A stretch of 47,921 bases of DNA from the IMG/VR virus record IMGVR_UViG_3300042876_000271, positions 1-47,921 of that record. The stretch is one strand, 5' to 3'. The DNA comes from a virus. Made by a program: the position numbers and the translations under genes. A model generated the notes under the pieces. That model was not told where the DNA came from and did no database searches. It saw only the letters and a program-made list of their open reading frames with translations. Positions 1-47,921 of the stretch are shown in pieces. Positions within the stretch are counted from its first letter, which is position 1. Every line of letters begins with the position of its first letter.

Positions 1-11
1 TACGGATACAA

Positions 12-49
12 GCAGCCCCCGGGGCTGCCATGAAGGCTTTTTTTTTTTT
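12..49 (+). terminator. hairpin plus T-tract, possible intrinsic terminator
   Basis: A perfect GC-rich inverted repeat (GCAGCCCC at 12-19, GGGGCTGC at 21-28) is followed after about 9 nt by an uninterrupted run of 12 T (38-49). The distance between stem and T-run is longer than usual, so termination is likely but not certain. It lies just upstream of the first gene and would close an upstream transcription unit outside the window. Confidence 0.5.
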
Positions 50-108
50 AGCTATGACCTCCCACCTGAAGCCCTTCCTGATTCCGGACCACTAGATAGG
101 ATGCCGTG

Positions 109-1263
109 ATGCGTGGTATCGGTACGTTCATCGGCATGACGACACAGAGCGTTGGAGCCACGGCGGCCCCGTTGCCGCCAGTTGCCCTGACGCCACCGTC
201 GATCTCGGGAACCGGCTACATCGGGTACACCCTGACGGTTGTCCCGGGCACCTGGGCGAACTCGCCGACGCAGATCGACTATATCTGGGAGTACTACGAC
301 ACCTTCCTGGCGCAGTGGATATCGTTCGGGTCTTCGCAGAGCACGACGATCCTGGTGACGCTCGATGCCGAGGGCCACGACATCCGGTGCAACGCCATCG
401 GTTCGAATCCAGCTGGGTTCGGGAACGCGGTCTCCAACACTCTGGTCGCCCTGTGGAGCCCGTACCTCGCGATCCCAGCGAGTGTCGAGGGCTGGTTCGA
501 TGCCGAGGCCACCAGCACGATCGTCTTGGCCCCGAATGTGGCGCAGTGGGGAAGCCGTCGCGATGTCCTCGGATCGGATGTCGTCACGGCAGCTACGCTC
601 GCCCTGCAGCCCACCTACAGCGCCACAGGCTGGGATGGCACCAGGCCAGCGATCAGCTTCAACGGCACCAACGGTCTCGGTAAGACAATCGCAGCGGCTC
701 GCTGCAAGAATGTTTCCGGGTACCGCGTCGCCATGGCCTACAAGGCTGACGCGTTCGTCGGTAGCCAGACCAGGTATGTGTCCATCGCAAGTGGGGCGAC
801 CCCGGTCGCGGTGCGGTACTCGACGGGCACCAATGGTGGCCAGCGCAACGTCGGTGCCCGCCCCTTGGATGCGGGATCCTTCGTGACCGCGGTTCCGTCT
901 GGTCCGGCTGAGGATCTCAACACGCACATCCGTGTCGATGTCGCCAAGTTCTTGACGGGCGGGGCTTCTGGTGAGGTCAACATACGTATCGATGGCACCG
1001 TGTATCCGACGACCGCGGTTGCCGGGTGGCCCAACACGAACACGTCGAACACGGACTCCCTGTCGCTCGGCATCGGTATCCAGAACGGCAGCACGATAAC
1101 GGGGCGCATCAACGCCCGGGTTCATGAGATCCTGCTGCTCTCCGGTGTCGGGACGAACGCCGAGAACGAGAAGATCGAGGGTTGCCTGGCGTGGCGCGCC
1201 AGGCTTACGGCCAAGCTGCCCATCACACACCCCTATAAAACCGCACCGCCGACACTCGTATGA
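109..1263 (+). CDS. putative tail adhesin: Ig-like domain plus LamG/concanavalin-like domain
   Basis: This 384-aa protein is probably a virion adhesin. Residues about 20-115 resemble a bacterial/phage Ig-like domain (ISGTGYIGYTLTVVPGTW, then a buried-Trp strand, then IRCNAIGSNPAG and SNTLVALW). Residues about 125-370 resemble a LamG/concanavalin-like fold (GWFDAEATSTI, PTYSATGWDGTRPAISFNG), a common carbohydrate-binding layout in phage tail proteins. The ATG at 109 is preferred over the adjacent GTG at 106 because TAGGA at 97-101 is better spaced. The next gene overlaps through ATGA. Assignment rests on motif resemblance; the ligand is unknown. Confidence 0.7.
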   Translation: MRGIGTFIGMTTQSVGATAAPLPPVALTPPSISGTGYIGYTLTVVPGTWANSPTQIDYIWEYYDTFLAQWISFGSSQSTTILVTLDAEGHDIRCNAIGSNPAGFGNAVSNTLVALWSPYLAIPASVEGWFDAEATSTIVLAPNVAQWGSRRDVLGSDVVTAATLALQPTYSATGWDGTRPAISFNGTNGLGKTIAAARCKNVSGYRVAMAYKADAFVGSQTRYVSIASGATPVAVRYSTGTNGGQRNVGARPLDAGSFVTAVPSGPAEDLNTHIRVDVAKFLTGGASGEVNIRIDGTVYPTTAVAGWPNTNTSNTDSLSLGIGIQNGSTITGRINARVHEILLLSGVGTNAENEKIEGCLAWRARLTAKLPITHPYKTAPPTLV

Positions 1264-1571
1264 TGGCTTACCTCTTCAACACGATCCCTGAGGCCGAGGC
1301 AGCACTGGTTGCCCTGGAGCCCATGCTGCGCGCCGCGCTCCTGGCTCGGGGCTACACGGCGGTCCCCGGCAACGGCGTCGTCGGCAAGGACATCAACGGA
1401 GCCGATGTCCCCGGCACTGAGGTCTCCACGGTGTGGGGGCCCGTTCAGGAGACCATCGAGGGTGCCTTCTGTATCCCATCGATTCGCGCCATGTTCCCGG
1501 AAGCCTTTGGGTCCATCGAGGTCACCCTGGGACTCCCGTATCCCGTCAACGTCACCCTGCTTGAATCCTGA
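1260..1571 (+). CDS. hypothetical protein, 103 aa
   Basis: I do not recognise this protein. It starts at an ATGATG, so either ATG (1260 or 1263) could be used, and it overlaps the stop of the adhesin gene, implying translational coupling. The N-terminal half is amphipathic and helical (PEAEAALVALEPMLRAALLA). The second half is rich in small and aromatic residues, with WGPVQ and GLPYPV. Its position between adhesin-type genes suggests a small structural or accessory tail protein, but no domain supports that directly. Confidence 0.7.
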   Translation: MMAYLFNTIPEAEAALVALEPMLRAALLARGYTAVPGNGVVGKDINGADVPGTEVSTVWGPVQETIEGAFCIPSIRAMFPEAFGSIEVTLGLPYPVNVTLLES

Positions 1572-1589
1572 TTCGCGTAAGGAACTCCC

Positions 1590-1913
1590 ATGCCTGGCTA
1601 CCACACCTTCACGGACACCCTGCCTGCTGGGCACCTCACGGGGTCCACGACGCTGACGGGGACCAGGACCAAGCTGACCCCGACGTTCCCCGCGGACTAC
1701 GTCGGCACCCTGACCCTGCGGGTCTACACGACCGCCGACTTCACCTTCGCGTCGGCGGACAACGCCGTCAACGAGGTCCCCGGCATCAAGGACACCTGGT
1801 TCGACATCCCGGTGATCAGTGCTGACCAGGTCACCTGGTTCAAGCAGAGCGGGGGATCAGGCGCCACGCTGTACTACTGGCTCCTGATCAAGACGACGCT
1901 CGGCAACGTCTAA
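1590..1913 (+). CDS. small beta-rich protein, possible tail accessory
   Basis: This 107-aa protein has a good ribosome binding site (AAGGA at 1579-1583, 6 nt from the ATG). It is almost entirely beta-prone: Thr-rich N-terminus (TGSTTLTGTRTKLTPTF), alternating hydrophobic strands (GTLTLRVYTTADFTF, YYWLLIKTTLGNV) and few charges. This fits a small beta-sandwich such as a fibre decoration or capping protein. No family recognised. It is followed by a 54-nt gap that carries a promoter-like sequence. Confidence 0.65.
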   Translation: MPGYHTFTDTLPAGHLTGSTTLTGTRTKLTPTFPADYVGTLTLRVYTTADFTFASADNAVNEVPGIKDTWFDIPVISADQVTWFKQSGGSGATLYYWLLIKTTLGNV

Positions 1914-1918
1914 GCGTC

Positions 1919-1946
1919 TCGACAACTCGGGCAGCACAGCTAGTGT
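1919..1946 (+). promoter_or_regulatory. sigma70-like promoter candidate upstream of the Cys-rich genes
   Basis: TCGACA (1919-1924), a 16-nt spacer and TAGTGT (1941-1946) sit in the 54-nt gap before the GTG at 1968. The match to TTGACA/TATAAT is only moderate. The position in one of the few real intergenic gaps of this region is the main support. Confidence 0.3.
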
Positions 1947-1967
1947 CGTGGACACCTAGGGGACCCA

Positions 1968-4472
1968 GTGGCTCTCACTGACGGCTACATCACCAACGAT
2001 GACGGCGGCGACTGGCAGTTCGCCAACACCGGGGGTGCTGGTCGCGGTGATTCCATCGATCCCAACGGTGACGCCTGGGCTCGCTTCGAACGCGTCAGCG
2101 GTGGCGTCACCGGAACGAAGTGTGATGAGAACGGGGTCGTGTCCGAGGGCCCCAAGATCACGTTCTCGACACCAGATGGGCTCCTCAGCGGTGCCGCCGA
2201 AGCCGACGGTAAGAGGCCATGGGTGGTCTGGGCCGGTGTCTCCCCGATGTCGCTGCGGGAGATCCTGGTCGTCTTCAACAAGCCGGTTGTCCTACTCAAT
2301 AAGTCCAAGATCAGCGGTGGTGATGTCGTCGCGTTGACCGGCCGCCTCCTCGTCATCGCGATGGAGGACCCGATCTCGATCAACGGGAAGCAGCGCGTCA
2401 CGGTGTCCATCGGGGCCGGCGCCCTGGGGTTCTACACGGAGCCCGATGAAACCGAGGAGACCCCGACGACATCGGGGACGACGACATCGTTCTGCCCGGA
2501 GCCCGCCCCGAAGACGGCATCGGAGCCCGGCGGCGAGCTCCCCGAGCTCGAGGACTACGACCTGCCGTGCGACTGCACCGAGGTCAAAGAGGGTGACAGC
2601 GGTGGCGGCGACGACACCAGTGGCGGCGCCGCTGAGCTCAACGATGCCCTGGTCTTCGCCGACATCTGCAACGCTGGTGCCCAGTGTGGCGAGTTCCAGG
2701 GCGACCAGGCCTCCTTCGCGGTCAACAACACCCTGGTGTTCCCAGTTAGGTGCACGCACCCCTTCGTGCTGCTCAAGCTGAAGATCTGTGGCTGTGCGAC
2801 GTGTACCAAGGAGGCCAAGGTCTGGATGGCCTGCATGGAGGTCTTCGGCTCCACGGTGCCGTTGGAACTCTTGCCCATCGACAAGCTGTTCGACATCGAT
2901 CCTTGCAACGTCCTGAGCAAGTACGCCAACGGGTTCCCGGCGCGGCTCTCCGGTGCCGCGGCCTGCTGCGGCTCCGCGGATGTCGTCATCGCGGCGTCCG
3001 CGGGTCCCGACGTCAGCCCCAGCGATGTCGGGCTCTGGGAGGGCAACGTCCCCGGCTTCGACAATCAGGTCTGCCTGTATCTGCCACCGTGCCAGGAGGA
3101 CTGCCAGGAGAACCCCTGCAAGGCCGTGGTTCGCCCCGACTTCGAGGATTACTACGTCGCCGAGGACATCATCAAGCCGAGCCAGCGAGAGCTCCCCGTG
3201 AGCTTCTTCGACACCTGGCTGGTGACGATGACAACGATCACGATTCCGTCGACGATCACGTCAACGACGCTGACCATGCTGACGTCGTTTGATACCACGA
3301 CGTTCGACTTCCTGCCGACCTCGGCGCAGTACGCGACGTGGACGTTCCCGACATCGATTCGGACCGCGGAATGGTCCCTGCCGTTCTGGTCGCAGCAGAC
3401 CATTACGGATATGATGCAGTTCATCGCGAGCGACGTATGGACTGGGTCCAATTTTGCAGGTCTGACGTCGCTGCTCTACGATTCAGGGGTCACGCTTCAG
3501 ACCATCGGAACCGAAGCCAAGTACGTCATCACGGCGGTCAACGGGTCCAACATCGATGTCGTCAGTGTCCCAGCCGGGGCCAAATGGCTCCTCGGGTACG
3601 GCGTCGTCGCGATCACGTACTGCGACGAAGGTGGTAACGAGCAGGTCGTCAACGTGGTTACCTCAATTTCCACAGCTGATGCCGGGGTTACCGCTGTAGG
3701 GGTCGTTACCGAGGCTATTGGAACCAACGTTATCGTGATTACGTCGCTTGGTCAGACGACCCGTAATTTCGTCACGGATGCCGGTACTTCAGAGATCAAT
3801 TATCTCAAGGTTCTTTTTGGTCAGCCAATCACCAACTACGACATCGCGAAGGTCGACATCACCGCGATGCAGGCGACCTCGGAGGTCGTCATCAACCTGC
3901 CCACGGAAATCCTGACCACGGTCAGCAAGTTCGTGACATCGGTTGTCGGGGTCTCCAACATCACCCTGGTGACCTCATGTGCCTCCGAAGAGGTCGAGGT
4001 CACCCTGAACTCGGACACCATCACGGCTGAGGTCCTCAAGGTCGCCACGGATGCCGGAGCGATCACGTTGCTCACCGAGGCCACGGACCCGAAGTGCGAC
4101 GTGAAGTACAAGTTCCTGAATCACCCCGGTGAGGACAAAATCGTCAAGGCCACGGGCCGGATCTCGATCCCCAGGGACTGCTGTGAGGGTATCGACGAGT
4201 TCTGCATCACCTATCAGGCCGACGTGGAGTGGGAAGAGAACTGCAAGAACGTCAAGTTGCTCAGCGCGATGTACGTCGACCGCGGCGTCGCGGCGCCCAG
4301 TGCTGAGAAGTGCCCCTGCTTTGACTGTGAACCCGAGCTCCCCCAGGTCAGCGGCGAGAACGCGACGCCATCGGATGTCGAGACCCTTGGCCTCGACAAC
4401 GACATGCCGTGCACGATCCGGGTCCAGCGCGTCAACAGGCGGTGGTGCATTACCTGCCGTGGGAACATCTAA
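1968..4472 (+). CDS. large cysteine-rich putative virion protein, 834 aa
   Basis: This protein begins at GTG with AGGGGA upstream. I recognise no whole-protein family. It contains 31 cysteines, many in tight clusters: DLPCDC, KICGCATC, AAACCGSAD, a four-Cys run near residue 370 (VCLYLPPC), RDCCEG, KCPCFDC and the C-terminal RWCITCRGN. An acidic Gly-rich linker lies near residues 205-225. A Thr-rich low-complexity stretch covers about residues 418-450 (DNA about 3220-3320). Cys-poor beta-rich sequence fills about residues 450-690. Such cysteine content suggests either structural metal sites or disulfides. Being followed at once by a second Cys-rich gene and preceded by adhesin genes, it is probably an external tail or fibre component; that role is inferred. 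Confidence 0.75.
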   Translation: MALTDGYITNDDGGDWQFANTGGAGRGDSIDPNGDAWARFERVSGGVTGTKCDENGVVSEGPKITFSTPDGLLSGAAEADGKRPWVVWAGVSPMSLREILVVFNKPVVLLNKSKISGGDVVALTGRLLVIAMEDPISINGKQRVTVSIGAGALGFYTEPDETEETPTTSGTTTSFCPEPAPKTASEPGGELPELEDYDLPCDCTEVKEGDSGGGDDTSGGAAELNDALVFADICNAGAQCGEFQGDQASFAVNNTLVFPVRCTHPFVLLKLKICGCATCTKEAKVWMACMEVFGSTVPLELLPIDKLFDIDPCNVLSKYANGFPARLSGAAACCGSADVVIAASAGPDVSPSDVGLWEGNVPGFDNQVCLYLPPCQEDCQENPCKAVVRPDFEDYYVAEDIIKPSQRELPVSFFDTWLVTMTTITIPSTITSTTLTMLTSFDTTTFDFLPTSAQYATWTFPTSIRTAEWSLPFWSQQTITDMMQFIASDVWTGSNFAGLTSLLYDSGVTLQTIGTEAKYVITAVNGSNIDVVSVPAGAKWLLGYGVVAITYCDEGGNEQVVNVVTSISTADAGVTAVGVVTEAIGTNVIVITSLGQTTRNFVTDAGTSEINYLKVLFGQPITNYDIAKVDITAMQATSEVVINLPTEILTTVSKFVTSVVGVSNITLVTSCASEEVEVTLNSDTITAEVLKVATDAGAITLLTEATDPKCDVKYKFLNHPGEDKIVKATGRISIPRDCCEGIDEFCITYQADVEWEENCKNVKLLSAMYVDRGVAAPSAEKCPCFDCEPELPQVSGENATPSDVETLGLDNDMPCTIRVQRVNRRWCITCRGNI

Positions 4473-4475
4473 GCC

Positions 4476-5543
4476 ATGGGGATCCGGTTCCGGCGTGACT
4501 TCGCCAACGGGGGATGCTGCGAAAACATCTGCCCAGATGGTCCCGCGTGCAGCTGCGATGACCTCCAGTGGTACTGCGTCAGCGTAAAGAACTACGAGAA
4601 CCCGGACTGCATCGGGAGCCCGTATCCGGAGTACCTGACCTGCAAGCAGCTCACTCAGGGTTTCATCGATGCCCTGCCGGCCTGCATTCCGGGGTTTGAA
4701 CCCGGTTACGCGAGTTCCTACGTCGCGTACGTCAGCGGCCCATTCACGGACAGCGGGGGCTGCTTGGCGGTGTGCCCGCCGTGGTACTGCATCAGGTATA
4801 CGGAGTACGCGACCGATAACTGCACCGGCACACCTGGTCTGATCACAACGCAGTGTGTCCAGCTCCAGCCCACTGAGGTCCCCGGTCCCGGCGGAACCTG
4901 CATCCCGACGGGCCTGGAGTCATCGGTGCTCATGGAGCTCATCAGCGGGCCCCACAACCAGCTCGTGGACTGCAGTGACCTCTGTGGGTGCTGTAACTTC
5001 GATACCCAGTACGCCGGGAAGACGCTGACGATCACATCGACGAGGTACGAGTCCGACGCCGGCTGGTTCCGGAAGCAGACCTCGGTGTACACCGGCACCT
5101 ACAGCGGCGGTGGCATTTTCACAGGCAGCTGGGCAGCCAGCGATGTCTACGAGGAAGCCTGGCCGCCGGATCCGCCGGCCCCGGAGTGCTACGACTTCGA
5201 TAGCCCGGCCTATGCGTACACGAACCCGGCACAGGCGCAGAACTTCAAGGTGGTCTGCGACCCCTCCGGGTTCTGGTACGACTTAGAGTACGTCGGGTTC
5301 CCGGGCTCCGGGGTGTTCCAGTTCTTCAGGCTTCGTGTCGAATCTGGGGAGTGCACCGGAGCGTTCTCAGGCTGCCTTCCAGACGGCTTCTATAAGACGC
5401 AGTGCGTGGCGACGTATTCGTCGTCGTGTCTCAACATGTTCGGGTATTACCGTGGCTGCGATGAGTTCTATGCCGAGGATTACTGCGCCACGAGGCAGTA
5501 CTCGAACTCGATCGACTGGACTACATCGGCTTCGATCGCGTAA
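4476..5543 (+). CDS. cysteine-rich protein with tandem WYC repeats
   Basis: This 355-aa protein has 27 cysteines. After a Cys-dense N-terminus (GGCCENICPDGPACSC) there are two tandem units of about 69 residues, roughly residues 32-100 and 103-170. Each reads W-Y-C, C-x-G-x-P, C-x-Q-L, C-I-P, S-G-P, C and C in order. The remainder is rich in Tyr, Trp and Gly with more scattered Cys (SGECTGAFSGC, RGCDEFYAEDYC). Conserved Cys spacing in a repeat suggests disulfide-stabilised extracellular modules, as in receptor-binding or decoration proteins. It starts 3 nt after the preceding Cys-rich gene and its stop overlaps the next ATG (TAATG). Function unknown; a surface-exposed virion protein is the best guess. 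Confidence 0.75.
   Translation: MGIRFRRDFANGGCCENICPDGPACSCDDLQWYCVSVKNYENPDCIGSPYPEYLTCKQLTQGFIDALPACIPGFEPGYASSYVAYVSGPFTDSGGCLAVCPPWYCIRYTEYATDNCTGTPGLITTQCVQLQPTEVPGPGGTCIPTGLESSVLMELISGPHNQLVDCSDLCGCCNFDTQYAGKTLTITSTRYESDAGWFRKQTSVYTGTYSGGGIFTGSWAASDVYEEAWPPDPPAPECYDFDSPAYAYTNPAQAQNFKVVCDPSGFWYDLEYVGFPGSGVFQFFRLRVESGECTGAFSGCLPDGFYKTQCVATYSSSCLNMFGYYRGCDEFYAEDYCATRQYSNSIDWTTSASIA
4569..4775 (+). repeat. Cys-rich WYC repeat, unit 1
   Basis: First of two in-frame protein repeats. The order of conserved elements is WYC, C-x-G-x-P, C-x-Q-L, ACIPG, VSGP, C and C. DNA identity between the units is low, so this is an old protein-level duplication. Confidence 0.7.
4782..4985 (+). repeat. Cys-rich WYC repeat, unit 2
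   Basis: Second unit, starting 6 nt after unit 1. It holds WYC, C-x-G-x-P, C-x-Q-L, TCIPT, ISGP, C and C in the same order and nearly the same spacing. Confidence 0.7.
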
Positions 5544-6151
5544 TGCAGCCGCTTCTCGACAACCTCGCGGGCCTGCTCACGTTCACGTCGGTAAAGACAA
5601 CGGAACGGATCGACGATATCCCAGCGGCCCCGAGTTGCGGGCTGTGCCGGTTCATCGTGTTCATGTGGCCCACGATCGCTGAGAAGGTCAAGACGCGCCA
5701 GTTCAGGTTTACCCGGCATCGGGGCTGCATCGTGATTCCGTATGATCCCAAGCGGAACGAGGTCGCCTATCTCAGCTTGGTGGAACCGTACACCGTGGAG
5801 ACCGTTGTCCTGGATGCCGAGGTCTTCGCCAAGGAGCTCAGGCCGCCGAGCGGGATGCGACGGGACCCCGGTGAGCCTGGTCTGATGAAGAAGGCCAGGA
5901 CGTTGGCTGGAGCTGTCTTCGACTGGGCCAAGGATGGGTTCCGGATGGCCACCGAGGAGCAAGTCGCCGCTCGTAAGGTGATCTGCGAGGGCTGCGAGTT
6001 CTGGCGCGGTGAGGGCTACAACGGGATGGGGAAGTGCCAGAAGTGCGGGTGCTCTGGGGTAAAGCTGAAGATCGCGGGCTCCGAGTGCCCCCTGAAGAAG
6101 TGGGGCCCGATTCCGAAGCCGGAGCCCGATTCACCTGCTAACGGCTCTTGA
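5543..6151 (+). CDS. zinc-ribbon-type phage protein
   Basis: The protein has 202 aa. Near the N-terminus there is a CGLC pair (Cys32, Cys35). The C-terminal third carries CEGC (148, 151), CQKCGC (165, 168, 170) and a final Cys182 before PLKKWG. This spacing is typical of the zinc-ribbon domains found in many phage and bacterial hypothetical proteins. The body is mixed alpha/beta with a helical KKARTLAGAVFDWAKDGFR segment. The function is not known; nucleic-acid or protein binding via zinc is plausible. Its start overlaps the previous stop (TAATG), so it is translated with the Cys-rich gene although it opens the small-gene cluster. Confidence 0.7.
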   Translation: MQPLLDNLAGLLTFTSVKTTERIDDIPAAPSCGLCRFIVFMWPTIAEKVKTRQFRFTRHRGCIVIPYDPKRNEVAYLSLVEPYTVETVVLDAEVFAKELRPPSGMRRDPGEPGLMKKARTLAGAVFDWAKDGFRMATEEQVAARKVICEGCEFWRGEGYNGMGKCQKCGCSGVKLKIAGSECPLKKWGPIPKPEPDSPANGS

Positions 6152-6195
6152 CGACGCGGTCAGGAACCGCTACACATGTGGCCCAGGAGACCATT

Positions 6196-6702
6196 GTGGC
6201 CGAAGGCAAGGCGCTCTCGCTTCGTGATGTCCTCGGGATCCTGAAGCCGGCTCCAGGTGGTCAGTTCACGGCAGCGCAGGACGACCTCCTCGCCAAGTTC
6301 TATGATCTCTACACGTTCCGCGAAGCCCACGAGGCCATGGACGCCTTCTTGAAGAAGGCGAACTGCGGGAACTGCAGGACCACGCTGATGACGATCATGG
6401 CGCAGCAGCCCGATCGGCTCCAGCAGTTCGTGGACGCCATTGACTGGGCCAAGTTCCTGGGCCGGAAGCCGACGGATCTCAAGGATGCCTTGCCGGCGCG
6501 CGCCACGGCTGATGCCCCCGTGCAGCCGGTCCAGGCACGTCGCGGTCGCCCTGTTTCCATTGCGGGGACCACCCGCGATATCGATGACACCCCAGAGGCC
6601 TACACGGCCATGATGGAGCACATCAATGGACAAAACGGATACTTCTCAGGACTCACCGTCCGAGTACTCCCCGACACCAGACTGCGCGTCTATTTCTATT
6701 GA
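6196..6702 (+). CDS. hypothetical helical protein with CGNC pair
   Basis: I chose the GTG at 6196 because AGGAG (6185-6189) lies 6 nt upstream. Longer in-frame starts exist at GTG 6178 and at TTG 6148, the latter overlapping the previous stop. The 168-aa product is helical in its first half (LRDVLGILKPAPGG, FYDLYTFREAHEAMDAFLKK) with one CGNC pair that could be half of a metal site or a redox pair. It then has a basic linker and a short beta C-terminus. It sits directly after the zinc-ribbon gene and its last 77 nt also encode the start of the next gene. Function unknown. Confidence 0.65.
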   Translation: MAEGKALSLRDVLGILKPAPGGQFTAAQDDLLAKFYDLYTFREAHEAMDAFLKKANCGNCRTTLMTIMAQQPDRLQQFVDAIDWAKFLGRKPTDLKDALPARATADAPVQPVQARRGRPVSIAGTTRDIDDTPEAYTAMMEHINGQNGYFSGLTVRVLPDTRLRVYFY

Positions 6703-7078
6703 GTGTCCGCGCGAACACTATTCCATCACGGTCGAGCTGAAGCCGTCCGCGATGCCTGAGGCGATGTCTTATGCCCTGCTCAGGGCTCGCGACATCTGGC
6801 CTGATGCCATCATGAATACGGGTCGCGACGTCTACGAGACCTATACCGAGGGTCGTCCGAACTCGTTCCGCAGTGTTGAATCGGTCTGTATTTTCCCATG
6901 TTTTGATCGCCTCCTTGCCGGCCAGTTGTTCCGGCGTCAACCCGACAGCGTCGTGATCACCAAGCACGGCACCGAACTCGAGATCACGGGGTACCGTGCC
7001 GGGATCGATGTCGTCAAGCATTTCGCCAAGATGCCGTTCTGGCGGCACCGGACCTCGGCGCGGTTGCAGGCCGTATGA
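6626..7078 (+). CDS. hypothetical protein overlapping its upstream neighbour by 77 nt
   Basis: The ATG at 6626 has GGAG about 7 nt upstream inside the previous gene. The overlap of 77 nt is large for this window, where overlaps are normally 1-14 nt. The 150-aa product has a Ser/Thr/Pro-rich N-terminal 20 residues that lie in the overlap. A beta-alpha-beta-like body follows (YSITVELKPSAMPEAMSYAL, VVITKHGTELEITGYRAG) and the C-terminus is basic. No family recognised. The stop overlaps the next start as ATGA. Confidence 0.6.
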   Translation: MDKTDTSQDSPSEYSPTPDCASISIECPREHYSITVELKPSAMPEAMSYALLRARDIWPDAIMNTGRDVYETYTEGRPNSFRSVESVCIFPCFDRLLAGQLFRRQPDSVVITKHGTELEITGYRAGIDVVKHFAKMPFWRHRTSARLQAV

Positions 7079-7974
7079 GCGATCCGTTGCGCGGGACTCC
7101 AGGCATCATGGGCGGCACGGGTGCCGACATCGCATCCGTCGTGCAGATCGGCGCTGTCCAGGCCGCCAAGGAGCGCGCCCTTGCCGCGTTCCGGCAGAAC
7201 ATCGCGTTGCCTGATGTCCACGTCGCCGATCGTACCAAGCCCTTCGTTCCCATGATCGTCGGGCAGGATGGCGCCCCGATTACGCCAGAGCGCCGCGCCG
7301 AGATGATGCGGGCTGCTGGGGTCAAGCCGATGTTCGATGAGAACGGCAAGGCCACGAACCAGCGTTACACGGAGAGCTTCGACGGGGTCATCGAGGTCGA
7401 GCGCATCGGGGAATCCGCAGAACGTAACCGCCACCAGATCCGCGTTGTCCAGACCAAGGAGCTCTCCGAAGATGCGCTCCGCCAGGGCAACATCGGGGAA
7501 GCCACCGTGGCTGGCACGGAAGGTGACCTCCATATTCCTGGCGCGGAGGACGTCGTGATCAGGCAGAACTGCGTGTACACCTCAGGGCACGGGTCACCTG
7601 TAAGCCCGACCCAGTTTTTGGCTCATATTCGCGAAGCCCTGACCAAGTTGGCCGCGGCATCAAAGAAGGCCGATGGCACCCAGGTCGGCTGCAAGGTGTG
7701 CGAGATGAGTCCAGCGTCTCGACTCTTCGCGCAGCGCTACCTGAAGACCCAGGGTGTCGGTGTCGGGGCCACGATCTTCGGGATCGTGATCACCATCGAC
7801 CCGGACATGGAGAACGAGATCCGGTTCTCTGGGGACCCCGCGTACCCAGCGTTCAAGGATCTCTACGCCTCCGTGTTCATCCCGAAGATCCAGTACGAGC
7901 GCGCCGCCAAGGCGCTGCATGCCAGTCAGGCCGATACCGACGTCATCGTCATCGAAGATGAGGAAATCACATGA
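7075..7974 (+). CDS. hypothetical protein, 299 aa
   Basis: Both ends overlap neighbours by ATGA. The N-terminus (MSDPLRGTPGIMGGTG) is Gly-rich. Residues 20-50 form an Ala-rich helix. The middle contains a beta-rich stretch with alternating charges, then a CKVCEMSP pair near residue 205. The protein ends in an acidic tail (DVIVIEDEEIT). The next gene has a complementary look (a globular Trp-rich start), and the two may act as a pair. I do not recognise a family; baseplate, capsid-associated or regulatory roles are all possible. Confidence 0.65.
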   Translation: MSDPLRGTPGIMGGTGADIASVVQIGAVQAAKERALAAFRQNIALPDVHVADRTKPFVPMIVGQDGAPITPERRAEMMRAAGVKPMFDENGKATNQRYTESFDGVIEVERIGESAERNRHQIRVVQTKELSEDALRQGNIGEATVAGTEGDLHIPGAEDVVIRQNCVYTSGHGSPVSPTQFLAHIREALTKLAAASKKADGTQVGCKVCEMSPASRLFAQRYLKTQGVGVGATIFGIVITIDPDMENEIRFSGDPAYPAFKDLYASVFIPKIQYERAAKALHASQADTDVIVIEDEEIT

Positions 7975-8642
7975 GCGAAGTCGTGGACCCGTTCTGGAGC
8001 TGGATCGACGGTCTCCTGCCAGGGAAGCAGTGGATCTCGTACGCCGTCGATGCCTCCGGGATGCGCGCCGTGTTCTCATCGGTGCCGGTGTACCATCCGG
8101 CCTCGAAGAAGTGGACCCTGATGGGCCCAGGTGATCGCAAGGACATCGGGCTCCTCGATGTCGGCGTCGGCTTCGATGGCTCCAAGACCCTGCTGATCCG
8201 CCCTGGCTTCGAAGCCATCGCTGCTGCCGTTGCACCGCAGGTCGACAAGGCCCGGATGGGCGCCCTGGCACATGACGTCACGGACCCCAAGAAGAAGGGT
8301 CCCGATGCCTGGGTCGGGGCCATCGCCACCGAGATGACCCCCGAGATGCTGTCCCGCGCCAACGCGGAGGCCATGGGCCTCGGTCGTCAGCTCAGTGGGA
8401 CCCCCGATGTCGCCAAGCCAGATCCGACGACCTACGTCGGTGAAGGCGTCGCCAAGGTGCTCGTCAAGGAGTCCATGACTGGCCCGGTGTTCGCTGCGCC
8501 GGCTGGTGTCGAGCTTCCCAAGCCCAAGGGTGACGTCGTCACCAAGTTGATCGCGTTGGTGGTCGCACTCGCTGAGGAGGTCCCACCCTCGCGCCGCAAG
8601 CACATCGAGAACGAGCTCAAGGCGCTCAAGGAGGCCCTGTGA
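7971..8642 (+). CDS. hypothetical protein, 223 aa
   Basis: The protein begins MSEVVDPFWSWIDGLLPG, an aromatic amphipathic start. An alpha/beta region with several buried Val/Ile strands follows (GLLDVGVGFDGSKTLLI). A Lys-rich stretch (DPKKKGPDAW) comes next, and the C-terminal helix is strongly charged (PSRRKHIENELKALKEAL). It is coupled to both neighbours by 4-nt overlaps. Unknown function; the strict coupling suggests co-expression with the small-gene cluster. Confidence 0.6.
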   Translation: MSEVVDPFWSWIDGLLPGKQWISYAVDASGMRAVFSSVPVYHPASKKWTLMGPGDRKDIGLLDVGVGFDGSKTLLIRPGFEAIAAAVAPQVDKARMGALAHDVTDPKKKGPDAWVGAIATEMTPEMLSRANAEAMGLGRQLSGTPDVAKPDPTTYVGEGVAKVLVKESMTGPVFAAPAGVELPKPKGDVVTKLIALVVALAEEVPPSRRKHIENELKALKEAL

Positions 8643-8857
8643 AGCGGAAGACCAAGCGGACCGGGACCCTGACGGTCTCGGTTCCCAAGCTGCATGAGGT
8701 CGCCGTGTTGAACAAGTGCGCCCGGTGTGGCGGTCACCACCTCGGCCTGACGTTCTTCCCGTTCATGAGGCCGCCGAAGACCGGCGGGCGTACGATGTGG
8801 ACGCACTACGCGCCGTGCCCGAAGACCCACGAACCCATCCTGATGAGGAAGACATGA
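8639..8857 (+). CDS. small basic zinc-finger-like protein, 72 aa
   Basis: It starts at GTG overlapping the previous stop. The first 15 residues are very basic (KRKTKRTGTLTVSV). A CARCGGHH motif follows near residues 27-34, with further His and Cys (WTHYAPCPKTHE), giving a plausible zinc site. Size and composition resemble small phage nucleic-acid-binding zinc proteins. The exact family is unknown. Confidence 0.6.
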   Translation: MKRKTKRTGTLTVSVPKLHEVAVLNKCARCGGHHLGLTFFPFMRPPKTGGRTMWTHYAPCPKTHEPILMRKT

Positions 8858-8970
8858 TCAAGAAACCCAACCAGGCCCCGAAGCCAAACGTGAAGACGGC
8901 TGCGGTGCAGCAGGAGTTCGTGAAGCGCCTCGTCAGGAAGCAGCTCGAGAAGCCGGAGTCCAAGAAGTGA
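8854..8970 (+). CDS. 38-aa lysine-rich peptide
   Basis: A short gene with a good ribosome binding site (GAGGAA about 5 nt before the ATG). It overlaps the neighbours by ATGA upstream and GTGA downstream, which supports it despite its size. The product is highly basic (Lys and Arg throughout, VKRLVRKQLEKPE) and contains a KTAA tetrapeptide like those seen in the virion proteins of the second half of the window. No function can be assigned. Confidence 0.5.
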   Translation: MIKKPNQAPKPNVKTAAVQQEFVKRLVRKQLEKPESKK

Positions 8971-9422
8971 TCTACGACTTCAACGTGCTGACCTGGGAAG
9001 TCATCGACGGTGACACCGTGAAGTGCCTCCTCGACCTCGGCATCGGAGTTCGCATGGACATCCGGGTACGCCTCGAAGGCACCAATGCCCCCGAGGTCAC
9101 GACATCCAGCACGGAGCGCGACGCCGGTCGTGCCGTGTTGAACTTCGTGCATGTCTGGTTCGAGATGGCTCGGGCCCAGAAGTGCACCGTTGCTGTGCTG
9201 TCCACGAAGTGGGACAAGTACGGTGGTCGCATCATCGGCGACTTCATGGTGTCGGTCCCCAGCGGCCCGTCGATCTCGCTGGCGAAGACCTTGCTCTCCC
9301 TGGGCTTCGCGAAGCCGTACAGCGGCTCTGGGACCAAGCCTGGGTTCACGCCAGCGGAGTGCGAGGCCCTCGTGGTCCGCGCCGGGCAGGAGATGTCGCG
9401 CATCAACTTCATCGGGAAGTAG
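8967..9422 (+). CDS. staphylococcal-nuclease-like (SNase) protein
   Basis: The 151-aa product matches the thermonuclease/SNase OB-fold family in length and motif order: VIDGDTVKC (residues 12-20), RVRLEGTNAPE (about 31-41), DKYGGRIIGDF (about 83-93) and LGFAKPYSG (about 108-116). The family's catalytic Arg, Glu and Arg correspond to the Arg of RVRLEG, the Glu of NAPE and the Arg of GGRI, all present. Known members cleave DNA or RNA with Ca2+. There is no signal peptide, so it probably acts in the host cytoplasm, for example in host nucleic-acid breakdown or DNA processing. It overlaps the preceding peptide gene by GTGA. Confidence 0.85.
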   Translation: MIYDFNVLTWEVIDGDTVKCLLDLGIGVRMDIRVRLEGTNAPEVTTSSTERDAGRAVLNFVHVWFEMARAQKCTVAVLSTKWDKYGGRIIGDFMVSVPSGPSISLAKTLLSLGFAKPYSGSGTKPGFTPAECEALVVRAGQEMSRINFIGK

Positions 9423-9423
9423 C

Positions 9424-9618
9424 GTGGTTGAGACAGGTGTCTTCGAGTTGATCGATGAGCCCGGACGTTCTGTTAAGGTTCGCTCGGTTGCGCACATTCC
9501 TTTCTTGAACAAGACCCTGATCTACTTCGTGTACGAGGACGAGCCCAAGCAGCTCCGTGAGATCGCTGAGACCGAGTTCTACGCCAAGACGAAACCCATC
9601 CAGAGAGACCAGCCGTGA
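9424..9618 (+). CDS. hypothetical protein, 64 aa
   Basis: This short gene starts at GTG 9424, 1 nt after the nuclease stop, with GGAAG about 5 nt upstream, and overlaps the next gene by GTGA. It looks like a compact beta-sheet domain with a charged helix (FELIDEPGRSVKVRSV, LIYFVYEDEPKQLREI). No family recognised. Its conserved position in the overlapping chain supports it being real. Confidence 0.55.
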   Translation: MVETGVFELIDEPGRSVKVRSVAHIPFLNKTLIYFVYEDEPKQLREIAETEFYAKTKPIQRDQP

Positions 9619-10007
9619 CCGCTACCGCGCTGTTCCGCGTCGAAATCAACATCAGTGATATCAAGACGCGTGTCTTCGATATTCACGAGGCCTGTGAGGC
9701 TGGTGTCGCAGAGCTCCACAGCTCAGACGACGAGGACTCCTGCACCAAGGATCTCGTGTTGAAGTGGCCCTGTGACGTGGTCCCGAAGGTCTCCTTTGCA
9801 CGCTGGATGTCGAAGTACGCGGCTCCGATGCTGGCTCAGGGGGCCAAGCTGTTTATTGGAGTCCGTGACACCGGCGTCCGAGTCGACATCAGCCAAGCCT
9901 ATCGTACCGCTGATCCGGTCACCTGGATTACCTTGGACACCGACAAGCTGACCGCGGAAGCCGGGGCCAAGCTTGCCGACATCAAAGCCATCCTGGAGCG
10001 TCCATGA
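9615..10007 (+). CDS. hypothetical acidic protein, 130 aa
   Basis: It starts at GTG overlapping the preceding stop. It combines a beta-rich N-terminus (FRVEINISDIKTRVFDIH), an acidic loop with a Cys (SSDDEDSCTKD), a helix containing the Trp of FARWMSKYAAPML, and a charged C-terminal helix. No recognisable domain. It is translationally coupled to the small membrane protein that follows. Confidence 0.55.
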   Translation: MTATALFRVEINISDIKTRVFDIHEACEAGVAELHSSDDEDSCTKDLVLKWPCDVVPKVSFARWMSKYAAPMLAQGAKLFIGVRDTGVRVDISQAYRTADPVTWITLDTDKLTAEAGAKLADIKAILERP

Positions 10008-10138
10008 TCGTGATTCGCATCCTGCTGTTACCGACTATCGCGTTGCTGCTGTTCTTGTCGTGGCTCGGTGAAGCCGCCGATGATGCCTACTGGATCCTGT
10101 ACCACTGGACCGACACCCCTGATAGAAAGAAGCCATGA
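10004..10138 (+). CDS. 44-aa membrane peptide
   Basis: The product is MIVIRILLLPTIALLLFLSW followed by an acidic/aromatic tail, ending in RKKP. The first 20 residues form one hydrophobic membrane segment (or uncleaved signal anchor). It overlaps both neighbours by ATGA. A small membrane protein inside an otherwise soluble gene cluster could be a holin-like or inhibitory peptide, but nothing beyond topology supports a function. Confidence 0.5.
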   Translation: MIVIRILLLPTIALLLFLSWLGEAADDAYWILYHWTDTPDRKKP

Positions 10139-10365
10139 GCACCGACATCAAGCTCCTCCTCGCCAAGCTGTCCCTCGAAGGGGGCTGCTTGGTGTCGTCC
10201 GCGGACTGCTCCGAGATCGAGATCGTCGATGCCAGGCAACGCGGCGACTTCTACGTCCAGGATGGCGGCCTGGGGTTCGTACGGCGCCTTCCGGACTGGA
10301 TGCAGAAACACTCCCGCTTCCATCGGGGTGCCGAACCTGGTAACTGTGAGGTCACCCCGAGGTGA
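10135..10365 (+). CDS. hypothetical protein, 76 aa
   Basis: It begins at ATG within the previous stop and ends in the next gene's GTGA. It starts with an amphipathic helix (IKLLLAKLSLEGG), then two Cys (GCLVSSADCSE) and a basic C-terminus with WMQKHSRFHRG. No family recognised. Confidence 0.55.
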   Translation: MSTDIKLLLAKLSLEGGCLVSSADCSEIEIVDARQRGDFYVQDGGLGFVRRLPDWMQKHSRFHRGAEPGNCEVTPR

Positions 10366-11159
10366 TCCCGTTGAAGAAGCCGAAGGTCAAAGAAGTCGAC
10401 ATCGCGGCTGCCCTCGGCGACTACCTCGCCGTGCGCGGCTACGAGATCTACCCGGAGTTCGGCGAAGTCGATCTCACCGCGTACCATCGTGGCCGTGATG
10501 AACTCATCGGGGTCCAGGCGAAGCGCGAACTGAACTTCTCCGTGCTCGCCCAGGCCAGGCGGTCCAAGATGGTGACCGGTCACGACGCCATCTGGGTCTG
10601 CACGGGGGCCTCAGCGATCTCGCTGTTCTGGGCCCCCAGGATCTGCATGCACCCCGACGTCGACCTCGGCGTCGTCGTTGTGGATCGAGCTGGTGAGGGC
10701 TACGCCAGGCTGGGGTTCCATCCCAGCGTCGAGCTGTCCTACCTCCCGGTACCGAAGGCCGAGCATCACCATCACCGCCGCAAGCACATGCTGGAGCTGA
10801 TGTGCCCTGAGGCCCAGGTCTACGCGGCTCCGGGGTCCACGGGGCCCCTGCAATTCACCGAGTTCCGGAAGCTGGAAGTCCTGCTGTACCGCGCCGCCGA
10901 GGCCAGTGGCGGCCAGCTCTCCGAGACCGAGACCCGGAAGATCTGCGGGAAGAAGTGGCGTCGGCAGCGGTTCCTGGAGCTCATGGCGAACAAGGCGTTC
11001 CAGACCCTGCGGCTCCGCGACGACGGCTCCCTGGAGACCTACAGGGTCTGGGGTTCCCAGGCTGCTGGACACTTCGGGCGAGAGTGGCCCCTTGCTGACC
11101 CAGGACTTGCCGCTGTGCCTCTGCGTGGGCTCCATTGCGGGGCCCAGGCCCCAGTCTAG
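10362..11159 (+). CDS. probable PD-(D/E)XK-fold nuclease
   Basis: The 265-aa product starts at GTG. Its N-terminal 70 residues have the restriction-endonuclease-like layout: a helix (IAALGDYLAVRG), then FGEVDL around residue 37 (acidic active-site Asp/Glu), then GVQAKREL about 15 residues later (the Q-x-K variant of the E-x-K motif). A helix and a strand (DAIWVCTG) follow, as in the family core. A His cluster (HHHHRRKHM) and a C-terminal helical part with basic patches (KKWRRQRF) may bind DNA. Likely role: a DNA-cleaving enzyme in the small-gene cluster. The call rests on motif spacing only. Confidence 0.55.
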   Translation: MIPLKKPKVKEVDIAAALGDYLAVRGYEIYPEFGEVDLTAYHRGRDELIGVQAKRELNFSVLAQARRSKMVTGHDAIWVCTGASAISLFWAPRICMHPDVDLGVVVVDRAGEGYARLGFHPSVELSYLPVPKAEHHHHRRKHMLELMCPEAQVYAAPGSTGPLQFTEFRKLEVLLYRAAEASGGQLSETETRKICGKKWRRQRFLELMANKAFQTLRLRDDGSLETYRVWGSQAAGHFGREWPLADPGLAAVPLRGLHCGAQAPV

Positions 11160-11162
11160 AAT
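11135..11162 (+). promoter_or_regulatory. sigma70-like promoter candidate at the head of the fibre region
   Basis: TTGCGG (11135-11140), a 16-nt spacer and TAGAAT (11157-11162). The -10 overlaps the stop codon of the nuclease gene. It lies 33 nt before the first fibre-region start, and its -35 resembles the TTGCGA element found at 38880 and 47336. Confidence 0.4.
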
Positions 11163-11194
11163 GGCCGTGGCCCCAGTAGGGCTGGAGATCTGCG

Positions 11195-11806
11195 ATGCCC
11201 AGGCGCGCCGTACAGAACATCCGTAATGCAGGGGCCCTGCGGCGCGGTGTCCCCGGTACCAACGCGGGGCCCGCGGATGAGATCCTGACCGCATCTACGA
11301 TCCTGGCGACCGGGATCGTCTGGCAGGCCAACAACAACGGCACCATTGTGGAGCGGACCTACGGCGATGGCCGGAAGTGGTTCCCGGTCCAAGCGGTCCC
11401 GCCGCCCAGCATTCTGGCTGGTCAGTATTGGATCGAGACCATCGCTGGCACCGACTACTGGTGCTATGTCGATTCAGCCAACAATAAGAAGATCCTGGCG
11501 CCTGACACCCTGGTTGGGCCCATCAACCTGATCAATGCGACACCCGTGGTGGTCGATACCTTCGCGCAGACCGCTGGTCTGACGAAGTGGCTGATCTCCA
11601 TCGTGGATGGTTCCGGCTCCTACCTCGGTGTCGAGGTCCTCGCGGCAACCACGGGCATCAACACAGTGGACTACCAGATCTATTCCCCAACCTCGGTGCT
11701 GACCCACATCATCACGGTGACCCGCGCCGTCGCGGTCACCTCGCTTCAGATCACCGCGGCGGGTCTCGGCTACGCGGCCAGTGCTCGCCGCATCACGCAG
11801 TCCTAA
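11195..11806 (+). CDS. putative tail-fibre protein with common C-terminal fibre domain
   Basis: The protein has 203 aa; GGAG about 7 nt before the ATG. The N-terminus is basic (MPRRAVQNIRNAGALRRG) and may attach to the virion. A middle part has GQYWIETIAGTDYWCYVD, like the fibre motifs that report a measured quantity per strand. The C-terminus (from VVVDTFAQTAGLTKWLISIV) resembles a widespread phage fibre end-domain with the order V-D-T-F, T-K-W-x-x-x-V, Y, then two short strands. The same domain recurs in the gene at 15408. Likely a small receptor-binding or fibre-base protein. Confidence 0.6.
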   Translation: MPRRAVQNIRNAGALRRGVPGTNAGPADEILTASTILATGIVWQANNNGTIVERTYGDGRKWFPVQAVPPPSILAGQYWIETIAGTDYWCYVDSANNKKILAPDTLVGPINLINATPVVVDTFAQTAGLTKWLISIVDGSGSYLGVEVLAATTGINTVDYQIYSPTSVLTHIITVTRAVAVTSLQITAAGLGYAASARRITQS

Positions 11807-11815
11807 GGGGGACAC

Positions 11816-12205
11816 ATGGCCGAACTTACCCTGAACGTGACCCGCGGGGCCGTTCAACTCCTGCAGAGCTCGTTGATGCGTCCTGGCTGGGCCAAGGACA
11901 CCGTCACGCTGTATCGAGCTGGAGCCATCCTGGAAACCATCGACGGGGTCTACAGCGCGGATCCCATGCCGCGGTTGCTGATCACGGATCCCAAGGAACC
12001 GCCGAAGTCTGAGGTCATCGAGGCGCACACCACAGCGGTCGAGAACTGGGCCATGAAGCCCGCCACGCTGAACGTCTCCGCCAAGGACTACGAGGTCTGC
12101 AAGCTCTGCATCTCCATGGCGGTGGGTTCCGGCGGCCTGATGCCGACGAAGCACTACATGTCGCTGGCTGAAGCGCTCGGCCTCAACGAGACCCCAGGGA
12201 AGTAA
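11816..12205 (+). CDS. hypothetical protein, 129 aa
   Basis: A strong ribosome binding site (AAGGGGG about 5 nt upstream) suggests high expression. The product opens LTLNVTRGAVQLLQSSL, has a hydrophobic helix near residues 35-50, and two Cys in KLCISM-type sequence (YEVCKLCIS). It ends with a helix (YMSLAEALGLNE). It is flanked by fibre genes, so it may be a fibre accessory or chaperone, but no family is recognised. Confidence 0.6.
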   Translation: MAELTLNVTRGAVQLLQSSLMRPGWAKDTVTLYRAGAILETIDGVYSADPMPRLLITDPKEPPKSEVIEAHTTAVENWAMKPATLNVSAKDYEVCKLCISMAVGSGGLMPTKHYMSLAEALGLNETPGK

Positions 12206-12206
12206 G

Positions 12207-14741
12207 ATGCCGGGGAACCCGACGTACGCCCAGCTCGGCTTCGAGGCCATTGAGGCCGGCACCAATGCGCTGCTCGCGATTTCGATCGCGTCCAGGCGCG
12301 ACGGTGTCGACCGCACCGGCTTCTACGCCGGGGCCGCGTTGGCGTACATCGGGTTCGTCGCTGACGGCGTCGAGGTCTTCCGCGGCAACGCTGATGATGG
12401 TTCCGGGAACCCGTACCTGGCATCGCTGGGCTACATCGTTTCCACGAACCATGTCCGCGTCGGAAACAGCCCGGGTGTCTATGCCCCCGTTGCTGGCGAT
12501 TTCCGCTTCAACGCGGGCACCTTCCAGGGCTACGACGGCGCCACCTGGAACACGTTCGCTATCGGCATCGGCACCCCGGTCTACTGGCTCCGCGATGCCA
12601 TCAACGAGAAATGGTACACCGACAACCTCGTCGGCCCGACCACGATTGCTGATCTCGGCATCGGGGTCCTCGACATCCAGGCTACGAGGACATTAGCCCA
12701 GCACTTCGTGCAGACCGCGGGATCCGTCGGCGTCGGTCAGCAGATCCGGATCTACGACTACATCCCAGGTGGCGCCACGGCCACGGTTCCGGGCAACGTC
12801 GCCTTGGGCTACGGTCTCGAGGTCCCCTCGGGGTACGATACCTCGGGGACCCCCAACGTCGTCGTTGGTTCCGGCATCCAGGTCATCGCTGGTGCCGATG
12901 CCTCCGCGGTCTTCGGGCGCAACCTCATCGTGGACTCCGGTGCCCCGGATCCCACGGCCAGAGCTGTCGTCCTGGGTGCCGATCTCTCCACGCTCGCCGG
13001 TGTCGCCACGGCCCGCAACGTCGCCGTCGGCTTGGGCACCGCGTTCACGGGCACCGACTTCCTCGCCCTGGCCTCTGACGCCGGTCCCGTCAACGCGCTG
13101 AACTCGATCTACATCGGGCTCGGTGGTGCCGGTGCCACCGACATGCAGGACGCCATCCTGCTGGGTTCCTCGCTGAACAACGCTGCCATCAACGGCTACT
13201 TCGGCATCGGTATCGGCTTCGAGGTCAGCTATGCCCTGCGGGGCACCGCGATCGGTTACCAGGCCGCCGCCAACGCCGCGGACTCCATGGCGATCGGCTA
13301 CGCCGCCGTAGCGAACAACACGGCGTCCGTCGCCTTCGGTCGTGGGGCCTCAACGACGGCAGCCAACCAGCTCAGGGTTGGTTCGGACTCCTACCCGTTG
13401 AACGCGTCCGTGGTTGGCCGGGGCTCCTTCGGCGACGGCACCACGTCGGCGTCCTACTTGTTCCCCGTGCTGGCGGCCCGGCATCTCCTGGCTCCTCTGG
13501 CAGCGGGAACCGATCCGGCTTCGACGCGGTCCGCCTTCCAGGCCGATTTTGTCCTCGCGAACACTATTGGGCTGTACACCGTCGACGACGTCGCCGTCGC
13601 CCGGATCGCGCACGACGTCCAGAGCTCAGGCCTGGGCTCCTTCAGCTTCGACAACTTCTCCCTCCTCGAGATCGCATCAGGCATCGTGGCTGGCCCCAGG
13701 ACCGGTGGATCCGCCCACGGCATCTGGGTCCGGGACTCCCTGGACCTCGGCGCCGATCGCGCCTATGGGCTCCGCGTCGATCCCATCACCGGCGGCGTCC
13801 TGGGGAACTGGGCGGCCTGGTTCGGTGGTGCCATCCACGTCGGGGATCGCGCCGCGCCTGGCGACGAGCTCCAGGACGGCGACATCTGGCACGCTGCTGG
13901 AGCCGGGCTCCGGTTCCGCAGTACGGGGACCACCTACGAGTGGCCCACGACGGACGGCACCGCAGGCCAAGTCCTGAGTACGTCAGGAACTGGATCGCTG
14001 TCCTGGGTCGCTGGTGGAGGTGGCGGTGGGGGTGAGGCCTCTGAGATCATCACGCAGCCCGGGCACGGTTTCACGGTTGCTGACATCGGGGTCCCGCTGC
14101 GCTTCAACGGCACCCTGTGGGTCGTCGCGCAGGCCGACAACATCGCCAACGCGGAGAGCCCTGGCCTCCTTGGCGCCATCAACTCGATCAACGCGTTCAC
14201 CATCATCTACCTGGGCCCCATCGACAACCTGCCGTTCGTGGCGATTCCCGGTGAGACCTACTTCATGGATGACGCCGTCGCGGGGCCCCTGACCCTGACG
14301 GCACCAACGGCGCCAGGCAGCGTCAATAAGCCCATGCTGCTGGCCACCGACGTCGACAAGGGCGTCGTGCTGCAGTACCGCGGCTTCCAGGTCCCCGTGA
14401 CCGCGGTCAGCGTGGCGTCAGGCACGACGTACCTGGCCAACTACAACAACGTGTCCCCGTTCCTGTTCTTCGAGGTCCCGCTCGGTCAGACCTTGACGAG
14501 CATCGATGTCGAAGTCCTGCAGGTCTGGGATGGCGCCGGTGCCGCGATCGAGATCGGTACGTTGGGCACACCAGACGAGTTCTATCAGGCCGATGAAACC
14601 GAGCTGACCTCGTTGGTTACCTTTGCCAAGGGGTTCTCCGAGCTTGGCCCGGTTGATATTTACCTTACCATTACTCCCGGGCTCGGTGCCTCGACCGGCC
14701 AGATCCGCATTCAAGTCACCACCACGCCCACAGGAACCTAA
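12207..14741 (+). CDS. large tail fibre with YadA-like head repeats
   Basis: 844 aa. Residues about 195-395 consist of short repeats of the trimeric-autotransporter head type (for example AIGYQAAANAADSMAIGYAA and VAFGRGAST), which build left-handed trimeric beta-rolls. Around residues 580-610 there is the fibre signature TDGTAGQVLSTSGTGSLSW followed by a poly-Gly hinge. The last ~110 residues form a beta-rich end-domain related to the C-terminus of the next gene (DVEVLQVWDGAGAAIEIG, GLGASTGQIRIQV). No signal peptide or membrane anchor is present, so it is a phage fibre rather than an autotransporter. It most likely trimerises and binds the host surface. Confidence 0.8.
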   Translation: MPGNPTYAQLGFEAIEAGTNALLAISIASRRDGVDRTGFYAGAALAYIGFVADGVEVFRGNADDGSGNPYLASLGYIVSTNHVRVGNSPGVYAPVAGDFRFNAGTFQGYDGATWNTFAIGIGTPVYWLRDAINEKWYTDNLVGPTTIADLGIGVLDIQATRTLAQHFVQTAGSVGVGQQIRIYDYIPGGATATVPGNVALGYGLEVPSGYDTSGTPNVVVGSGIQVIAGADASAVFGRNLIVDSGAPDPTARAVVLGADLSTLAGVATARNVAVGLGTAFTGTDFLALASDAGPVNALNSIYIGLGGAGATDMQDAILLGSSLNNAAINGYFGIGIGFEVSYALRGTAIGYQAAANAADSMAIGYAAVANNTASVAFGRGASTTAANQLRVGSDSYPLNASVVGRGSFGDGTTSASYLFPVLAARHLLAPLAAGTDPASTRSAFQADFVLANTIGLYTVDDVAVARIAHDVQSSGLGSFSFDNFSLLEIASGIVAGPRTGGSAHGIWVRDSLDLGADRAYGLRVDPITGGVLGNWAAWFGGAIHVGDRAAPGDELQDGDIWHAAGAGLRFRSTGTTYEWPTTDGTAGQVLSTSGTGSLSWVAGGGGGGGEASEIITQPGHGFTVADIGVPLRFNGTLWVVAQADNIANAESPGLLGAINSINAFTIIYLGPIDNLPFVAIPGETYFMDDAVAGPLTLTAPTAPGSVNKPMLLATDVDKGVVLQYRGFQVPVTAVSVASGTTYLANYNNVSPFLFFEVPLGQTLTSIDVEVLQVWDGAGAAIEIGTLGTPDEFYQADETELTSLVTFAKGFSELGPVDIYLTITPGLGASTGQIRIQVTTTPTGT

Positions 14742-14744
14742 GCT

Positions 14745-15398
14745 ATGGCCCTTCGCTACCTCTCCGACCTCGCAGGAACGCTGAACTCGTTCTTCCGCAT
14801 TGCCGGACTCCGCCTCAAGAACACCACGGACACCCTGCTGTCCATCCGCAACGCCGCGGATACCGAGTACCGCGACGCCAGCGTCCGCGCTCTCGAGCTC
14901 CGGCGCGTCTCCGGCACCAACAAGGTCGCCTTCGCGATCGGGTCGGAGCCCGCCGCGGACCGGACCTACAACTTCCCGGTGGCCTACGGCACCACGGGTC
15001 AGGTCCTCGCCGATGACGGCGCCGGCAACCTGAGCTGGACTTCGGTGGCCACCGGTGCCAACCAGGTCAAAGCGGAGCAAGAGCTCGTCGCGTTCAACTC
15101 GGGTTCCACGATCGCGATCTTCACGCCCCCGGCCAACGCCACGATCCGCACGGTGACCGTCGAGATCGAGACCGCCTTCGACGGTGTCGGTGCCCAGCTC
15201 TCCGTGGGTGTCGCCGCGCAGCCCGCCCGCTACATGGGCGCCACGCAGAACGAGCTCTCCCTCGCCGCGATCTTCGAAGTCACCCCGCTGTACGAGGAGG
15301 ACGGGACCCCCGAGCAGGTCGAGATCGCCTTCGTCGCCGGTACCGGCGCCTCGGCGGGCTCCGCTCGGATCACGGTCGAGTACAGCAACCCGGCCTGA
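14745..15398 (+). CDS. tail-fibre protein with shared N- and C-terminal modules
   Basis: 217 aa. The N-terminus RYLSDLAGTLNSFFRI is closely similar to the start of the gene at 15408 (RYLADLAGTLRNQFRI), suggesting a shared virion-attachment peptide. Residues about 80-100 contain TTGQVLADDGAGNLSW, the phage-fibre signature. The C-terminal ~110 residues (VTVEIETAFDGVGAQLSVG, GTGASAGSARITVEY) are homologous in pattern to the end of the preceding 844-aa fibre. It therefore looks like a short fibre made of re-used parts, probably a host-recognition protein. Confidence 0.75.
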   Translation: MALRYLSDLAGTLNSFFRIAGLRLKNTTDTLLSIRNAADTEYRDASVRALELRRVSGTNKVAFAIGSEPAADRTYNFPVAYGTTGQVLADDGAGNLSWTSVATGANQVKAEQELVAFNSGSTIAIFTPPANATIRTVTVEIETAFDGVGAQLSVGVAAQPARYMGATQNELSLAAIFEVTPLYEEDGTPEQVEIAFVAGTGASAGSARITVEYSNPA

Positions 15399-15407
15399 TA
15401 GTTCGCA

Positions 15408-15914
15408 ATGCCCGACCGCTACCTTGCGGATCTCGCGGGCACCCTGCGGAACCAGTTCCGGATCACGCCGGCTGCGACATCAGGGCCCCCGGTATCCGGC
15501 ACTCATCAGGAGGGCGAGCTCCACATGGACTCCTTGGGGTCCGTGTGGAGCTGCGTTGCTTCTGGGACGCCGGGTACCTGGGTTCTCCTGGACCCAGTCA
15601 TCGGCGGGCAGTCCCCCAGCCTTCCAGTCAGTACGACCGTCTTGGACTCCTTCCTGATCGCGGACTACGTGACCGTGAAGTGGGCCCTGGATCTCAGGAA
15701 AGGAACCAAGGCGCAGATCTTCGAGATCGTGGGAACCCACGATGGCACCAACCCGACCGATCAGCGCCCCACGAGCTTCAGGATCGGAACCGGAGCCATC
15801 GATATCGACGCCGATGTCGACATCACGGGCGGCACCACGATGCGGCTCACGGTTACACCGGTCACCACGGGCTGGACGGCGACGTGGCGACGTATGTTCG
15901 CGTTGGAGGCCTGA
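15408..15914 (+). CDS. short tail-fibre protein
   Basis: 168 aa. It has the RYLADLAGTL attachment-like N-terminus, then the widespread fibre motif GELHMDSLGSVWSCVASGTPGTW (positions about 36-58), then a C-terminal domain like that of the gene at 11195 (VLDSFLIADYVTVKWALDL, a DGT turn, and WRRMFALEA at the end). All three parts are typical of modular phage fibres. It is a likely receptor-binding protein and 1 nt separates it from the next gene. Confidence 0.7.
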   Translation: MPDRYLADLAGTLRNQFRITPAATSGPPVSGTHQEGELHMDSLGSVWSCVASGTPGTWVLLDPVIGGQSPSLPVSTTVLDSFLIADYVTVKWALDLRKGTKAQIFEIVGTHDGTNPTDQRPTSFRIGTGAIDIDADVDITGGTTMRLTVTPVTTGWTATWRRMFALEA

Positions 15915-15915
15915 C

Positions 15916-16740
15916 ATGGGTAATTCAGCCTTCATCTTCCCTATCGGTGGCATCGGTGACCGGTACACCAATCTGACCCCGTCACCGATCGGTGTCGGCG
16001 GCCTCGTCGTGGGTTCCACGTTCAACGACGAAGGTCTCGCCGACATCGTGGATCGCATGATGTACCCGTACCAGCTCCCGACGTTCTCATCGTTCTCGAT
16101 CCAGGCGATCCCGAATCCCTTGGAGGTCGGTGACGCGATCCCGGCGTCGGTGACGTTCCTGTGGGCGACCACGAATCCCGCGAATATCCAGCCGAACTCG
16201 CTGAGCCTGATCGACGTGACCTCAGGCAACATCGTGCTCGCCGCTGGCCTCGCGAACGATGGCTCCGAGGCCGTCATCATGGGCGCCCCGATCTCGTACT
16301 CCGGGCAGGCCTCGCACGTCTTCCGAATCATCGGCATCAACACCCAGGCGAACCCGTTTCAGCGCGATGCCACGTACAACTGGCGGCACCGCTCCTACTA
16401 CGGCAACAACGTCGCTACCACGGTGGTCGAAGCCGACATCGAGGCCATGGCGACGAACTTCCCGGTCACTGGCATCGCGGGGACCTACGTGTTCCCGGCT
16501 GGCGGCTACAAGTACATCTGCGTCCCCGATGCCCTCGGCGGCCAGATCAACACGATCCTCGATGGTGGCGGCTTCGCGGTACCCATGGCTGGGGTCCCTC
16601 AGGGTTACACGAACATTGACGGTGGTGGCTTCGGCTACCAACTTGTGAGTGTGACCAATGCGTTCGCCGTCGTGATGAACTACCGGGTCTACCGGACCCT
16701 GAACTCGCTGGGCGGTGCTCTGACCGCAACGGTGACCTAG
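15916..16740 (+). CDS. putative structural protein with YPYQ/Ig-like fibre domain
   Basis: The ATG at 15916 has GGAGG 7 nt upstream and lies just after the previous stop. The 274-aa product starts MGNSAFIFPIGGIGDRY. It continues with PIGVGGLVVGSTFNDEGLAD and RMMYPYQLPTFSSFSI, a pattern I know from uncharacterised phage structural proteins. Residues about 65-150 look like an Ig-like beta-sandwich (LEVGDAIPASVTFLW, NSLSLIDVTSGN). The C-terminal part is Gly- and Tyr-rich. Likely a fibre or tail-tip protein. Confidence 0.65.
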   Translation: MGNSAFIFPIGGIGDRYTNLTPSPIGVGGLVVGSTFNDEGLADIVDRMMYPYQLPTFSSFSIQAIPNPLEVGDAIPASVTFLWATTNPANIQPNSLSLIDVTSGNIVLAAGLANDGSEAVIMGAPISYSGQASHVFRIIGINTQANPFQRDATYNWRHRSYYGNNVATTVVEADIEAMATNFPVTGIAGTYVFPAGGYKYICVPDALGGQINTILDGGGFAVPMAGVPQGYTNIDGGGFGYQLVSVTNAFAVVMNYRVYRTLNSLGGALTATVT

Positions 16741-17201
16741 TGGCCCAGATCCCAGGCTCAGTACCGCTTCCTGGCTTCGTCGCTCCGTCGGATTCCACGG
16801 ACACCTACCCGAGCCACGACTCCATCTGGGGTCGCGGCGGACTCCGCGAGGTCGCCACTCTTGCGGATCGTAATGCGATCACTACGGACCGGCGTCGCGA
16901 AGGCATGTTGGTCTACGTGGCCACGGGCAGCACGTACTGGCGGCTACTGCCATCACCGTGGACCGGTACGGACACCGATTGGACCGCTTTTTCTGGCGGC
17001 GGTGGTGGCGGTTCCTACACGCATAACCAGGCCGTTGCGGCACTCGTCTGGACCGTGAACCATCCCTTGAATGGGCTCCCCAGCGTGGTCGTCGTGGATT
17101 CCGGCGGCACACACGTCGAGGGAACCATTCAGTACGTGACCAGCTCGCAGCTCACGATAACTTTCGAATACCCCATCAGCGGCACCGCCCAGCTCAACTA
17201 A
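16740..17201 (+). CDS. small tail-fibre protein
   Basis: It starts at GTG overlapping the previous TAG by 1 nt. The 153 aa follow a well-known fibre layout: IPGSVPLPGFVAPSDSTDTYP, then HDSIWGRGGLREV and ADRNAITTDRRREGMLVYV, then a poly-Gly hinge (SGGGGGGSYTH). It closes with LVWTVNHPLNGLPSVVVVDS and a closing strand pair. The last part resembles the end-domain seen in many phage fibres. Probably a receptor-binding or fibre-tip protein. Confidence 0.75.
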   Translation: MAQIPGSVPLPGFVAPSDSTDTYPSHDSIWGRGGLREVATLADRNAITTDRRREGMLVYVATGSTYWRLLPSPWTGTDTDWTAFSGGGGGGSYTHNQAVAALVWTVNHPLNGLPSVVVVDSGGTHVEGTIQYVTSSQLTITFEYPISGTAQLN

Positions 17202-17222
17202 GCCTTTCCAAAGGACTCCCCC

Positions 17223-19484
17223 ATGGCCCGCAAGTTCCTGACCCCGATCGACATGACCAACCTGGAGGTCCTCAGCCTCCGCCTGCAGATCACCCAGCCG
17301 GCTGGAACAGTCGCTGGTCTGATCTACTACGACAACTCCACGACGAACCGGCCGCAGGTGTACTCGTCGGCGGCCTGGAACACGGTCCCGTTCATCGGAG
17401 CAGGAACCCCCGGCACCATCGGTGTCGGTGACGCCGCTGCTGCTGGCTCCAGCAACAACGCGGCCCGCCTCGATCACACCCACGCCTCGCCTGGCCTCGC
17501 CGCTGGTCCCAGCACCAACGGCTTCATGGCTGGCTCCGACAAGGCCAAGCTGGACGCCGCGACCTCGGTCGCCACGGCCTCCACGCTGGTCATGCGTGAC
17601 GCTAGCTCCCGGTTCCGCGCCGCGGATCCCAGCGACGTCGCCGATGTCGCCACCAAGGGCTACGTCGACAACGTCGCCGCGGGCATGTCCTGGAAGCCGG
17701 CGGTCAAGCGGGCCACGGTTGCCGTCATCGACCTCAGCGCCGGTACCCGTTCCGTCCAGGTCCTCACCACGGGCACCGCGGACCTCAGTGTCGACGGCGC
17801 CAACGTCTCGAACACGCAGCGCATCCTCGTCAAGGACGGCACCACGGGTCTCGCCGGTGCCGGCAACGCCGACAACGGCATCTTCGTGGTTTCCGGCGTC
17901 GGCACCGACGTCACCCTGACCCGTGCCACCGATATGGACACCTGGCCGGAAGCTCCGGCTGCGGCGGTCTTCGTCGAGCTCGGCTCAACCCTCGCTGACA
18001 CCGCCTGGGTCTGCACCGCCGATGCCGGTGGTACCCTGGGCACCACGGCGATCACCTTCGCCCAGTTCGCTGGTGCCTCGACGTACACCTTCTTCACGGA
18101 CACCGGTTCCGTGGGTACCTCGCTGAAGTCAGCGGACAGCACCGCGAATCAGTTCGTCCTCAAGGGCATCGTCGCGGGTTCCTCGAAGATCACGCTCGCC
18201 GGCAGCACGGTGAACGACGTCGCCGTCGATGTCTCCGAGTCCAACCTGACCCTGAACAACATCGGTGGCACCCTCAGCGCCACCAAGGGCGGCACCGGGC
18301 TGACGTCCTACGCCCAGGGCGACATCATCTACGCCTCGGCGGCGAACACCCTGAGCGCGCTCACCGGGGCCGCCACGGGCAACGTCCTGCTCAGCGGCAC
18401 CGCCCCGAGCTGGGGCAAGGTCACGCTGACGGGCCACGTGACCGGGACCCTGCCGATCGGCAACGGTGGCACGAACTCGTCAACCGCGCTGGCTGGTTCG
18501 ACGATCATGATCTCGAACGGTTCCGCCATCGTGCAGGGTGCCGCGGGCACCACGACGACGGTTCTGCACGGCAACGCCTCTGGCGCCCCGACGTACGGCG
18601 CCGTCGCACTGACGACGGATGTCAGCGGTACCCTGCCGGTGGGCAACGGCGGCACCGGGGCCACCACGCTGACGCAGTACGCCGTGATTGTCGGCAACGG
18701 CACCAGCGCGGTTCAGTTCGTGGGCCCCAGCCCGAACAACGGGTACCCGCTGGTGAGCCAGGGCTCGGGCGCGACCCCGATCTTCTCGCAGCTCAACCTG
18801 ACCAGCGCGGTCACCGGAGTCCTGGCCGCGACCAGCGGCGGTACCGGACAGACCTCGTACACGGTCGGTGATATCCTCTACGCCAGCACGACCACGGCCC
18901 TGAGCAAGCTTGGCATCGGCACCACGGGCCAGGTTCTCAAGGTCGTCGGCGGCTTGCCCGCCTGGGCTACCGACTCGGCCACCCCGGCCGGTGCGGATAC
19001 CCAGGTTCAGTACAACAGCTCGGGTGCCTTCGCGGCCAGCGCGAACTTCACCTTCGCCTCGAACGTCCTCAACCTGGGTTCGGCCAGCGGCGCAGTTGGC
19101 GCCCTCAAGCTGAACGGCAGCACCAGCGGTTCCGCGACCATCAAGGTCGCCGCTGTGGCTGGCGCCCCGGCCGATCTGACCCTGCCGACGACGTCAGGTT
19201 CGAGCGGCTACGTCCTGACCACCGACGGTGCCGGCGTGCTGTCCTGGGCCGCGGCTGGTGCCAGCGTGATCCGGGCCTCGGCGAACGTCGGCGCCATCAC
19301 CGGCGGCTCGCCGGTGGTGATCACCACGGGCGTCACGGCTGCTACTCCGATCGTGCAGGTCTACGAGATCTCGACTCAGGCCCTGGTCGAGTGCGATATC
19401 GTGATCACGAGCTCGACGCAGATCTCGCTGACCTTCGCGGCCAGCGCGTCGGCGGACACCTACCGCTGGGTGCTCCTCGCCTAA
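17223..19484 (+). CDS. tail fibre with YVDN/WKPAV domain and GGTG repeats
   Basis: 753 aa with a good ribosome binding site (AAAGGA, 7 nt from ATG). It starts ARKFLTPIDMTNLEV, similar to the next gene's ARQFLTPI. Residues about 140-285 match a widespread phage fibre domain (KGYVDNVAAGMSWKPAV, QRILVKDGT, NGIFVVSG, LTRATDMDTWPEAPAAAVFV). Residues about 355-590 carry repeats around GGTGLTSY, GGTNSSTA, GGTGATTL and GGTGQTSY, each with a DIxYAS or TVLHGN-type partner strand. The end has TTQVLKV/GYVLTTDGAGVLSW signatures. Likely a trimeric side or long tail fibre. Confidence 0.8.
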   Translation: MARKFLTPIDMTNLEVLSLRLQITQPAGTVAGLIYYDNSTTNRPQVYSSAAWNTVPFIGAGTPGTIGVGDAAAAGSSNNAARLDHTHASPGLAAGPSTNGFMAGSDKAKLDAATSVATASTLVMRDASSRFRAADPSDVADVATKGYVDNVAAGMSWKPAVKRATVAVIDLSAGTRSVQVLTTGTADLSVDGANVSNTQRILVKDGTTGLAGAGNADNGIFVVSGVGTDVTLTRATDMDTWPEAPAAAVFVELGSTLADTAWVCTADAGGTLGTTAITFAQFAGASTYTFFTDTGSVGTSLKSADSTANQFVLKGIVAGSSKITLAGSTVNDVAVDVSESNLTLNNIGGTLSATKGGTGLTSYAQGDIIYASAANTLSALTGAATGNVLLSGTAPSWGKVTLTGHVTGTLPIGNGGTNSSTALAGSTIMISNGSAIVQGAAGTTTTVLHGNASGAPTYGAVALTTDVSGTLPVGNGGTGATTLTQYAVIVGNGTSAVQFVGPSPNNGYPLVSQGSGATPIFSQLNLTSAVTGVLAATSGGTGQTSYTVGDILYASTTTALSKLGIGTTGQVLKVVGGLPAWATDSATPAGADTQVQYNSSGAFAASANFTFASNVLNLGSASGAVGALKLNGSTSGSATIKVAAVAGAPADLTLPTTSGSSGYVLTTDGAGVLSWAAAGASVIRASANVGAITGGSPVVITTGVTAATPIVQVYEISTQALVECDIVITSSTQISLTFAASASADTYRWVLLA

Positions 19485-19518
19485 GCAGTAGGGTTGAACT
19501 GAACCTTAAAGGGGTTAC

Positions 19519-22500
19519 GTGGCTCGCCAGTTCCTGACTCCGATCACGCTCCCGGCGGCAACGACATCGATTCCATCGATGACGTTGCCGCACGGGACGG
19601 CGCCAACGACGCCTGTGAATGGGGCTCTGTGGACCACGACCGCGGGTCTCTACGCCCAGATCAACGGTGCCACGGTTGGCCCATTCACGTCCGGCGGGGT
19701 TGGCACGACGGGTTCCCCTGTTTCAGGGGATGCTTCGTTCTTCTCTGGCGCCTCCACCGTCACCAATGCGGCTGGCATCCTGGCTGGGGCCACGTTTACG
19801 GCGACGGCGACTGCCAGCGGGTTATCCTACCTGTCTAACTCTGGGACATTTACTACCGATGTTTTCGCGGTTGGTTTCAGCATTGTGGCTACTAGCAGTG
19901 CTGCCCTGACCAGTTCAAACAGCCACACAGCTCTGCAAGGCGCGGGTACGTTCAATGGGTCAGCGGCAGTAGCGTCCACCCGTTTCTCCGCCTTCAGGAG
20001 CTACCTCTCCGGGACGCCTACTGGTGGTTCTGGCGTGTTGGCGTCTACGCACGCCTATGCGGTCGTCACCGCCACAAATAACTCCGCGAGTCTGACAGTC
20101 GTCAGCGTGGACGCGAACCCGCTTATCTCCGTCGGCGTAGCGGGATCGGTTCTCTACTCATGCGCTGGCGTACGCAGTGCACCTTCCGTGGCAGCGGCAG
20201 CTACCGCTGGCAGCACGACAACTGTAACAAACTGTTTCGACTTTTTGTCCACGCCTGCCCATTCGTCAGCTGTTGCCACGGCGACGTTGGTGATCACGAA
20301 CGCCTACGGTTTGTACCTGACGACTCCGGCTACCTCCGGGTCTGGCACGGTGACGATCACGAATCGTTACGGTATCTACCAAGAGGACACGCTCGCTCAG
20401 AACTTCTTCGCTGGATACAGCGGCCTCGGCATAGCCGCTACGACGGGAACCGCCCTGAATCTTCCGGCGTCTGTGGCTGCGCGCAGCAGCCTGCGGATCC
20501 CGCACGGTACCGCTCCGACGACGAATCTGGCCAACGGCGACATTTGGACGACCACGGCTGGCATGTTTGCGCGCATCAATGGCGCGACCGTGGGCCCGTT
20601 CACCGCAGGGGGACTCACCACGACGGGCTCCCCGGCTTCCGGCCAGTCATCGTTCTTCTCCGCTGCGACCACGGTTACGAACGCTGATGGAGTCGTCGCA
20701 GGCGCCACCTCTACTGTATCGGCTCTCGCGGGCGCCGCCCAGTTCGCGATGGGGTCCGGTACTTTCACGACGAGTGTGTCGGCTTCGGCACTGAGTGTCA
20801 CCGCTGCGACAACGGCCACATTGACTGCTGTTGTGCGTCAGCAGGCCTTTACGGGATGGATAACGACGTCGAGCAGCACAACGGCTTCCGGCAACGTCAT
20901 TGCTGGAGTCACCGGCCTTGTCTCCGGTACGCCGACGGCTGGCTTCGCAGGTGAGTACATCGGCGTCTTCGCGTACTCGTCGCGCCTGACGGATGGCGCC
21001 GCAGCATCCTCAACGGGGACGTTCACAGGCGTGAAGGCGATCACCGCCTTCGACACGCTGCTGTCGTCAGGCACCGCGGCCACGAGCCTGTACGGTGTCC
21101 GGGCGTCGGTACAGGTCGCGCACACCGCCGCCAGTGGCACGTCGCTCGTCACGAACCTGTTCGGGTTCGCCAGCGAGCCCACGATCACCGTGACGAACGC
21201 CTCCGCGACGTTCACGATCACGAACTACTACGGGCTCTATCTCGCCACCCATACAGCGGCTGGGGCCGGCACTCTGGTACTGACGAACCGCTACGGGGTG
21301 TACCAAGCTGACGCAGCCGCCACGAATCTGTTCTCCGGTCTGGTATCGACATCGGCCTCGACAACGACGCGCTCCGGTCTGCGCATCGCGCATGGCACCG
21401 CCCCGACGTCTCCTGTGAACGGAGACATGTGGACGACGACGGTCGCTCCGTGGGTCCGGGTCAACGGTGCCACTGTGGTGTACGCCACTGCCGCCACCCC
21501 GTTCGGAACTCTCAACAAGTTCCCCGTGTGGACCACGACGGGCACCGGACGCCTGGTCGACAGCGCCCTGACGTACTCGGCTTCCGGTGGCAGTCTGACC
21601 ACGGTGTCGCTGGACTGCACGTACACCAGCACAGGCTCAGGCATCAAGTTGTTCCAGGCCAACATGACCTCCACGGAGGGCACGCAGAACGCCACCGGTG
21701 CGGCGGTCTATGGGTCATGGAGCGCCTCCTTCGTCAACGGGACAGCGGGAACCTTCATCGCTGGTGTCCACGGATACGGCACGTCCTCGCTGGGTGTCGC
21801 TACGTCGGGGACCCCTGAGATCATCGGCGTCTACGGCAACGGGCACGTCTCCGGCGGCACGTTGTTCAGCGGCAGCTTGTACACCGTCGTCGGTGTGCGC
21901 GGTGACGCGACGGTCGTTAACACGGCCACCCAGACCGGCACGGTCCTGAACTCCATCTGCGGCATGTCGGCCAAAGCGACGCTCTCGTTCACGGGCACGC
22001 TGAACTCCGCCACCGTGACGGAGGCCTGCGGCCTCAAGATTCTGGCGGGGTCCCTGACGGTCGCCACGGGGCGCACGATCACGCTGACGAACTACTACGG
22101 CATCTACATCGCTGGCCCCACGACGGGTGGCGGCGGTACCGCGTCCATCGGCAACAAGTACGGCATCTACCAGGCCGACGCGACCTCATCGAACTTCTTC
22201 GCTGGTACCATCAGCGCCTCCAACCTGTCCGGCACCAACACCGGTGATCAGACTATCACGCTGACGTCGGACGTCACCGGATCTGGCACTGGTTCCTTCG
22301 CCACCACGATTGCGGCTGGCGCGGTGTCGCTTGGCAAGATGGCCAACCTGGCCGCGAACAGCATCATTGGCAACAACACCGGGAGTCCCGCTACACCTAT
22401 TGCGCTGACCGTCGCACAGACGACTGCGATGCTGGACGTCTTCACCACCTCGTTGAAGGGCCTCGCGCCGGCTAGCGGTGGCGGGACGACCAACTTCCTG

Positions 22501-23328
22501 CGCGCCGACGGCACCTGGGCGGCTCCTACCGCTGCTCCGGGCGGTTCGACCACCCAGCTCCAGTACAACAACGCGGGGGCTTTTGGTGGTGTCGGCATCA
22601 GCGCTTACGATGCGACCAATGGAACCCTGACGTTCACATCGACAACGTCGGCATCGGGTAGCAACCTGCGGATGTTGGCAACCTATCTCACCACGACCGG
22701 CACGATGTCGAGTGGCGAGGCCGTCGAGGCAGTGAAGGCTTATGTCTACGTGCAGGCTGGTGGCGCCTCTAATGCCGAGTACACAGGCGTTTACGGGAGC
22801 GTGTTCCCGATAGCTGTCTCAGCGCTGCGGTACACTGATTCCTACTTCACTGGTGGGCGCTTCCAAGCCAACTTCACCGGTTCAGCTACCAGCGGCACCT
22901 CTTTGGGAACCTTGGTAGCGCTGAAAGCCGTGACGTCGGTGGTGATGGGCCAGACATCGGGGTCCACGACTATCTCGAACGTGTACGGACTCCAGGTAGC
23001 CCCGGATTCCTTCTCCACGGCTTCAGGCGGTACAACTGTCATCACGAACTACTACGGGGCCTATCTTGGCACCGTCACGTTTAGCGATGCCGGCACCACC
23101 ACGATCACGAACCGCTATGGTATCTACCAGGCTGACACCTCAGCCTCGAACTACTTCGCTGGCCACGTGAAGACCGTGGAGTCCGTCGAGGTCGGTTCCG
23201 CGAAGTGGTTCTACATGGGCGACCCGACGACCGACGGCACCTGGCGCATGGGCCGCAGTGGCAACGATCTCCTCATGGAGCGTCGTGAGTCCGGATCCTA
23301 CGTCACCAAGCAGACCATCCTGGCCTAA
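19519..23328 (+). CDS. giant modular tail fibre, 1269 aa
   Basis: It starts at GTG with AAAGGGG 4 nt upstream. The protein has about four large units. Units 1-3 open with a PHGTAP..NG..WTTT...VNGATVGP module (19588, 20500, 21388), and all four close with an ITNYYGxYL...TNRYGIYQAD..NFFAG module (20290, 21214, 22081, 23038). Between them lie Ser/Thr/Ala-rich beta sequence, which resembles a beta-helix or triple beta-spiral shaft. Near residue 975 there is GGGTTNFLRADGTWAAP and near 1015 LQYNNAGAFGG, standard fibre signatures. The C-terminus WRMGRSGNDLLMERRESGS resembles the tips of S74-type fibres without a recognisable protease. AT-rich codons mark parts of the middle, suggesting mosaic exchange. 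Confidence 0.8.
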   Translation: MARQFLTPITLPAATTSIPSMTLPHGTAPTTPVNGALWTTTAGLYAQINGATVGPFTSGGVGTTGSPVSGDASFFSGASTVTNAAGILAGATFTATATASGLSYLSNSGTFTTDVFAVGFSIVATSSAALTSSNSHTALQGAGTFNGSAAVASTRFSAFRSYLSGTPTGGSGVLASTHAYAVVTATNNSASLTVVSVDANPLISVGVAGSVLYSCAGVRSAPSVAAAATAGSTTTVTNCFDFLSTPAHSSAVATATLVITNAYGLYLTTPATSGSGTVTITNRYGIYQEDTLAQNFFAGYSGLGIAATTGTALNLPASVAARSSLRIPHGTAPTTNLANGDIWTTTAGMFARINGATVGPFTAGGLTTTGSPASGQSSFFSAATTVTNADGVVAGATSTVSALAGAAQFAMGSGTFTTSVSASALSVTAATTATLTAVVRQQAFTGWITTSSSTTASGNVIAGVTGLVSGTPTAGFAGEYIGVFAYSSRLTDGAAASSTGTFTGVKAITAFDTLLSSGTAATSLYGVRASVQVAHTAASGTSLVTNLFGFASEPTITVTNASATFTITNYYGLYLATHTAAGAGTLVLTNRYGVYQADAAATNLFSGLVSTSASTTTRSGLRIAHGTAPTSPVNGDMWTTTVAPWVRVNGATVVYATAATPFGTLNKFPVWTTTGTGRLVDSALTYSASGGSLTTVSLDCTYTSTGSGIKLFQANMTSTEGTQNATGAAVYGSWSASFVNGTAGTFIAGVHGYGTSSLGVATSGTPEIIGVYGNGHVSGGTLFSGSLYTVVGVRGDATVVNTATQTGTVLNSICGMSAKATLSFTGTLNSATVTEACGLKILAGSLTVATGRTITLTNYYGIYIAGPTTGGGGTASIGNKYGIYQADATSSNFFAGTISASNLSGTNTGDQTITLTSDVTGSGTGSFATTIAAGAVSLGKMANLAANSIIGNNTGSPATPIALTVAQTTAMLDVFTTSLKGLAPASGGGTTNFLRADGTWAAPTAAPGGSTTQLQYNNAGAFGGVGISAYDATNGTLTFTSTTSASGSNLRMLATYLTTTGTMSSGEAVEAVKAYVYVQAGGASNAEYTGVYGSVFPIAVSALRYTDSYFTGGRFQANFTGSATSGTSLGTLVALKAVTSVVMGQTSGSTTISNVYGLQVAPDSFSTASGGTTVITNYYGAYLGTVTFSDAGTTTITNRYGIYQADTSASNYFAGHVKTVESVEVGSAKWFYMGDPTTDGTWRMGRSGNDLLMERRESGSYVTKQTILA
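19588..19686 (+). repeat. PHGTAP fibre module, copy 1
   Basis: A 33-residue module: PHGTAP, PVNG, WTTTAG, INGATVGPF. Copies occur again in this gene and in the fibre at 27582. Confidence 0.75.
20290..20415 (+). repeat. TNRYGIYQ fibre module, copy 1
   Basis: A 42-residue module: VITNAYGLYL, a Gly/Ser-rich turn, TITNRYGIYQED, NFFAG. It closes the first large unit of the fibre. Confidence 0.75.
20500..20601 (+). repeat. PHGTAP fibre module, copy 2
   Basis: PHGTAP, LANGDIWTTTAG, INGATVGPF. One residue longer than copy 1. Confidence 0.75.
21214..21339 (+). repeat. TNRYGIYQ fibre module, copy 2
   Basis: TITNYYGLYL, a Gly/Ala turn, VLTNRYGVYQAD, NLFSG. Same length as copy 1. Confidence 0.75.
21388..21477 (+). 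repeat. PHGTAP fibre module, copy 3 (diverged)
   Basis: AHGTAP, PVNGDMWTTTVAP, VNGATV. It leads into a different sequence (YATAATPFGTLNKFP), so the unit that follows is a hybrid. Confidence 0.7.
22081..22206 (+). repeat. TNRYGIYQ fibre module, copy 3
   Basis: TLTNYYGIYI, GGGGTASIGNKYGIYQAD, NFFAG. GNK replaces TNR; otherwise the module is intact. Confidence 0.75.
23038..23163 (+). repeat. TNRYGIYQ fibre module, copy 4
   Basis: VITNYYGAYL, TTTITNRYGIYQAD, NYFAG. It precedes the fibre's C-terminal tip domain. Confidence 0.75.
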
Positions 23329-23331
23329 CCT

Positions 23332-25344
23332 ATGCCCGGTCTCAAACTTCCCAGCGCAGCCTTCGGATCCCCTGGTGACGGTACCATCGGTATCGATGAG
23401 AACGGTGACCTCGTCTTCCGGAAGGCTAGCGTCACGAAGTACGTCGTCGCCACGGTGACGCCCACGATCACCGCGTTCGACATGCTGTCCACGCTGACAG
23501 CTACTCCGTATGCGGTCAGCGCCCCAGAGGTCTTGGCGGCTAGTAAGCTGGGTGGCTGGGTTGACGCCAGTTTCACGACAGATGGCATCCTGGTACTTCC
23601 GACACCGTCAAACGGCAAGGTCATCGGCGTTCGTGTTCCGAGGACGGGCGCCGCCGGTATGAGCACGAAAACTATCGTGCGCCCGAGCACACAGGTGTAC
23701 CAGGGCACCGGGCCCAGCAATACGACGATCACGGCCGTCGTTGCGCAGCCCGACGGTAAAGTTCTGGTCGGTGGCACCTTTTCAACGTGGAGCGGCGTCG
23801 CTGTAGAAAATCTGATCCGCTTGAACGCTGACGGTAGCTTGGACACCAGCTTCAACACCACGATCCCGGCGTCGTCAGCAGCCCCGAACGCCATCGCCTT
23901 GGACGCTAGCGGCAACATCTATTATGACCACGGCACGACGATACGGAAAGTGTCGTCGTCGGGAACAGCTGACGCCACGTTCAACTCCGCTGTCGGTACC
24001 GCAGACAATAATGGTGTTGAAGCCATCGTCGTGTTGTCCGACGGAACCGTCATTGTTGGTGGTGACTTCACCAACGGGTGGGGTGGAAATACGACGGGGT
24101 GTATCGTCAAGTTCTCCACAGCTGGTGTCCAGGACACCACGTTCCTGACCAATGTCGGTAACGGCGCCCCCAGTGGTATCGTCTACGCGTTGGCCAAGAA
24201 CTCGAGTGACGACATCTTTGTCGGCGGCACCTTCACAACCTTCAACTCGACGGCTCGCAACCGTCTCGTGAAGTTGTCCAGCGCCGGCGTCGTTGATGGG
24301 ACGTTCTATACGAACCATGGTACCGGCGCGTTCAACAGCACCGTGTTCAGCTTGGCGGTTCAGACCGACGGCGAGATCTTGGTGCTCGGGGCATTCACCA
24401 CCATTGGTGGGGTCACGTATAACAAGTTCGCCAGGCTCAACACAAACGGTACCGTTGACAGCACGCACTACACCAACACAGGTGGAGCAGCATCCACCTT
24501 CGATACTGCCGTGAGCACTCGGTTATCGGTAGCGCTCGACAGCTCTAACGCCGCATTTATTTGGGGCCGCATAGCTACCACAGATAACGGTCCGTCGTAT
24601 AACATCGGTTACGCGATGAAGTTCGCCAGCTCAGGGACGCGGGACCTGAACTACTTCAGGTTCACTGGTGGTCCCGCTGGCTGCGCGGCTATCAGCACTA
24701 CTCCAACAGCCAACGTCGGAAGCATGGGAAAGTGCGCCGTCGACAGCAACGGTTACTTGATCATCTGTGGCGAGTACGAGCTCATCCAGAACAGTTCGAC
24801 TGGTGTGAAAGCTCTGACTCGCATACCGGCGTCTAGTACTGAGTTCTTCTCGGTAACGCTGCTTCCGGGGAACAGCGTCGTCCTGCGGTGCACCGCCACT
24901 GGCTACGTCATGGTGAGCGCCGACTTGGCCACAGGGATGGTCCCCGGTGGTCAGATAAACTTTGTTGCGGTGACCACGAACCCGACAAAGGGTACCGCTA
25001 GCAACACCGACAAGCTGTGTTGGGCGCGCAACGGGTGCATGGTGACGCAGCGCCTCGACTACGTTCAGACCGCTGCGGGTACCGCTGGGTCAGGAGACTA
25101 CGCGTTTCCTTTGGTGTTCGAGGCCAACACGTACCACTATGACGCTGGTTTTGCCGTTGACACAATGGCGGCTGCCGTTGGACGTGGCATGATTGACGGC
25201 CTCCAGGCTGCCGTTGGACTCCGCAACAGCACACAAGCTTACGTCGAGACCGACACCGATATTTGGGGGTCCTCGTATCTTCCGTTCAGCAACACGACCA
25301 AGTACGTGTCGCTTGAACTCAGCTACATCGCCTTGGATATGTGA
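23332..25344 (+). CDS. tail adhesin with delta-60-type propeller repeats and fibre tip
   Basis: 670 aa. Residues about 1-30 contain GSPGDGTIGIDENGDLVFR, a fibre-entry motif. Residues about 135-440 hold repeats of the delta-60 type (PDGKVLVGGTFSTWSG, LNADGSLDTSFN, DGTVIVGGDF, DIFVGGTFTTFNS, DGEILVLGAFTTIGG), which form beta-propeller-like structures. The C-terminal ~170 residues contain a strand-rich tip domain (FFSVTLLPGNSVVLRCTA, AGTAGSGDYAFPLVF, YVSLELSYIALDM), probably the receptor-binding head. Delta-60 repeats are common in bacterial cell-surface proteins and rarer in phage fibres. The chaperone gene follows 3 nt later. Confidence 0.75.
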   Translation: MPGLKLPSAAFGSPGDGTIGIDENGDLVFRKASVTKYVVATVTPTITAFDMLSTLTATPYAVSAPEVLAASKLGGWVDASFTTDGILVLPTPSNGKVIGVRVPRTGAAGMSTKTIVRPSTQVYQGTGPSNTTITAVVAQPDGKVLVGGTFSTWSGVAVENLIRLNADGSLDTSFNTTIPASSAAPNAIALDASGNIYYDHGTTIRKVSSSGTADATFNSAVGTADNNGVEAIVVLSDGTVIVGGDFTNGWGGNTTGCIVKFSTAGVQDTTFLTNVGNGAPSGIVYALAKNSSDDIFVGGTFTTFNSTARNRLVKLSSAGVVDGTFYTNHGTGAFNSTVFSLAVQTDGEILVLGAFTTIGGVTYNKFARLNTNGTVDSTHYTNTGGAASTFDTAVSTRLSVALDSSNAAFIWGRIATTDNGPSYNIGYAMKFASSGTRDLNYFRFTGGPAGCAAISTTPTANVGSMGKCAVDSNGYLIICGEYELIQNSSTGVKALTRIPASSTEFFSVTLLPGNSVVLRCTATGYVMVSADLATGMVPGGQINFVAVTTNPTKGTASNTDKLCWARNGCMVTQRLDYVQTAAGTAGSGDYAFPLVFEANTYHYDAGFAVDTMAAAVGRGMIDGLQAAVGLRNSTQAYVETDTDIWGSSYLPFSNTTKYVSLELSYIALDM

Positions 25345-25347
25345 GCC

Positions 25348-25770
25348 ATGATCTACTACGAATACGACGCTGATGGGTGGCTGGTGGGTTGGCACGAGGA
25401 CGCCGAGCGTGCCAACAGCACGTCGACCTCCTACGACCCGATCCCAGCGGTCCGGGCGCGCTGGGTCGCCAGCGCCTGGGTTGAAGACGCCAGCCGGGAG
25501 ACCGCGCAGCTCGCTGCGGTCTCCCAGGCTGAGGCGATCAAAGCCGTACAGGCCCGTCTGGACACCCAGGCTCAGGCCTGGGGCTACGACAACATCTTCA
25601 CGGCGTGCACCTACGCCGAGGAGCCCGAGGTCCCTCAGTTCCAAGCTGAGGGCCAGGCCCTCCGCGCCTGGCGCAGCGCGACGTGGGCGGTATGCTATGA
25701 ACATGCGGACGCCCCATCACTGGACGCCCTCCTGGCTCTCCTGCCTGCCCCACCGACTCGCCCAAGCTGA
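25348..25770 (+). CDS. tail-fibre assembly chaperone-like protein
   Basis: 140 aa. The N-terminus (MIYYEYDADGWLVGWHED) resembles the small beta part of tail-fibre assembly proteins. The C-terminal ~70 residues match the conserved helical block of these chaperones: QAWGYDNIFTACTYAEEPEV, FQAEGQALRAWRSATWAVCY. Such proteins help fold and trimerise fibre tips and are usually encoded just after their fibre, as here. It most likely serves the adhesin at 23332, and perhaps other fibres. Confidence 0.75.
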   Translation: MIYYEYDADGWLVGWHEDAERANSTSTSYDPIPAVRARWVASAWVEDASRETAQLAAVSQAEAIKAVQARLDTQAQAWGYDNIFTACTYAEEPEVPQFQAEGQALRAWRSATWAVCYEHADAPSLDALLALLPAPPTRPS

Positions 25771-25778
25771 GGTCAGTC

Positions 25779-26312
25779 ATGGGAGGTAACGACAGGCCCA
25801 ATGGCACCAGCCAGACCGACATCGATGCCAAGCTGTTCAAGGTCCTCTACGAACTGAAGTTGCAGTTAGACACGCAGTTCAAGGAGGCCCGCCAGCAGAA
25901 CAAGGAGGACACCCAGCAGATCGTCGAGCTGGCTGTGTCACGAGCCGTGCACCCCGTGATGTCTGAGATTCAGGGGATCAAGCAGCAGCTCCAGGAGGGC
26001 AACCGGCGCTTCGACGAGCAATCCAGCAAGATCACCAAGGCCACGTCCCTCGCCACGCAGGCCGCCTCCGATGCCCTGGTTGCGAAGACCGAGAGAGCCC
26101 TGCCGCTGCAGACGGTCGAGGAAGCCAAGCCCAAGGAGGGCTGGATCAGTGCGTCGACCCTGGTAGCCCTGCTTCCCGCGCTGGGATCCCTGATCGCCAC
26201 GATCCTGGCATCCATTGCTTTGATGCGGGCTCCGGCTCAGAGCGATCAGCAGGCCTCGCCGCAGCCAGCGACGCCGACGCCAGCGAACCCGGTTACCGCG
26301 ACGCCCCCGTGA
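25779..26312 (+). CDS. coiled-coil protein with C-terminal membrane helix
   Basis: 177 aa with GAGGT about 6 nt upstream. Residues 15-90 are a long charged helix with heptad-like pattern (KLFKVLYELKLQLDTQFKEA, FDEQSSKITKATSL). A hydrophobic segment at about 124-147 (STLVALLPALGSLIATILAS) spans the membrane once. The tail is Pro/Thr/Ala-rich (PQPATPTPANPV). Its stop overlaps the peptidase start by GTGA. The layout fits a lysis-region membrane protein; whether it acts as a holin, an anti-holin or a spanin partner cannot be told. Confidence 0.6.
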   Translation: MGGNDRPNGTSQTDIDAKLFKVLYELKLQLDTQFKEARQQNKEDTQQIVELAVSRAVHPVMSEIQGIKQQLQEGNRRFDEQSSKITKATSLATQAASDALVAKTERALPLQTVEEAKPKEGWISASTLVALLPALGSLIATILASIALMRAPAQSDQQASPQPATPTPANPVTATPP

Positions 26313-26752
26313 AGATCGCCTTTCAGAAGCGGGACACCGGGGTCTTCGCCTGGCTGATCAAGCTGTGGACGTGGTCGAAGTACAGCCATTGCGAGGTCGT
26401 CTTCAGCGATGGGACCGCGTTCTCGTCACACATCGCGAACGGCGGCACCCGGTTCATCAGCTTTCTGTCGCCGTCGCCGCGGGTCTGGGACTTCATCGAG
26501 ATCCCGGCGAGTCGGCAGGAGGAAGACGAGATCCGAGCCTGGTGCGAGTTCGAGCTGAACTGCAAGTACGACTGGTTCGGGATCTTCTTCAGCCAGGTGC
26601 TCCCGTTGCGGCGCGAGCACCCCGATCGCTGGTTCTGCTCCGAGCTCTGTGCCACGGTGGTCCAGAAGCTACTCCGGCTACCGACTCGGCCCCCGGCCTG
26701 CGCGTACAGCCCAGGCGGCCTGTACCGGGAGCTCCGCGAGGTCATCCCGTAG
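26309..26752 (+). CDS. permuted NlpC/P60 (YiiX-like) cysteine peptidase, candidate lysis enzyme
   Basis: 147 aa from GTG. Motif order is that of the circularly permuted papain-like family (YiiX/YaeF, LRAT): His27 in YSHCEVVF comes first and Cys110 in WFCSELC comes later. The other typical elements are present too: FIEIP, KYDWFG and YSPGGLY. Known relatives hydrolyse amide or ester bonds. Coupling to a membrane protein and position before other small membrane proteins suggest a cell-wall-degrading or host-release enzyme. No signal peptide, so it would need a holin or tail delivery. Confidence 0.7.
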   Translation: MKIAFQKRDTGVFAWLIKLWTWSKYSHCEVVFSDGTAFSSHIANGGTRFISFLSPSPRVWDFIEIPASRQEEDEIRAWCEFELNCKYDWFGIFFSQVLPLRREHPDRWFCSELCATVVQKLLRLPTRPPACAYSPGGLYRELREVIP

Positions 26753-26805
26753 CTCTGGGTCTACGTCGTGCTTGCCACGCCCATCGGCTTCGACAAAGTA
26801 GAGCA

Positions 26806-26823
26806 CCCAGCACTCCCGCTGGG
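26806..26823 (+). terminator. GC hairpin without U-tract
   Basis: CCCAGC (26806-26811), a 6-nt loop ACTCCC, then GCTGGG (26818-26823). It sits in a 101-nt gap, the longest intergenic gap of the window. No poly-U follows, so it may be a processing or translation-control element rather than a terminator. The rest of the gap shows nothing clear. Confidence 0.3.
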
Positions 26824-26853
26824 CTTACAACACAGAAAGGCAGGGTTCCGACA

Positions 26854-27420
26854 GTGAAGAACCGTGACCTCATCAATAGCGTTGAGTCCATCAACGCCGT
26901 CGCTGCTCTGAAGCAGCTCCCTATCCCCGTGGCGTTCGCCGTTGGCCTGAATCTGAAGGCCGTTCGCGATCACATGGAGATCTTCGAGACCCACCGCAAG
27001 AAGATCCTCGAGGCGCACACCAAGAAGGACGACAAGGGCGTCCCGGTCCCCGTCTATCTCCCCGAGAAGGATGCCGACGGCAAGCCGCGTCTCGACGCCA
27101 AGGGGGACGTCCTCATCGTCAAAGACGACAAGGGTGAGATCGTCAATAAGATCCATGAGGGCCAGGTCAAACTGGACGACCCCAAGACCTTCAATAAGGA
27201 GATCGAGGAGCTCCTCAACATCGACATCACCGACGACCTCAAGATCCGCAAGGTCAGGCTCTCCACGCTGCTTCCCTCGAAGGACATCAAGGACGACAAG
27301 GGGACCACGCTGGAGCCCTCGCACTTCGCCAACCTGCTCTGGATGTTCATCGACGACATCTCGGGCGAGGCCGTCGAAGAGAAGCCCGAACCCCGGTCTG
27401 GCAAGAAGGCCAAGGCCTGA
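26854..27420 (+). CDS. DUF1617-like phage protein
   Basis: The GTG at 26854 is the first start after the 101-nt gap. The 188-aa product begins KNRDLINSVESINAVAALKQ. A helical hydrophobic part (LPIPVAFAVGLNLKAVRDHM) and a long charged region rich in Lys and Asp (KKDDKGVPVPVYLPEKDADG) follow. Then come EELLNIDITDDLKI and LWMFIDD. The layout recalls DUF1617-type phage proteins of unknown role (start helix, E-E-L-L-N block, C-terminal domain). The resemblance is from memory of pattern, not computed. Expression may be separate from the upstream peptidase because of the hairpin gap. Confidence 0.55.
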   Translation: MKNRDLINSVESINAVAALKQLPIPVAFAVGLNLKAVRDHMEIFETHRKKILEAHTKKDDKGVPVPVYLPEKDADGKPRLDAKGDVLIVKDDKGEIVNKIHEGQVKLDDPKTFNKEIEELLNIDITDDLKIRKVRLSTLLPSKDIKDDKGTTLEPSHFANLLWMFIDDISGEAVEEKPEPRSGKKAKA

Positions 27421-27443
27421 ACCTGTAACCTAAGGAGAACACG

Positions 27444-27569
27444 ATGCCCGAAGACACCAATGACAAGGTCCGCAAGACGCTGCTCGGCGGACTCCTGAAC
27501 CCCTGGGTCGGCGTCGCCGCCCTGGCTGGCGCCATCGTCGGCTACATCATCGGTCGCGTCGTCGGCTAA
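27444..27569 (+). CDS. 41-aa single-span membrane peptide
   Basis: TAAGGAG (27431-27437) lies 6 nt upstream of the ATG and is among the strongest ribosome binding sites here. After a short polar N-terminus (MPEDTNDKVRK) it has one Gly/Ala/Val-rich helix (LAGAIVGYIIGRVVG) with G-x-x-x-G-like spacing. Too short for a known holin class, but topology fits a small membrane effector such as a holin-like or accessory peptide. Confidence 0.5.
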   Translation: MPEDTNDKVRKTLLGGLLNPWVGVAALAGAIVGYIIGRVVG

Positions 27570-27581
27570 GAAGCTGACCCC

Positions 27582-28805
27582 ATGGCAACGACGCCGTTCA
27601 TCTTGGAGAGGGGTGGGTTCACGCAGATCCTCGGATCTGCGTCATCCCTGGCCTTCGCGGCGCCGTTGTCCAACGGGAGTCGCGATGCAGCGGCTCTGAC
27701 CGATGCGACTCGCATCGGCTGGTTCTGGGATCGCACGGCATCCTCGGAGAAGGCGGGCCTCGTTGTACAGGGCACCGAGGTCGCGCATCTCGGTGTCTAC
27801 GGCATCCGGACCATCGCGGGGTCCGAAACGGTCCCATCGCTGTCGTTCATCGCGGATCCCGACACCGGGGTCTATAACGCTGGAACGAACCGGCTCGGAC
27901 TCATCACAGCTGGTGTCGAGCGGCTCCGGGTCTACGAGGCCGGCGGTGTCGCGTTGCGTGGGCTCGCCGGTTTCGGAGCCGATCCCGGTTCCGGTAACAT
28001 GCAGGCCATCACGTACCGCGGGAACTCCGGCGGGCTCACGGAGGCCACCTATACCGTCGCGGGTGACCTGGACACCGGCATCTGGTTCCCTTCGTCAGGT
28101 TCCGTCGCCATCACGAATGACGGCACGCTAGGGTTCAGTGTTACAACGACTGCGGTCACGGCGTACCGGCAGCTCCTGACACAAGCGTCGACGACGGCCG
28201 CGGCTAGTCTGCGGGCCCCGCATGGAACCGCCCCGACGTCACCTGTGAACGGCGACATCTGGACGACCACGGCTGGCTTCTTCGTGCAGGTCAACGGCGC
28301 CACCGTTGGGCCGATCAGCTCCACGATCCTGTTCTCGCAGACCCAGACCGTAACGGTGACCGGAACTACGCCAGGGACACTGCTTGGAACAGGTATCGGC
28401 TCTGTCACGATTCCAGCGAACTACTTCGTAGCTGGTAAGAAGATTCGGATCGCGGCGACCCTGGAAACCGCACGCCCAGCGAACAGCTTCATCGGGACAT
28501 TCACGCTGACCTTCGGGAGCTGGACCGCTACGATTGCGTCGTCATCGACGAACGGTACCAGGCCTGTTGTCCTGGTTGCCGATTTTACGGTGAAGACCAC
28601 TGGGGTAACAGGTACTCTGGCGGGACATCTGACCTGTATTATTGGTCCCGGTGGCGGTGGCGCCGCGACGAACACCAATGTGTACTCCAGCACGGTCACT
28701 TTTGATACCACCGCCGCAACGACACTGACGTTGGTTGGTTCCACGAACCAGGCCAACGCCACGACGACGTGTTACGCTCTGACCATCGAATCCCTGTTCT
28801 TCTGA
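27582..28805 (+). CDS. tail-fibre protein with GVYNAGTN and PHGTAP modules
   Basis: 407 aa. The middle has SLSFIADPDTGVYNAGTN, RLGLITAGVERLRVYEAGG, the widespread fibre motif that often precedes fibre tips. Residues about 213-245 hold the PHGTAP/NGATVGP module shared with the 1269-aa fibre. The last ~155 residues form a Ser/Thr-rich beta end-domain (TVTVTGTTPGTLLGTG, IRIAATLETARP). No protease or chaperone domain seen. It lies apart from the main fibre block, inside the lysis-type region. Confidence 0.7.
   Translation: MATTPFILERGGFTQILGSASSLAFAAPLSNGSRDAAALTDATRIGWFWDRTASSEKAGLVVQGTEVAHLGVYGIRTIAGSETVPSLSFIADPDTGVYNAGTNRLGLITAGVERLRVYEAGGVALRGLAGFGADPGSGNMQAITYRGNSGGLTEATYTVAGDLDTGIWFPSSGSVAITNDGTLGFSVTTTAVTAYRQLLTQASTTAAASLRAPHGTAPTSPVNGDIWTTTAGFFVQVNGATVGPISSTILFSQTQTVTVTGTTPGTLLGTGIGSVTIPANYFVAGKKIRIAATLETARPANSFIGTFTLTFGSWTATIASSSTNGTRPVVLVADFTVKTTGVTGTLAGHLTCIIGPGGGGAATNTNVYSSTVTFDTTAATTLTLVGSTNQANATTTCYALTIESLFF
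28218..28316 (+). repeat. PHGTAP fibre module, copy 4 (in another fibre gene)
   Basis: PHGTAP, PVNGDIWTTTAG, VNGATVGPI. The DNA is visibly similar to copies 2 and 3 about 7-8 kb upstream, a possible site of recombination between fibre genes. Confidence 0.75.
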
Positions 28806-28812
28806 GGTACCC

Positions 28813-29322
28813 ATGGGTGAACTTCTCGACGAAGTCACGACAAACGAATCCATCACGACCTACACGCGGTCGTACGCCGGTGGATTCGAGAACCCCTACA
28901 ACGGGGCCCCGTCGCTGACGTTCCATATGCACCGGGTCACGATCCGGAACGCCGATGACACCGTTATCGCGGCGCAGTCCCTCCCGAACGTCCATGAGCC
29001 CTACGTCCCGAACAAGACCTACGCGCTCTACAATCCGTCCACGGGTTCCAAGATCCCTGGTCAGACCGTGACGTCCGACATGGCTTACGCGGTCATCTAT
29101 TCCATGATGATGCGTGCTATCCTGGATAGCCGTGTCGCCGCGGCGCAGGTCACGCTCACGATCGCCAACAACGGTGTCGCCGTTGCCCAGGCCGCCTATG
29201 ACGCCGCTGTGGTCGGAGGTGACCAGCCAACCATCGATGCCGAGCTCGCCGCGCTCACCGCAGCGCAGGCCGCGCAGACGGCTGCCCAGGCTGCCTATGA
29301 TGCCGCGGTAGCGGAGATCTAA
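28813..29322 (+). CDS. hypothetical protein with Ala-rich coiled-coil end
   Basis: 169 aa. Residues 1-105 are mixed (ESITTYTRSYAGGFENPYNG, YNPSTGSKIPGQ, SMMMRAILDSR). Residues 110-169 form an Ala-rich helix with two AAYDAAV repeats separated by a Gln/Ala stretch (ALTAAQAAQTAAQAAYDAAV). No family recognised. Position after a fibre and before small membrane proteins leaves both a tail and a lysis role open. Confidence 0.6.
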   Translation: MGELLDEVTTNESITTYTRSYAGGFENPYNGAPSLTFHMHRVTIRNADDTVIAAQSLPNVHEPYVPNKTYALYNPSTGSKIPGQTVTSDMAYAVIYSMMMRAILDSRVAAAQVTLTIANNGVAVAQAAYDAAVVGGDQPTIDAELAALTAAQAAQTAAQAAYDAAVAEI

Positions 29323-29324
29323 TC

Positions 29325-29642
29325 GTGGACGTGCCACCGCTGGCTCCTGCGAGCACCGACAACAACACGGTCATCCTGTGGGTTGTCTTAGTGCTTGTCG
29401 CTGCCGTGATCCTCGTTGGCAAGGTGCTCTGGGCCAAGATGCAGGAGAACGAGAAGCGGATGCAGGACGAGATCGCCAAGGCCAACGCCAAGGCCGAGGC
29501 CGCGAACGCCAAACTGCTCGAAGTCCACGGTGGCACCATCATGGAGCAGCAGAAGACTCAGCTCGGGGCCAACGCTGCGATGAACCGCATGGCCGATGTC
29601 GCCGAGAAGATGACGGTCATCGTCGAGAAGAGCATGAAGTGA
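29325..29642 (+). CDS. membrane-anchored coiled-coil protein, spanin-like candidate
   Basis: 105 aa from GTG with GGAG 7 nt upstream. One N-terminal membrane helix (VILWVVLVLVAAVILVGKVLW, residues about 16-36) is followed by a long charged helix (AKMQENEKRMQDEIAKANAK) to the C-terminus. This topology (N-in, one span, periplasmic coiled coil) is that of an inner-membrane spanin, and also of some tail proteins. It directly precedes a secreted protein, which would be the place for its outer-membrane partner. Confidence 0.5.
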   Translation: MDVPPLAPASTDNNTVILWVVLVLVAAVILVGKVLWAKMQENEKRMQDEIAKANAKAEAANAKLLEVHGGTIMEQQKTQLGANAAMNRMADVAEKMTVIVEKSMK

Positions 29643-30227
29643 ATGCCGCTCCTGCTGCCACTGATTCTGCTCGGGCTCCTCGGGTTCACGCTCTGGGGGA
29701 ACACACAGCCGGCTCCGTCGGAGGACGGCATGACTGTTGTGAAGCAGAAGGCCAGGTTGCAGTGGGATTCCCAGACCTCGGGTGGGATGGATAAGGCCGA
29801 TGTCTACACCGAGTTTACGAGCAATAAGTCTGGTGAGCGTCTTGGCGTTGGGCTCTTTGATGGTGGCCGTGAGCTGCGCATCCGAGACGAGGACGTCGGA
29901 AACTGGACCTACGAATCCGCCCGTTACACCTTCCTCTGGGACACCAGCACCCTCGACATCGGAGCCTGGGTCGCCGCCCGACCCGACGCCGATCCCCCTG
30001 CAGACATCGGCATCCGCCTTTCGCCTGTTCGGACCTTATATGGGCTCCTCAGCCCCGATCTTCTCGTCGGCTCCCGGTCGGCCGGTGTGGGTGCCAGCAT
30101 CTACGTCCCGCCGGGGTGGATCCCTCGGAGTTGGGATCGTTTTGGTCTTGGTCTTGGCTACCTCGTTGATTACGGCGGTGATGGTTCTGGATGGGCGCCG
30201 TACGTCTCGCTCTCGACCCGCTTCTAA
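29643..30227 (+). CDS. secreted protein with beta-rich C-terminus, outer-membrane-like
   Basis: 194 aa. Residues 1-18 (MPLLLPLILLGLLGFTLWGN) form a signal peptide or anchor, then a Pro-rich linker. The mature part has a beta-rich body (YTEFTSNKSGERLGVGLFDG) and ends GLGLGYLVDYGGDG then YVSLSTRF, with a terminal Phe as in many outer-membrane beta-barrel proteins. It abuts the spanin-like gene (TGAATG). A second frame over 29800-30309 also looks protein-like (see findings). Function unknown; a lysis-region envelope protein is plausible. Confidence 0.55.
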   Translation: MPLLLPLILLGLLGFTLWGNTQPAPSEDGMTVVKQKARLQWDSQTSGGMDKADVYTEFTSNKSGERLGVGLFDGGRELRIRDEDVGNWTYESARYTFLWDTSTLDIGAWVAARPDADPPADIGIRLSPVRTLYGLLSPDLLVGSRSAGVGASIYVPPGWIPRSWDRFGLGLGYLVDYGGDGSGWAPYVSLSTRF

Positions 30228-30312
30228 CCCCACCCTTCGACCCCGCGGTACCGATGCCGTGAACGCTGTCGTTGCCTGTATCAAAGCCAAACTCGACTCT
30301 AAGGAGTAACCC

Positions 30313-30672
30313 ATGGGATTCCTCGCTGACCTCGTCGCCGCCCGCGCCAAGAGCGCTCAGGAGAAGCTGGAGGCCACGTTGGTCCCCAAGAGCGGCTGGG
30401 GCTCCCGGAAGCTCTGGATCTTCGCCGGCATCGCGTTCTCCCTGGTCTGGCTGGGGCGCGGCAACCTGGTGGTCATCCTCGATGGCCTGATCTACCTCAC
30501 CGGCGTCTACCTGATCACCCAGGCTGCCCATGACTGCGTCTCCGACGCCATGACGGCCTGGGTGAAGCGTCAAGAGATCCGGAGCGAGACCGAGCTCGAG
30601 ATCGCCAAGCTGCAGTACGCCTCGGACACCGATCCGATGGGCACGCCTTCCACGACGACAACGAAGCCGTAA
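30313..30672 (+). CDS. holin-like membrane protein, 119 aa
   Basis: AAGGAG 6 nt before the ATG gives a strong start. Two predicted membrane helices lie at about residues 36-50 (LWIFAGIAFSLVWLG) and 54-75 (VVILDGLIYLTGVYLITQAA). A charged helix (WVKRQEIRSETELEIAKLQY) and a Thr-rich tail follow. Two spans with a charged C-terminus fit the class II holin layout. The peptidase, spanin-like and secreted genes nearby support a lysis role, but no holin family match can be claimed. The 30228-30312 gap before it otherwise holds only the overlapping frame and its ribosome binding site. Confidence 0.55.
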   Translation: MGFLADLVAARAKSAQEKLEATLVPKSGWGSRKLWIFAGIAFSLVWLGRGNLVVILDGLIYLTGVYLITQAAHDCVSDAMTAWVKRQEIRSETELEIAKLQYASDTDPMGTPSTTTTKP

Positions 30673-30696
30673 GTTGCTGGGGTCACGGAGCCCGAG

Positions 30697-31605
30697 ATGC
30701 CAGCTGCTGCAACCCTGGGGCGTGTACTTGGAGCTTCTGAGCACAGGCGCGGGAAGCGTACCCGTACCGCGGAGAAGCCGGAGGAGGACTCCTCGCTTTG
30801 GGACGACGTCTGGCCTGTCCTGGCTACGGTCGGAGCTTCCGCGTTCCTGACCGCTATTCTGCGGAGCCGTGGTGGCGATAGGCGGACGCAGACGACGACG
30901 TCAACGAGTACCGTGGTGCCAGAACAGCCCGAGCTGGATGCTGGGATTCGTGATAGTCGGGTTCTCAGTACGTATGATCCGAATTCGAATCCTAAGCGAG
31001 CTCCGGCGTTGTTTCAGCGACTCGGTTTCCCAGGTCTGGCCGTAGACCCCGATAAGCCGGACACCGTTGCCGCGTCGGACGTCGAAAAGGCTATTGGCGG
31101 CGACATCGAGGTTGTACCGTCAGCGACTAAGCTTGACGATGTGCGGGTCGAACTGCGTAGGCAACGGTGGCCGTGGTGGAGCAGGGACATGGCGAAGCCG
31201 CTCATGAGACTGCTTCCAGAAACCCCGCGAACGGTGGCGTACCATGAAACCGGACACGGTTACGACCCCAATGATAAGAGCCTCAGTAGGGCCGAGGACC
31301 GAGCAGATCTCCGGAAGGCGTTGATAGCAGGGGCCCCGCTTCCGCGCGAGAAGATCGATCAGCTCTTCGAGGGTGAGATCCCGGCGATGGCCATCGAGAA
31401 CTCGGCAGCCATGGCGTCCGGGTTCCCGAAGCCGAGTGGCTGGGTCTACGACATGATGCAGAAGCAGATCCCCATCGTCAATGACACCAAGCAGGATGCC
31501 AAGGCGATTAAAGCGTTCATGAGTGGGCTGCGGAGCCCAGATACCGAGTTAGGTCGTCGGTACCTGGACTACCTCAAGGCGCAGGGCGTCCAGCCGGCCC
31601 CCTGA
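30697..31605 (+). CDS. membrane-anchored putative zinc metallopeptidase (HExxH)
   Basis: 302 aa. A basic N-terminus precedes a membrane segment at about residues 35-58 (LWDDVWPVLATVGASAFLTA). The C-terminal half contains VAYHETGHGYDP, giving His183, Glu184, His187 in the zincin HExxH arrangement; Glu234 in MAIENSAAMA could be a third ligand of the gluzincin type. This predicts a zinc protease acting at a membrane. Parts of the gene (about 30840-31260) use more A/T-ending codons than its neighbours. It opens the virion-type block. It could digest host envelope proteins or mature virion proteins; enzymatic activity is inferred from the motif only. Confidence 0.6.
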   Translation: MPAAATLGRVLGASEHRRGKRTRTAEKPEEDSSLWDDVWPVLATVGASAFLTAILRSRGGDRRTQTTTSTSTVVPEQPELDAGIRDSRVLSTYDPNSNPKRAPALFQRLGFPGLAVDPDKPDTVAASDVEKAIGGDIEVVPSATKLDDVRVELRRQRWPWWSRDMAKPLMRLLPETPRTVAYHETGHGYDPNDKSLSRAEDRADLRKALIAGAPLPREKIDQLFEGEIPAMAIENSAAMASGFPKPSGWVYDMMQKQIPIVNDTKQDAKAIKAFMSGLRSPDTELGRRYLDYLKAQGVQPAP

Positions 31606-31684
31606 GATAAGCTAGGCTTGGAGAGCCGATGGACGGGGCCCACATAGTCCGTAACTTTGCGGTACCCCCTTTATGAGGTCCCAG

Positions 31685-32104
31685 ATGCCTGACTCCCTGA
31701 TCCGCAAGCTGGCTGGTGTTCGCAAGCTGGCGTTCATGACGATCCCAGGCGCCGTCATCGGGGGTGTTGGTGGCGCCATCGATGACGAGGACCGCTCCGA
31801 GGGTACCGGGGACAAGTTCATGCGTGGTGCCGCCACTGGTGGCATCACCGGGCTCGGCGCCGACATCGGGGCCATCGGGGGTGCCCTGGCTGGGATGCAT
31901 CTCTCCGACGACAAAAACAAGTTGAGGGGTGCCATCATCGGTGGCGGTGCCGGGGCTGTGAGCCTGGGCATCCTGGCGTATCTGCTGGCACGTAAGAAGG
32001 ACAAGTACAAGCAGACCACGTACCTCGACAAGCCAGCGCGGCCCCTGGCTGCTGGTAGCGCTGCCGATCTCGGGCTCCTCGGGGCCGGACTCGCGGCTTC
32101 CTGA
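31685..32104 (+). CDS. glycine-zipper membrane protein
   Basis: The ATG at 31685 has GAGG 5 nt upstream and is preferred over the ATG at 31673. The 139-aa protein begins with two RKLA motifs (LIRKLAGVRKLAF). It then has Gly-zipper hydrophobic segments (TIPGAVIGGVGGAI; GITGLGADIGAIGGALAG; GAIIGGGAGAVSLGILAYLL), the last ending YLLARKKDK. Such Gly-rich repeats pack closely in membranes. No enzyme domain. It is probably a virion protein that inserts into a membrane, by similarity in layout to several neighbours. Confidence 0.6.
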   Translation: MPDSLIRKLAGVRKLAFMTIPGAVIGGVGGAIDDEDRSEGTGDKFMRGAATGGITGLGADIGAIGGALAGMHLSDDKNKLRGAIIGGGAGAVSLGILAYLLARKKDKYKQTTYLDKPARPLAAGSAADLGLLGAGLAAS

Positions 32105-32111
32105 GATCATT

Positions 32112-32834
32112 ATGCCGCTGAATCAGAAGGCCAAAAAGGTTCTGGATTCCATGAAGAAGCAGTACGGCGCCGAAGAAGGCGAGCGGGTCTTCTATGCCAC
32201 GGCAAATAAGCAGGGGCGCAAGGCGGAGACCTGGACCAAGGAAGCCGCGGCGTGCTGCGGTTCCAAGTTGAAGAAGCGGCTCAAGAAGCGGGCCCAGAGT
32301 CCGCAGGAGCACTTCGCTGGGACCGTCGAGGAGCTCGAGCACACCGACAAGCCGGTGGTCGCGAAGCGGATCGCTGAGGACCACCTCGACGAGGACAGCA
32401 ACTATTACAAGAAGCTCGACGAAGCCGGACTCTTCGGGGACAAGGCTTCGGAGACCAAGCAGGCCGCGTACTACGAGGTCGGGGACCCCGAGGATGACGA
32501 CAAGCCGTCATTGATGTGGAACGTCCTCGGCGGTGCCGGTCTTGGTGCCGCTGCCGGTGTCGCCGGTGGCGGCGGTTACGGGGCCCTGAGTGGTTACTCC
32601 GATTACAAGACGAACACGGCCCCCGTGCTGAGCGCAGCCAGGAACCTGGCGACAGAAAACAACCTTCCGCCTCCGTACTTCGAGATGATCGATAGGGCGA
32701 ACCAGGAAGCCGGTGGATCTCCGAGTGGAGCCGCCTGGAAGGGGTTCTCCGAGAACAGCTGGAAGCCAGGCCTCTGGGGTGCCGGGATCGGTGCCGGGAT
32801 CGGTGCCCTGCGTTACCTCCTGAGCCGCGGTTAA
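32112..32834 (+). CDS. DUF5661-like domain fused to glycine-zipper membrane segments
   Basis: 240 aa. Residues 1-40 (KVLDSMKKQYGAEEGERVFY then ATANKQG) match a small conserved phage motif. Residues 65-105 (VEELEHTDKPVVAKRIAEDH, EDSNYYKKL) resemble the DUF5661 pattern, a phage protein of unknown function. After WTKEAAACCGS and TKQAAYYEV (K-x-A-A motifs) come Gly-rich membrane segments (GGAGLGAAAGVAGGGGYGAL; GAGIGAGIGALRYLLSRG at the end). The fusion of a soluble phage domain to a membrane tail is unusual. Located in the glycine-zipper gene block. Confidence 0.6.
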   Translation: MPLNQKAKKVLDSMKKQYGAEEGERVFYATANKQGRKAETWTKEAAACCGSKLKKRLKKRAQSPQEHFAGTVEELEHTDKPVVAKRIAEDHLDEDSNYYKKLDEAGLFGDKASETKQAAYYEVGDPEDDDKPSLMWNVLGGAGLGAAAGVAGGGGYGALSGYSDYKTNTAPVLSAARNLATENNLPPPYFEMIDRANQEAGGSPSGAAWKGFSENSWKPGLWGAGIGAGIGALRYLLSRG

Positions 32835-32845
32835 CAGGATTAGAG

Positions 32846-34423
32846 ATGCCACGTCCGCAGTTCATGCAGACCTACCTGAACGCGTGGCGTGCCAACCCGG
32901 TTCGCACGCTGCGCGATACCGGGCTGGTGTCTGGTCTCGGCATGTTCTCGGCGAATCAGGCCTGGAATCTGCTGAGCCCGGAGCGTCGTCGAGCCAACGC
33001 TGATATCGTCAGCAAGAACATGTCCAAGGGCGTCATCGACGCCTTGGTCCCTCCGGACATGACGCAGAAGCTTCGGGACCAGGTTTCCGGGCTCCCGCAG
33101 GGGATCAGGCAAAGCATGGAGGCCGGTATTCAGGGCGGCTTCCGGGAAGGTACCAGCGACCTGTTTAAGAGCGTTAAGAACAACACCCCGGCATGGTTGG
33201 CGGCTGGTTCCGCGGTTCTCGCGGTTCCCACACTGGCGTACCTGTTGTCGCAGTGGAGTTCAGAGCGGGAGTCCAAACTCGACGCTGACAAGGCGAAGGC
33301 CGATGTAGCCAAGCTCAAGCTGCGCCGTAGTCGGGCGCTGTCGTTGAAGCGGCGGAAGCGCGACATCGAACGTCGCGCACAGGCTCTCATGGCTGAGCGG
33401 CTCGGTACGGTCGGGCTTCCTGGCGAAGCTGGACCCGCCGCGATCGGGTTGCAGCCCAAGCTGGCTGGTTGGCGTAAGCTGGCAGCACAGCAGAAGCAGG
33501 CGATTCGATTCTGGCCGCGCCGGCTTGGCGGCGCCCCGAGCACACCCCCGAAGCCGGTGGTCCCCGCGGAGCCGCGGGCCTTCTCGAACTCGCTGCTCTG
33601 GGGTCTCGGTCTCGGCGGTGCCGGGCTTGGTGCCTACAACGTCGGTACCGGCATCCACGGTGGCGTCGGTGTCGCCAAGAAGCTGATCTCGGATCCCGAG
33701 GCCGCCTCGGACATCGTGAATCAGTACGCCTCGCGGACCGCGGATCTGGTGCGCGAGAACCTCCCGTTGTCTGACATCGGGCGCGTGGCTGGTGAGGCTG
33801 CATCGACAACGGCCATCGGGCTGCTGAAGTCACCTTGGACCTATGCTGGTATCGGAGCCACAGTTGGCGCTCCGTATCTCCTGGCGTACCTGCTTGGTGG
33901 TCGGAAGCGCCGGAAGCCGGCGAAGACGGCTGCGTTACTTGATTACGCGCCGGCAGCGGCTGCGCTAGCTCCACTGGGGTTGTTGGCGAATCGGCGGATC
34001 CGGCACTACGCCAGGAATCACGCCTGGCCAGCACTTGGAACTGGTATGGCGTACACCACGGCCGGACTCGGGCTGGCCTCTACGGTGGACCCACAGCTGC
34101 CAGCTCGGGTCTATTCGAGTGCGGCGGCCAAGGCGTTGCCGGCTATGTTCAGCTTGAATGGCGCCATGCGGGAGCGGCTCAGCGAGCCGCTGGCGAGCAC
34201 GATGCAGAGCACGATTGGCGGGCTGCCATACAAGGTGTTCCAGACCGCCAAGGATAGCTCGAAGCGCCTGTTCGATACCGTCAAGGACTCCTTCGAGAAG
34301 CGCCCCGTGTACTCTGGAACGGTGGTCGGGCTCGGAGCTACAGCACTGGGGACCCTTGGTTACTTGTTGTGGAAACAGACACGTCGACAGGCTGAGGACA
34401 TCGCGGAGGACAAACCAACGTGA
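32846..34423 (+). CDS. multi-span glycine-zipper protein, 525 aa
   Basis: The protein looks like three concatenated membrane modules. Each ends with a helix closing in a Y-L-L plus basic motif: LAYLLSQWSSERESK (residue about 130), LLAYLLGGRKRRKPAK (about 345) and GYLLWKQTRRQ (about 510). Between them are amphipathic helices, a Lys/Arg-rich helix (RRSRALSLKRRKRDIERRA) and a WRKLAAQQKQA motif near residue 210. RKPAKTAALLDY follows the second module. Its C-terminal GTG overlap with the Nudix gene suggests coupling. Likely a virion protein deployed into the host membrane; no known family. Confidence 0.6.
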   Translation: MPRPQFMQTYLNAWRANPVRTLRDTGLVSGLGMFSANQAWNLLSPERRRANADIVSKNMSKGVIDALVPPDMTQKLRDQVSGLPQGIRQSMEAGIQGGFREGTSDLFKSVKNNTPAWLAAGSAVLAVPTLAYLLSQWSSERESKLDADKAKADVAKLKLRRSRALSLKRRKRDIERRAQALMAERLGTVGLPGEAGPAAIGLQPKLAGWRKLAAQQKQAIRFWPRRLGGAPSTPPKPVVPAEPRAFSNSLLWGLGLGGAGLGAYNVGTGIHGGVGVAKKLISDPEAASDIVNQYASRTADLVRENLPLSDIGRVAGEAASTTAIGLLKSPWTYAGIGATVGAPYLLAYLLGGRKRRKPAKTAALLDYAPAAAALAPLGLLANRRIRHYARNHAWPALGTGMAYTTAGLGLASTVDPQLPARVYSSAAAKALPAMFSLNGAMRERLSEPLASTMQSTIGGLPYKVFQTAKDSSKRLFDTVKDSFEKRPVYSGTVVGLGATALGTLGYLLWKQTRRQAEDIAEDKPT

Positions 34424-35958
34424 CCGAGCCGGACCTGACTCCGAAGACCAACGCGCCGCCGAGGAACACCGATACCGGTGGTCGCCCGGCGCGCCCGTCG
34501 AACGCCGTTCTGATGCGACAGGCCGGGCAGGTCGAACGCTACAGCGGCGGCACCCCGATCTACGAGAAGCTCGGTGCGTTCATCGTCGATGTCACCGCGG
34601 CACGGATCCGGGCTGATCTCCAGAAACGGGCGTCGGCGGTCCTGCAGTTCCCGACGCGCGAGATCGAGATCCGGCTCACCAAGCTGGCTGGTGTCGCCAA
34701 TGAGCCCGAGGTCGACGACCACGACTCCGCTCCCACCGACAAGATGCGGCCTCGCGCCGAGCTCATCCTGTGGAACCGTGACGGCGTCTACGCCATCGAC
34801 AGGGGATCCTACATCCTGTTCCCAGGTGGCGGCATCGATGATGGCGAACAGCCCAGGGATGCCGCGATCCGGGAGACCTTGGAGGAGTCCAACCGTCACC
34901 CCATCAACGTGGTCAACGCGGGCATCGTGGAGTCCGTGTGGCCGCTGGATTCCGGGAACGAGTTCTGGGATGACTCCGACTTCGATGGCGAGCGGACCTA
35001 CTTCTTCTCGGGCGTCGACGCCGGTGAAGCCGGGATCACGCACGAGGACCGCGAGGACTTCGCAGTCATCGGGTTCGATGAGCTCATCACCAAGCTGGAA
35101 GCGCTCATCGAACGTGACGACCAGACCTGGGCGGCTCAGAACAACCGGACCCGTCTCAAGCTGGTCAAGCACGCCAAGCGGATGGCGGCCTCACGCGTCA
35201 ACCTGAAGCCGATCAAGCAGGCCGCTGTGGCTGAGCAGGCCCTGGCTGAGGTCCAGCCTGCTGCGGCTCCAACTGGCCCAGCTCCGATCCCGACGCACCC
35301 CACCACCGCGGTTCCCACGAACCCTGGTGAGGCCCCGCCGCCCGCTCAGGACGGCCAGCCGGAGACCACCGACAACAAGACGTTCGTGGCTGGTCTGGCG
35401 CAGAAGTTCGTGCCTGCAGAGGGTGACCAACAGCCTGGTACCGTTGCCGAGAAGCCGATCGCACCACAGGGCGCCACGGCTCCCGAAGGTGCCACGGCCC
35501 CAGAGGGTCAGACTGCTCCGGTCACCAAGACTGCGGACGCCGCCAACCTGATGCGGCGGAACCAGTACATCATGGTGACCCCCGATGGCCGCGTCATCGT
35601 GCGTCGGCTGCCGAATCGGAGGTTCTCGTTCCCCGAGCAGGGCACCGGCAAGCGGGCCCCCTACGAGGAGCCCGTGCGTCTGCTGCCGCCAACCGGTGTC
35701 CCGGAGCCCGGCTACCATGGCTACGAAGTCGGTCTCCATGTCGGTGACGCTCCCGAAGCGATCCCCGAGGGATTCGAGGCGGTGCCCTCAGAGGAAGCTC
35801 TCAAGGAGCTCTACGCCTCGATGGGTCTCTCCGCAAACCGTCCCTTTCAGGCCTTGGATCGCGCCCGAGCCCGCGCCTTGGTCCGCCTGCTGAGGAAGCG
35901 CAAGAAGCCCGAGATCACTCCCACGGTCATCCCAGAGGTTCCAGGTGCCCCGCTCTAA
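34420..35958 (+). CDS. Nudix-hydrolase domain fused to a long linker and C-terminal domain
   Basis: 512 aa from GTG, overlapping the upstream stop. A Nudix box is clear: Gly137, Glu143, Arg151-Glu152 and Glu155-Glu156 in GGIDDGE-x7-RETLEES, with Asn158 where the consensus has Gly. The fold runs about residues 108-240. Nudix enzymes hydrolyse nucleoside diphosphate-linked compounds. Residues 265-370 form a Pro/Thr/Ala/Gln-rich linker with a threefold GATAPE-type repeat. Residues 380-512 form a separate basic domain (GRVIVRRLPNRRFSF, ARARALVRLLRKRKK). The fusion with a virion-style basic domain suggests delivery of the enzyme in the particle. It overlaps the next gene by 14 nt. Confidence 0.7.
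   Translation: MTEPDLTPKTNAPPRNTDTGGRPARPSNAVLMRQAGQVERYSGGTPIYEKLGAFIVDVTAARIRADLQKRASAVLQFPTREIEIRLTKLAGVANEPEVDDHDSAPTDKMRPRAELILWNRDGVYAIDRGSYILFPGGGIDDGEQPRDAAIRETLEESNRHPINVVNAGIVESVWPLDSGNEFWDDSDFDGERTYFFSGVDAGEAGITHEDREDFAVIGFDELITKLEALIERDDQTWAAQNNRTRLKLVKHAKRMAASRVNLKPIKQAAVAEQALAEVQPAAAPTGPAPIPTHPTTAVPTNPGEAPPPAQDGQPETTDNKTFVAGLAQKFVPAEGDQQPGTVAEKPIAPQGATAPEGATAPEGQTAPVTKTADAANLMRRNQYIMVTPDGRVIVRRLPNRRFSFPEQGTGKRAPYEEPVRLLPPTGVPEPGYHGYEVGLHVGDAPEAIPEGFEAVPSEEALKELYASMGLSANRPFQALDRARARALVRLLRKRKKPEITPTVIPEVPGAPL
35467..35520 (+). repeat. three-fold 18-nt coding repeat
   Basis: Three in-frame 6-codon units (QGATAP, EGATAP, EGQTAP) in the linker of the Nudix fusion. Short direct repeats of this kind can change copy number by slippage. 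Confidence 0.6.
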
Positions 35959-37249
35959 AGCTCGCATCGCGTTGTGCCGTAAGCTGGCCGCTGTCACCGG
36001 GTCAGATGCCCTGTATCGCAAGCTCGCAGCTGCGCGAGCCGCTGGCTTGTTCCCCAATCAGAAGCAGGCCGCGGAACCGCTGGGGGTCCGGATGTACCAG
36101 GCCGGGGACGCCGACCGCGCTGCTCGAGAGGCCGACAAGAAGGCGTTGCTCGAGGCTCAGAAGATGCGCGGTCAGCGTGACCGCGAGATCAACGCGGCGA
36201 AACAGGAAGAAGAGGAAGCCGCGTTCCGCTCGAAGATCATGGAACAGTTGGAGCAGAAGAACCCCGAGTTCGCCGCGGCTCGCAAAAACTTGAAGGCGTG
36301 GCAGGAGGCCGTAACTGCCTATGAGCACGTCCAAAAGACTCGAAGCGGCAGACCGGCGATCACCAAAGGTCAGTACGACGATTACGTCAAGAACATCAAC
36401 AGTACGCAGAGCATGGTGAACCGGGTTTTCAAACAGGCCGTGGATGAGGCCAGGGCCGCCGAGGCTGCGCAGCCTTCGCAGGCCGCGCAGGCCACACAGC
36501 CCAGCGCACCCCCAACAGCCACTGAACCGGCACAGTCGGAGACCGCACCGCAACCAGCTCCGGTGGCCCAGACCACGGAGCCCAGCCCGGTCCAGTCCGC
36601 ACAGCCGGAACCGCCGCCGCAGGCTCCTGTGGTCAAGGCCCCGGAGCCCGTACAGCCGACGGCTCCAGTTGCCGTAGCTCCTGAACCGGAGCCTCCAGCG
36701 GAAGAGGAACCCCAGCAGTTCTCGCCCATGGGTGGCGACGATCCCGCTGCGATCACATCGAATGTTCCCGCGAAGCCGCCGACGCCGATCTCGACGCCGT
36801 CGCAGTCCATGGCGAAGGCGCCGACTCCGAAGCCACCGAAGATCGAACCCAGCAAGCCGGCTCCGGTTATCGGTGGGAAGTTCGCTGCGCTGAAGCGCAA
36901 GCTGGCCGCCGTGATGCCGTTCACAGCGCTTCGTCGTGCCCAGCGGATCGGCGGTGGTGAGAAGTTCGACTTCGATGCGCTGCGGAAGGCCTACAACACG
37001 GGGCCCTATCAGTGGCTAGCCAAGTCGACCGAACAGCCTGGGAAGCAGAGCGTCGTGTTCCAAGGCGTCGACACCGGGCTCCCGTTCTCGAAGGCTGGGC
37101 TCATCGCGGCTGTGAAGGCTGCGTTGGCTGCGAAGGCTTCTAAGTCTGGTTCGAAGTCCTGGATGGGCAGAGAGGCTCGGGCTGTGCGTCGCGACGCGAA
37201 GACCCACGGCCGCCCGCCCGGTCCGAGCGGCGGCGTTCTGGGGGACTGA
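35945..37249 (+). CDS. proline-rich linker protein with RKLA motifs
   Basis: 434 aa from GTG, overlapping the Nudix gene by 14 nt. It starts with two CRKLAAV/YRKLAAA motifs, then a charged helical region (KKALLEAQKMRGQRDREI). A long Pro/Ala/Gln-rich linker (residues about 175-310) follows, with a third KRKLAAVM motif near residue 320. The C-terminal domain is compact (KFDFDALRKAYNTGPYQWL, GKQSVVFQGVDTGLPFS) and ends basic. No known domain. The repeated RKLA motif links it to the neighbouring virion-type proteins. Confidence 0.55.
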   Translation: MPRSKARIALCRKLAAVTGSDALYRKLAAARAAGLFPNQKQAAEPLGVRMYQAGDADRAAREADKKALLEAQKMRGQRDREINAAKQEEEEAAFRSKIMEQLEQKNPEFAAARKNLKAWQEAVTAYEHVQKTRSGRPAITKGQYDDYVKNINSTQSMVNRVFKQAVDEARAAEAAQPSQAAQATQPSAPPTATEPAQSETAPQPAPVAQTTEPSPVQSAQPEPPPQAPVVKAPEPVQPTAPVAVAPEPEPPAEEEPQQFSPMGGDDPAAITSNVPAKPPTPISTPSQSMAKAPTPKPPKIEPSKPAPVIGGKFAALKRKLAAVMPFTALRRAQRIGGGEKFDFDALRKAYNTGPYQWLAKSTEQPGKQSVVFQGVDTGLPFSKAGLIAAVKAALAAKASKSGSKSWMGREARAVRRDAKTHGRPPGPSGGVLGD

Positions 37250-38058
37250 TGCCGAACCTGGCCCTTGAAGGCGTCCGGGCGGTGACCCCGTTGACACAGG
37301 GGGCACGTGATCTGAGCTGGCTGCAACCCAGGCACGTCGATCACGCCGCTCCGCTGTCGGAGCAGCTCTACGATCAGCTCACCGCGGAAGAGCAGATCGC
37401 CAACTTGGACGAGGACCGCCGGAACCCGCTGTGGAAGCGCACCCTGATGCACGCCGGTATCGGTGCCGGTCTCGGTGGTCTCCTGGCTGGCGGCAAGACC
37501 TTGGTGGGAACCCACGGGGACTGGTCCTCGGTTCCCGTTGGTGCCGGTATCGGTGCCGCTTCAGGCGCCGTGCTGGGTGCCGCGTTCACGGGAGCCAAGG
37601 AGCTCCTCGCCGGACTCCTGAGGCGTAACGCGAGGCGCACGATCCGGGAGTCCTCGCCAACCGCGAAGCTCGTGATGCGGTCGCCACGGTTCCGGTCGCA
37701 CGTCAGCGACTACGCGTTGTCCGGCTGGCATCCCTGGTACGGCGCCGAGCTCGGCCTGTACGCCGGAGCCCTGGGAACCGCAGCCCATGACTGGGTCTCG
37801 GGGACCCCGGTGTCCTGGAAGCGCCCCCTGATCGGTGGTGGCATCGGGGCCGCCGCTGGCGGCCTGCTCGGCTACATCCTGAGCGAACGGAGGCGTAAGA
37901 AGCTCCTGCATCGGATCCGGGACAACTTCGGTCGCCAGGACCGCGCCAGGACGCGCGCCGAGGTCGAGGCCGCCCGCCAGGCTGGCGGAGAGCTTGCCAA
38001 CGCGGATACCAGGTTGGAAGCTGCTATGCAGCCCGCGTTCCCGCAGGTCCAGGGGTGA
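37249..38058 (+). CDS. glycine-zipper membrane protein, 269 aa
   Basis: Starts in the overlapping TGATG. Hydrophobic Gly-zipper pairs lie at residues 68-120 (AGIGAGLGGLLAGGKTL, GAGIGAASGAVLGAAFTG) and 190-215 (IGGGIGAAAGGLLGYILSER). The last closes Y-I-L-S-E-R-R-R-K-K, the same helix end seen in neighbours. A basic helical C-terminus follows. The N-terminal 65 residues are soluble and acidic (LYDQLTAEEQIANLDED). Probably a membrane-active virion protein. Confidence 0.6.
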   Translation: MPNLALEGVRAVTPLTQGARDLSWLQPRHVDHAAPLSEQLYDQLTAEEQIANLDEDRRNPLWKRTLMHAGIGAGLGGLLAGGKTLVGTHGDWSSVPVGAGIGAASGAVLGAAFTGAKELLAGLLRRNARRTIRESSPTAKLVMRSPRFRSHVSDYALSGWHPWYGAELGLYAGALGTAAHDWVSGTPVSWKRPLIGGGIGAAAGGLLGYILSERRRKKLLHRIRDNFGRQDRARTRAEVEAARQAGGELANADTRLEAAMQPAFPQVQG

Positions 38059-38059
38059 C

Positions 38060-38875
38060 ATGCTGATCTCCAGGCAGGGACAGTTCGGACCCATCGAGCT
38101 TCGTGATACCCTCACGACGCGCGAGATCCTGTTGAACGGGCAGTGCCAGGGCGGCGCCCTGCTGACCCCGTCGGCTCGGTGCGTCGACGACGAGCTCCCT
38201 GACGACGCCCCGGGTCCAGTCGCGGCGTCTTCGTACGCCATGGGATGGCTCCACGCGGGCGTCCACAACCGCAACGGCTCAGGAATCATGATCGGACTGG
38301 GTTCCGGGGCCGGTGCCGTACAACTCCTCCAGAACTTCCCGCAAATCGATCTGACGGTCATCGAGGTTGACCCCGTCATGGTCACCGTGGCCCTGGCTGG
38401 GTTCCCCCTGCTGCACTGGTACATGAACCAGGGCAGGTTGAACATCGTGGTCGCCGATGCCACGAAGTATCTGGAATCCCGGTATGACGTCTGGGACTTC
38501 GCGTGCGCCGACGCCTACACCGGTTCGAACGAACTCGTTCCGGACTACATCCCGCTGCTTTGTGACCGCGCGGACAACATCTACTTCAACGTCATCGACA
38601 CCCTCGATGGGCCCCTGTTGGAGGGCCTCCAGGACTACCTGGCCCGGAAGCGTATGGAGCCCGTGGCTGGGCTCTTCAAGGCGATGCCGTGGGACCGCTA
38701 CGACAACTACCCCTTCGGGGCTCGTTCGAACTGGATCCTGACGACGCAGCCCACGGACTGGGCGACCGCGGGTCACTTCCTGCCGTTCGCTGACATCCGG
38801 GATCCCAACGTGGCCACGGCACAGCGGACCTGGGATGCCTTCCTGGCACACGGAGTCACGTCGGATAGCGAATAG
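38060..38875 (+). CDS. spermidine-synthase-like SAM-dependent methyltransferase fold
   Basis: The ATG at 38060 follows the previous stop closely. The 271 aa show a Rossmann methyltransferase core: motif I IGLGSGAGAVQLLQ (about residues 76-90), acidic strand 2 end VIEVDPVMV, then VVADATKYLES and DFACADAYTG. This order matches spermidine synthase and related class I methyltransferases. The spermidine-synthase substrate residues cannot be verified here, so the substrate is unknown. Its place among virion genes is odd: the enzyme may modify host or phage molecules, or be carried in the particle. Confidence 0.6.
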   Translation: MLISRQGQFGPIELRDTLTTREILLNGQCQGGALLTPSARCVDDELPDDAPGPVAASSYAMGWLHAGVHNRNGSGIMIGLGSGAGAVQLLQNFPQIDLTVIEVDPVMVTVALAGFPLLHWYMNQGRLNIVVADATKYLESRYDVWDFACADAYTGSNELVPDYIPLLCDRADNIYFNVIDTLDGPLLEGLQDYLARKRMEPVAGLFKAMPWDRYDNYPFGARSNWILTTQPTDWATAGHFLPFADIRDPNVATAQRTWDAFLAHGVTSDSE

Positions 38876-38879
38876 CCTG

Positions 38880-38908
38880 TTGCGAAAAGCTATGGCTACC
38901 ACTACGAT
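38880..38908 (+). promoter_or_regulatory. promoter candidate with TTGCGAAAAG element
   Basis: TTGCGA (38880-38885), a 17-nt spacer and TACGAT (38903-38908). The -35 and following bases (TTGCGAAAAG) are identical to those at 47336. A ribosome binding site (CAGGAG) and ATG follow at 38930. Confidence 0.5.
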
Positions 38909-38929
38909 CCTGGCTCACAGGAGTTCCCC

Positions 38930-39880
38930 ATGGCTGACCAGCGCCCAGTGATCGATACCCCACGCGCGTTCAGCGAAGGTGAAATCGCGGCTTCCATCGC
39001 GGCGGGCTCCGACCTCAGTGTTCCCTTGGAGAGCCGTCCCGCGACGAGCCCCCGGGTCCAGGGGGTCGTCATCGCCGACGCCGGGCGTCCCACGGAACGC
39101 TCCGCGGCCAAGGTCATCGACTTCGACAAGAACGACCGCTTCAAGCCGAACACCTCGGTGATCTCGCGGTCCTCACAACCCCTGGCCGAGATCCCGGTGC
39201 AGCGGGTCTACCTGCCTGAGAAGGGCCAGAAGGGTGACACGGTAATCGAAGATGCTGGCGTCCAGGCCGTCACCACGGGGACCAGGCAGGTCCTCCCGGC
39301 CGCTGCGTTGTCGGCGCGTCCGGCTCCAGCTGACGGCACCGTCGGTGGCATGACACCCGACGTCGAGATCTCCGAGGCCCCACGGCGTGCCGCGATCCTG
39401 AACCCGGGTGCCGAGCACGCCGTTGGGGTCCAGCCCGTGGTCAGACAGGAGACCCGGTTGAGCTCGTTGACCCCAGTTCGTCCACAGGGGGCCCCCGTGA
39501 TGCAGAAGCAGGCCGAGGTCCAGCCTGCGGCGCCAGCCGCGCCGTCGGTTCAGTTGCAGGGTCTCGCTGGCGGTATCGGTATTGCGCAGATGACCCCAGC
39601 GGTTCCGCAGAAGCAGCGCGTCACGATCTCGTCGCCGACGATCGGGAAGCATCGGATCCGGGTCGATTTCGTCGGTGTGAGCTCATCAGTTGTCGTGTTG
39701 GCGTACCTGAACACCGATGACGCCGTGATCTTCGAACCACCGGCTGGTGGTGTCGAGAACCCGTTGACCGTCGAGTTCAACGAGAAGTCGTACACCTGCG
39801 CGTACCACGGGTTCTCCGTGGAAATGTCGTACGGCCCCTATGCGGTCTTCCAGGTTGTCCTTACCCGTATCGACGAGTAA
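38930..39880 (+). CDS. virion-type protein upstream of the portal
   Basis: 316 aa. CAGGAG 6 nt before the ATG. Residues 1-190 are low-complexity and Pro/Ala-rich with charged patches (PRVQGVVIADAG, EISEAPRRAAILNPG), probably extended. One MQKQAEVQ segment carries a K-x-A motif. The last ~95 residues form a beta-rich domain (HRIRVDFVGVSSSVVVLAYL, EKSYTCAYHGFSVEM, PYAVFQVVLTRIDE). It ends 12 nt before the portal gene, so a portal-associated or head protein is likely. No family recognised. Confidence 0.6.
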   Translation: MADQRPVIDTPRAFSEGEIAASIAAGSDLSVPLESRPATSPRVQGVVIADAGRPTERSAAKVIDFDKNDRFKPNTSVISRSSQPLAEIPVQRVYLPEKGQKGDTVIEDAGVQAVTTGTRQVLPAAALSARPAPADGTVGGMTPDVEISEAPRRAAILNPGAEHAVGVQPVVRQETRLSSLTPVRPQGAPVMQKQAEVQPAAPAAPSVQLQGLAGGIGIAQMTPAVPQKQRVTISSPTIGKHRIRVDFVGVSSSVVVLAYLNTDDAVIFEPPAGGVENPLTVEFNEKSYTCAYHGFSVEMSYGPYAVFQVVLTRIDE

Positions 39881-39892
39881 GCTGAGGCCCTC

Positions 39893-41764
39893 ATGAGCGG
39901 TCTGGATTCACTGATCCCGGCAATGAGCCAGCAGATGCAGGGCTCAACGACGGCGCCCAACAACAAGCCGTTCATGACGCCGTGGTTGGACTACTCCACC
40001 GTCACGGTTCCCGACAACCACGAACTCGTGATGTGGTGGGCCCAGTACCTCTGGCTCACCGATGGCAACTTCCGTACCGCGATGGAGCGCGTCGCTGCCC
40101 ACTTCATGACGGTGTTGGAGTTCCCGGATCTGGAGCCCGATGAGGAATCCAGCTGGAAGGACTTCTTCAACAACGAGATCAACTATCGCCGCGAGCTGAT
40201 GTCGGTGGCGTACGATTTCCTGGCGTACGGGAACTGCTTTGTGTCGCCGTACCTGCCGTTCAAGCGGTTCATGCGGTGCCAGAAGTGCTTCCTGGAACAG
40301 CCCATCGATCGCGTCGACTACAACCTGGAGTTCTCGGCTGTGAAGCCGTACGTGAAGTGGCATCGCAAGCACAGCTGCCCGCGCTGTGACGACACCGGGG
40401 ATTACGAGGTCCTCGATCGTCGGGATCGCACGCTGTCCAAGATCAAGCTGAACCGCTATGACCCCGCCGAGATCGAGCTCGCCCAGAACCGGTTCAGCCT
40501 GCGCAAGGACGTCTACTGGAAGATCCCCGAGGAGACCCGGCGTGACATCCTGGAGAAAGCCAGGATCCACATCGATGATACCCCGTTGGAGGTTCTCGAA
40601 GCCGTTGCCGTGAATGGTCGGCTCTGCTTCGAGGAGGACATGATCCTCCACATCGATGAGCCCATCATCTCTGGCGTCAGGTCGCGTGGCTGGGGTCTGC
40701 CGCGTTCGATCTCGAACTTCAGGACTGCCTGGCTCCAGCAGCTCATCAACAAGACCGACCAGGCCGTCGCCATCGACTACACCCTGGGCATGCGCGTCCT
40801 GTCGCCGGCTCCGACCCCAGGCGGTCAGGATCCCATGGTGACCACGGGCATGGAACAGTTCGTGACCCGCATCAAGAGCATGGTGCAGGAACACCGCAAC
40901 AATCCAGCTAGCTATCACACGGCGCCATATCCGATTCAGTACCAGTTCCTCGGCGGCGAAGGTGGCACTCTGATGCCGCCCGAGAAGCTGAAGTTCCGTC
41001 AGCAGGAGTACCTGAACCAGCTGGGTGTCCCGTTGGAATACCACCAGATGAATCTGAGCACGCAGGCCGCCCCGATGGCACTGCGGCTCTTCGAGTCGTA
41101 CTGGCAGGTCGTCCCGACGGCGTACAACCGTGTCCTGGACTGGCTCGTCGATATCCTGAGCAAGGTCTACGGCATGGAGCCGACCAAGGTCAGGATGCAG
41201 AAGACCACCATCGCGGACGACATGGAGCGCAAGGCAGTCCTGCTCCAGCTCATGTCGGCGAACCAGCTCTCCCCACAGACCGCGCTGCAGCCGTTCGGGA
41301 TCGATGCCCACGACGAGGTCAAGAAGGTCATCCGGCACCAGGAGTTCGTGTCGCGTCAGCAGGACGCCCAGGCCGAGAAGGACGCCCAGCGCGAAGAGAT
41401 GGGTGCCCTGCGCAGCATGACGGCACAGCCCAGCCCGGCGACCCTGCAGGCCCAGCAGGCCCAGGCTGCCGCTGGGGCGGCTGGTCCAGCGGGCGCCCCC
41501 ATGGGTGGCATGCCCACAGGCGGCATGCCTGGGGTCCAGAGCCAGACGCCGTCATCACTTGGCGAGATGTCCGAGCAGGCCCAGGGGATCGCGCAGCAGC
41601 TCGTCACCATGGACGACTACAGCCGAAAGGGCGAGCTCAAGGCGCTGCGCGAGGGCAACAAGGACCTCCACGCCCTCGTCATGCAGAACCTCGACGACCT
41701 CCGCAGCCAGGCCAAGAGCCAGGGTGGCCAGATGCTGTTGAGTGGCGGCATGCCCGCGGCTTAG
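39893..41764 (+). CDS. portal protein with Cys4 zinc-finger-like insertion
   Basis: 623 aa, GAGG 5 nt before the ATG. The layout matches large-phage portal proteins: an N-terminal helical part (RTAMERVAAHFMT), a wing region and long helices. A clip/stem region runs WLQQLINKTDQAVAIDYTLG, then LKFRQQEYLNQLGVPLEY and FESYWQVVPTAYNRVLDWL. Near residues 129-165 there are two Cys pairs (RCQKC; SCPRC), forming a likely zinc knuckle. The C-terminus is Gln/Ala/Gly-rich (AAAGAAGPAGAPMGGM). Portals form the dodecameric DNA gateway. The overall call is by resemblance, without a computed match. Confidence 0.75.
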   Translation: MSGLDSLIPAMSQQMQGSTTAPNNKPFMTPWLDYSTVTVPDNHELVMWWAQYLWLTDGNFRTAMERVAAHFMTVLEFPDLEPDEESSWKDFFNNEINYRRELMSVAYDFLAYGNCFVSPYLPFKRFMRCQKCFLEQPIDRVDYNLEFSAVKPYVKWHRKHSCPRCDDTGDYEVLDRRDRTLSKIKLNRYDPAEIELAQNRFSLRKDVYWKIPEETRRDILEKARIHIDDTPLEVLEAVAVNGRLCFEEDMILHIDEPIISGVRSRGWGLPRSISNFRTAWLQQLINKTDQAVAIDYTLGMRVLSPAPTPGGQDPMVTTGMEQFVTRIKSMVQEHRNNPASYHTAPYPIQYQFLGGEGGTLMPPEKLKFRQQEYLNQLGVPLEYHQMNLSTQAAPMALRLFESYWQVVPTAYNRVLDWLVDILSKVYGMEPTKVRMQKTTIADDMERKAVLLQLMSANQLSPQTALQPFGIDAHDEVKKVIRHQEFVSRQQDAQAEKDAQREEMGALRSMTAQPSPATLQAQQAQAAAGAAGPAGAPMGGMPTGGMPGVQSQTPSSLGEMSEQAQGIAQQLVTMDDYSRKGELKALREGNKDLHALVMQNLDDLRSQAKSQGGQMLLSGGMPAA

Positions 41765-41776
41765 TGAAGGTCACCC

Positions 41777-41805
41777 TTTCCATAGCGTTGGAAGCTGCAT
41801 AAGGT
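41777..41805 (+). promoter_or_regulatory. weak promoter candidate after the portal gene
   Basis: TTTCCA (41777-41782), 17-nt spacer, TAAGGT (41800-41805) in the 69-nt gap before the ATG at 41834. Only moderate match to consensus; position is the main support. Confidence 0.3.
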
Positions 41806-41833
41806 TGTGGCACCGCACTAAAGGATCCCGCCG

Positions 41834-42427
41834 ATGCCTACGTCCCCGTTGTGCCGCAAGCTGGCCAGTGTTCTGCAGACCAAGACCGCCGCCAAGTTCC
41901 GGTGGAGCGCGGATCCCGCACAGCTGACGGTGCCTGCGCACCCGCTGAAGCCGGGATCGTACATGCCGGAACCGGAAGGTTCGACCAAGCCGGTCCTGGG
42001 TTCCATGAAGATGCCGGACCTCGGACACGGTGGCCCGGTGCGCCCGTACAGGCCAAGCCTTGGCGACCGCGGTCGTGATGCCGCCAGTCTCGCAATCCTG
42101 CTTGGGCTCCCCGTGGCTGGAGCGGCTGGAATCGCTGGTGCCGGGTACGCAGCTGGTCGAGCTGGCTCAGAAGGTACCCCGGTTGAACCGCCCGTCACGC
42201 CGGCAGCGGATCCGCCGGCGAAGCCGAAGCCGCCGGTGAAGCCGCCTGTCAAGACTCCAGTCGTCCCGGGTGCCGCACTTGAAGAGCCCGGCATGCTGGA
42301 TCAGGCCTGGAGCTACGCCAAGGAGAACCCGTGGCAGGCCGCTGGCATCGGCGTCGCTGGTGCCGCTGGTGTCGCCGGAGCCGTCATGCTGCTCAAGAAG
42401 CTTCTGAGCAAGAACCGCGACGAGTAA
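41834..42427 (+). CDS. two-span membrane protein with RKLA/KTAA motif
   Basis: 197 aa, AAAGGA upstream. The N-terminus CRKLASVLQTKTAAKF holds both RKLA and KTAA motifs. Membrane segments lie at about residues 82-105 (SLAILLGLPVAGAAGIAGAG) and 170-190 (AAGIGVAGAAGVAGAVML), with a Pro/Lys linker between (KPKPPVKPPVKTP). It ends in a basic cap (LLKKLLSKNRDE). Same style as the glycine-zipper proteins upstream; likely a virion membrane protein. Confidence 0.6.
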   Translation: MPTSPLCRKLASVLQTKTAAKFRWSADPAQLTVPAHPLKPGSYMPEPEGSTKPVLGSMKMPDLGHGGPVRPYRPSLGDRGRDAASLAILLGLPVAGAAGIAGAGYAAGRAGSEGTPVEPPVTPAADPPAKPKPPVKPPVKTPVVPGAALEEPGMLDQAWSYAKENPWQAAGIGVAGAAGVAGAVMLLKKLLSKNRDE

Positions 42428-42443
42428 ACGTCGAGAGGGCTCC

Positions 42444-45350
42444 GTGACCACGAAGCCAGTCCGTCAGGTCGAGCGACCACGACGCGCTACGTTGCGCGGT
42501 GTCAGGGAGCGTGACGCCGTTGATCAGATCAACACCCTGAATCTGCAGGGTCCCAGGTCGGCGAAGCTCGATCTGAACAAGCTCCTCAAGGACGCCTGTG
42601 CGAAGGCCGTTAAGCAGGCACAGCAGGCGCCATCGCCGGACCCCAAGAAGCCCGGTGCCTACGAGGGTCCCGAGGTCCGTGCCCTGTTGGATCGCATCGG
42701 GCAGGTCTTCGAGAGCAACGATCAGGATTATTTCACGAAGAACGGAACGACACGTTCGGCGTGGGTACTGAACACCGCGCAGGACCCCTGGCAGACTGCC
42801 TCGGTGTTCAAGAACTTCGGCAGGATCACGCGGACCCCGTTGTTCGAAGATCTCGCCACGATGATCGCGGGTTACCAGCAGAGCCAGGCCGGTATCGAAC
42901 ATGGTGAAGGTCGACAGCAGCGCATGCAGCGGTTCGCGGAACCCGAGCAGGCCGTGCAGGCGGGAACCAAGGATTACGGGATCAACCGCAACGCGTATCA
43001 AACCAGGATGGCTCAGGAGTCCACGGTCCTGGAAGCTTTCAACCAGGCCGGTAACGCGGTTGACCTCGTCGTTCCAGGCAAGGTTGTCAGTTTCATCGCC
43101 AACTATGGCCCCGATATAGCGGCTGCGACGTGGGCTAAGGTTCGGGGTGATGCCGTGCATCCCGGGCACGCCGAGTTCGAGCACCCCGAGCTCCGGCCAT
43201 TCATTCCGTTGGCGAATAGCACGATGGATGTCATCGAGGCGCGTGAAAGCGTGGCCAGGCTGGAGAACGCGCAACGTCGTGGCGAAGCCATCGATCGGAC
43301 CGCGTTGGACTCCGCTAAGAAGCGGGAAGCTCTCGCTGAGCAGGGCGTCGTCGAGGCCTCCAAGCAGGTCCCACAGCGTAAGATCGAGGCATCAAAGGAG
43401 AGCGCCTGGAACGGTATCGCAGAGACCGCGTCTAAACTCGGGGCTCTGCCGACGTTGGCGATGTCGCCAACCGCGATGCCAGCGATCTCGTTTCTGATGG
43501 AGTTCACGCTGACTCCGAATCTGGCCAATGCGCAGGCTTTGAAGGCGCTGGAGTCTGATACCGCGATGCTTGGGCTGCAGGATCCCAAGCTGGCCGGTCG
43601 TGTCCTGTTGTCCGAGATCGACGGGATCCCAGCTGGTACCGAGTTGACGCCTGAGGTCGTCCAGAAATTGAGCGCGACACATGGAACCGCTCTGATCCCA
43701 ACGATCACACCAGAAGGATCCAGGCAGCTCCAAGCTGCTTATCAGGCCAACGCGCCAGATGCCCAGAAGGCTGGAGCCGCCGGGGTCCAGGCGATGTTCG
43801 ATATCGTCGGTGCCCACATGGTGCGTGGCGCGATGTACGATGTCGCCTCGAACATGCGGGTCTCGCGAAACACGTCTCCCATGTTGAAGAGCTTCGTGAC
43901 GGCGGCGCGTACCCAGCTCGGGCGGGCCACCGCTGGACAGCGGGTCGCGACCTGGGCCGGTAACAAGTTGGCTGCGAAGGCGGGTGCCGTGGCGAGGTTC
44001 GGGGCTCAGGCGATCGGACATCTTGCCCAGGACGTCCCGGGTGCGGCGCGCGTCGGTAAGGCGCTCGAGCAGCTCTCCCGGATTGGTAAGCTTCCTGCTG
44101 CCGCAGCATCTCGAGCGGAGCGGTTAGCTGCGCTCGGTCGGCTCGGCGGTGTTGGAGCCCGGCTGGCTACAGGTGGAGCCGTGGTAAGCGCCGGGCTCGC
44201 GGCTCGCGAAGCCATCCTGTCTGGTACAGAGCAAGGCAAGTATCAGCACGAGCAAGGTCTCCGCGACCTCGCGGCCTCCGATGCGGAGACCTCGTGGGGA
44301 CGCCAGGTTGGCCGAGATCTTGCCGCGATTCCGGAGTCCCTGTTCTGGAGCACGGAGCACGCCAAGGCCAGGCTTGGTGAATGGATGGGGTCCCGCGGAT
44401 TCGGAGACCCTGAGTACGCCAGGATCTACAGGGAAGCTCTCGATGAGGCCCGGTTCAACCAGGATCTCGGGAAGCAGTACGAAGTCGCCCTGGCTGACGT
44501 CGAAAAGATGATGCCAGGTCTGAGCCAGACCAGGTACCACGAGCTCGCCAGTGAGATGGCATTGAACCGGACCGGCACGGCACGTGGGCTGATTCCGCGG
44601 CAGCGTCAGGTCAGTGAGTACGAACGTGCCTTCCTGGAGTCGCCAGTAGGCGAAGCGTTGCCGCCGGAGAACAAGGCGCGCGCCGTTCAGATCCTGCGTG
44701 AAGTCGGCCCAGAGGTGTTCCACAACACATTCTTCTACGGGGACAGCATCCCCGACAAGCCGACCTGGGCTGCTCTGCATCACGGGCTCCAGGCCCAGGT
44801 CCCCGATCGTCTCGCCGAGTTCAATGTGAGCTGGCGGGATCCCGTCGAAGATCGGATCGCGGCTCAGGAAGCCAAGGTTCAGCAGACCAGGCAGGTCGCC
44901 CAGAACGCCGCGGAGACCCAGGAGATCAGTGCGGCAACCCAGCAGGCCCGAGCGGAGACCCAGCAGTCCGCGGTTCAGTCCCAGCAGCGCGCCCAGCAGT
45001 CCGAGGCTGACCTGGCGGCGAGGTCCCAGCAGCAGGCCGAACAGCTCGCTCGTGATAAAGCTCTGACGCAGCAGAAATTGAGAGCGCAGGAGTCCGAGCA
45101 GGCCGCGTTCATGGCTGCACTGGATTCCCAGCAGGCTCGCTCCGTTCGTCAGGATCAGGCGTTTGCCGCGAAGCACCCCGGGCCAGCCCAGCAGCCCCAG
45201 CTTCCCGAGTTGCCGCAGCCAGCTGTTGCGGCCGTTCCAGGCGCCAGTGTTGATTCAGCCCCTACGGGTACCGATAATCCTACCACGGCGTCGAAACCGG
45301 CGCGGCTCGACGTCACGAAGTACCTCCCGAAGACCCCGGCCCCGATCTAG
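42444..45350 (+). CDS. large virion protein, 968 aa, with Gln/Ala coiled-coil end
   Basis: GTG start with GAGAGGG about 5 nt upstream. The protein is largely helical: RKLA-like NKLAAKAG near residue 510, hydrophobic stretches (LPTLAMSPTAMPAISFLMEF; LATGGAVVSAGLAAREAI) and a Gln/Ala-rich coiled coil (residues about 800-900: QQTRQVAQNAAETQEIS, QQSEADLAARSQQQAEQL). No enzyme motif seen. Length and helicity fit an internal or ejected virion protein; a tape-measure role is possible but its low hydrophobic repeat content makes it uncertain. Confidence 0.6.
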   Translation: MTTKPVRQVERPRRATLRGVRERDAVDQINTLNLQGPRSAKLDLNKLLKDACAKAVKQAQQAPSPDPKKPGAYEGPEVRALLDRIGQVFESNDQDYFTKNGTTRSAWVLNTAQDPWQTASVFKNFGRITRTPLFEDLATMIAGYQQSQAGIEHGEGRQQRMQRFAEPEQAVQAGTKDYGINRNAYQTRMAQESTVLEAFNQAGNAVDLVVPGKVVSFIANYGPDIAAATWAKVRGDAVHPGHAEFEHPELRPFIPLANSTMDVIEARESVARLENAQRRGEAIDRTALDSAKKREALAEQGVVEASKQVPQRKIEASKESAWNGIAETASKLGALPTLAMSPTAMPAISFLMEFTLTPNLANAQALKALESDTAMLGLQDPKLAGRVLLSEIDGIPAGTELTPEVVQKLSATHGTALIPTITPEGSRQLQAAYQANAPDAQKAGAAGVQAMFDIVGAHMVRGAMYDVASNMRVSRNTSPMLKSFVTAARTQLGRATAGQRVATWAGNKLAAKAGAVARFGAQAIGHLAQDVPGAARVGKALEQLSRIGKLPAAAASRAERLAALGRLGGVGARLATGGAVVSAGLAAREAILSGTEQGKYQHEQGLRDLAASDAETSWGRQVGRDLAAIPESLFWSTEHAKARLGEWMGSRGFGDPEYARIYREALDEARFNQDLGKQYEVALADVEKMMPGLSQTRYHELASEMALNRTGTARGLIPRQRQVSEYERAFLESPVGEALPPENKARAVQILREVGPEVFHNTFFYGDSIPDKPTWAALHHGLQAQVPDRLAEFNVSWRDPVEDRIAAQEAKVQQTRQVAQNAAETQEISAATQQARAETQQSAVQSQQRAQQSEADLAARSQQQAEQLARDKALTQQKLRAQESEQAAFMAALDSQQARSVRQDQAFAAKHPGPAQQPQLPELPQPAVAAVPGASVDSAPTGTDNPTTASKPARLDVTKYLPKTPAPI

Positions 45351-45360
45351 GACCTCAGAC

Positions 45361-46635
45361 ATGTCAACGCTGTTGCAAAATCAGGTCAAGCTGGCCCTCG
45401 CTCGAGTCGTCGCAGATCGAGTTGCCAAGAAGGTGGCGGCAGAGGGTGAAGGCTTCTTCGCACCGTTCCAGAAGGCGCTCGATCTGGTCCAGCCCCCGAA
45501 GCCCGCTGTTCCGGCTAAGAGCCCCGTGACTCCGGTTCCGGTGCCGAAGCCGGCAGTTCCAGCGGCGGCTGCCCCGCCAGCGGCTCCTGCGGTTCCCCTG
45601 GCTCCGGTCAGCGACCCAGCCCCGGTTCCTCCGGCTCCAGCTAAGCCGGTCACGGCACCTGGACCAGCTGCCACGACCCCCAGCGACGCGATTGCCGCAC
45701 AGACCGCAGCGGCGCAGGCAGCGTCGGCTCAGGCTCCGATGCGCGGCGGGAAGCCGGCGCCGGCGGAAGCCGCGGCACCGGCCACACCGCCGGTCCCAGC
45801 TCCAGCTTCTACCCAGCCGCCGGCGTTGCCTGATGAAGGGAAAGCTCCGAACACGGTTGCGGCTGCAGTCGAGGCCGCCAATGACCCCAAGCAGTTCGAA
45901 GAGGCGCTCAAGCAGCACAAAGCGAAGTTTGATGCTGATCGCGGGGCGATCACCCAGGAGACCGCTGCAATCGCGGATGCCGTGGTGAAGAATCCAGCGG
46001 GGTCCGGGTTCGGCGACTGGGTGACCAGTAACTGGCAGAACTTCCTGATCCCAGCCGGCATCCTGGCGTTCGCGTTCGGTGGAACTGTTGGCGGTGAGAA
46101 GGGCGACATCATCGGCAAGGTTCTCGGAGCCCTGGCGATCGGTGCTGGTGGCTACAACCTGTACAAGCGGTACGGGAACATCACCGAGGACCCCGAGCAG
46201 GCCGAACCGGGTTCGGCACGGCGCGCCGAGCTTGAGGACATCCAAGCCGGGATCCGGACCGCGCTGTTCCAGCAGAAGGACGACGGCACCAAGGCCCCGT
46301 TCTACAATCCAGCCGCGGCCTACGACGAGCTGGTCGCTGGTGCAGGCGGCAATCCCGAGGTTCTGAAGCGGCTCGAGGCCAACAAGGCCTCGATCATCCA
46401 GGGCATCCAGGATGTCAGGCTCGCCGCTGGCCTCGGGTTCACAGACAAGATCATCGCGAAGCTCAAGCAGGGCGAGCAGGCCGTATTAGGGAGCCTCGAC
46501 GCAGCCGAGGCTGCTCAGCGTCCGAAGGCCCCTGCCGCGCCGAAGCCGGTGGCCTCAGCACCGGCTGCGACGGCTGGTACGGGTGCAACGCAGACCCCGC
46601 GGGCCGGTGGTCCGGCTACGCGGATTCCTGGCTGA
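45361..46635 (+). CDS. proline-rich linker and two-span membrane protein
   Basis: 424 aa. The N-terminus carries VKLALARVVADRVAKKVAAE, then a long Ala/Pro linker (residues about 55-155, PVPVPKPAVPAAAAPP-type). A charged helix follows. Membrane segments lie at about residues 224-260 (FLIPAGILAFAFGGTVGG; IIGKVLGALAIGAGGYNLYK). The C-terminal helical domain (DIQAGIRTALFQQK, EVLKRLEANKASIIQ) is soluble. No family recognised; the linker-plus-membrane layout is like its neighbours. Confidence 0.55.
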   Translation: MSTLLQNQVKLALARVVADRVAKKVAAEGEGFFAPFQKALDLVQPPKPAVPAKSPVTPVPVPKPAVPAAAAPPAAPAVPLAPVSDPAPVPPAPAKPVTAPGPAATTPSDAIAAQTAAAQAASAQAPMRGGKPAPAEAAAPATPPVPAPASTQPPALPDEGKAPNTVAAAVEAANDPKQFEEALKQHKAKFDADRGAITQETAAIADAVVKNPAGSGFGDWVTSNWQNFLIPAGILAFAFGGTVGGEKGDIIGKVLGALAIGAGGYNLYKRYGNITEDPEQAEPGSARRAELEDIQAGIRTALFQQKDDGTKAPFYNPAAAYDELVAGAGGNPEVLKRLEANKASIIQGIQDVRLAAGLGFTDKIIAKLKQGEQAVLGSLDAAEAAQRPKAPAAPKPVASAPAATAGTGATQTPRAGGPATRIPG

Positions 46636-46641
46636 TAGCCC

Positions 46642-47358
46642 ATGACGTATTCGGACGCCCTGAACTACTACAACGCCATGCAGGCCCAGGACGACATCGC
46701 CCGGGGTCCGGGTGGGCTGCTGGACACGACGGAGGCCATGACGGAGTTCCGTCGGCATCTCAATACCCCGGCTCAGCAGCCCAAGCAGCTCACGTTCGGG
46801 GACATCTTGCACGGCGCCATCGGTGCCGCCCTCGGGGCTGGCGTAGCTCGCGGAGCCAGTTCAGCACTTGGGCTCAGTGATCGCTTCTCAGACAAGCTGG
46901 AAACCATCGGACTCGGACTCGGAGCTGCTATGAACACAGGGTACATCAAGAGCGCCGCGGAAGCCGAGGCCTCACTCGCCAAGCAGCTCGACAGGCTCGA
47001 CGAGCTCGAACCCAAGGTCGCCGCGGCTCGCGTGGATGCCTTCCGGCTCGGGTTCGTCCGCGGGCTCCAGGACGCCGGGTACTTCGAGAAGGGCGCCGCC
47101 GTGATCCCGCTTCCGATCGTCACGCTGGACGCCGCCAACATGTTGTCGGTACCTCGCAGCATCGGTAAGGCGATCACGAGTGGTGGCGAAGTCGTCGGTA
47201 CCGGGCTCGGTGTCGCGGACTCCCTGGATGAGACCGATGAAGAGGTCTCCAAGATCAACGTGGAGCGCGCCATCCTGGAAGACAGGCTTGAGCAGCTCAA
47301 AGCGGATCGCCGGAATGCCGCGCTGAAAGACATCCTTGCGAAAAGGCGTGTGAAGTAG
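46642..47358 (+). CDS. helical protein with glycine-zipper segment
   Basis: 238 aa. A Gly/Ala hydrophobic segment near residues 55-70 (GAIGAALGAGVARGASSALG) is followed by long charged helices. RLGFVRGLQDAGYFEKGAAV contains a G-F-x-x-x-x-x-x-A-G pattern known to me from phage virion proteins, with a K-G-A-A motif. The C-terminus is a charged coiled coil (ILEDRLEQLKADRRNAALKD). No ribosome binding site is obvious; translation is probably coupled. Virion role inferred. Confidence 0.55.
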   Translation: MTYSDALNYYNAMQAQDDIARGPGGLLDTTEAMTEFRRHLNTPAQQPKQLTFGDILHGAIGAALGAGVARGASSALGLSDRFSDKLETIGLGLGAAMNTGYIKSAAEAEASLAKQLDRLDELEPKVAAARVDAFRLGFVRGLQDAGYFEKGAAVIPLPIVTLDAANMLSVPRSIGKAITSGGEVVGTGLGVADSLDETDEEVSKINVERAILEDRLEQLKADRRNAALKDILAKRRVK

Positions 47359-47364
47359 TAGCGT
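47336..47364 (+). promoter_or_regulatory. promoter candidate with TTGCGAAAAG element
   Basis: TTGCGA (47336-47341), 17-nt spacer, TAGCGT (47359-47364). Shares TTGCGAAAAG with 38880. The -35 lies inside the end of the preceding gene. The -10 is only 5 nt from the ATG at 47370, so a transcript from it would have almost no leader. Confidence 0.4.
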
Positions 47365-47369
47365 TCGGC

Positions 47370-47720
47370 ATGGTCGACGTACACCCCGCGCTCCGGTTGC
47401 CCAAGGGGATCCCGACGTCGCGGTACCGGCCGCCAGCCCCTGTTGAGATCCCCAAGGGGCTCCAGGAGCTCCCCCTCATCGACAAAGACACCCCGGACTC
47501 CGGGAAGGTCCAGGAGCACTGGATCGCCCGAGTTGGCGTGTTTGATCTCTGCGACGATACCCAACGCGAGGCTTACGAGCGGATCTGGCAGTCGGTATGC
47601 GACGGACAGGCCATTATGTCGGAGCACCGGACCGAATACGACAGCGCGAAGTGCCGTTTTCTGGCCTTGTTGCGTTGGGCCGACATCAAGTATAAAGTGC
47701 CTGACGAACCAAGAGGATAG
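47370..47720 (+). CDS. hypothetical protein, 116 aa
   Basis: 116 aa. The N-terminus is Pro-rich (LPKGIPTSRYRPPAPVEIPK). A helical C-terminus contains DDTQREAYERIWQS and CRFLALLRWADI. No ribosome binding site and a -10-like sequence 5 nt before the ATG suggest leaderless or nearly leaderless expression. No family recognised; it may be a structural or head-completion-like protein given its neighbours. Confidence 0.55.
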   Translation: MVDVHPALRLPKGIPTSRYRPPAPVEIPKGLQELPLIDKDTPDSGKVQEHWIARVGVFDLCDDTQREAYERIWQSVCDGQAIMSEHRTEYDSAKCRFLALLRWADIKYKVPDEPRG

Positions 47721-47723
47721 AGC

Positions 47724-47921
47724 ATGGTGCTGCCCAACATGGACTGGACCGGCGACGCTGGGTACATCCCGCACGTTGCCTTGGGCGCCCTGGCCGCGGG
47801 TGGTGTTGCTCGACTCGGAAAAGGGCTCATCGATCTGTACCGTGAGGGCGGCGATGACGACTCCAGGTACCCCGTGAAGGCGATTCGACCGGCGCAGGCC
47901 ATGATCCCTGTCGAGGTCAGC
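47724..47921 (+). CDS. partial glycine-rich protein, runs off the window
   Basis: 66 codons are present from the ATG at 47724 (GAGGA about 6 nt upstream) to the window end, still open. The start NMDWTGDAGYIPHVALGALA has an Ala/Gly-rich segment (LGALAAGGVARLGKG) like the glycine-zipper proteins, then an acidic loop and PVKAIRPAQAMIPVEVS. Too little is visible to assign a function. Confidence 0.5.
   Translation, partial: MVLPNMDWTGDAGYIPHVALGALAAGGVARLGKGLIDLYREGGDDDSRYPVKAIRPAQAMIPVEVS

Follow-up and report, generated by a model that had tools for sequence, protein, structure and literature searches.

A recurrent Gly-zipper, tail-anchor-like helix on probable head proteins of a large relative of Salmonella phage Arash

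Introduction

Salmonella phage Arash is a 180-kb myovirus (PMC10585845). Mass spectrometry of its particles detected the RNA polymerase beta subunit, which gave the most spectra, as well as beta', a sigma factor, and the Gly-zipper proteins gp4, gp213, gp221, and gp224 (PMC10585845). Internal proteins with predicted membrane helices are also found among the ejection proteins of podoviruses, namely gp14, gp15, and gp16 of T7 and gp7, gp16, and gp20 of P22. T7 gp16 has predicted membrane helices and needs its basic C-terminal residues (PMC8954989). The SPN3US ejection protein gp47 has a predicted membrane helix (PMC5694885), and membrane settling during entry has been proposed for T7 gp16 and for SPN3US gp47 (PMC8954989, PMC5694885). 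The heads of such giant phages, among them phiKZ with its inner body, likewise contain numerous proteins and a multi-subunit RNA polymerase. Literature searches that paired glycine zippers or GxxxG with phage virions or ejection turned up no relevant work.

In bacteria, anchors of the DUF883_C family (PF19029) are found on ElaB and YqjD of E. coli, and yeast assays have shown them to enter membranes (PMC5525287). Here, we compare these systems with a gene block around the portal of a large phage, in which one kind of Gly-zipper helix recurs on proteins with different soluble parts.

The phage and its gene block

The window, which is the whole stretch of DNA analysed (47,921 nucleotides), forms one end of an IMG/VR contig of 191,518 bases (100% match over the end region), and a small difference between the two is confined to the first 45 bases. 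The contig is circular, as its ends are 127-base direct repeats, and the gene block extends beyond the window end. Positions past the window are given as R coordinates on the reversed contig, where R1-127 repeats the window end.

The portal homology points to Arash. Homologous portal, capsid, protease, and multi-subunit RNA polymerase genes occur in the same order in both phages, the arrangement of an Arash-type myovirus, and homologues of Arash gp204, gp206, gp216, gp218, gp222, gp226, and gp10 are present. Judged from these genes, the phage is a circular, 191-kb, large contractile-tailed relative of Arash. A baseplate J gene, a component of contractile-tail baseplates, was found past the window, a difference from the podovirus ejection systems. 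Arash has Gly-zipper proteins at comparable places, and these are in its particles; however, the portal-polymerase block is far larger in the present phage. Its features are as follows.

31673..32104, + strand: p31673, 143 aa; N-terminal LIRKLAGVRKLA motifs; the module helix spans 31928-31990, AIIGGGAGAVSLGILAYLLA followed by RKKDK
32112..32834, + strand: p32112, 240 aa; N-terminal DUF5661 (E 1.8e-6)
32846..34423, + strand: p32846, 525 aa; module helix in three copies, at about 33191-33247, 33830-33901, and 34304-34372
37249..38058, + strand: p37249, 269 aa; two helical hairpins, the last helix at 37825-37884, PLIGGGIGAAAGGLLGYILS followed by ERRRKK
39893..41764, + strand: portal protein, 24% identity to Arash gp204; anchor of the genome comparison
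41834..42427, + strand: p41834, 197 aa; immediately 3' of the portal, N-terminal LCRKLASVLQTKTAA
45361..46635, + strand: p45361, 424 aa; Gly-rich helix pair at about 46039-46164, of a different kind from the module
46642..47358, + strand: p46642, 238 aa; conserved, with a Gly-rich helix at about 46789-46869 that is not the module
47724..47921, + strand: start of p47724, which has three Gly-rich helices and whose 297 aa are complete once the contig ends are joined
R833-5239, the next gene, beyond the window: RNA polymerase beta fused with the N-terminal part of beta' (Pfam) in a single reading frame of 1,468 aa
R5239, directly after the RNA polymerase gene, past the window: 362 aa, with the clearest DUF883_C anchor
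R9188: rest of beta', a separate gene, with three or more genes between R833 and R9188
R18213: head protease
R19508: scaffold-like protein
R22271: capsid

A terminase assignment for the 1,468-aa gene was rejected, since Pfam identifies the beta subunit of RNA polymerase together with a portion of beta'. A NUDIX domain protein (Pfam E 4.9e-10) and, by eye, a spermidine-synthase-like enzyme lie among the putative virion genes at window positions 34420-35958 and 38057-38875; both are kept in relatives. The portals of the relatives L006/L009 and L007 have an insert of ~330 aa near residue 112 with intein-like ends (CFRGDT...HETHSFVIENGILTGN followed by C); the insert sits between conserved portal residues and is missing from the window's portal. 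After the capsid gene, R23318-25222 encodes a protein of 634 aa; inspection by eye suggests TPR-like repeats and a second half that resembles glycosyltransferases. A sigma-factor-like gene at R42393-43265, similar to the Arash virion sigma factor gp10 (E 1e-9), adjoins the baseplate genes.

A shared anchor-like module

A sequence-only reading of this DNA had proposed that at least seven proteins share a Gly-zipper membrane segment. All seven reading frames exist, each with a hydrophobic Gly/Ala-rich stretch, and the six Y-[LI]-L plus basic ends that it quoted are exact: YLLARKKDK in p31673, RYLLSRG in p32112, AYLLSQWSSER, AYLLGGRKRRK, and GYLLWKQTRR in the three copies of p32846, and GYILSERRRKK in p37249. 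When segments were aligned and scored against shuffles, p31673, p32112, p32846 (three copies), p37249, p41834, and R5239 grouped together, and p45361, p46642, and p47724 fell outside the group or nearly so. Membership thus holds for p31673, p32112, p32846, p37249, and p41834, whereas p45361 and p46642 carry other Gly-rich helices; that of p46642 is just moderately hydrophobic (1.33). By this comparison, the set is five proteins in the window and one outside it (R5239).

The firmest link is between p41834 and R5239, which share 57% identity over 46 residues (E 1e-12) and differ in their N-terminal parts. Because of this match, p41834 is counted as a clear relative despite the missing Tyr at the end of its anchor (about 42326-42394, KENPWQAAGIGVAGAAGVAGAVMLL followed by KKLLSKNRDE). 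From the aligned sequences, the putative module has Pro/Trp close to where the Gly-zipper helix begins, and this helix runs into a stretch rich in Leu/Tyr (Y-L-L) with a charged tail, largely of basic residues, behind it. A single module helix stands at the extreme C-terminus in p41834, p32112, and R5239, but not in p31673, p37249, or two of the p32846 copies. In p32112, a C-terminal hairpin ends at the stop codon (module helix about 32766-32831, GLWGAGIGAGIGALRYLLS followed by RG), and soluble stretches of 130-200 aa separate the three helices of p32846. The view that different soluble parts are attached to one module in a block around the portal is supported, and the anchor appears to have been duplicated within and between proteins.

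The comparison with composition took in the homologous block of eight related contigs, from which 59 non-redundant, charge-free, Gly/Ala-rich segments were taken. An end motif, Y-[LIVAMW]-[LIYVMAW] in the last seven residues before the charged end, occurs in 20 of the 59 segments against 3.9 expected from within-segment shuffles (0/5000 reach 20). The same phages supplied 26 control segments, taken from their tail-fibre and enzyme genes, and none of these has the motif. E. coli K-12 proteins from two 49-kb stretches rich in membrane proteins, a small sample, have this motif in 1/28 (strict) or 6/98 (loose) segments (Fisher p 0.001 and 1e-5). A position-specific score was trained with each protein cluster held out in turn; its combined p is 3e-15 when the block segments are basic-ended, against 0.65 for controls. 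Mutual similarity beyond composition was also found, in that phage-phage segment pairs have a mean Z of 1.58 with 31% at p<0.05, versus -0.01 and 5% for control pairs.

The excess over shuffles, phage controls, and E. coli indicates that the pattern is neither composition alone nor general to membrane helices. Aromatic-belt and positive-inside effects were considered as the whole explanation and are rejected by the small E. coli control. A profile built without this genome ranked block proteins at the top, yet reversed block proteins score too, which means that Gly/Ala composition and periodicity account for part of the profile score. For the weaker members, the sequences fit homology and convergence alike, and convergence is possible.

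Likeness to bacterial tail anchors

DUF883_C and ElaB/YqjD share with the phage module an ENPW-like start, a GxGxxxG helix, a Leu-rich end, and a basic C-terminus, a resemblance that the sequence-only reading had missed. R5239 exceeds the Pfam cut-off for DUF883_C (27.5 versus 27 bits, E 2.4e-6). p41834 (E 0.001, genome scan) and the middle copy of p32846 (E 0.005) are below it, and the remaining module copies are unmatched. In the other direction, the phage profile searched against 59 E. coli proteins matched YqjD and ElaB only. Unlike DUF883_C, the phage module is joined to other N-terminal parts, often has a Tyr in its end, and is multi-copy per genome and per protein, with a single copy passing the curated cut-off.

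The Gly-zipper families PF05433 (Glycine zipper 2TM), PF13441, and PF13488 have the same helix periodicity, and every match of theirs to the phage proteins is under curated cut-offs; p31673 has a weak gly-zipper match to Rick_17kDa (E 5e-4, under cut-off). PHROGs and Pfam searches with the module proteins returned no function beyond DUF5661 and the weak gly-zipper matches. Neither database gave a significant match to T7 or P22 ejection proteins (P22_gp7, E 0.11, is at chance level). No homology to SPN3US/phiKZ was detected, and a shared anchor module is not known to have been described for them.

These features bear on whether the helices enter membranes at all. It is unlikely that they instead serve as Gly-zipper packing that holds an internal protein core together in the head. 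Many segments are short, moderately hydrophobic, and Gly-rich, and such helices pack tightly. However, the Tyr/Leu end with basic residues and the likeness to ElaB/YqjD, which insert in yeast membranes (PMC5525287), argue for anchors, as do the C-terminal copies placed just before a stop codon.

Distribution among relatives

The module profile finds matches in all eight contigs, which are largely its training data. Five more close relatives, fetched later (L035, L036, L039, L040, and L043), also have the module; these later-fetched relatives gave eight independent new matches and none in reversed sequences. Profile searches found no significant module in relatives at about 22-32% portal identity and no Y-L-L anchor module in Arash, and a tblastn search of 50,697 phage records with an anchor segment returned no match. 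A whole-protein search with p32846 among relatives recovered p32846 itself only.

Nine of ten close relatives have, directly 3' of the portal, a small protein with the anchor as its last residues. Relatives differ in how many copies they carry and in whether these are fused to other proteins. For example, the counterpart of p37249 in relative G002 is a 999-aa protein, whose N-terminal part is 35% identical to p37249 with the glycine pattern conserved. Separately, a single 1.9-kaa protein replaces p41834, p42444, and p45361 in L007, L008, and L010 (G004, G005, and G007); sequence supports this correspondence only in the C-terminal part, which is similar to the p45361 family (E 1.5e-7). L005 differs from other relatives in having ~7 kb (L005:2052-9200) with no clear + strand genes, from a methyltransferase-like gene to the p38930 counterpart.

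Evidence for a virion location

Portal, RNA polymerase, protease, capsid, and sigma factor are homologues of Arash particle proteins (PMC10585845). The claim that the module proteins are virion proteins gains from this by analogy, through the homologues of flanking genes and the Gly-zipper proteins in Arash particles (PMC10585845). Arash gp4, gp213, gp221, and gp224 are without the Y-L-L module, and the virion data cover analogous proteins only. By these comparisons, the same kind of predicted anchor is on at least six probable head proteins around the portal and virion RNA polymerase genes.

A second line of evidence is a head-type motif, [LIMVF]-x-K-x-A, which is enriched 2.4-fold in head-region proteins including this block and not in non-structural proteins. 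It may be a head-targeting or maturation-protease site. The counts are 55 versus 23 expected from shuffles for 32 head-region proteins (window 30697-47921 plus R1-23300), 20 versus 25 for 69 non-structural proteins, and 66 versus 27.7 for an Arash subset. The motif is often N-terminal, and the scaffold-like R19508 has nine variants. The post-portal proteins of several relatives begin with a K-x-A motif.

That the module proteins are non-virion proteins, made only in the infected cell and acting at the host membrane in phage exclusion, takeover, or ribosome docking, is quite improbable. Ribosome binding at the membrane has been reported for YqjD (PMC5525287), and the NUDIX and spermidine-synthase-like genes in the same run mean that not all genes need be structural. 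Nevertheless, the tight spacing with virion genes, the head-type motif near N-termini, the fusions to large proteins in relatives, and the Arash virion data argue for a place in the particle. A holin or lysis role was set aside given copy number and context.

Proposed insertion at ejection, and head assembly as a rival

The main reading is that the proteins are packaged in the head and that, at ejection, their tail-anchor-like helices become embedded in the inner membrane of the host, aiding the crossing of DNA and virion RNA polymerase; its probability is about 0.5. We infer packaging in this phage, ejection, insertion, and the formation of a conduit or channel. The block would encode head-interior proteins of an Arash-type contractile-tailed phage, whose particle would carry a multi-subunit RNA polymerase of its own. 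Inside this particle, the zipper helices would be packed against one another near the portal. At infection, the anchored proteins would exit through the tail alongside DNA and RNA polymerase, after which the helices would enter the host inner membrane. Zipper contacts could then gather several anchored proteins into a transient conduit or docking structure surrounding the site of entry. AlphaFold models of p46642 (pLDDT 43) and p37249 (pLDDT 54, hairpins at low confidence) are too weak to reveal a channel or for fold search.

T4 proheads start at the membrane, and membrane-linked head assembly is the main rival to ejection. The anchors would tether portal-initiation or scaffold-associated proteins to the inner membrane for prohead assembly, and the proteins would later be packed or left behind. 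The genes are found on either side of the portal, in a region that also encodes protease, scaffold, and capsid, and ElaB-type anchors insert from the cytoplasm (PMC5525287), which is the side of head assembly. This role is nonetheless rather unlikely, as the anchored proteins exceed in number and variety what tethering would require, with up to several anchors per protein, and the analogous Gly-zipper proteins of Arash remain in the mature particle.

Implications

The idea of a membrane-insertion module, proposed earlier, has good support at the level of sequence and moderate support at that of biology. The duplicated anchor module is apparently undescribed; the proteins that bear it are otherwise of a known kind (ejection or inner-head proteins) and form no new class. 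A possible but doubtful extension of ejection-linked insertion is that a phage lineage captured a DUF883-type bacterial anchor, which was duplicated and spread over many head proteins, yielding a multi-component entry complex in the inner membrane that delivers DNA and the multi-subunit RNA polymerase. If true, a bacterial-type membrane anchor would have been re-used many times in a virus particle. The finding bears on how large contractile-tailed phages get proteins the size of a multi-subunit RNA polymerase through the inner membrane, a problem for which the repeated, recognisable anchor would provide a short list of candidate genes and a removable handle.
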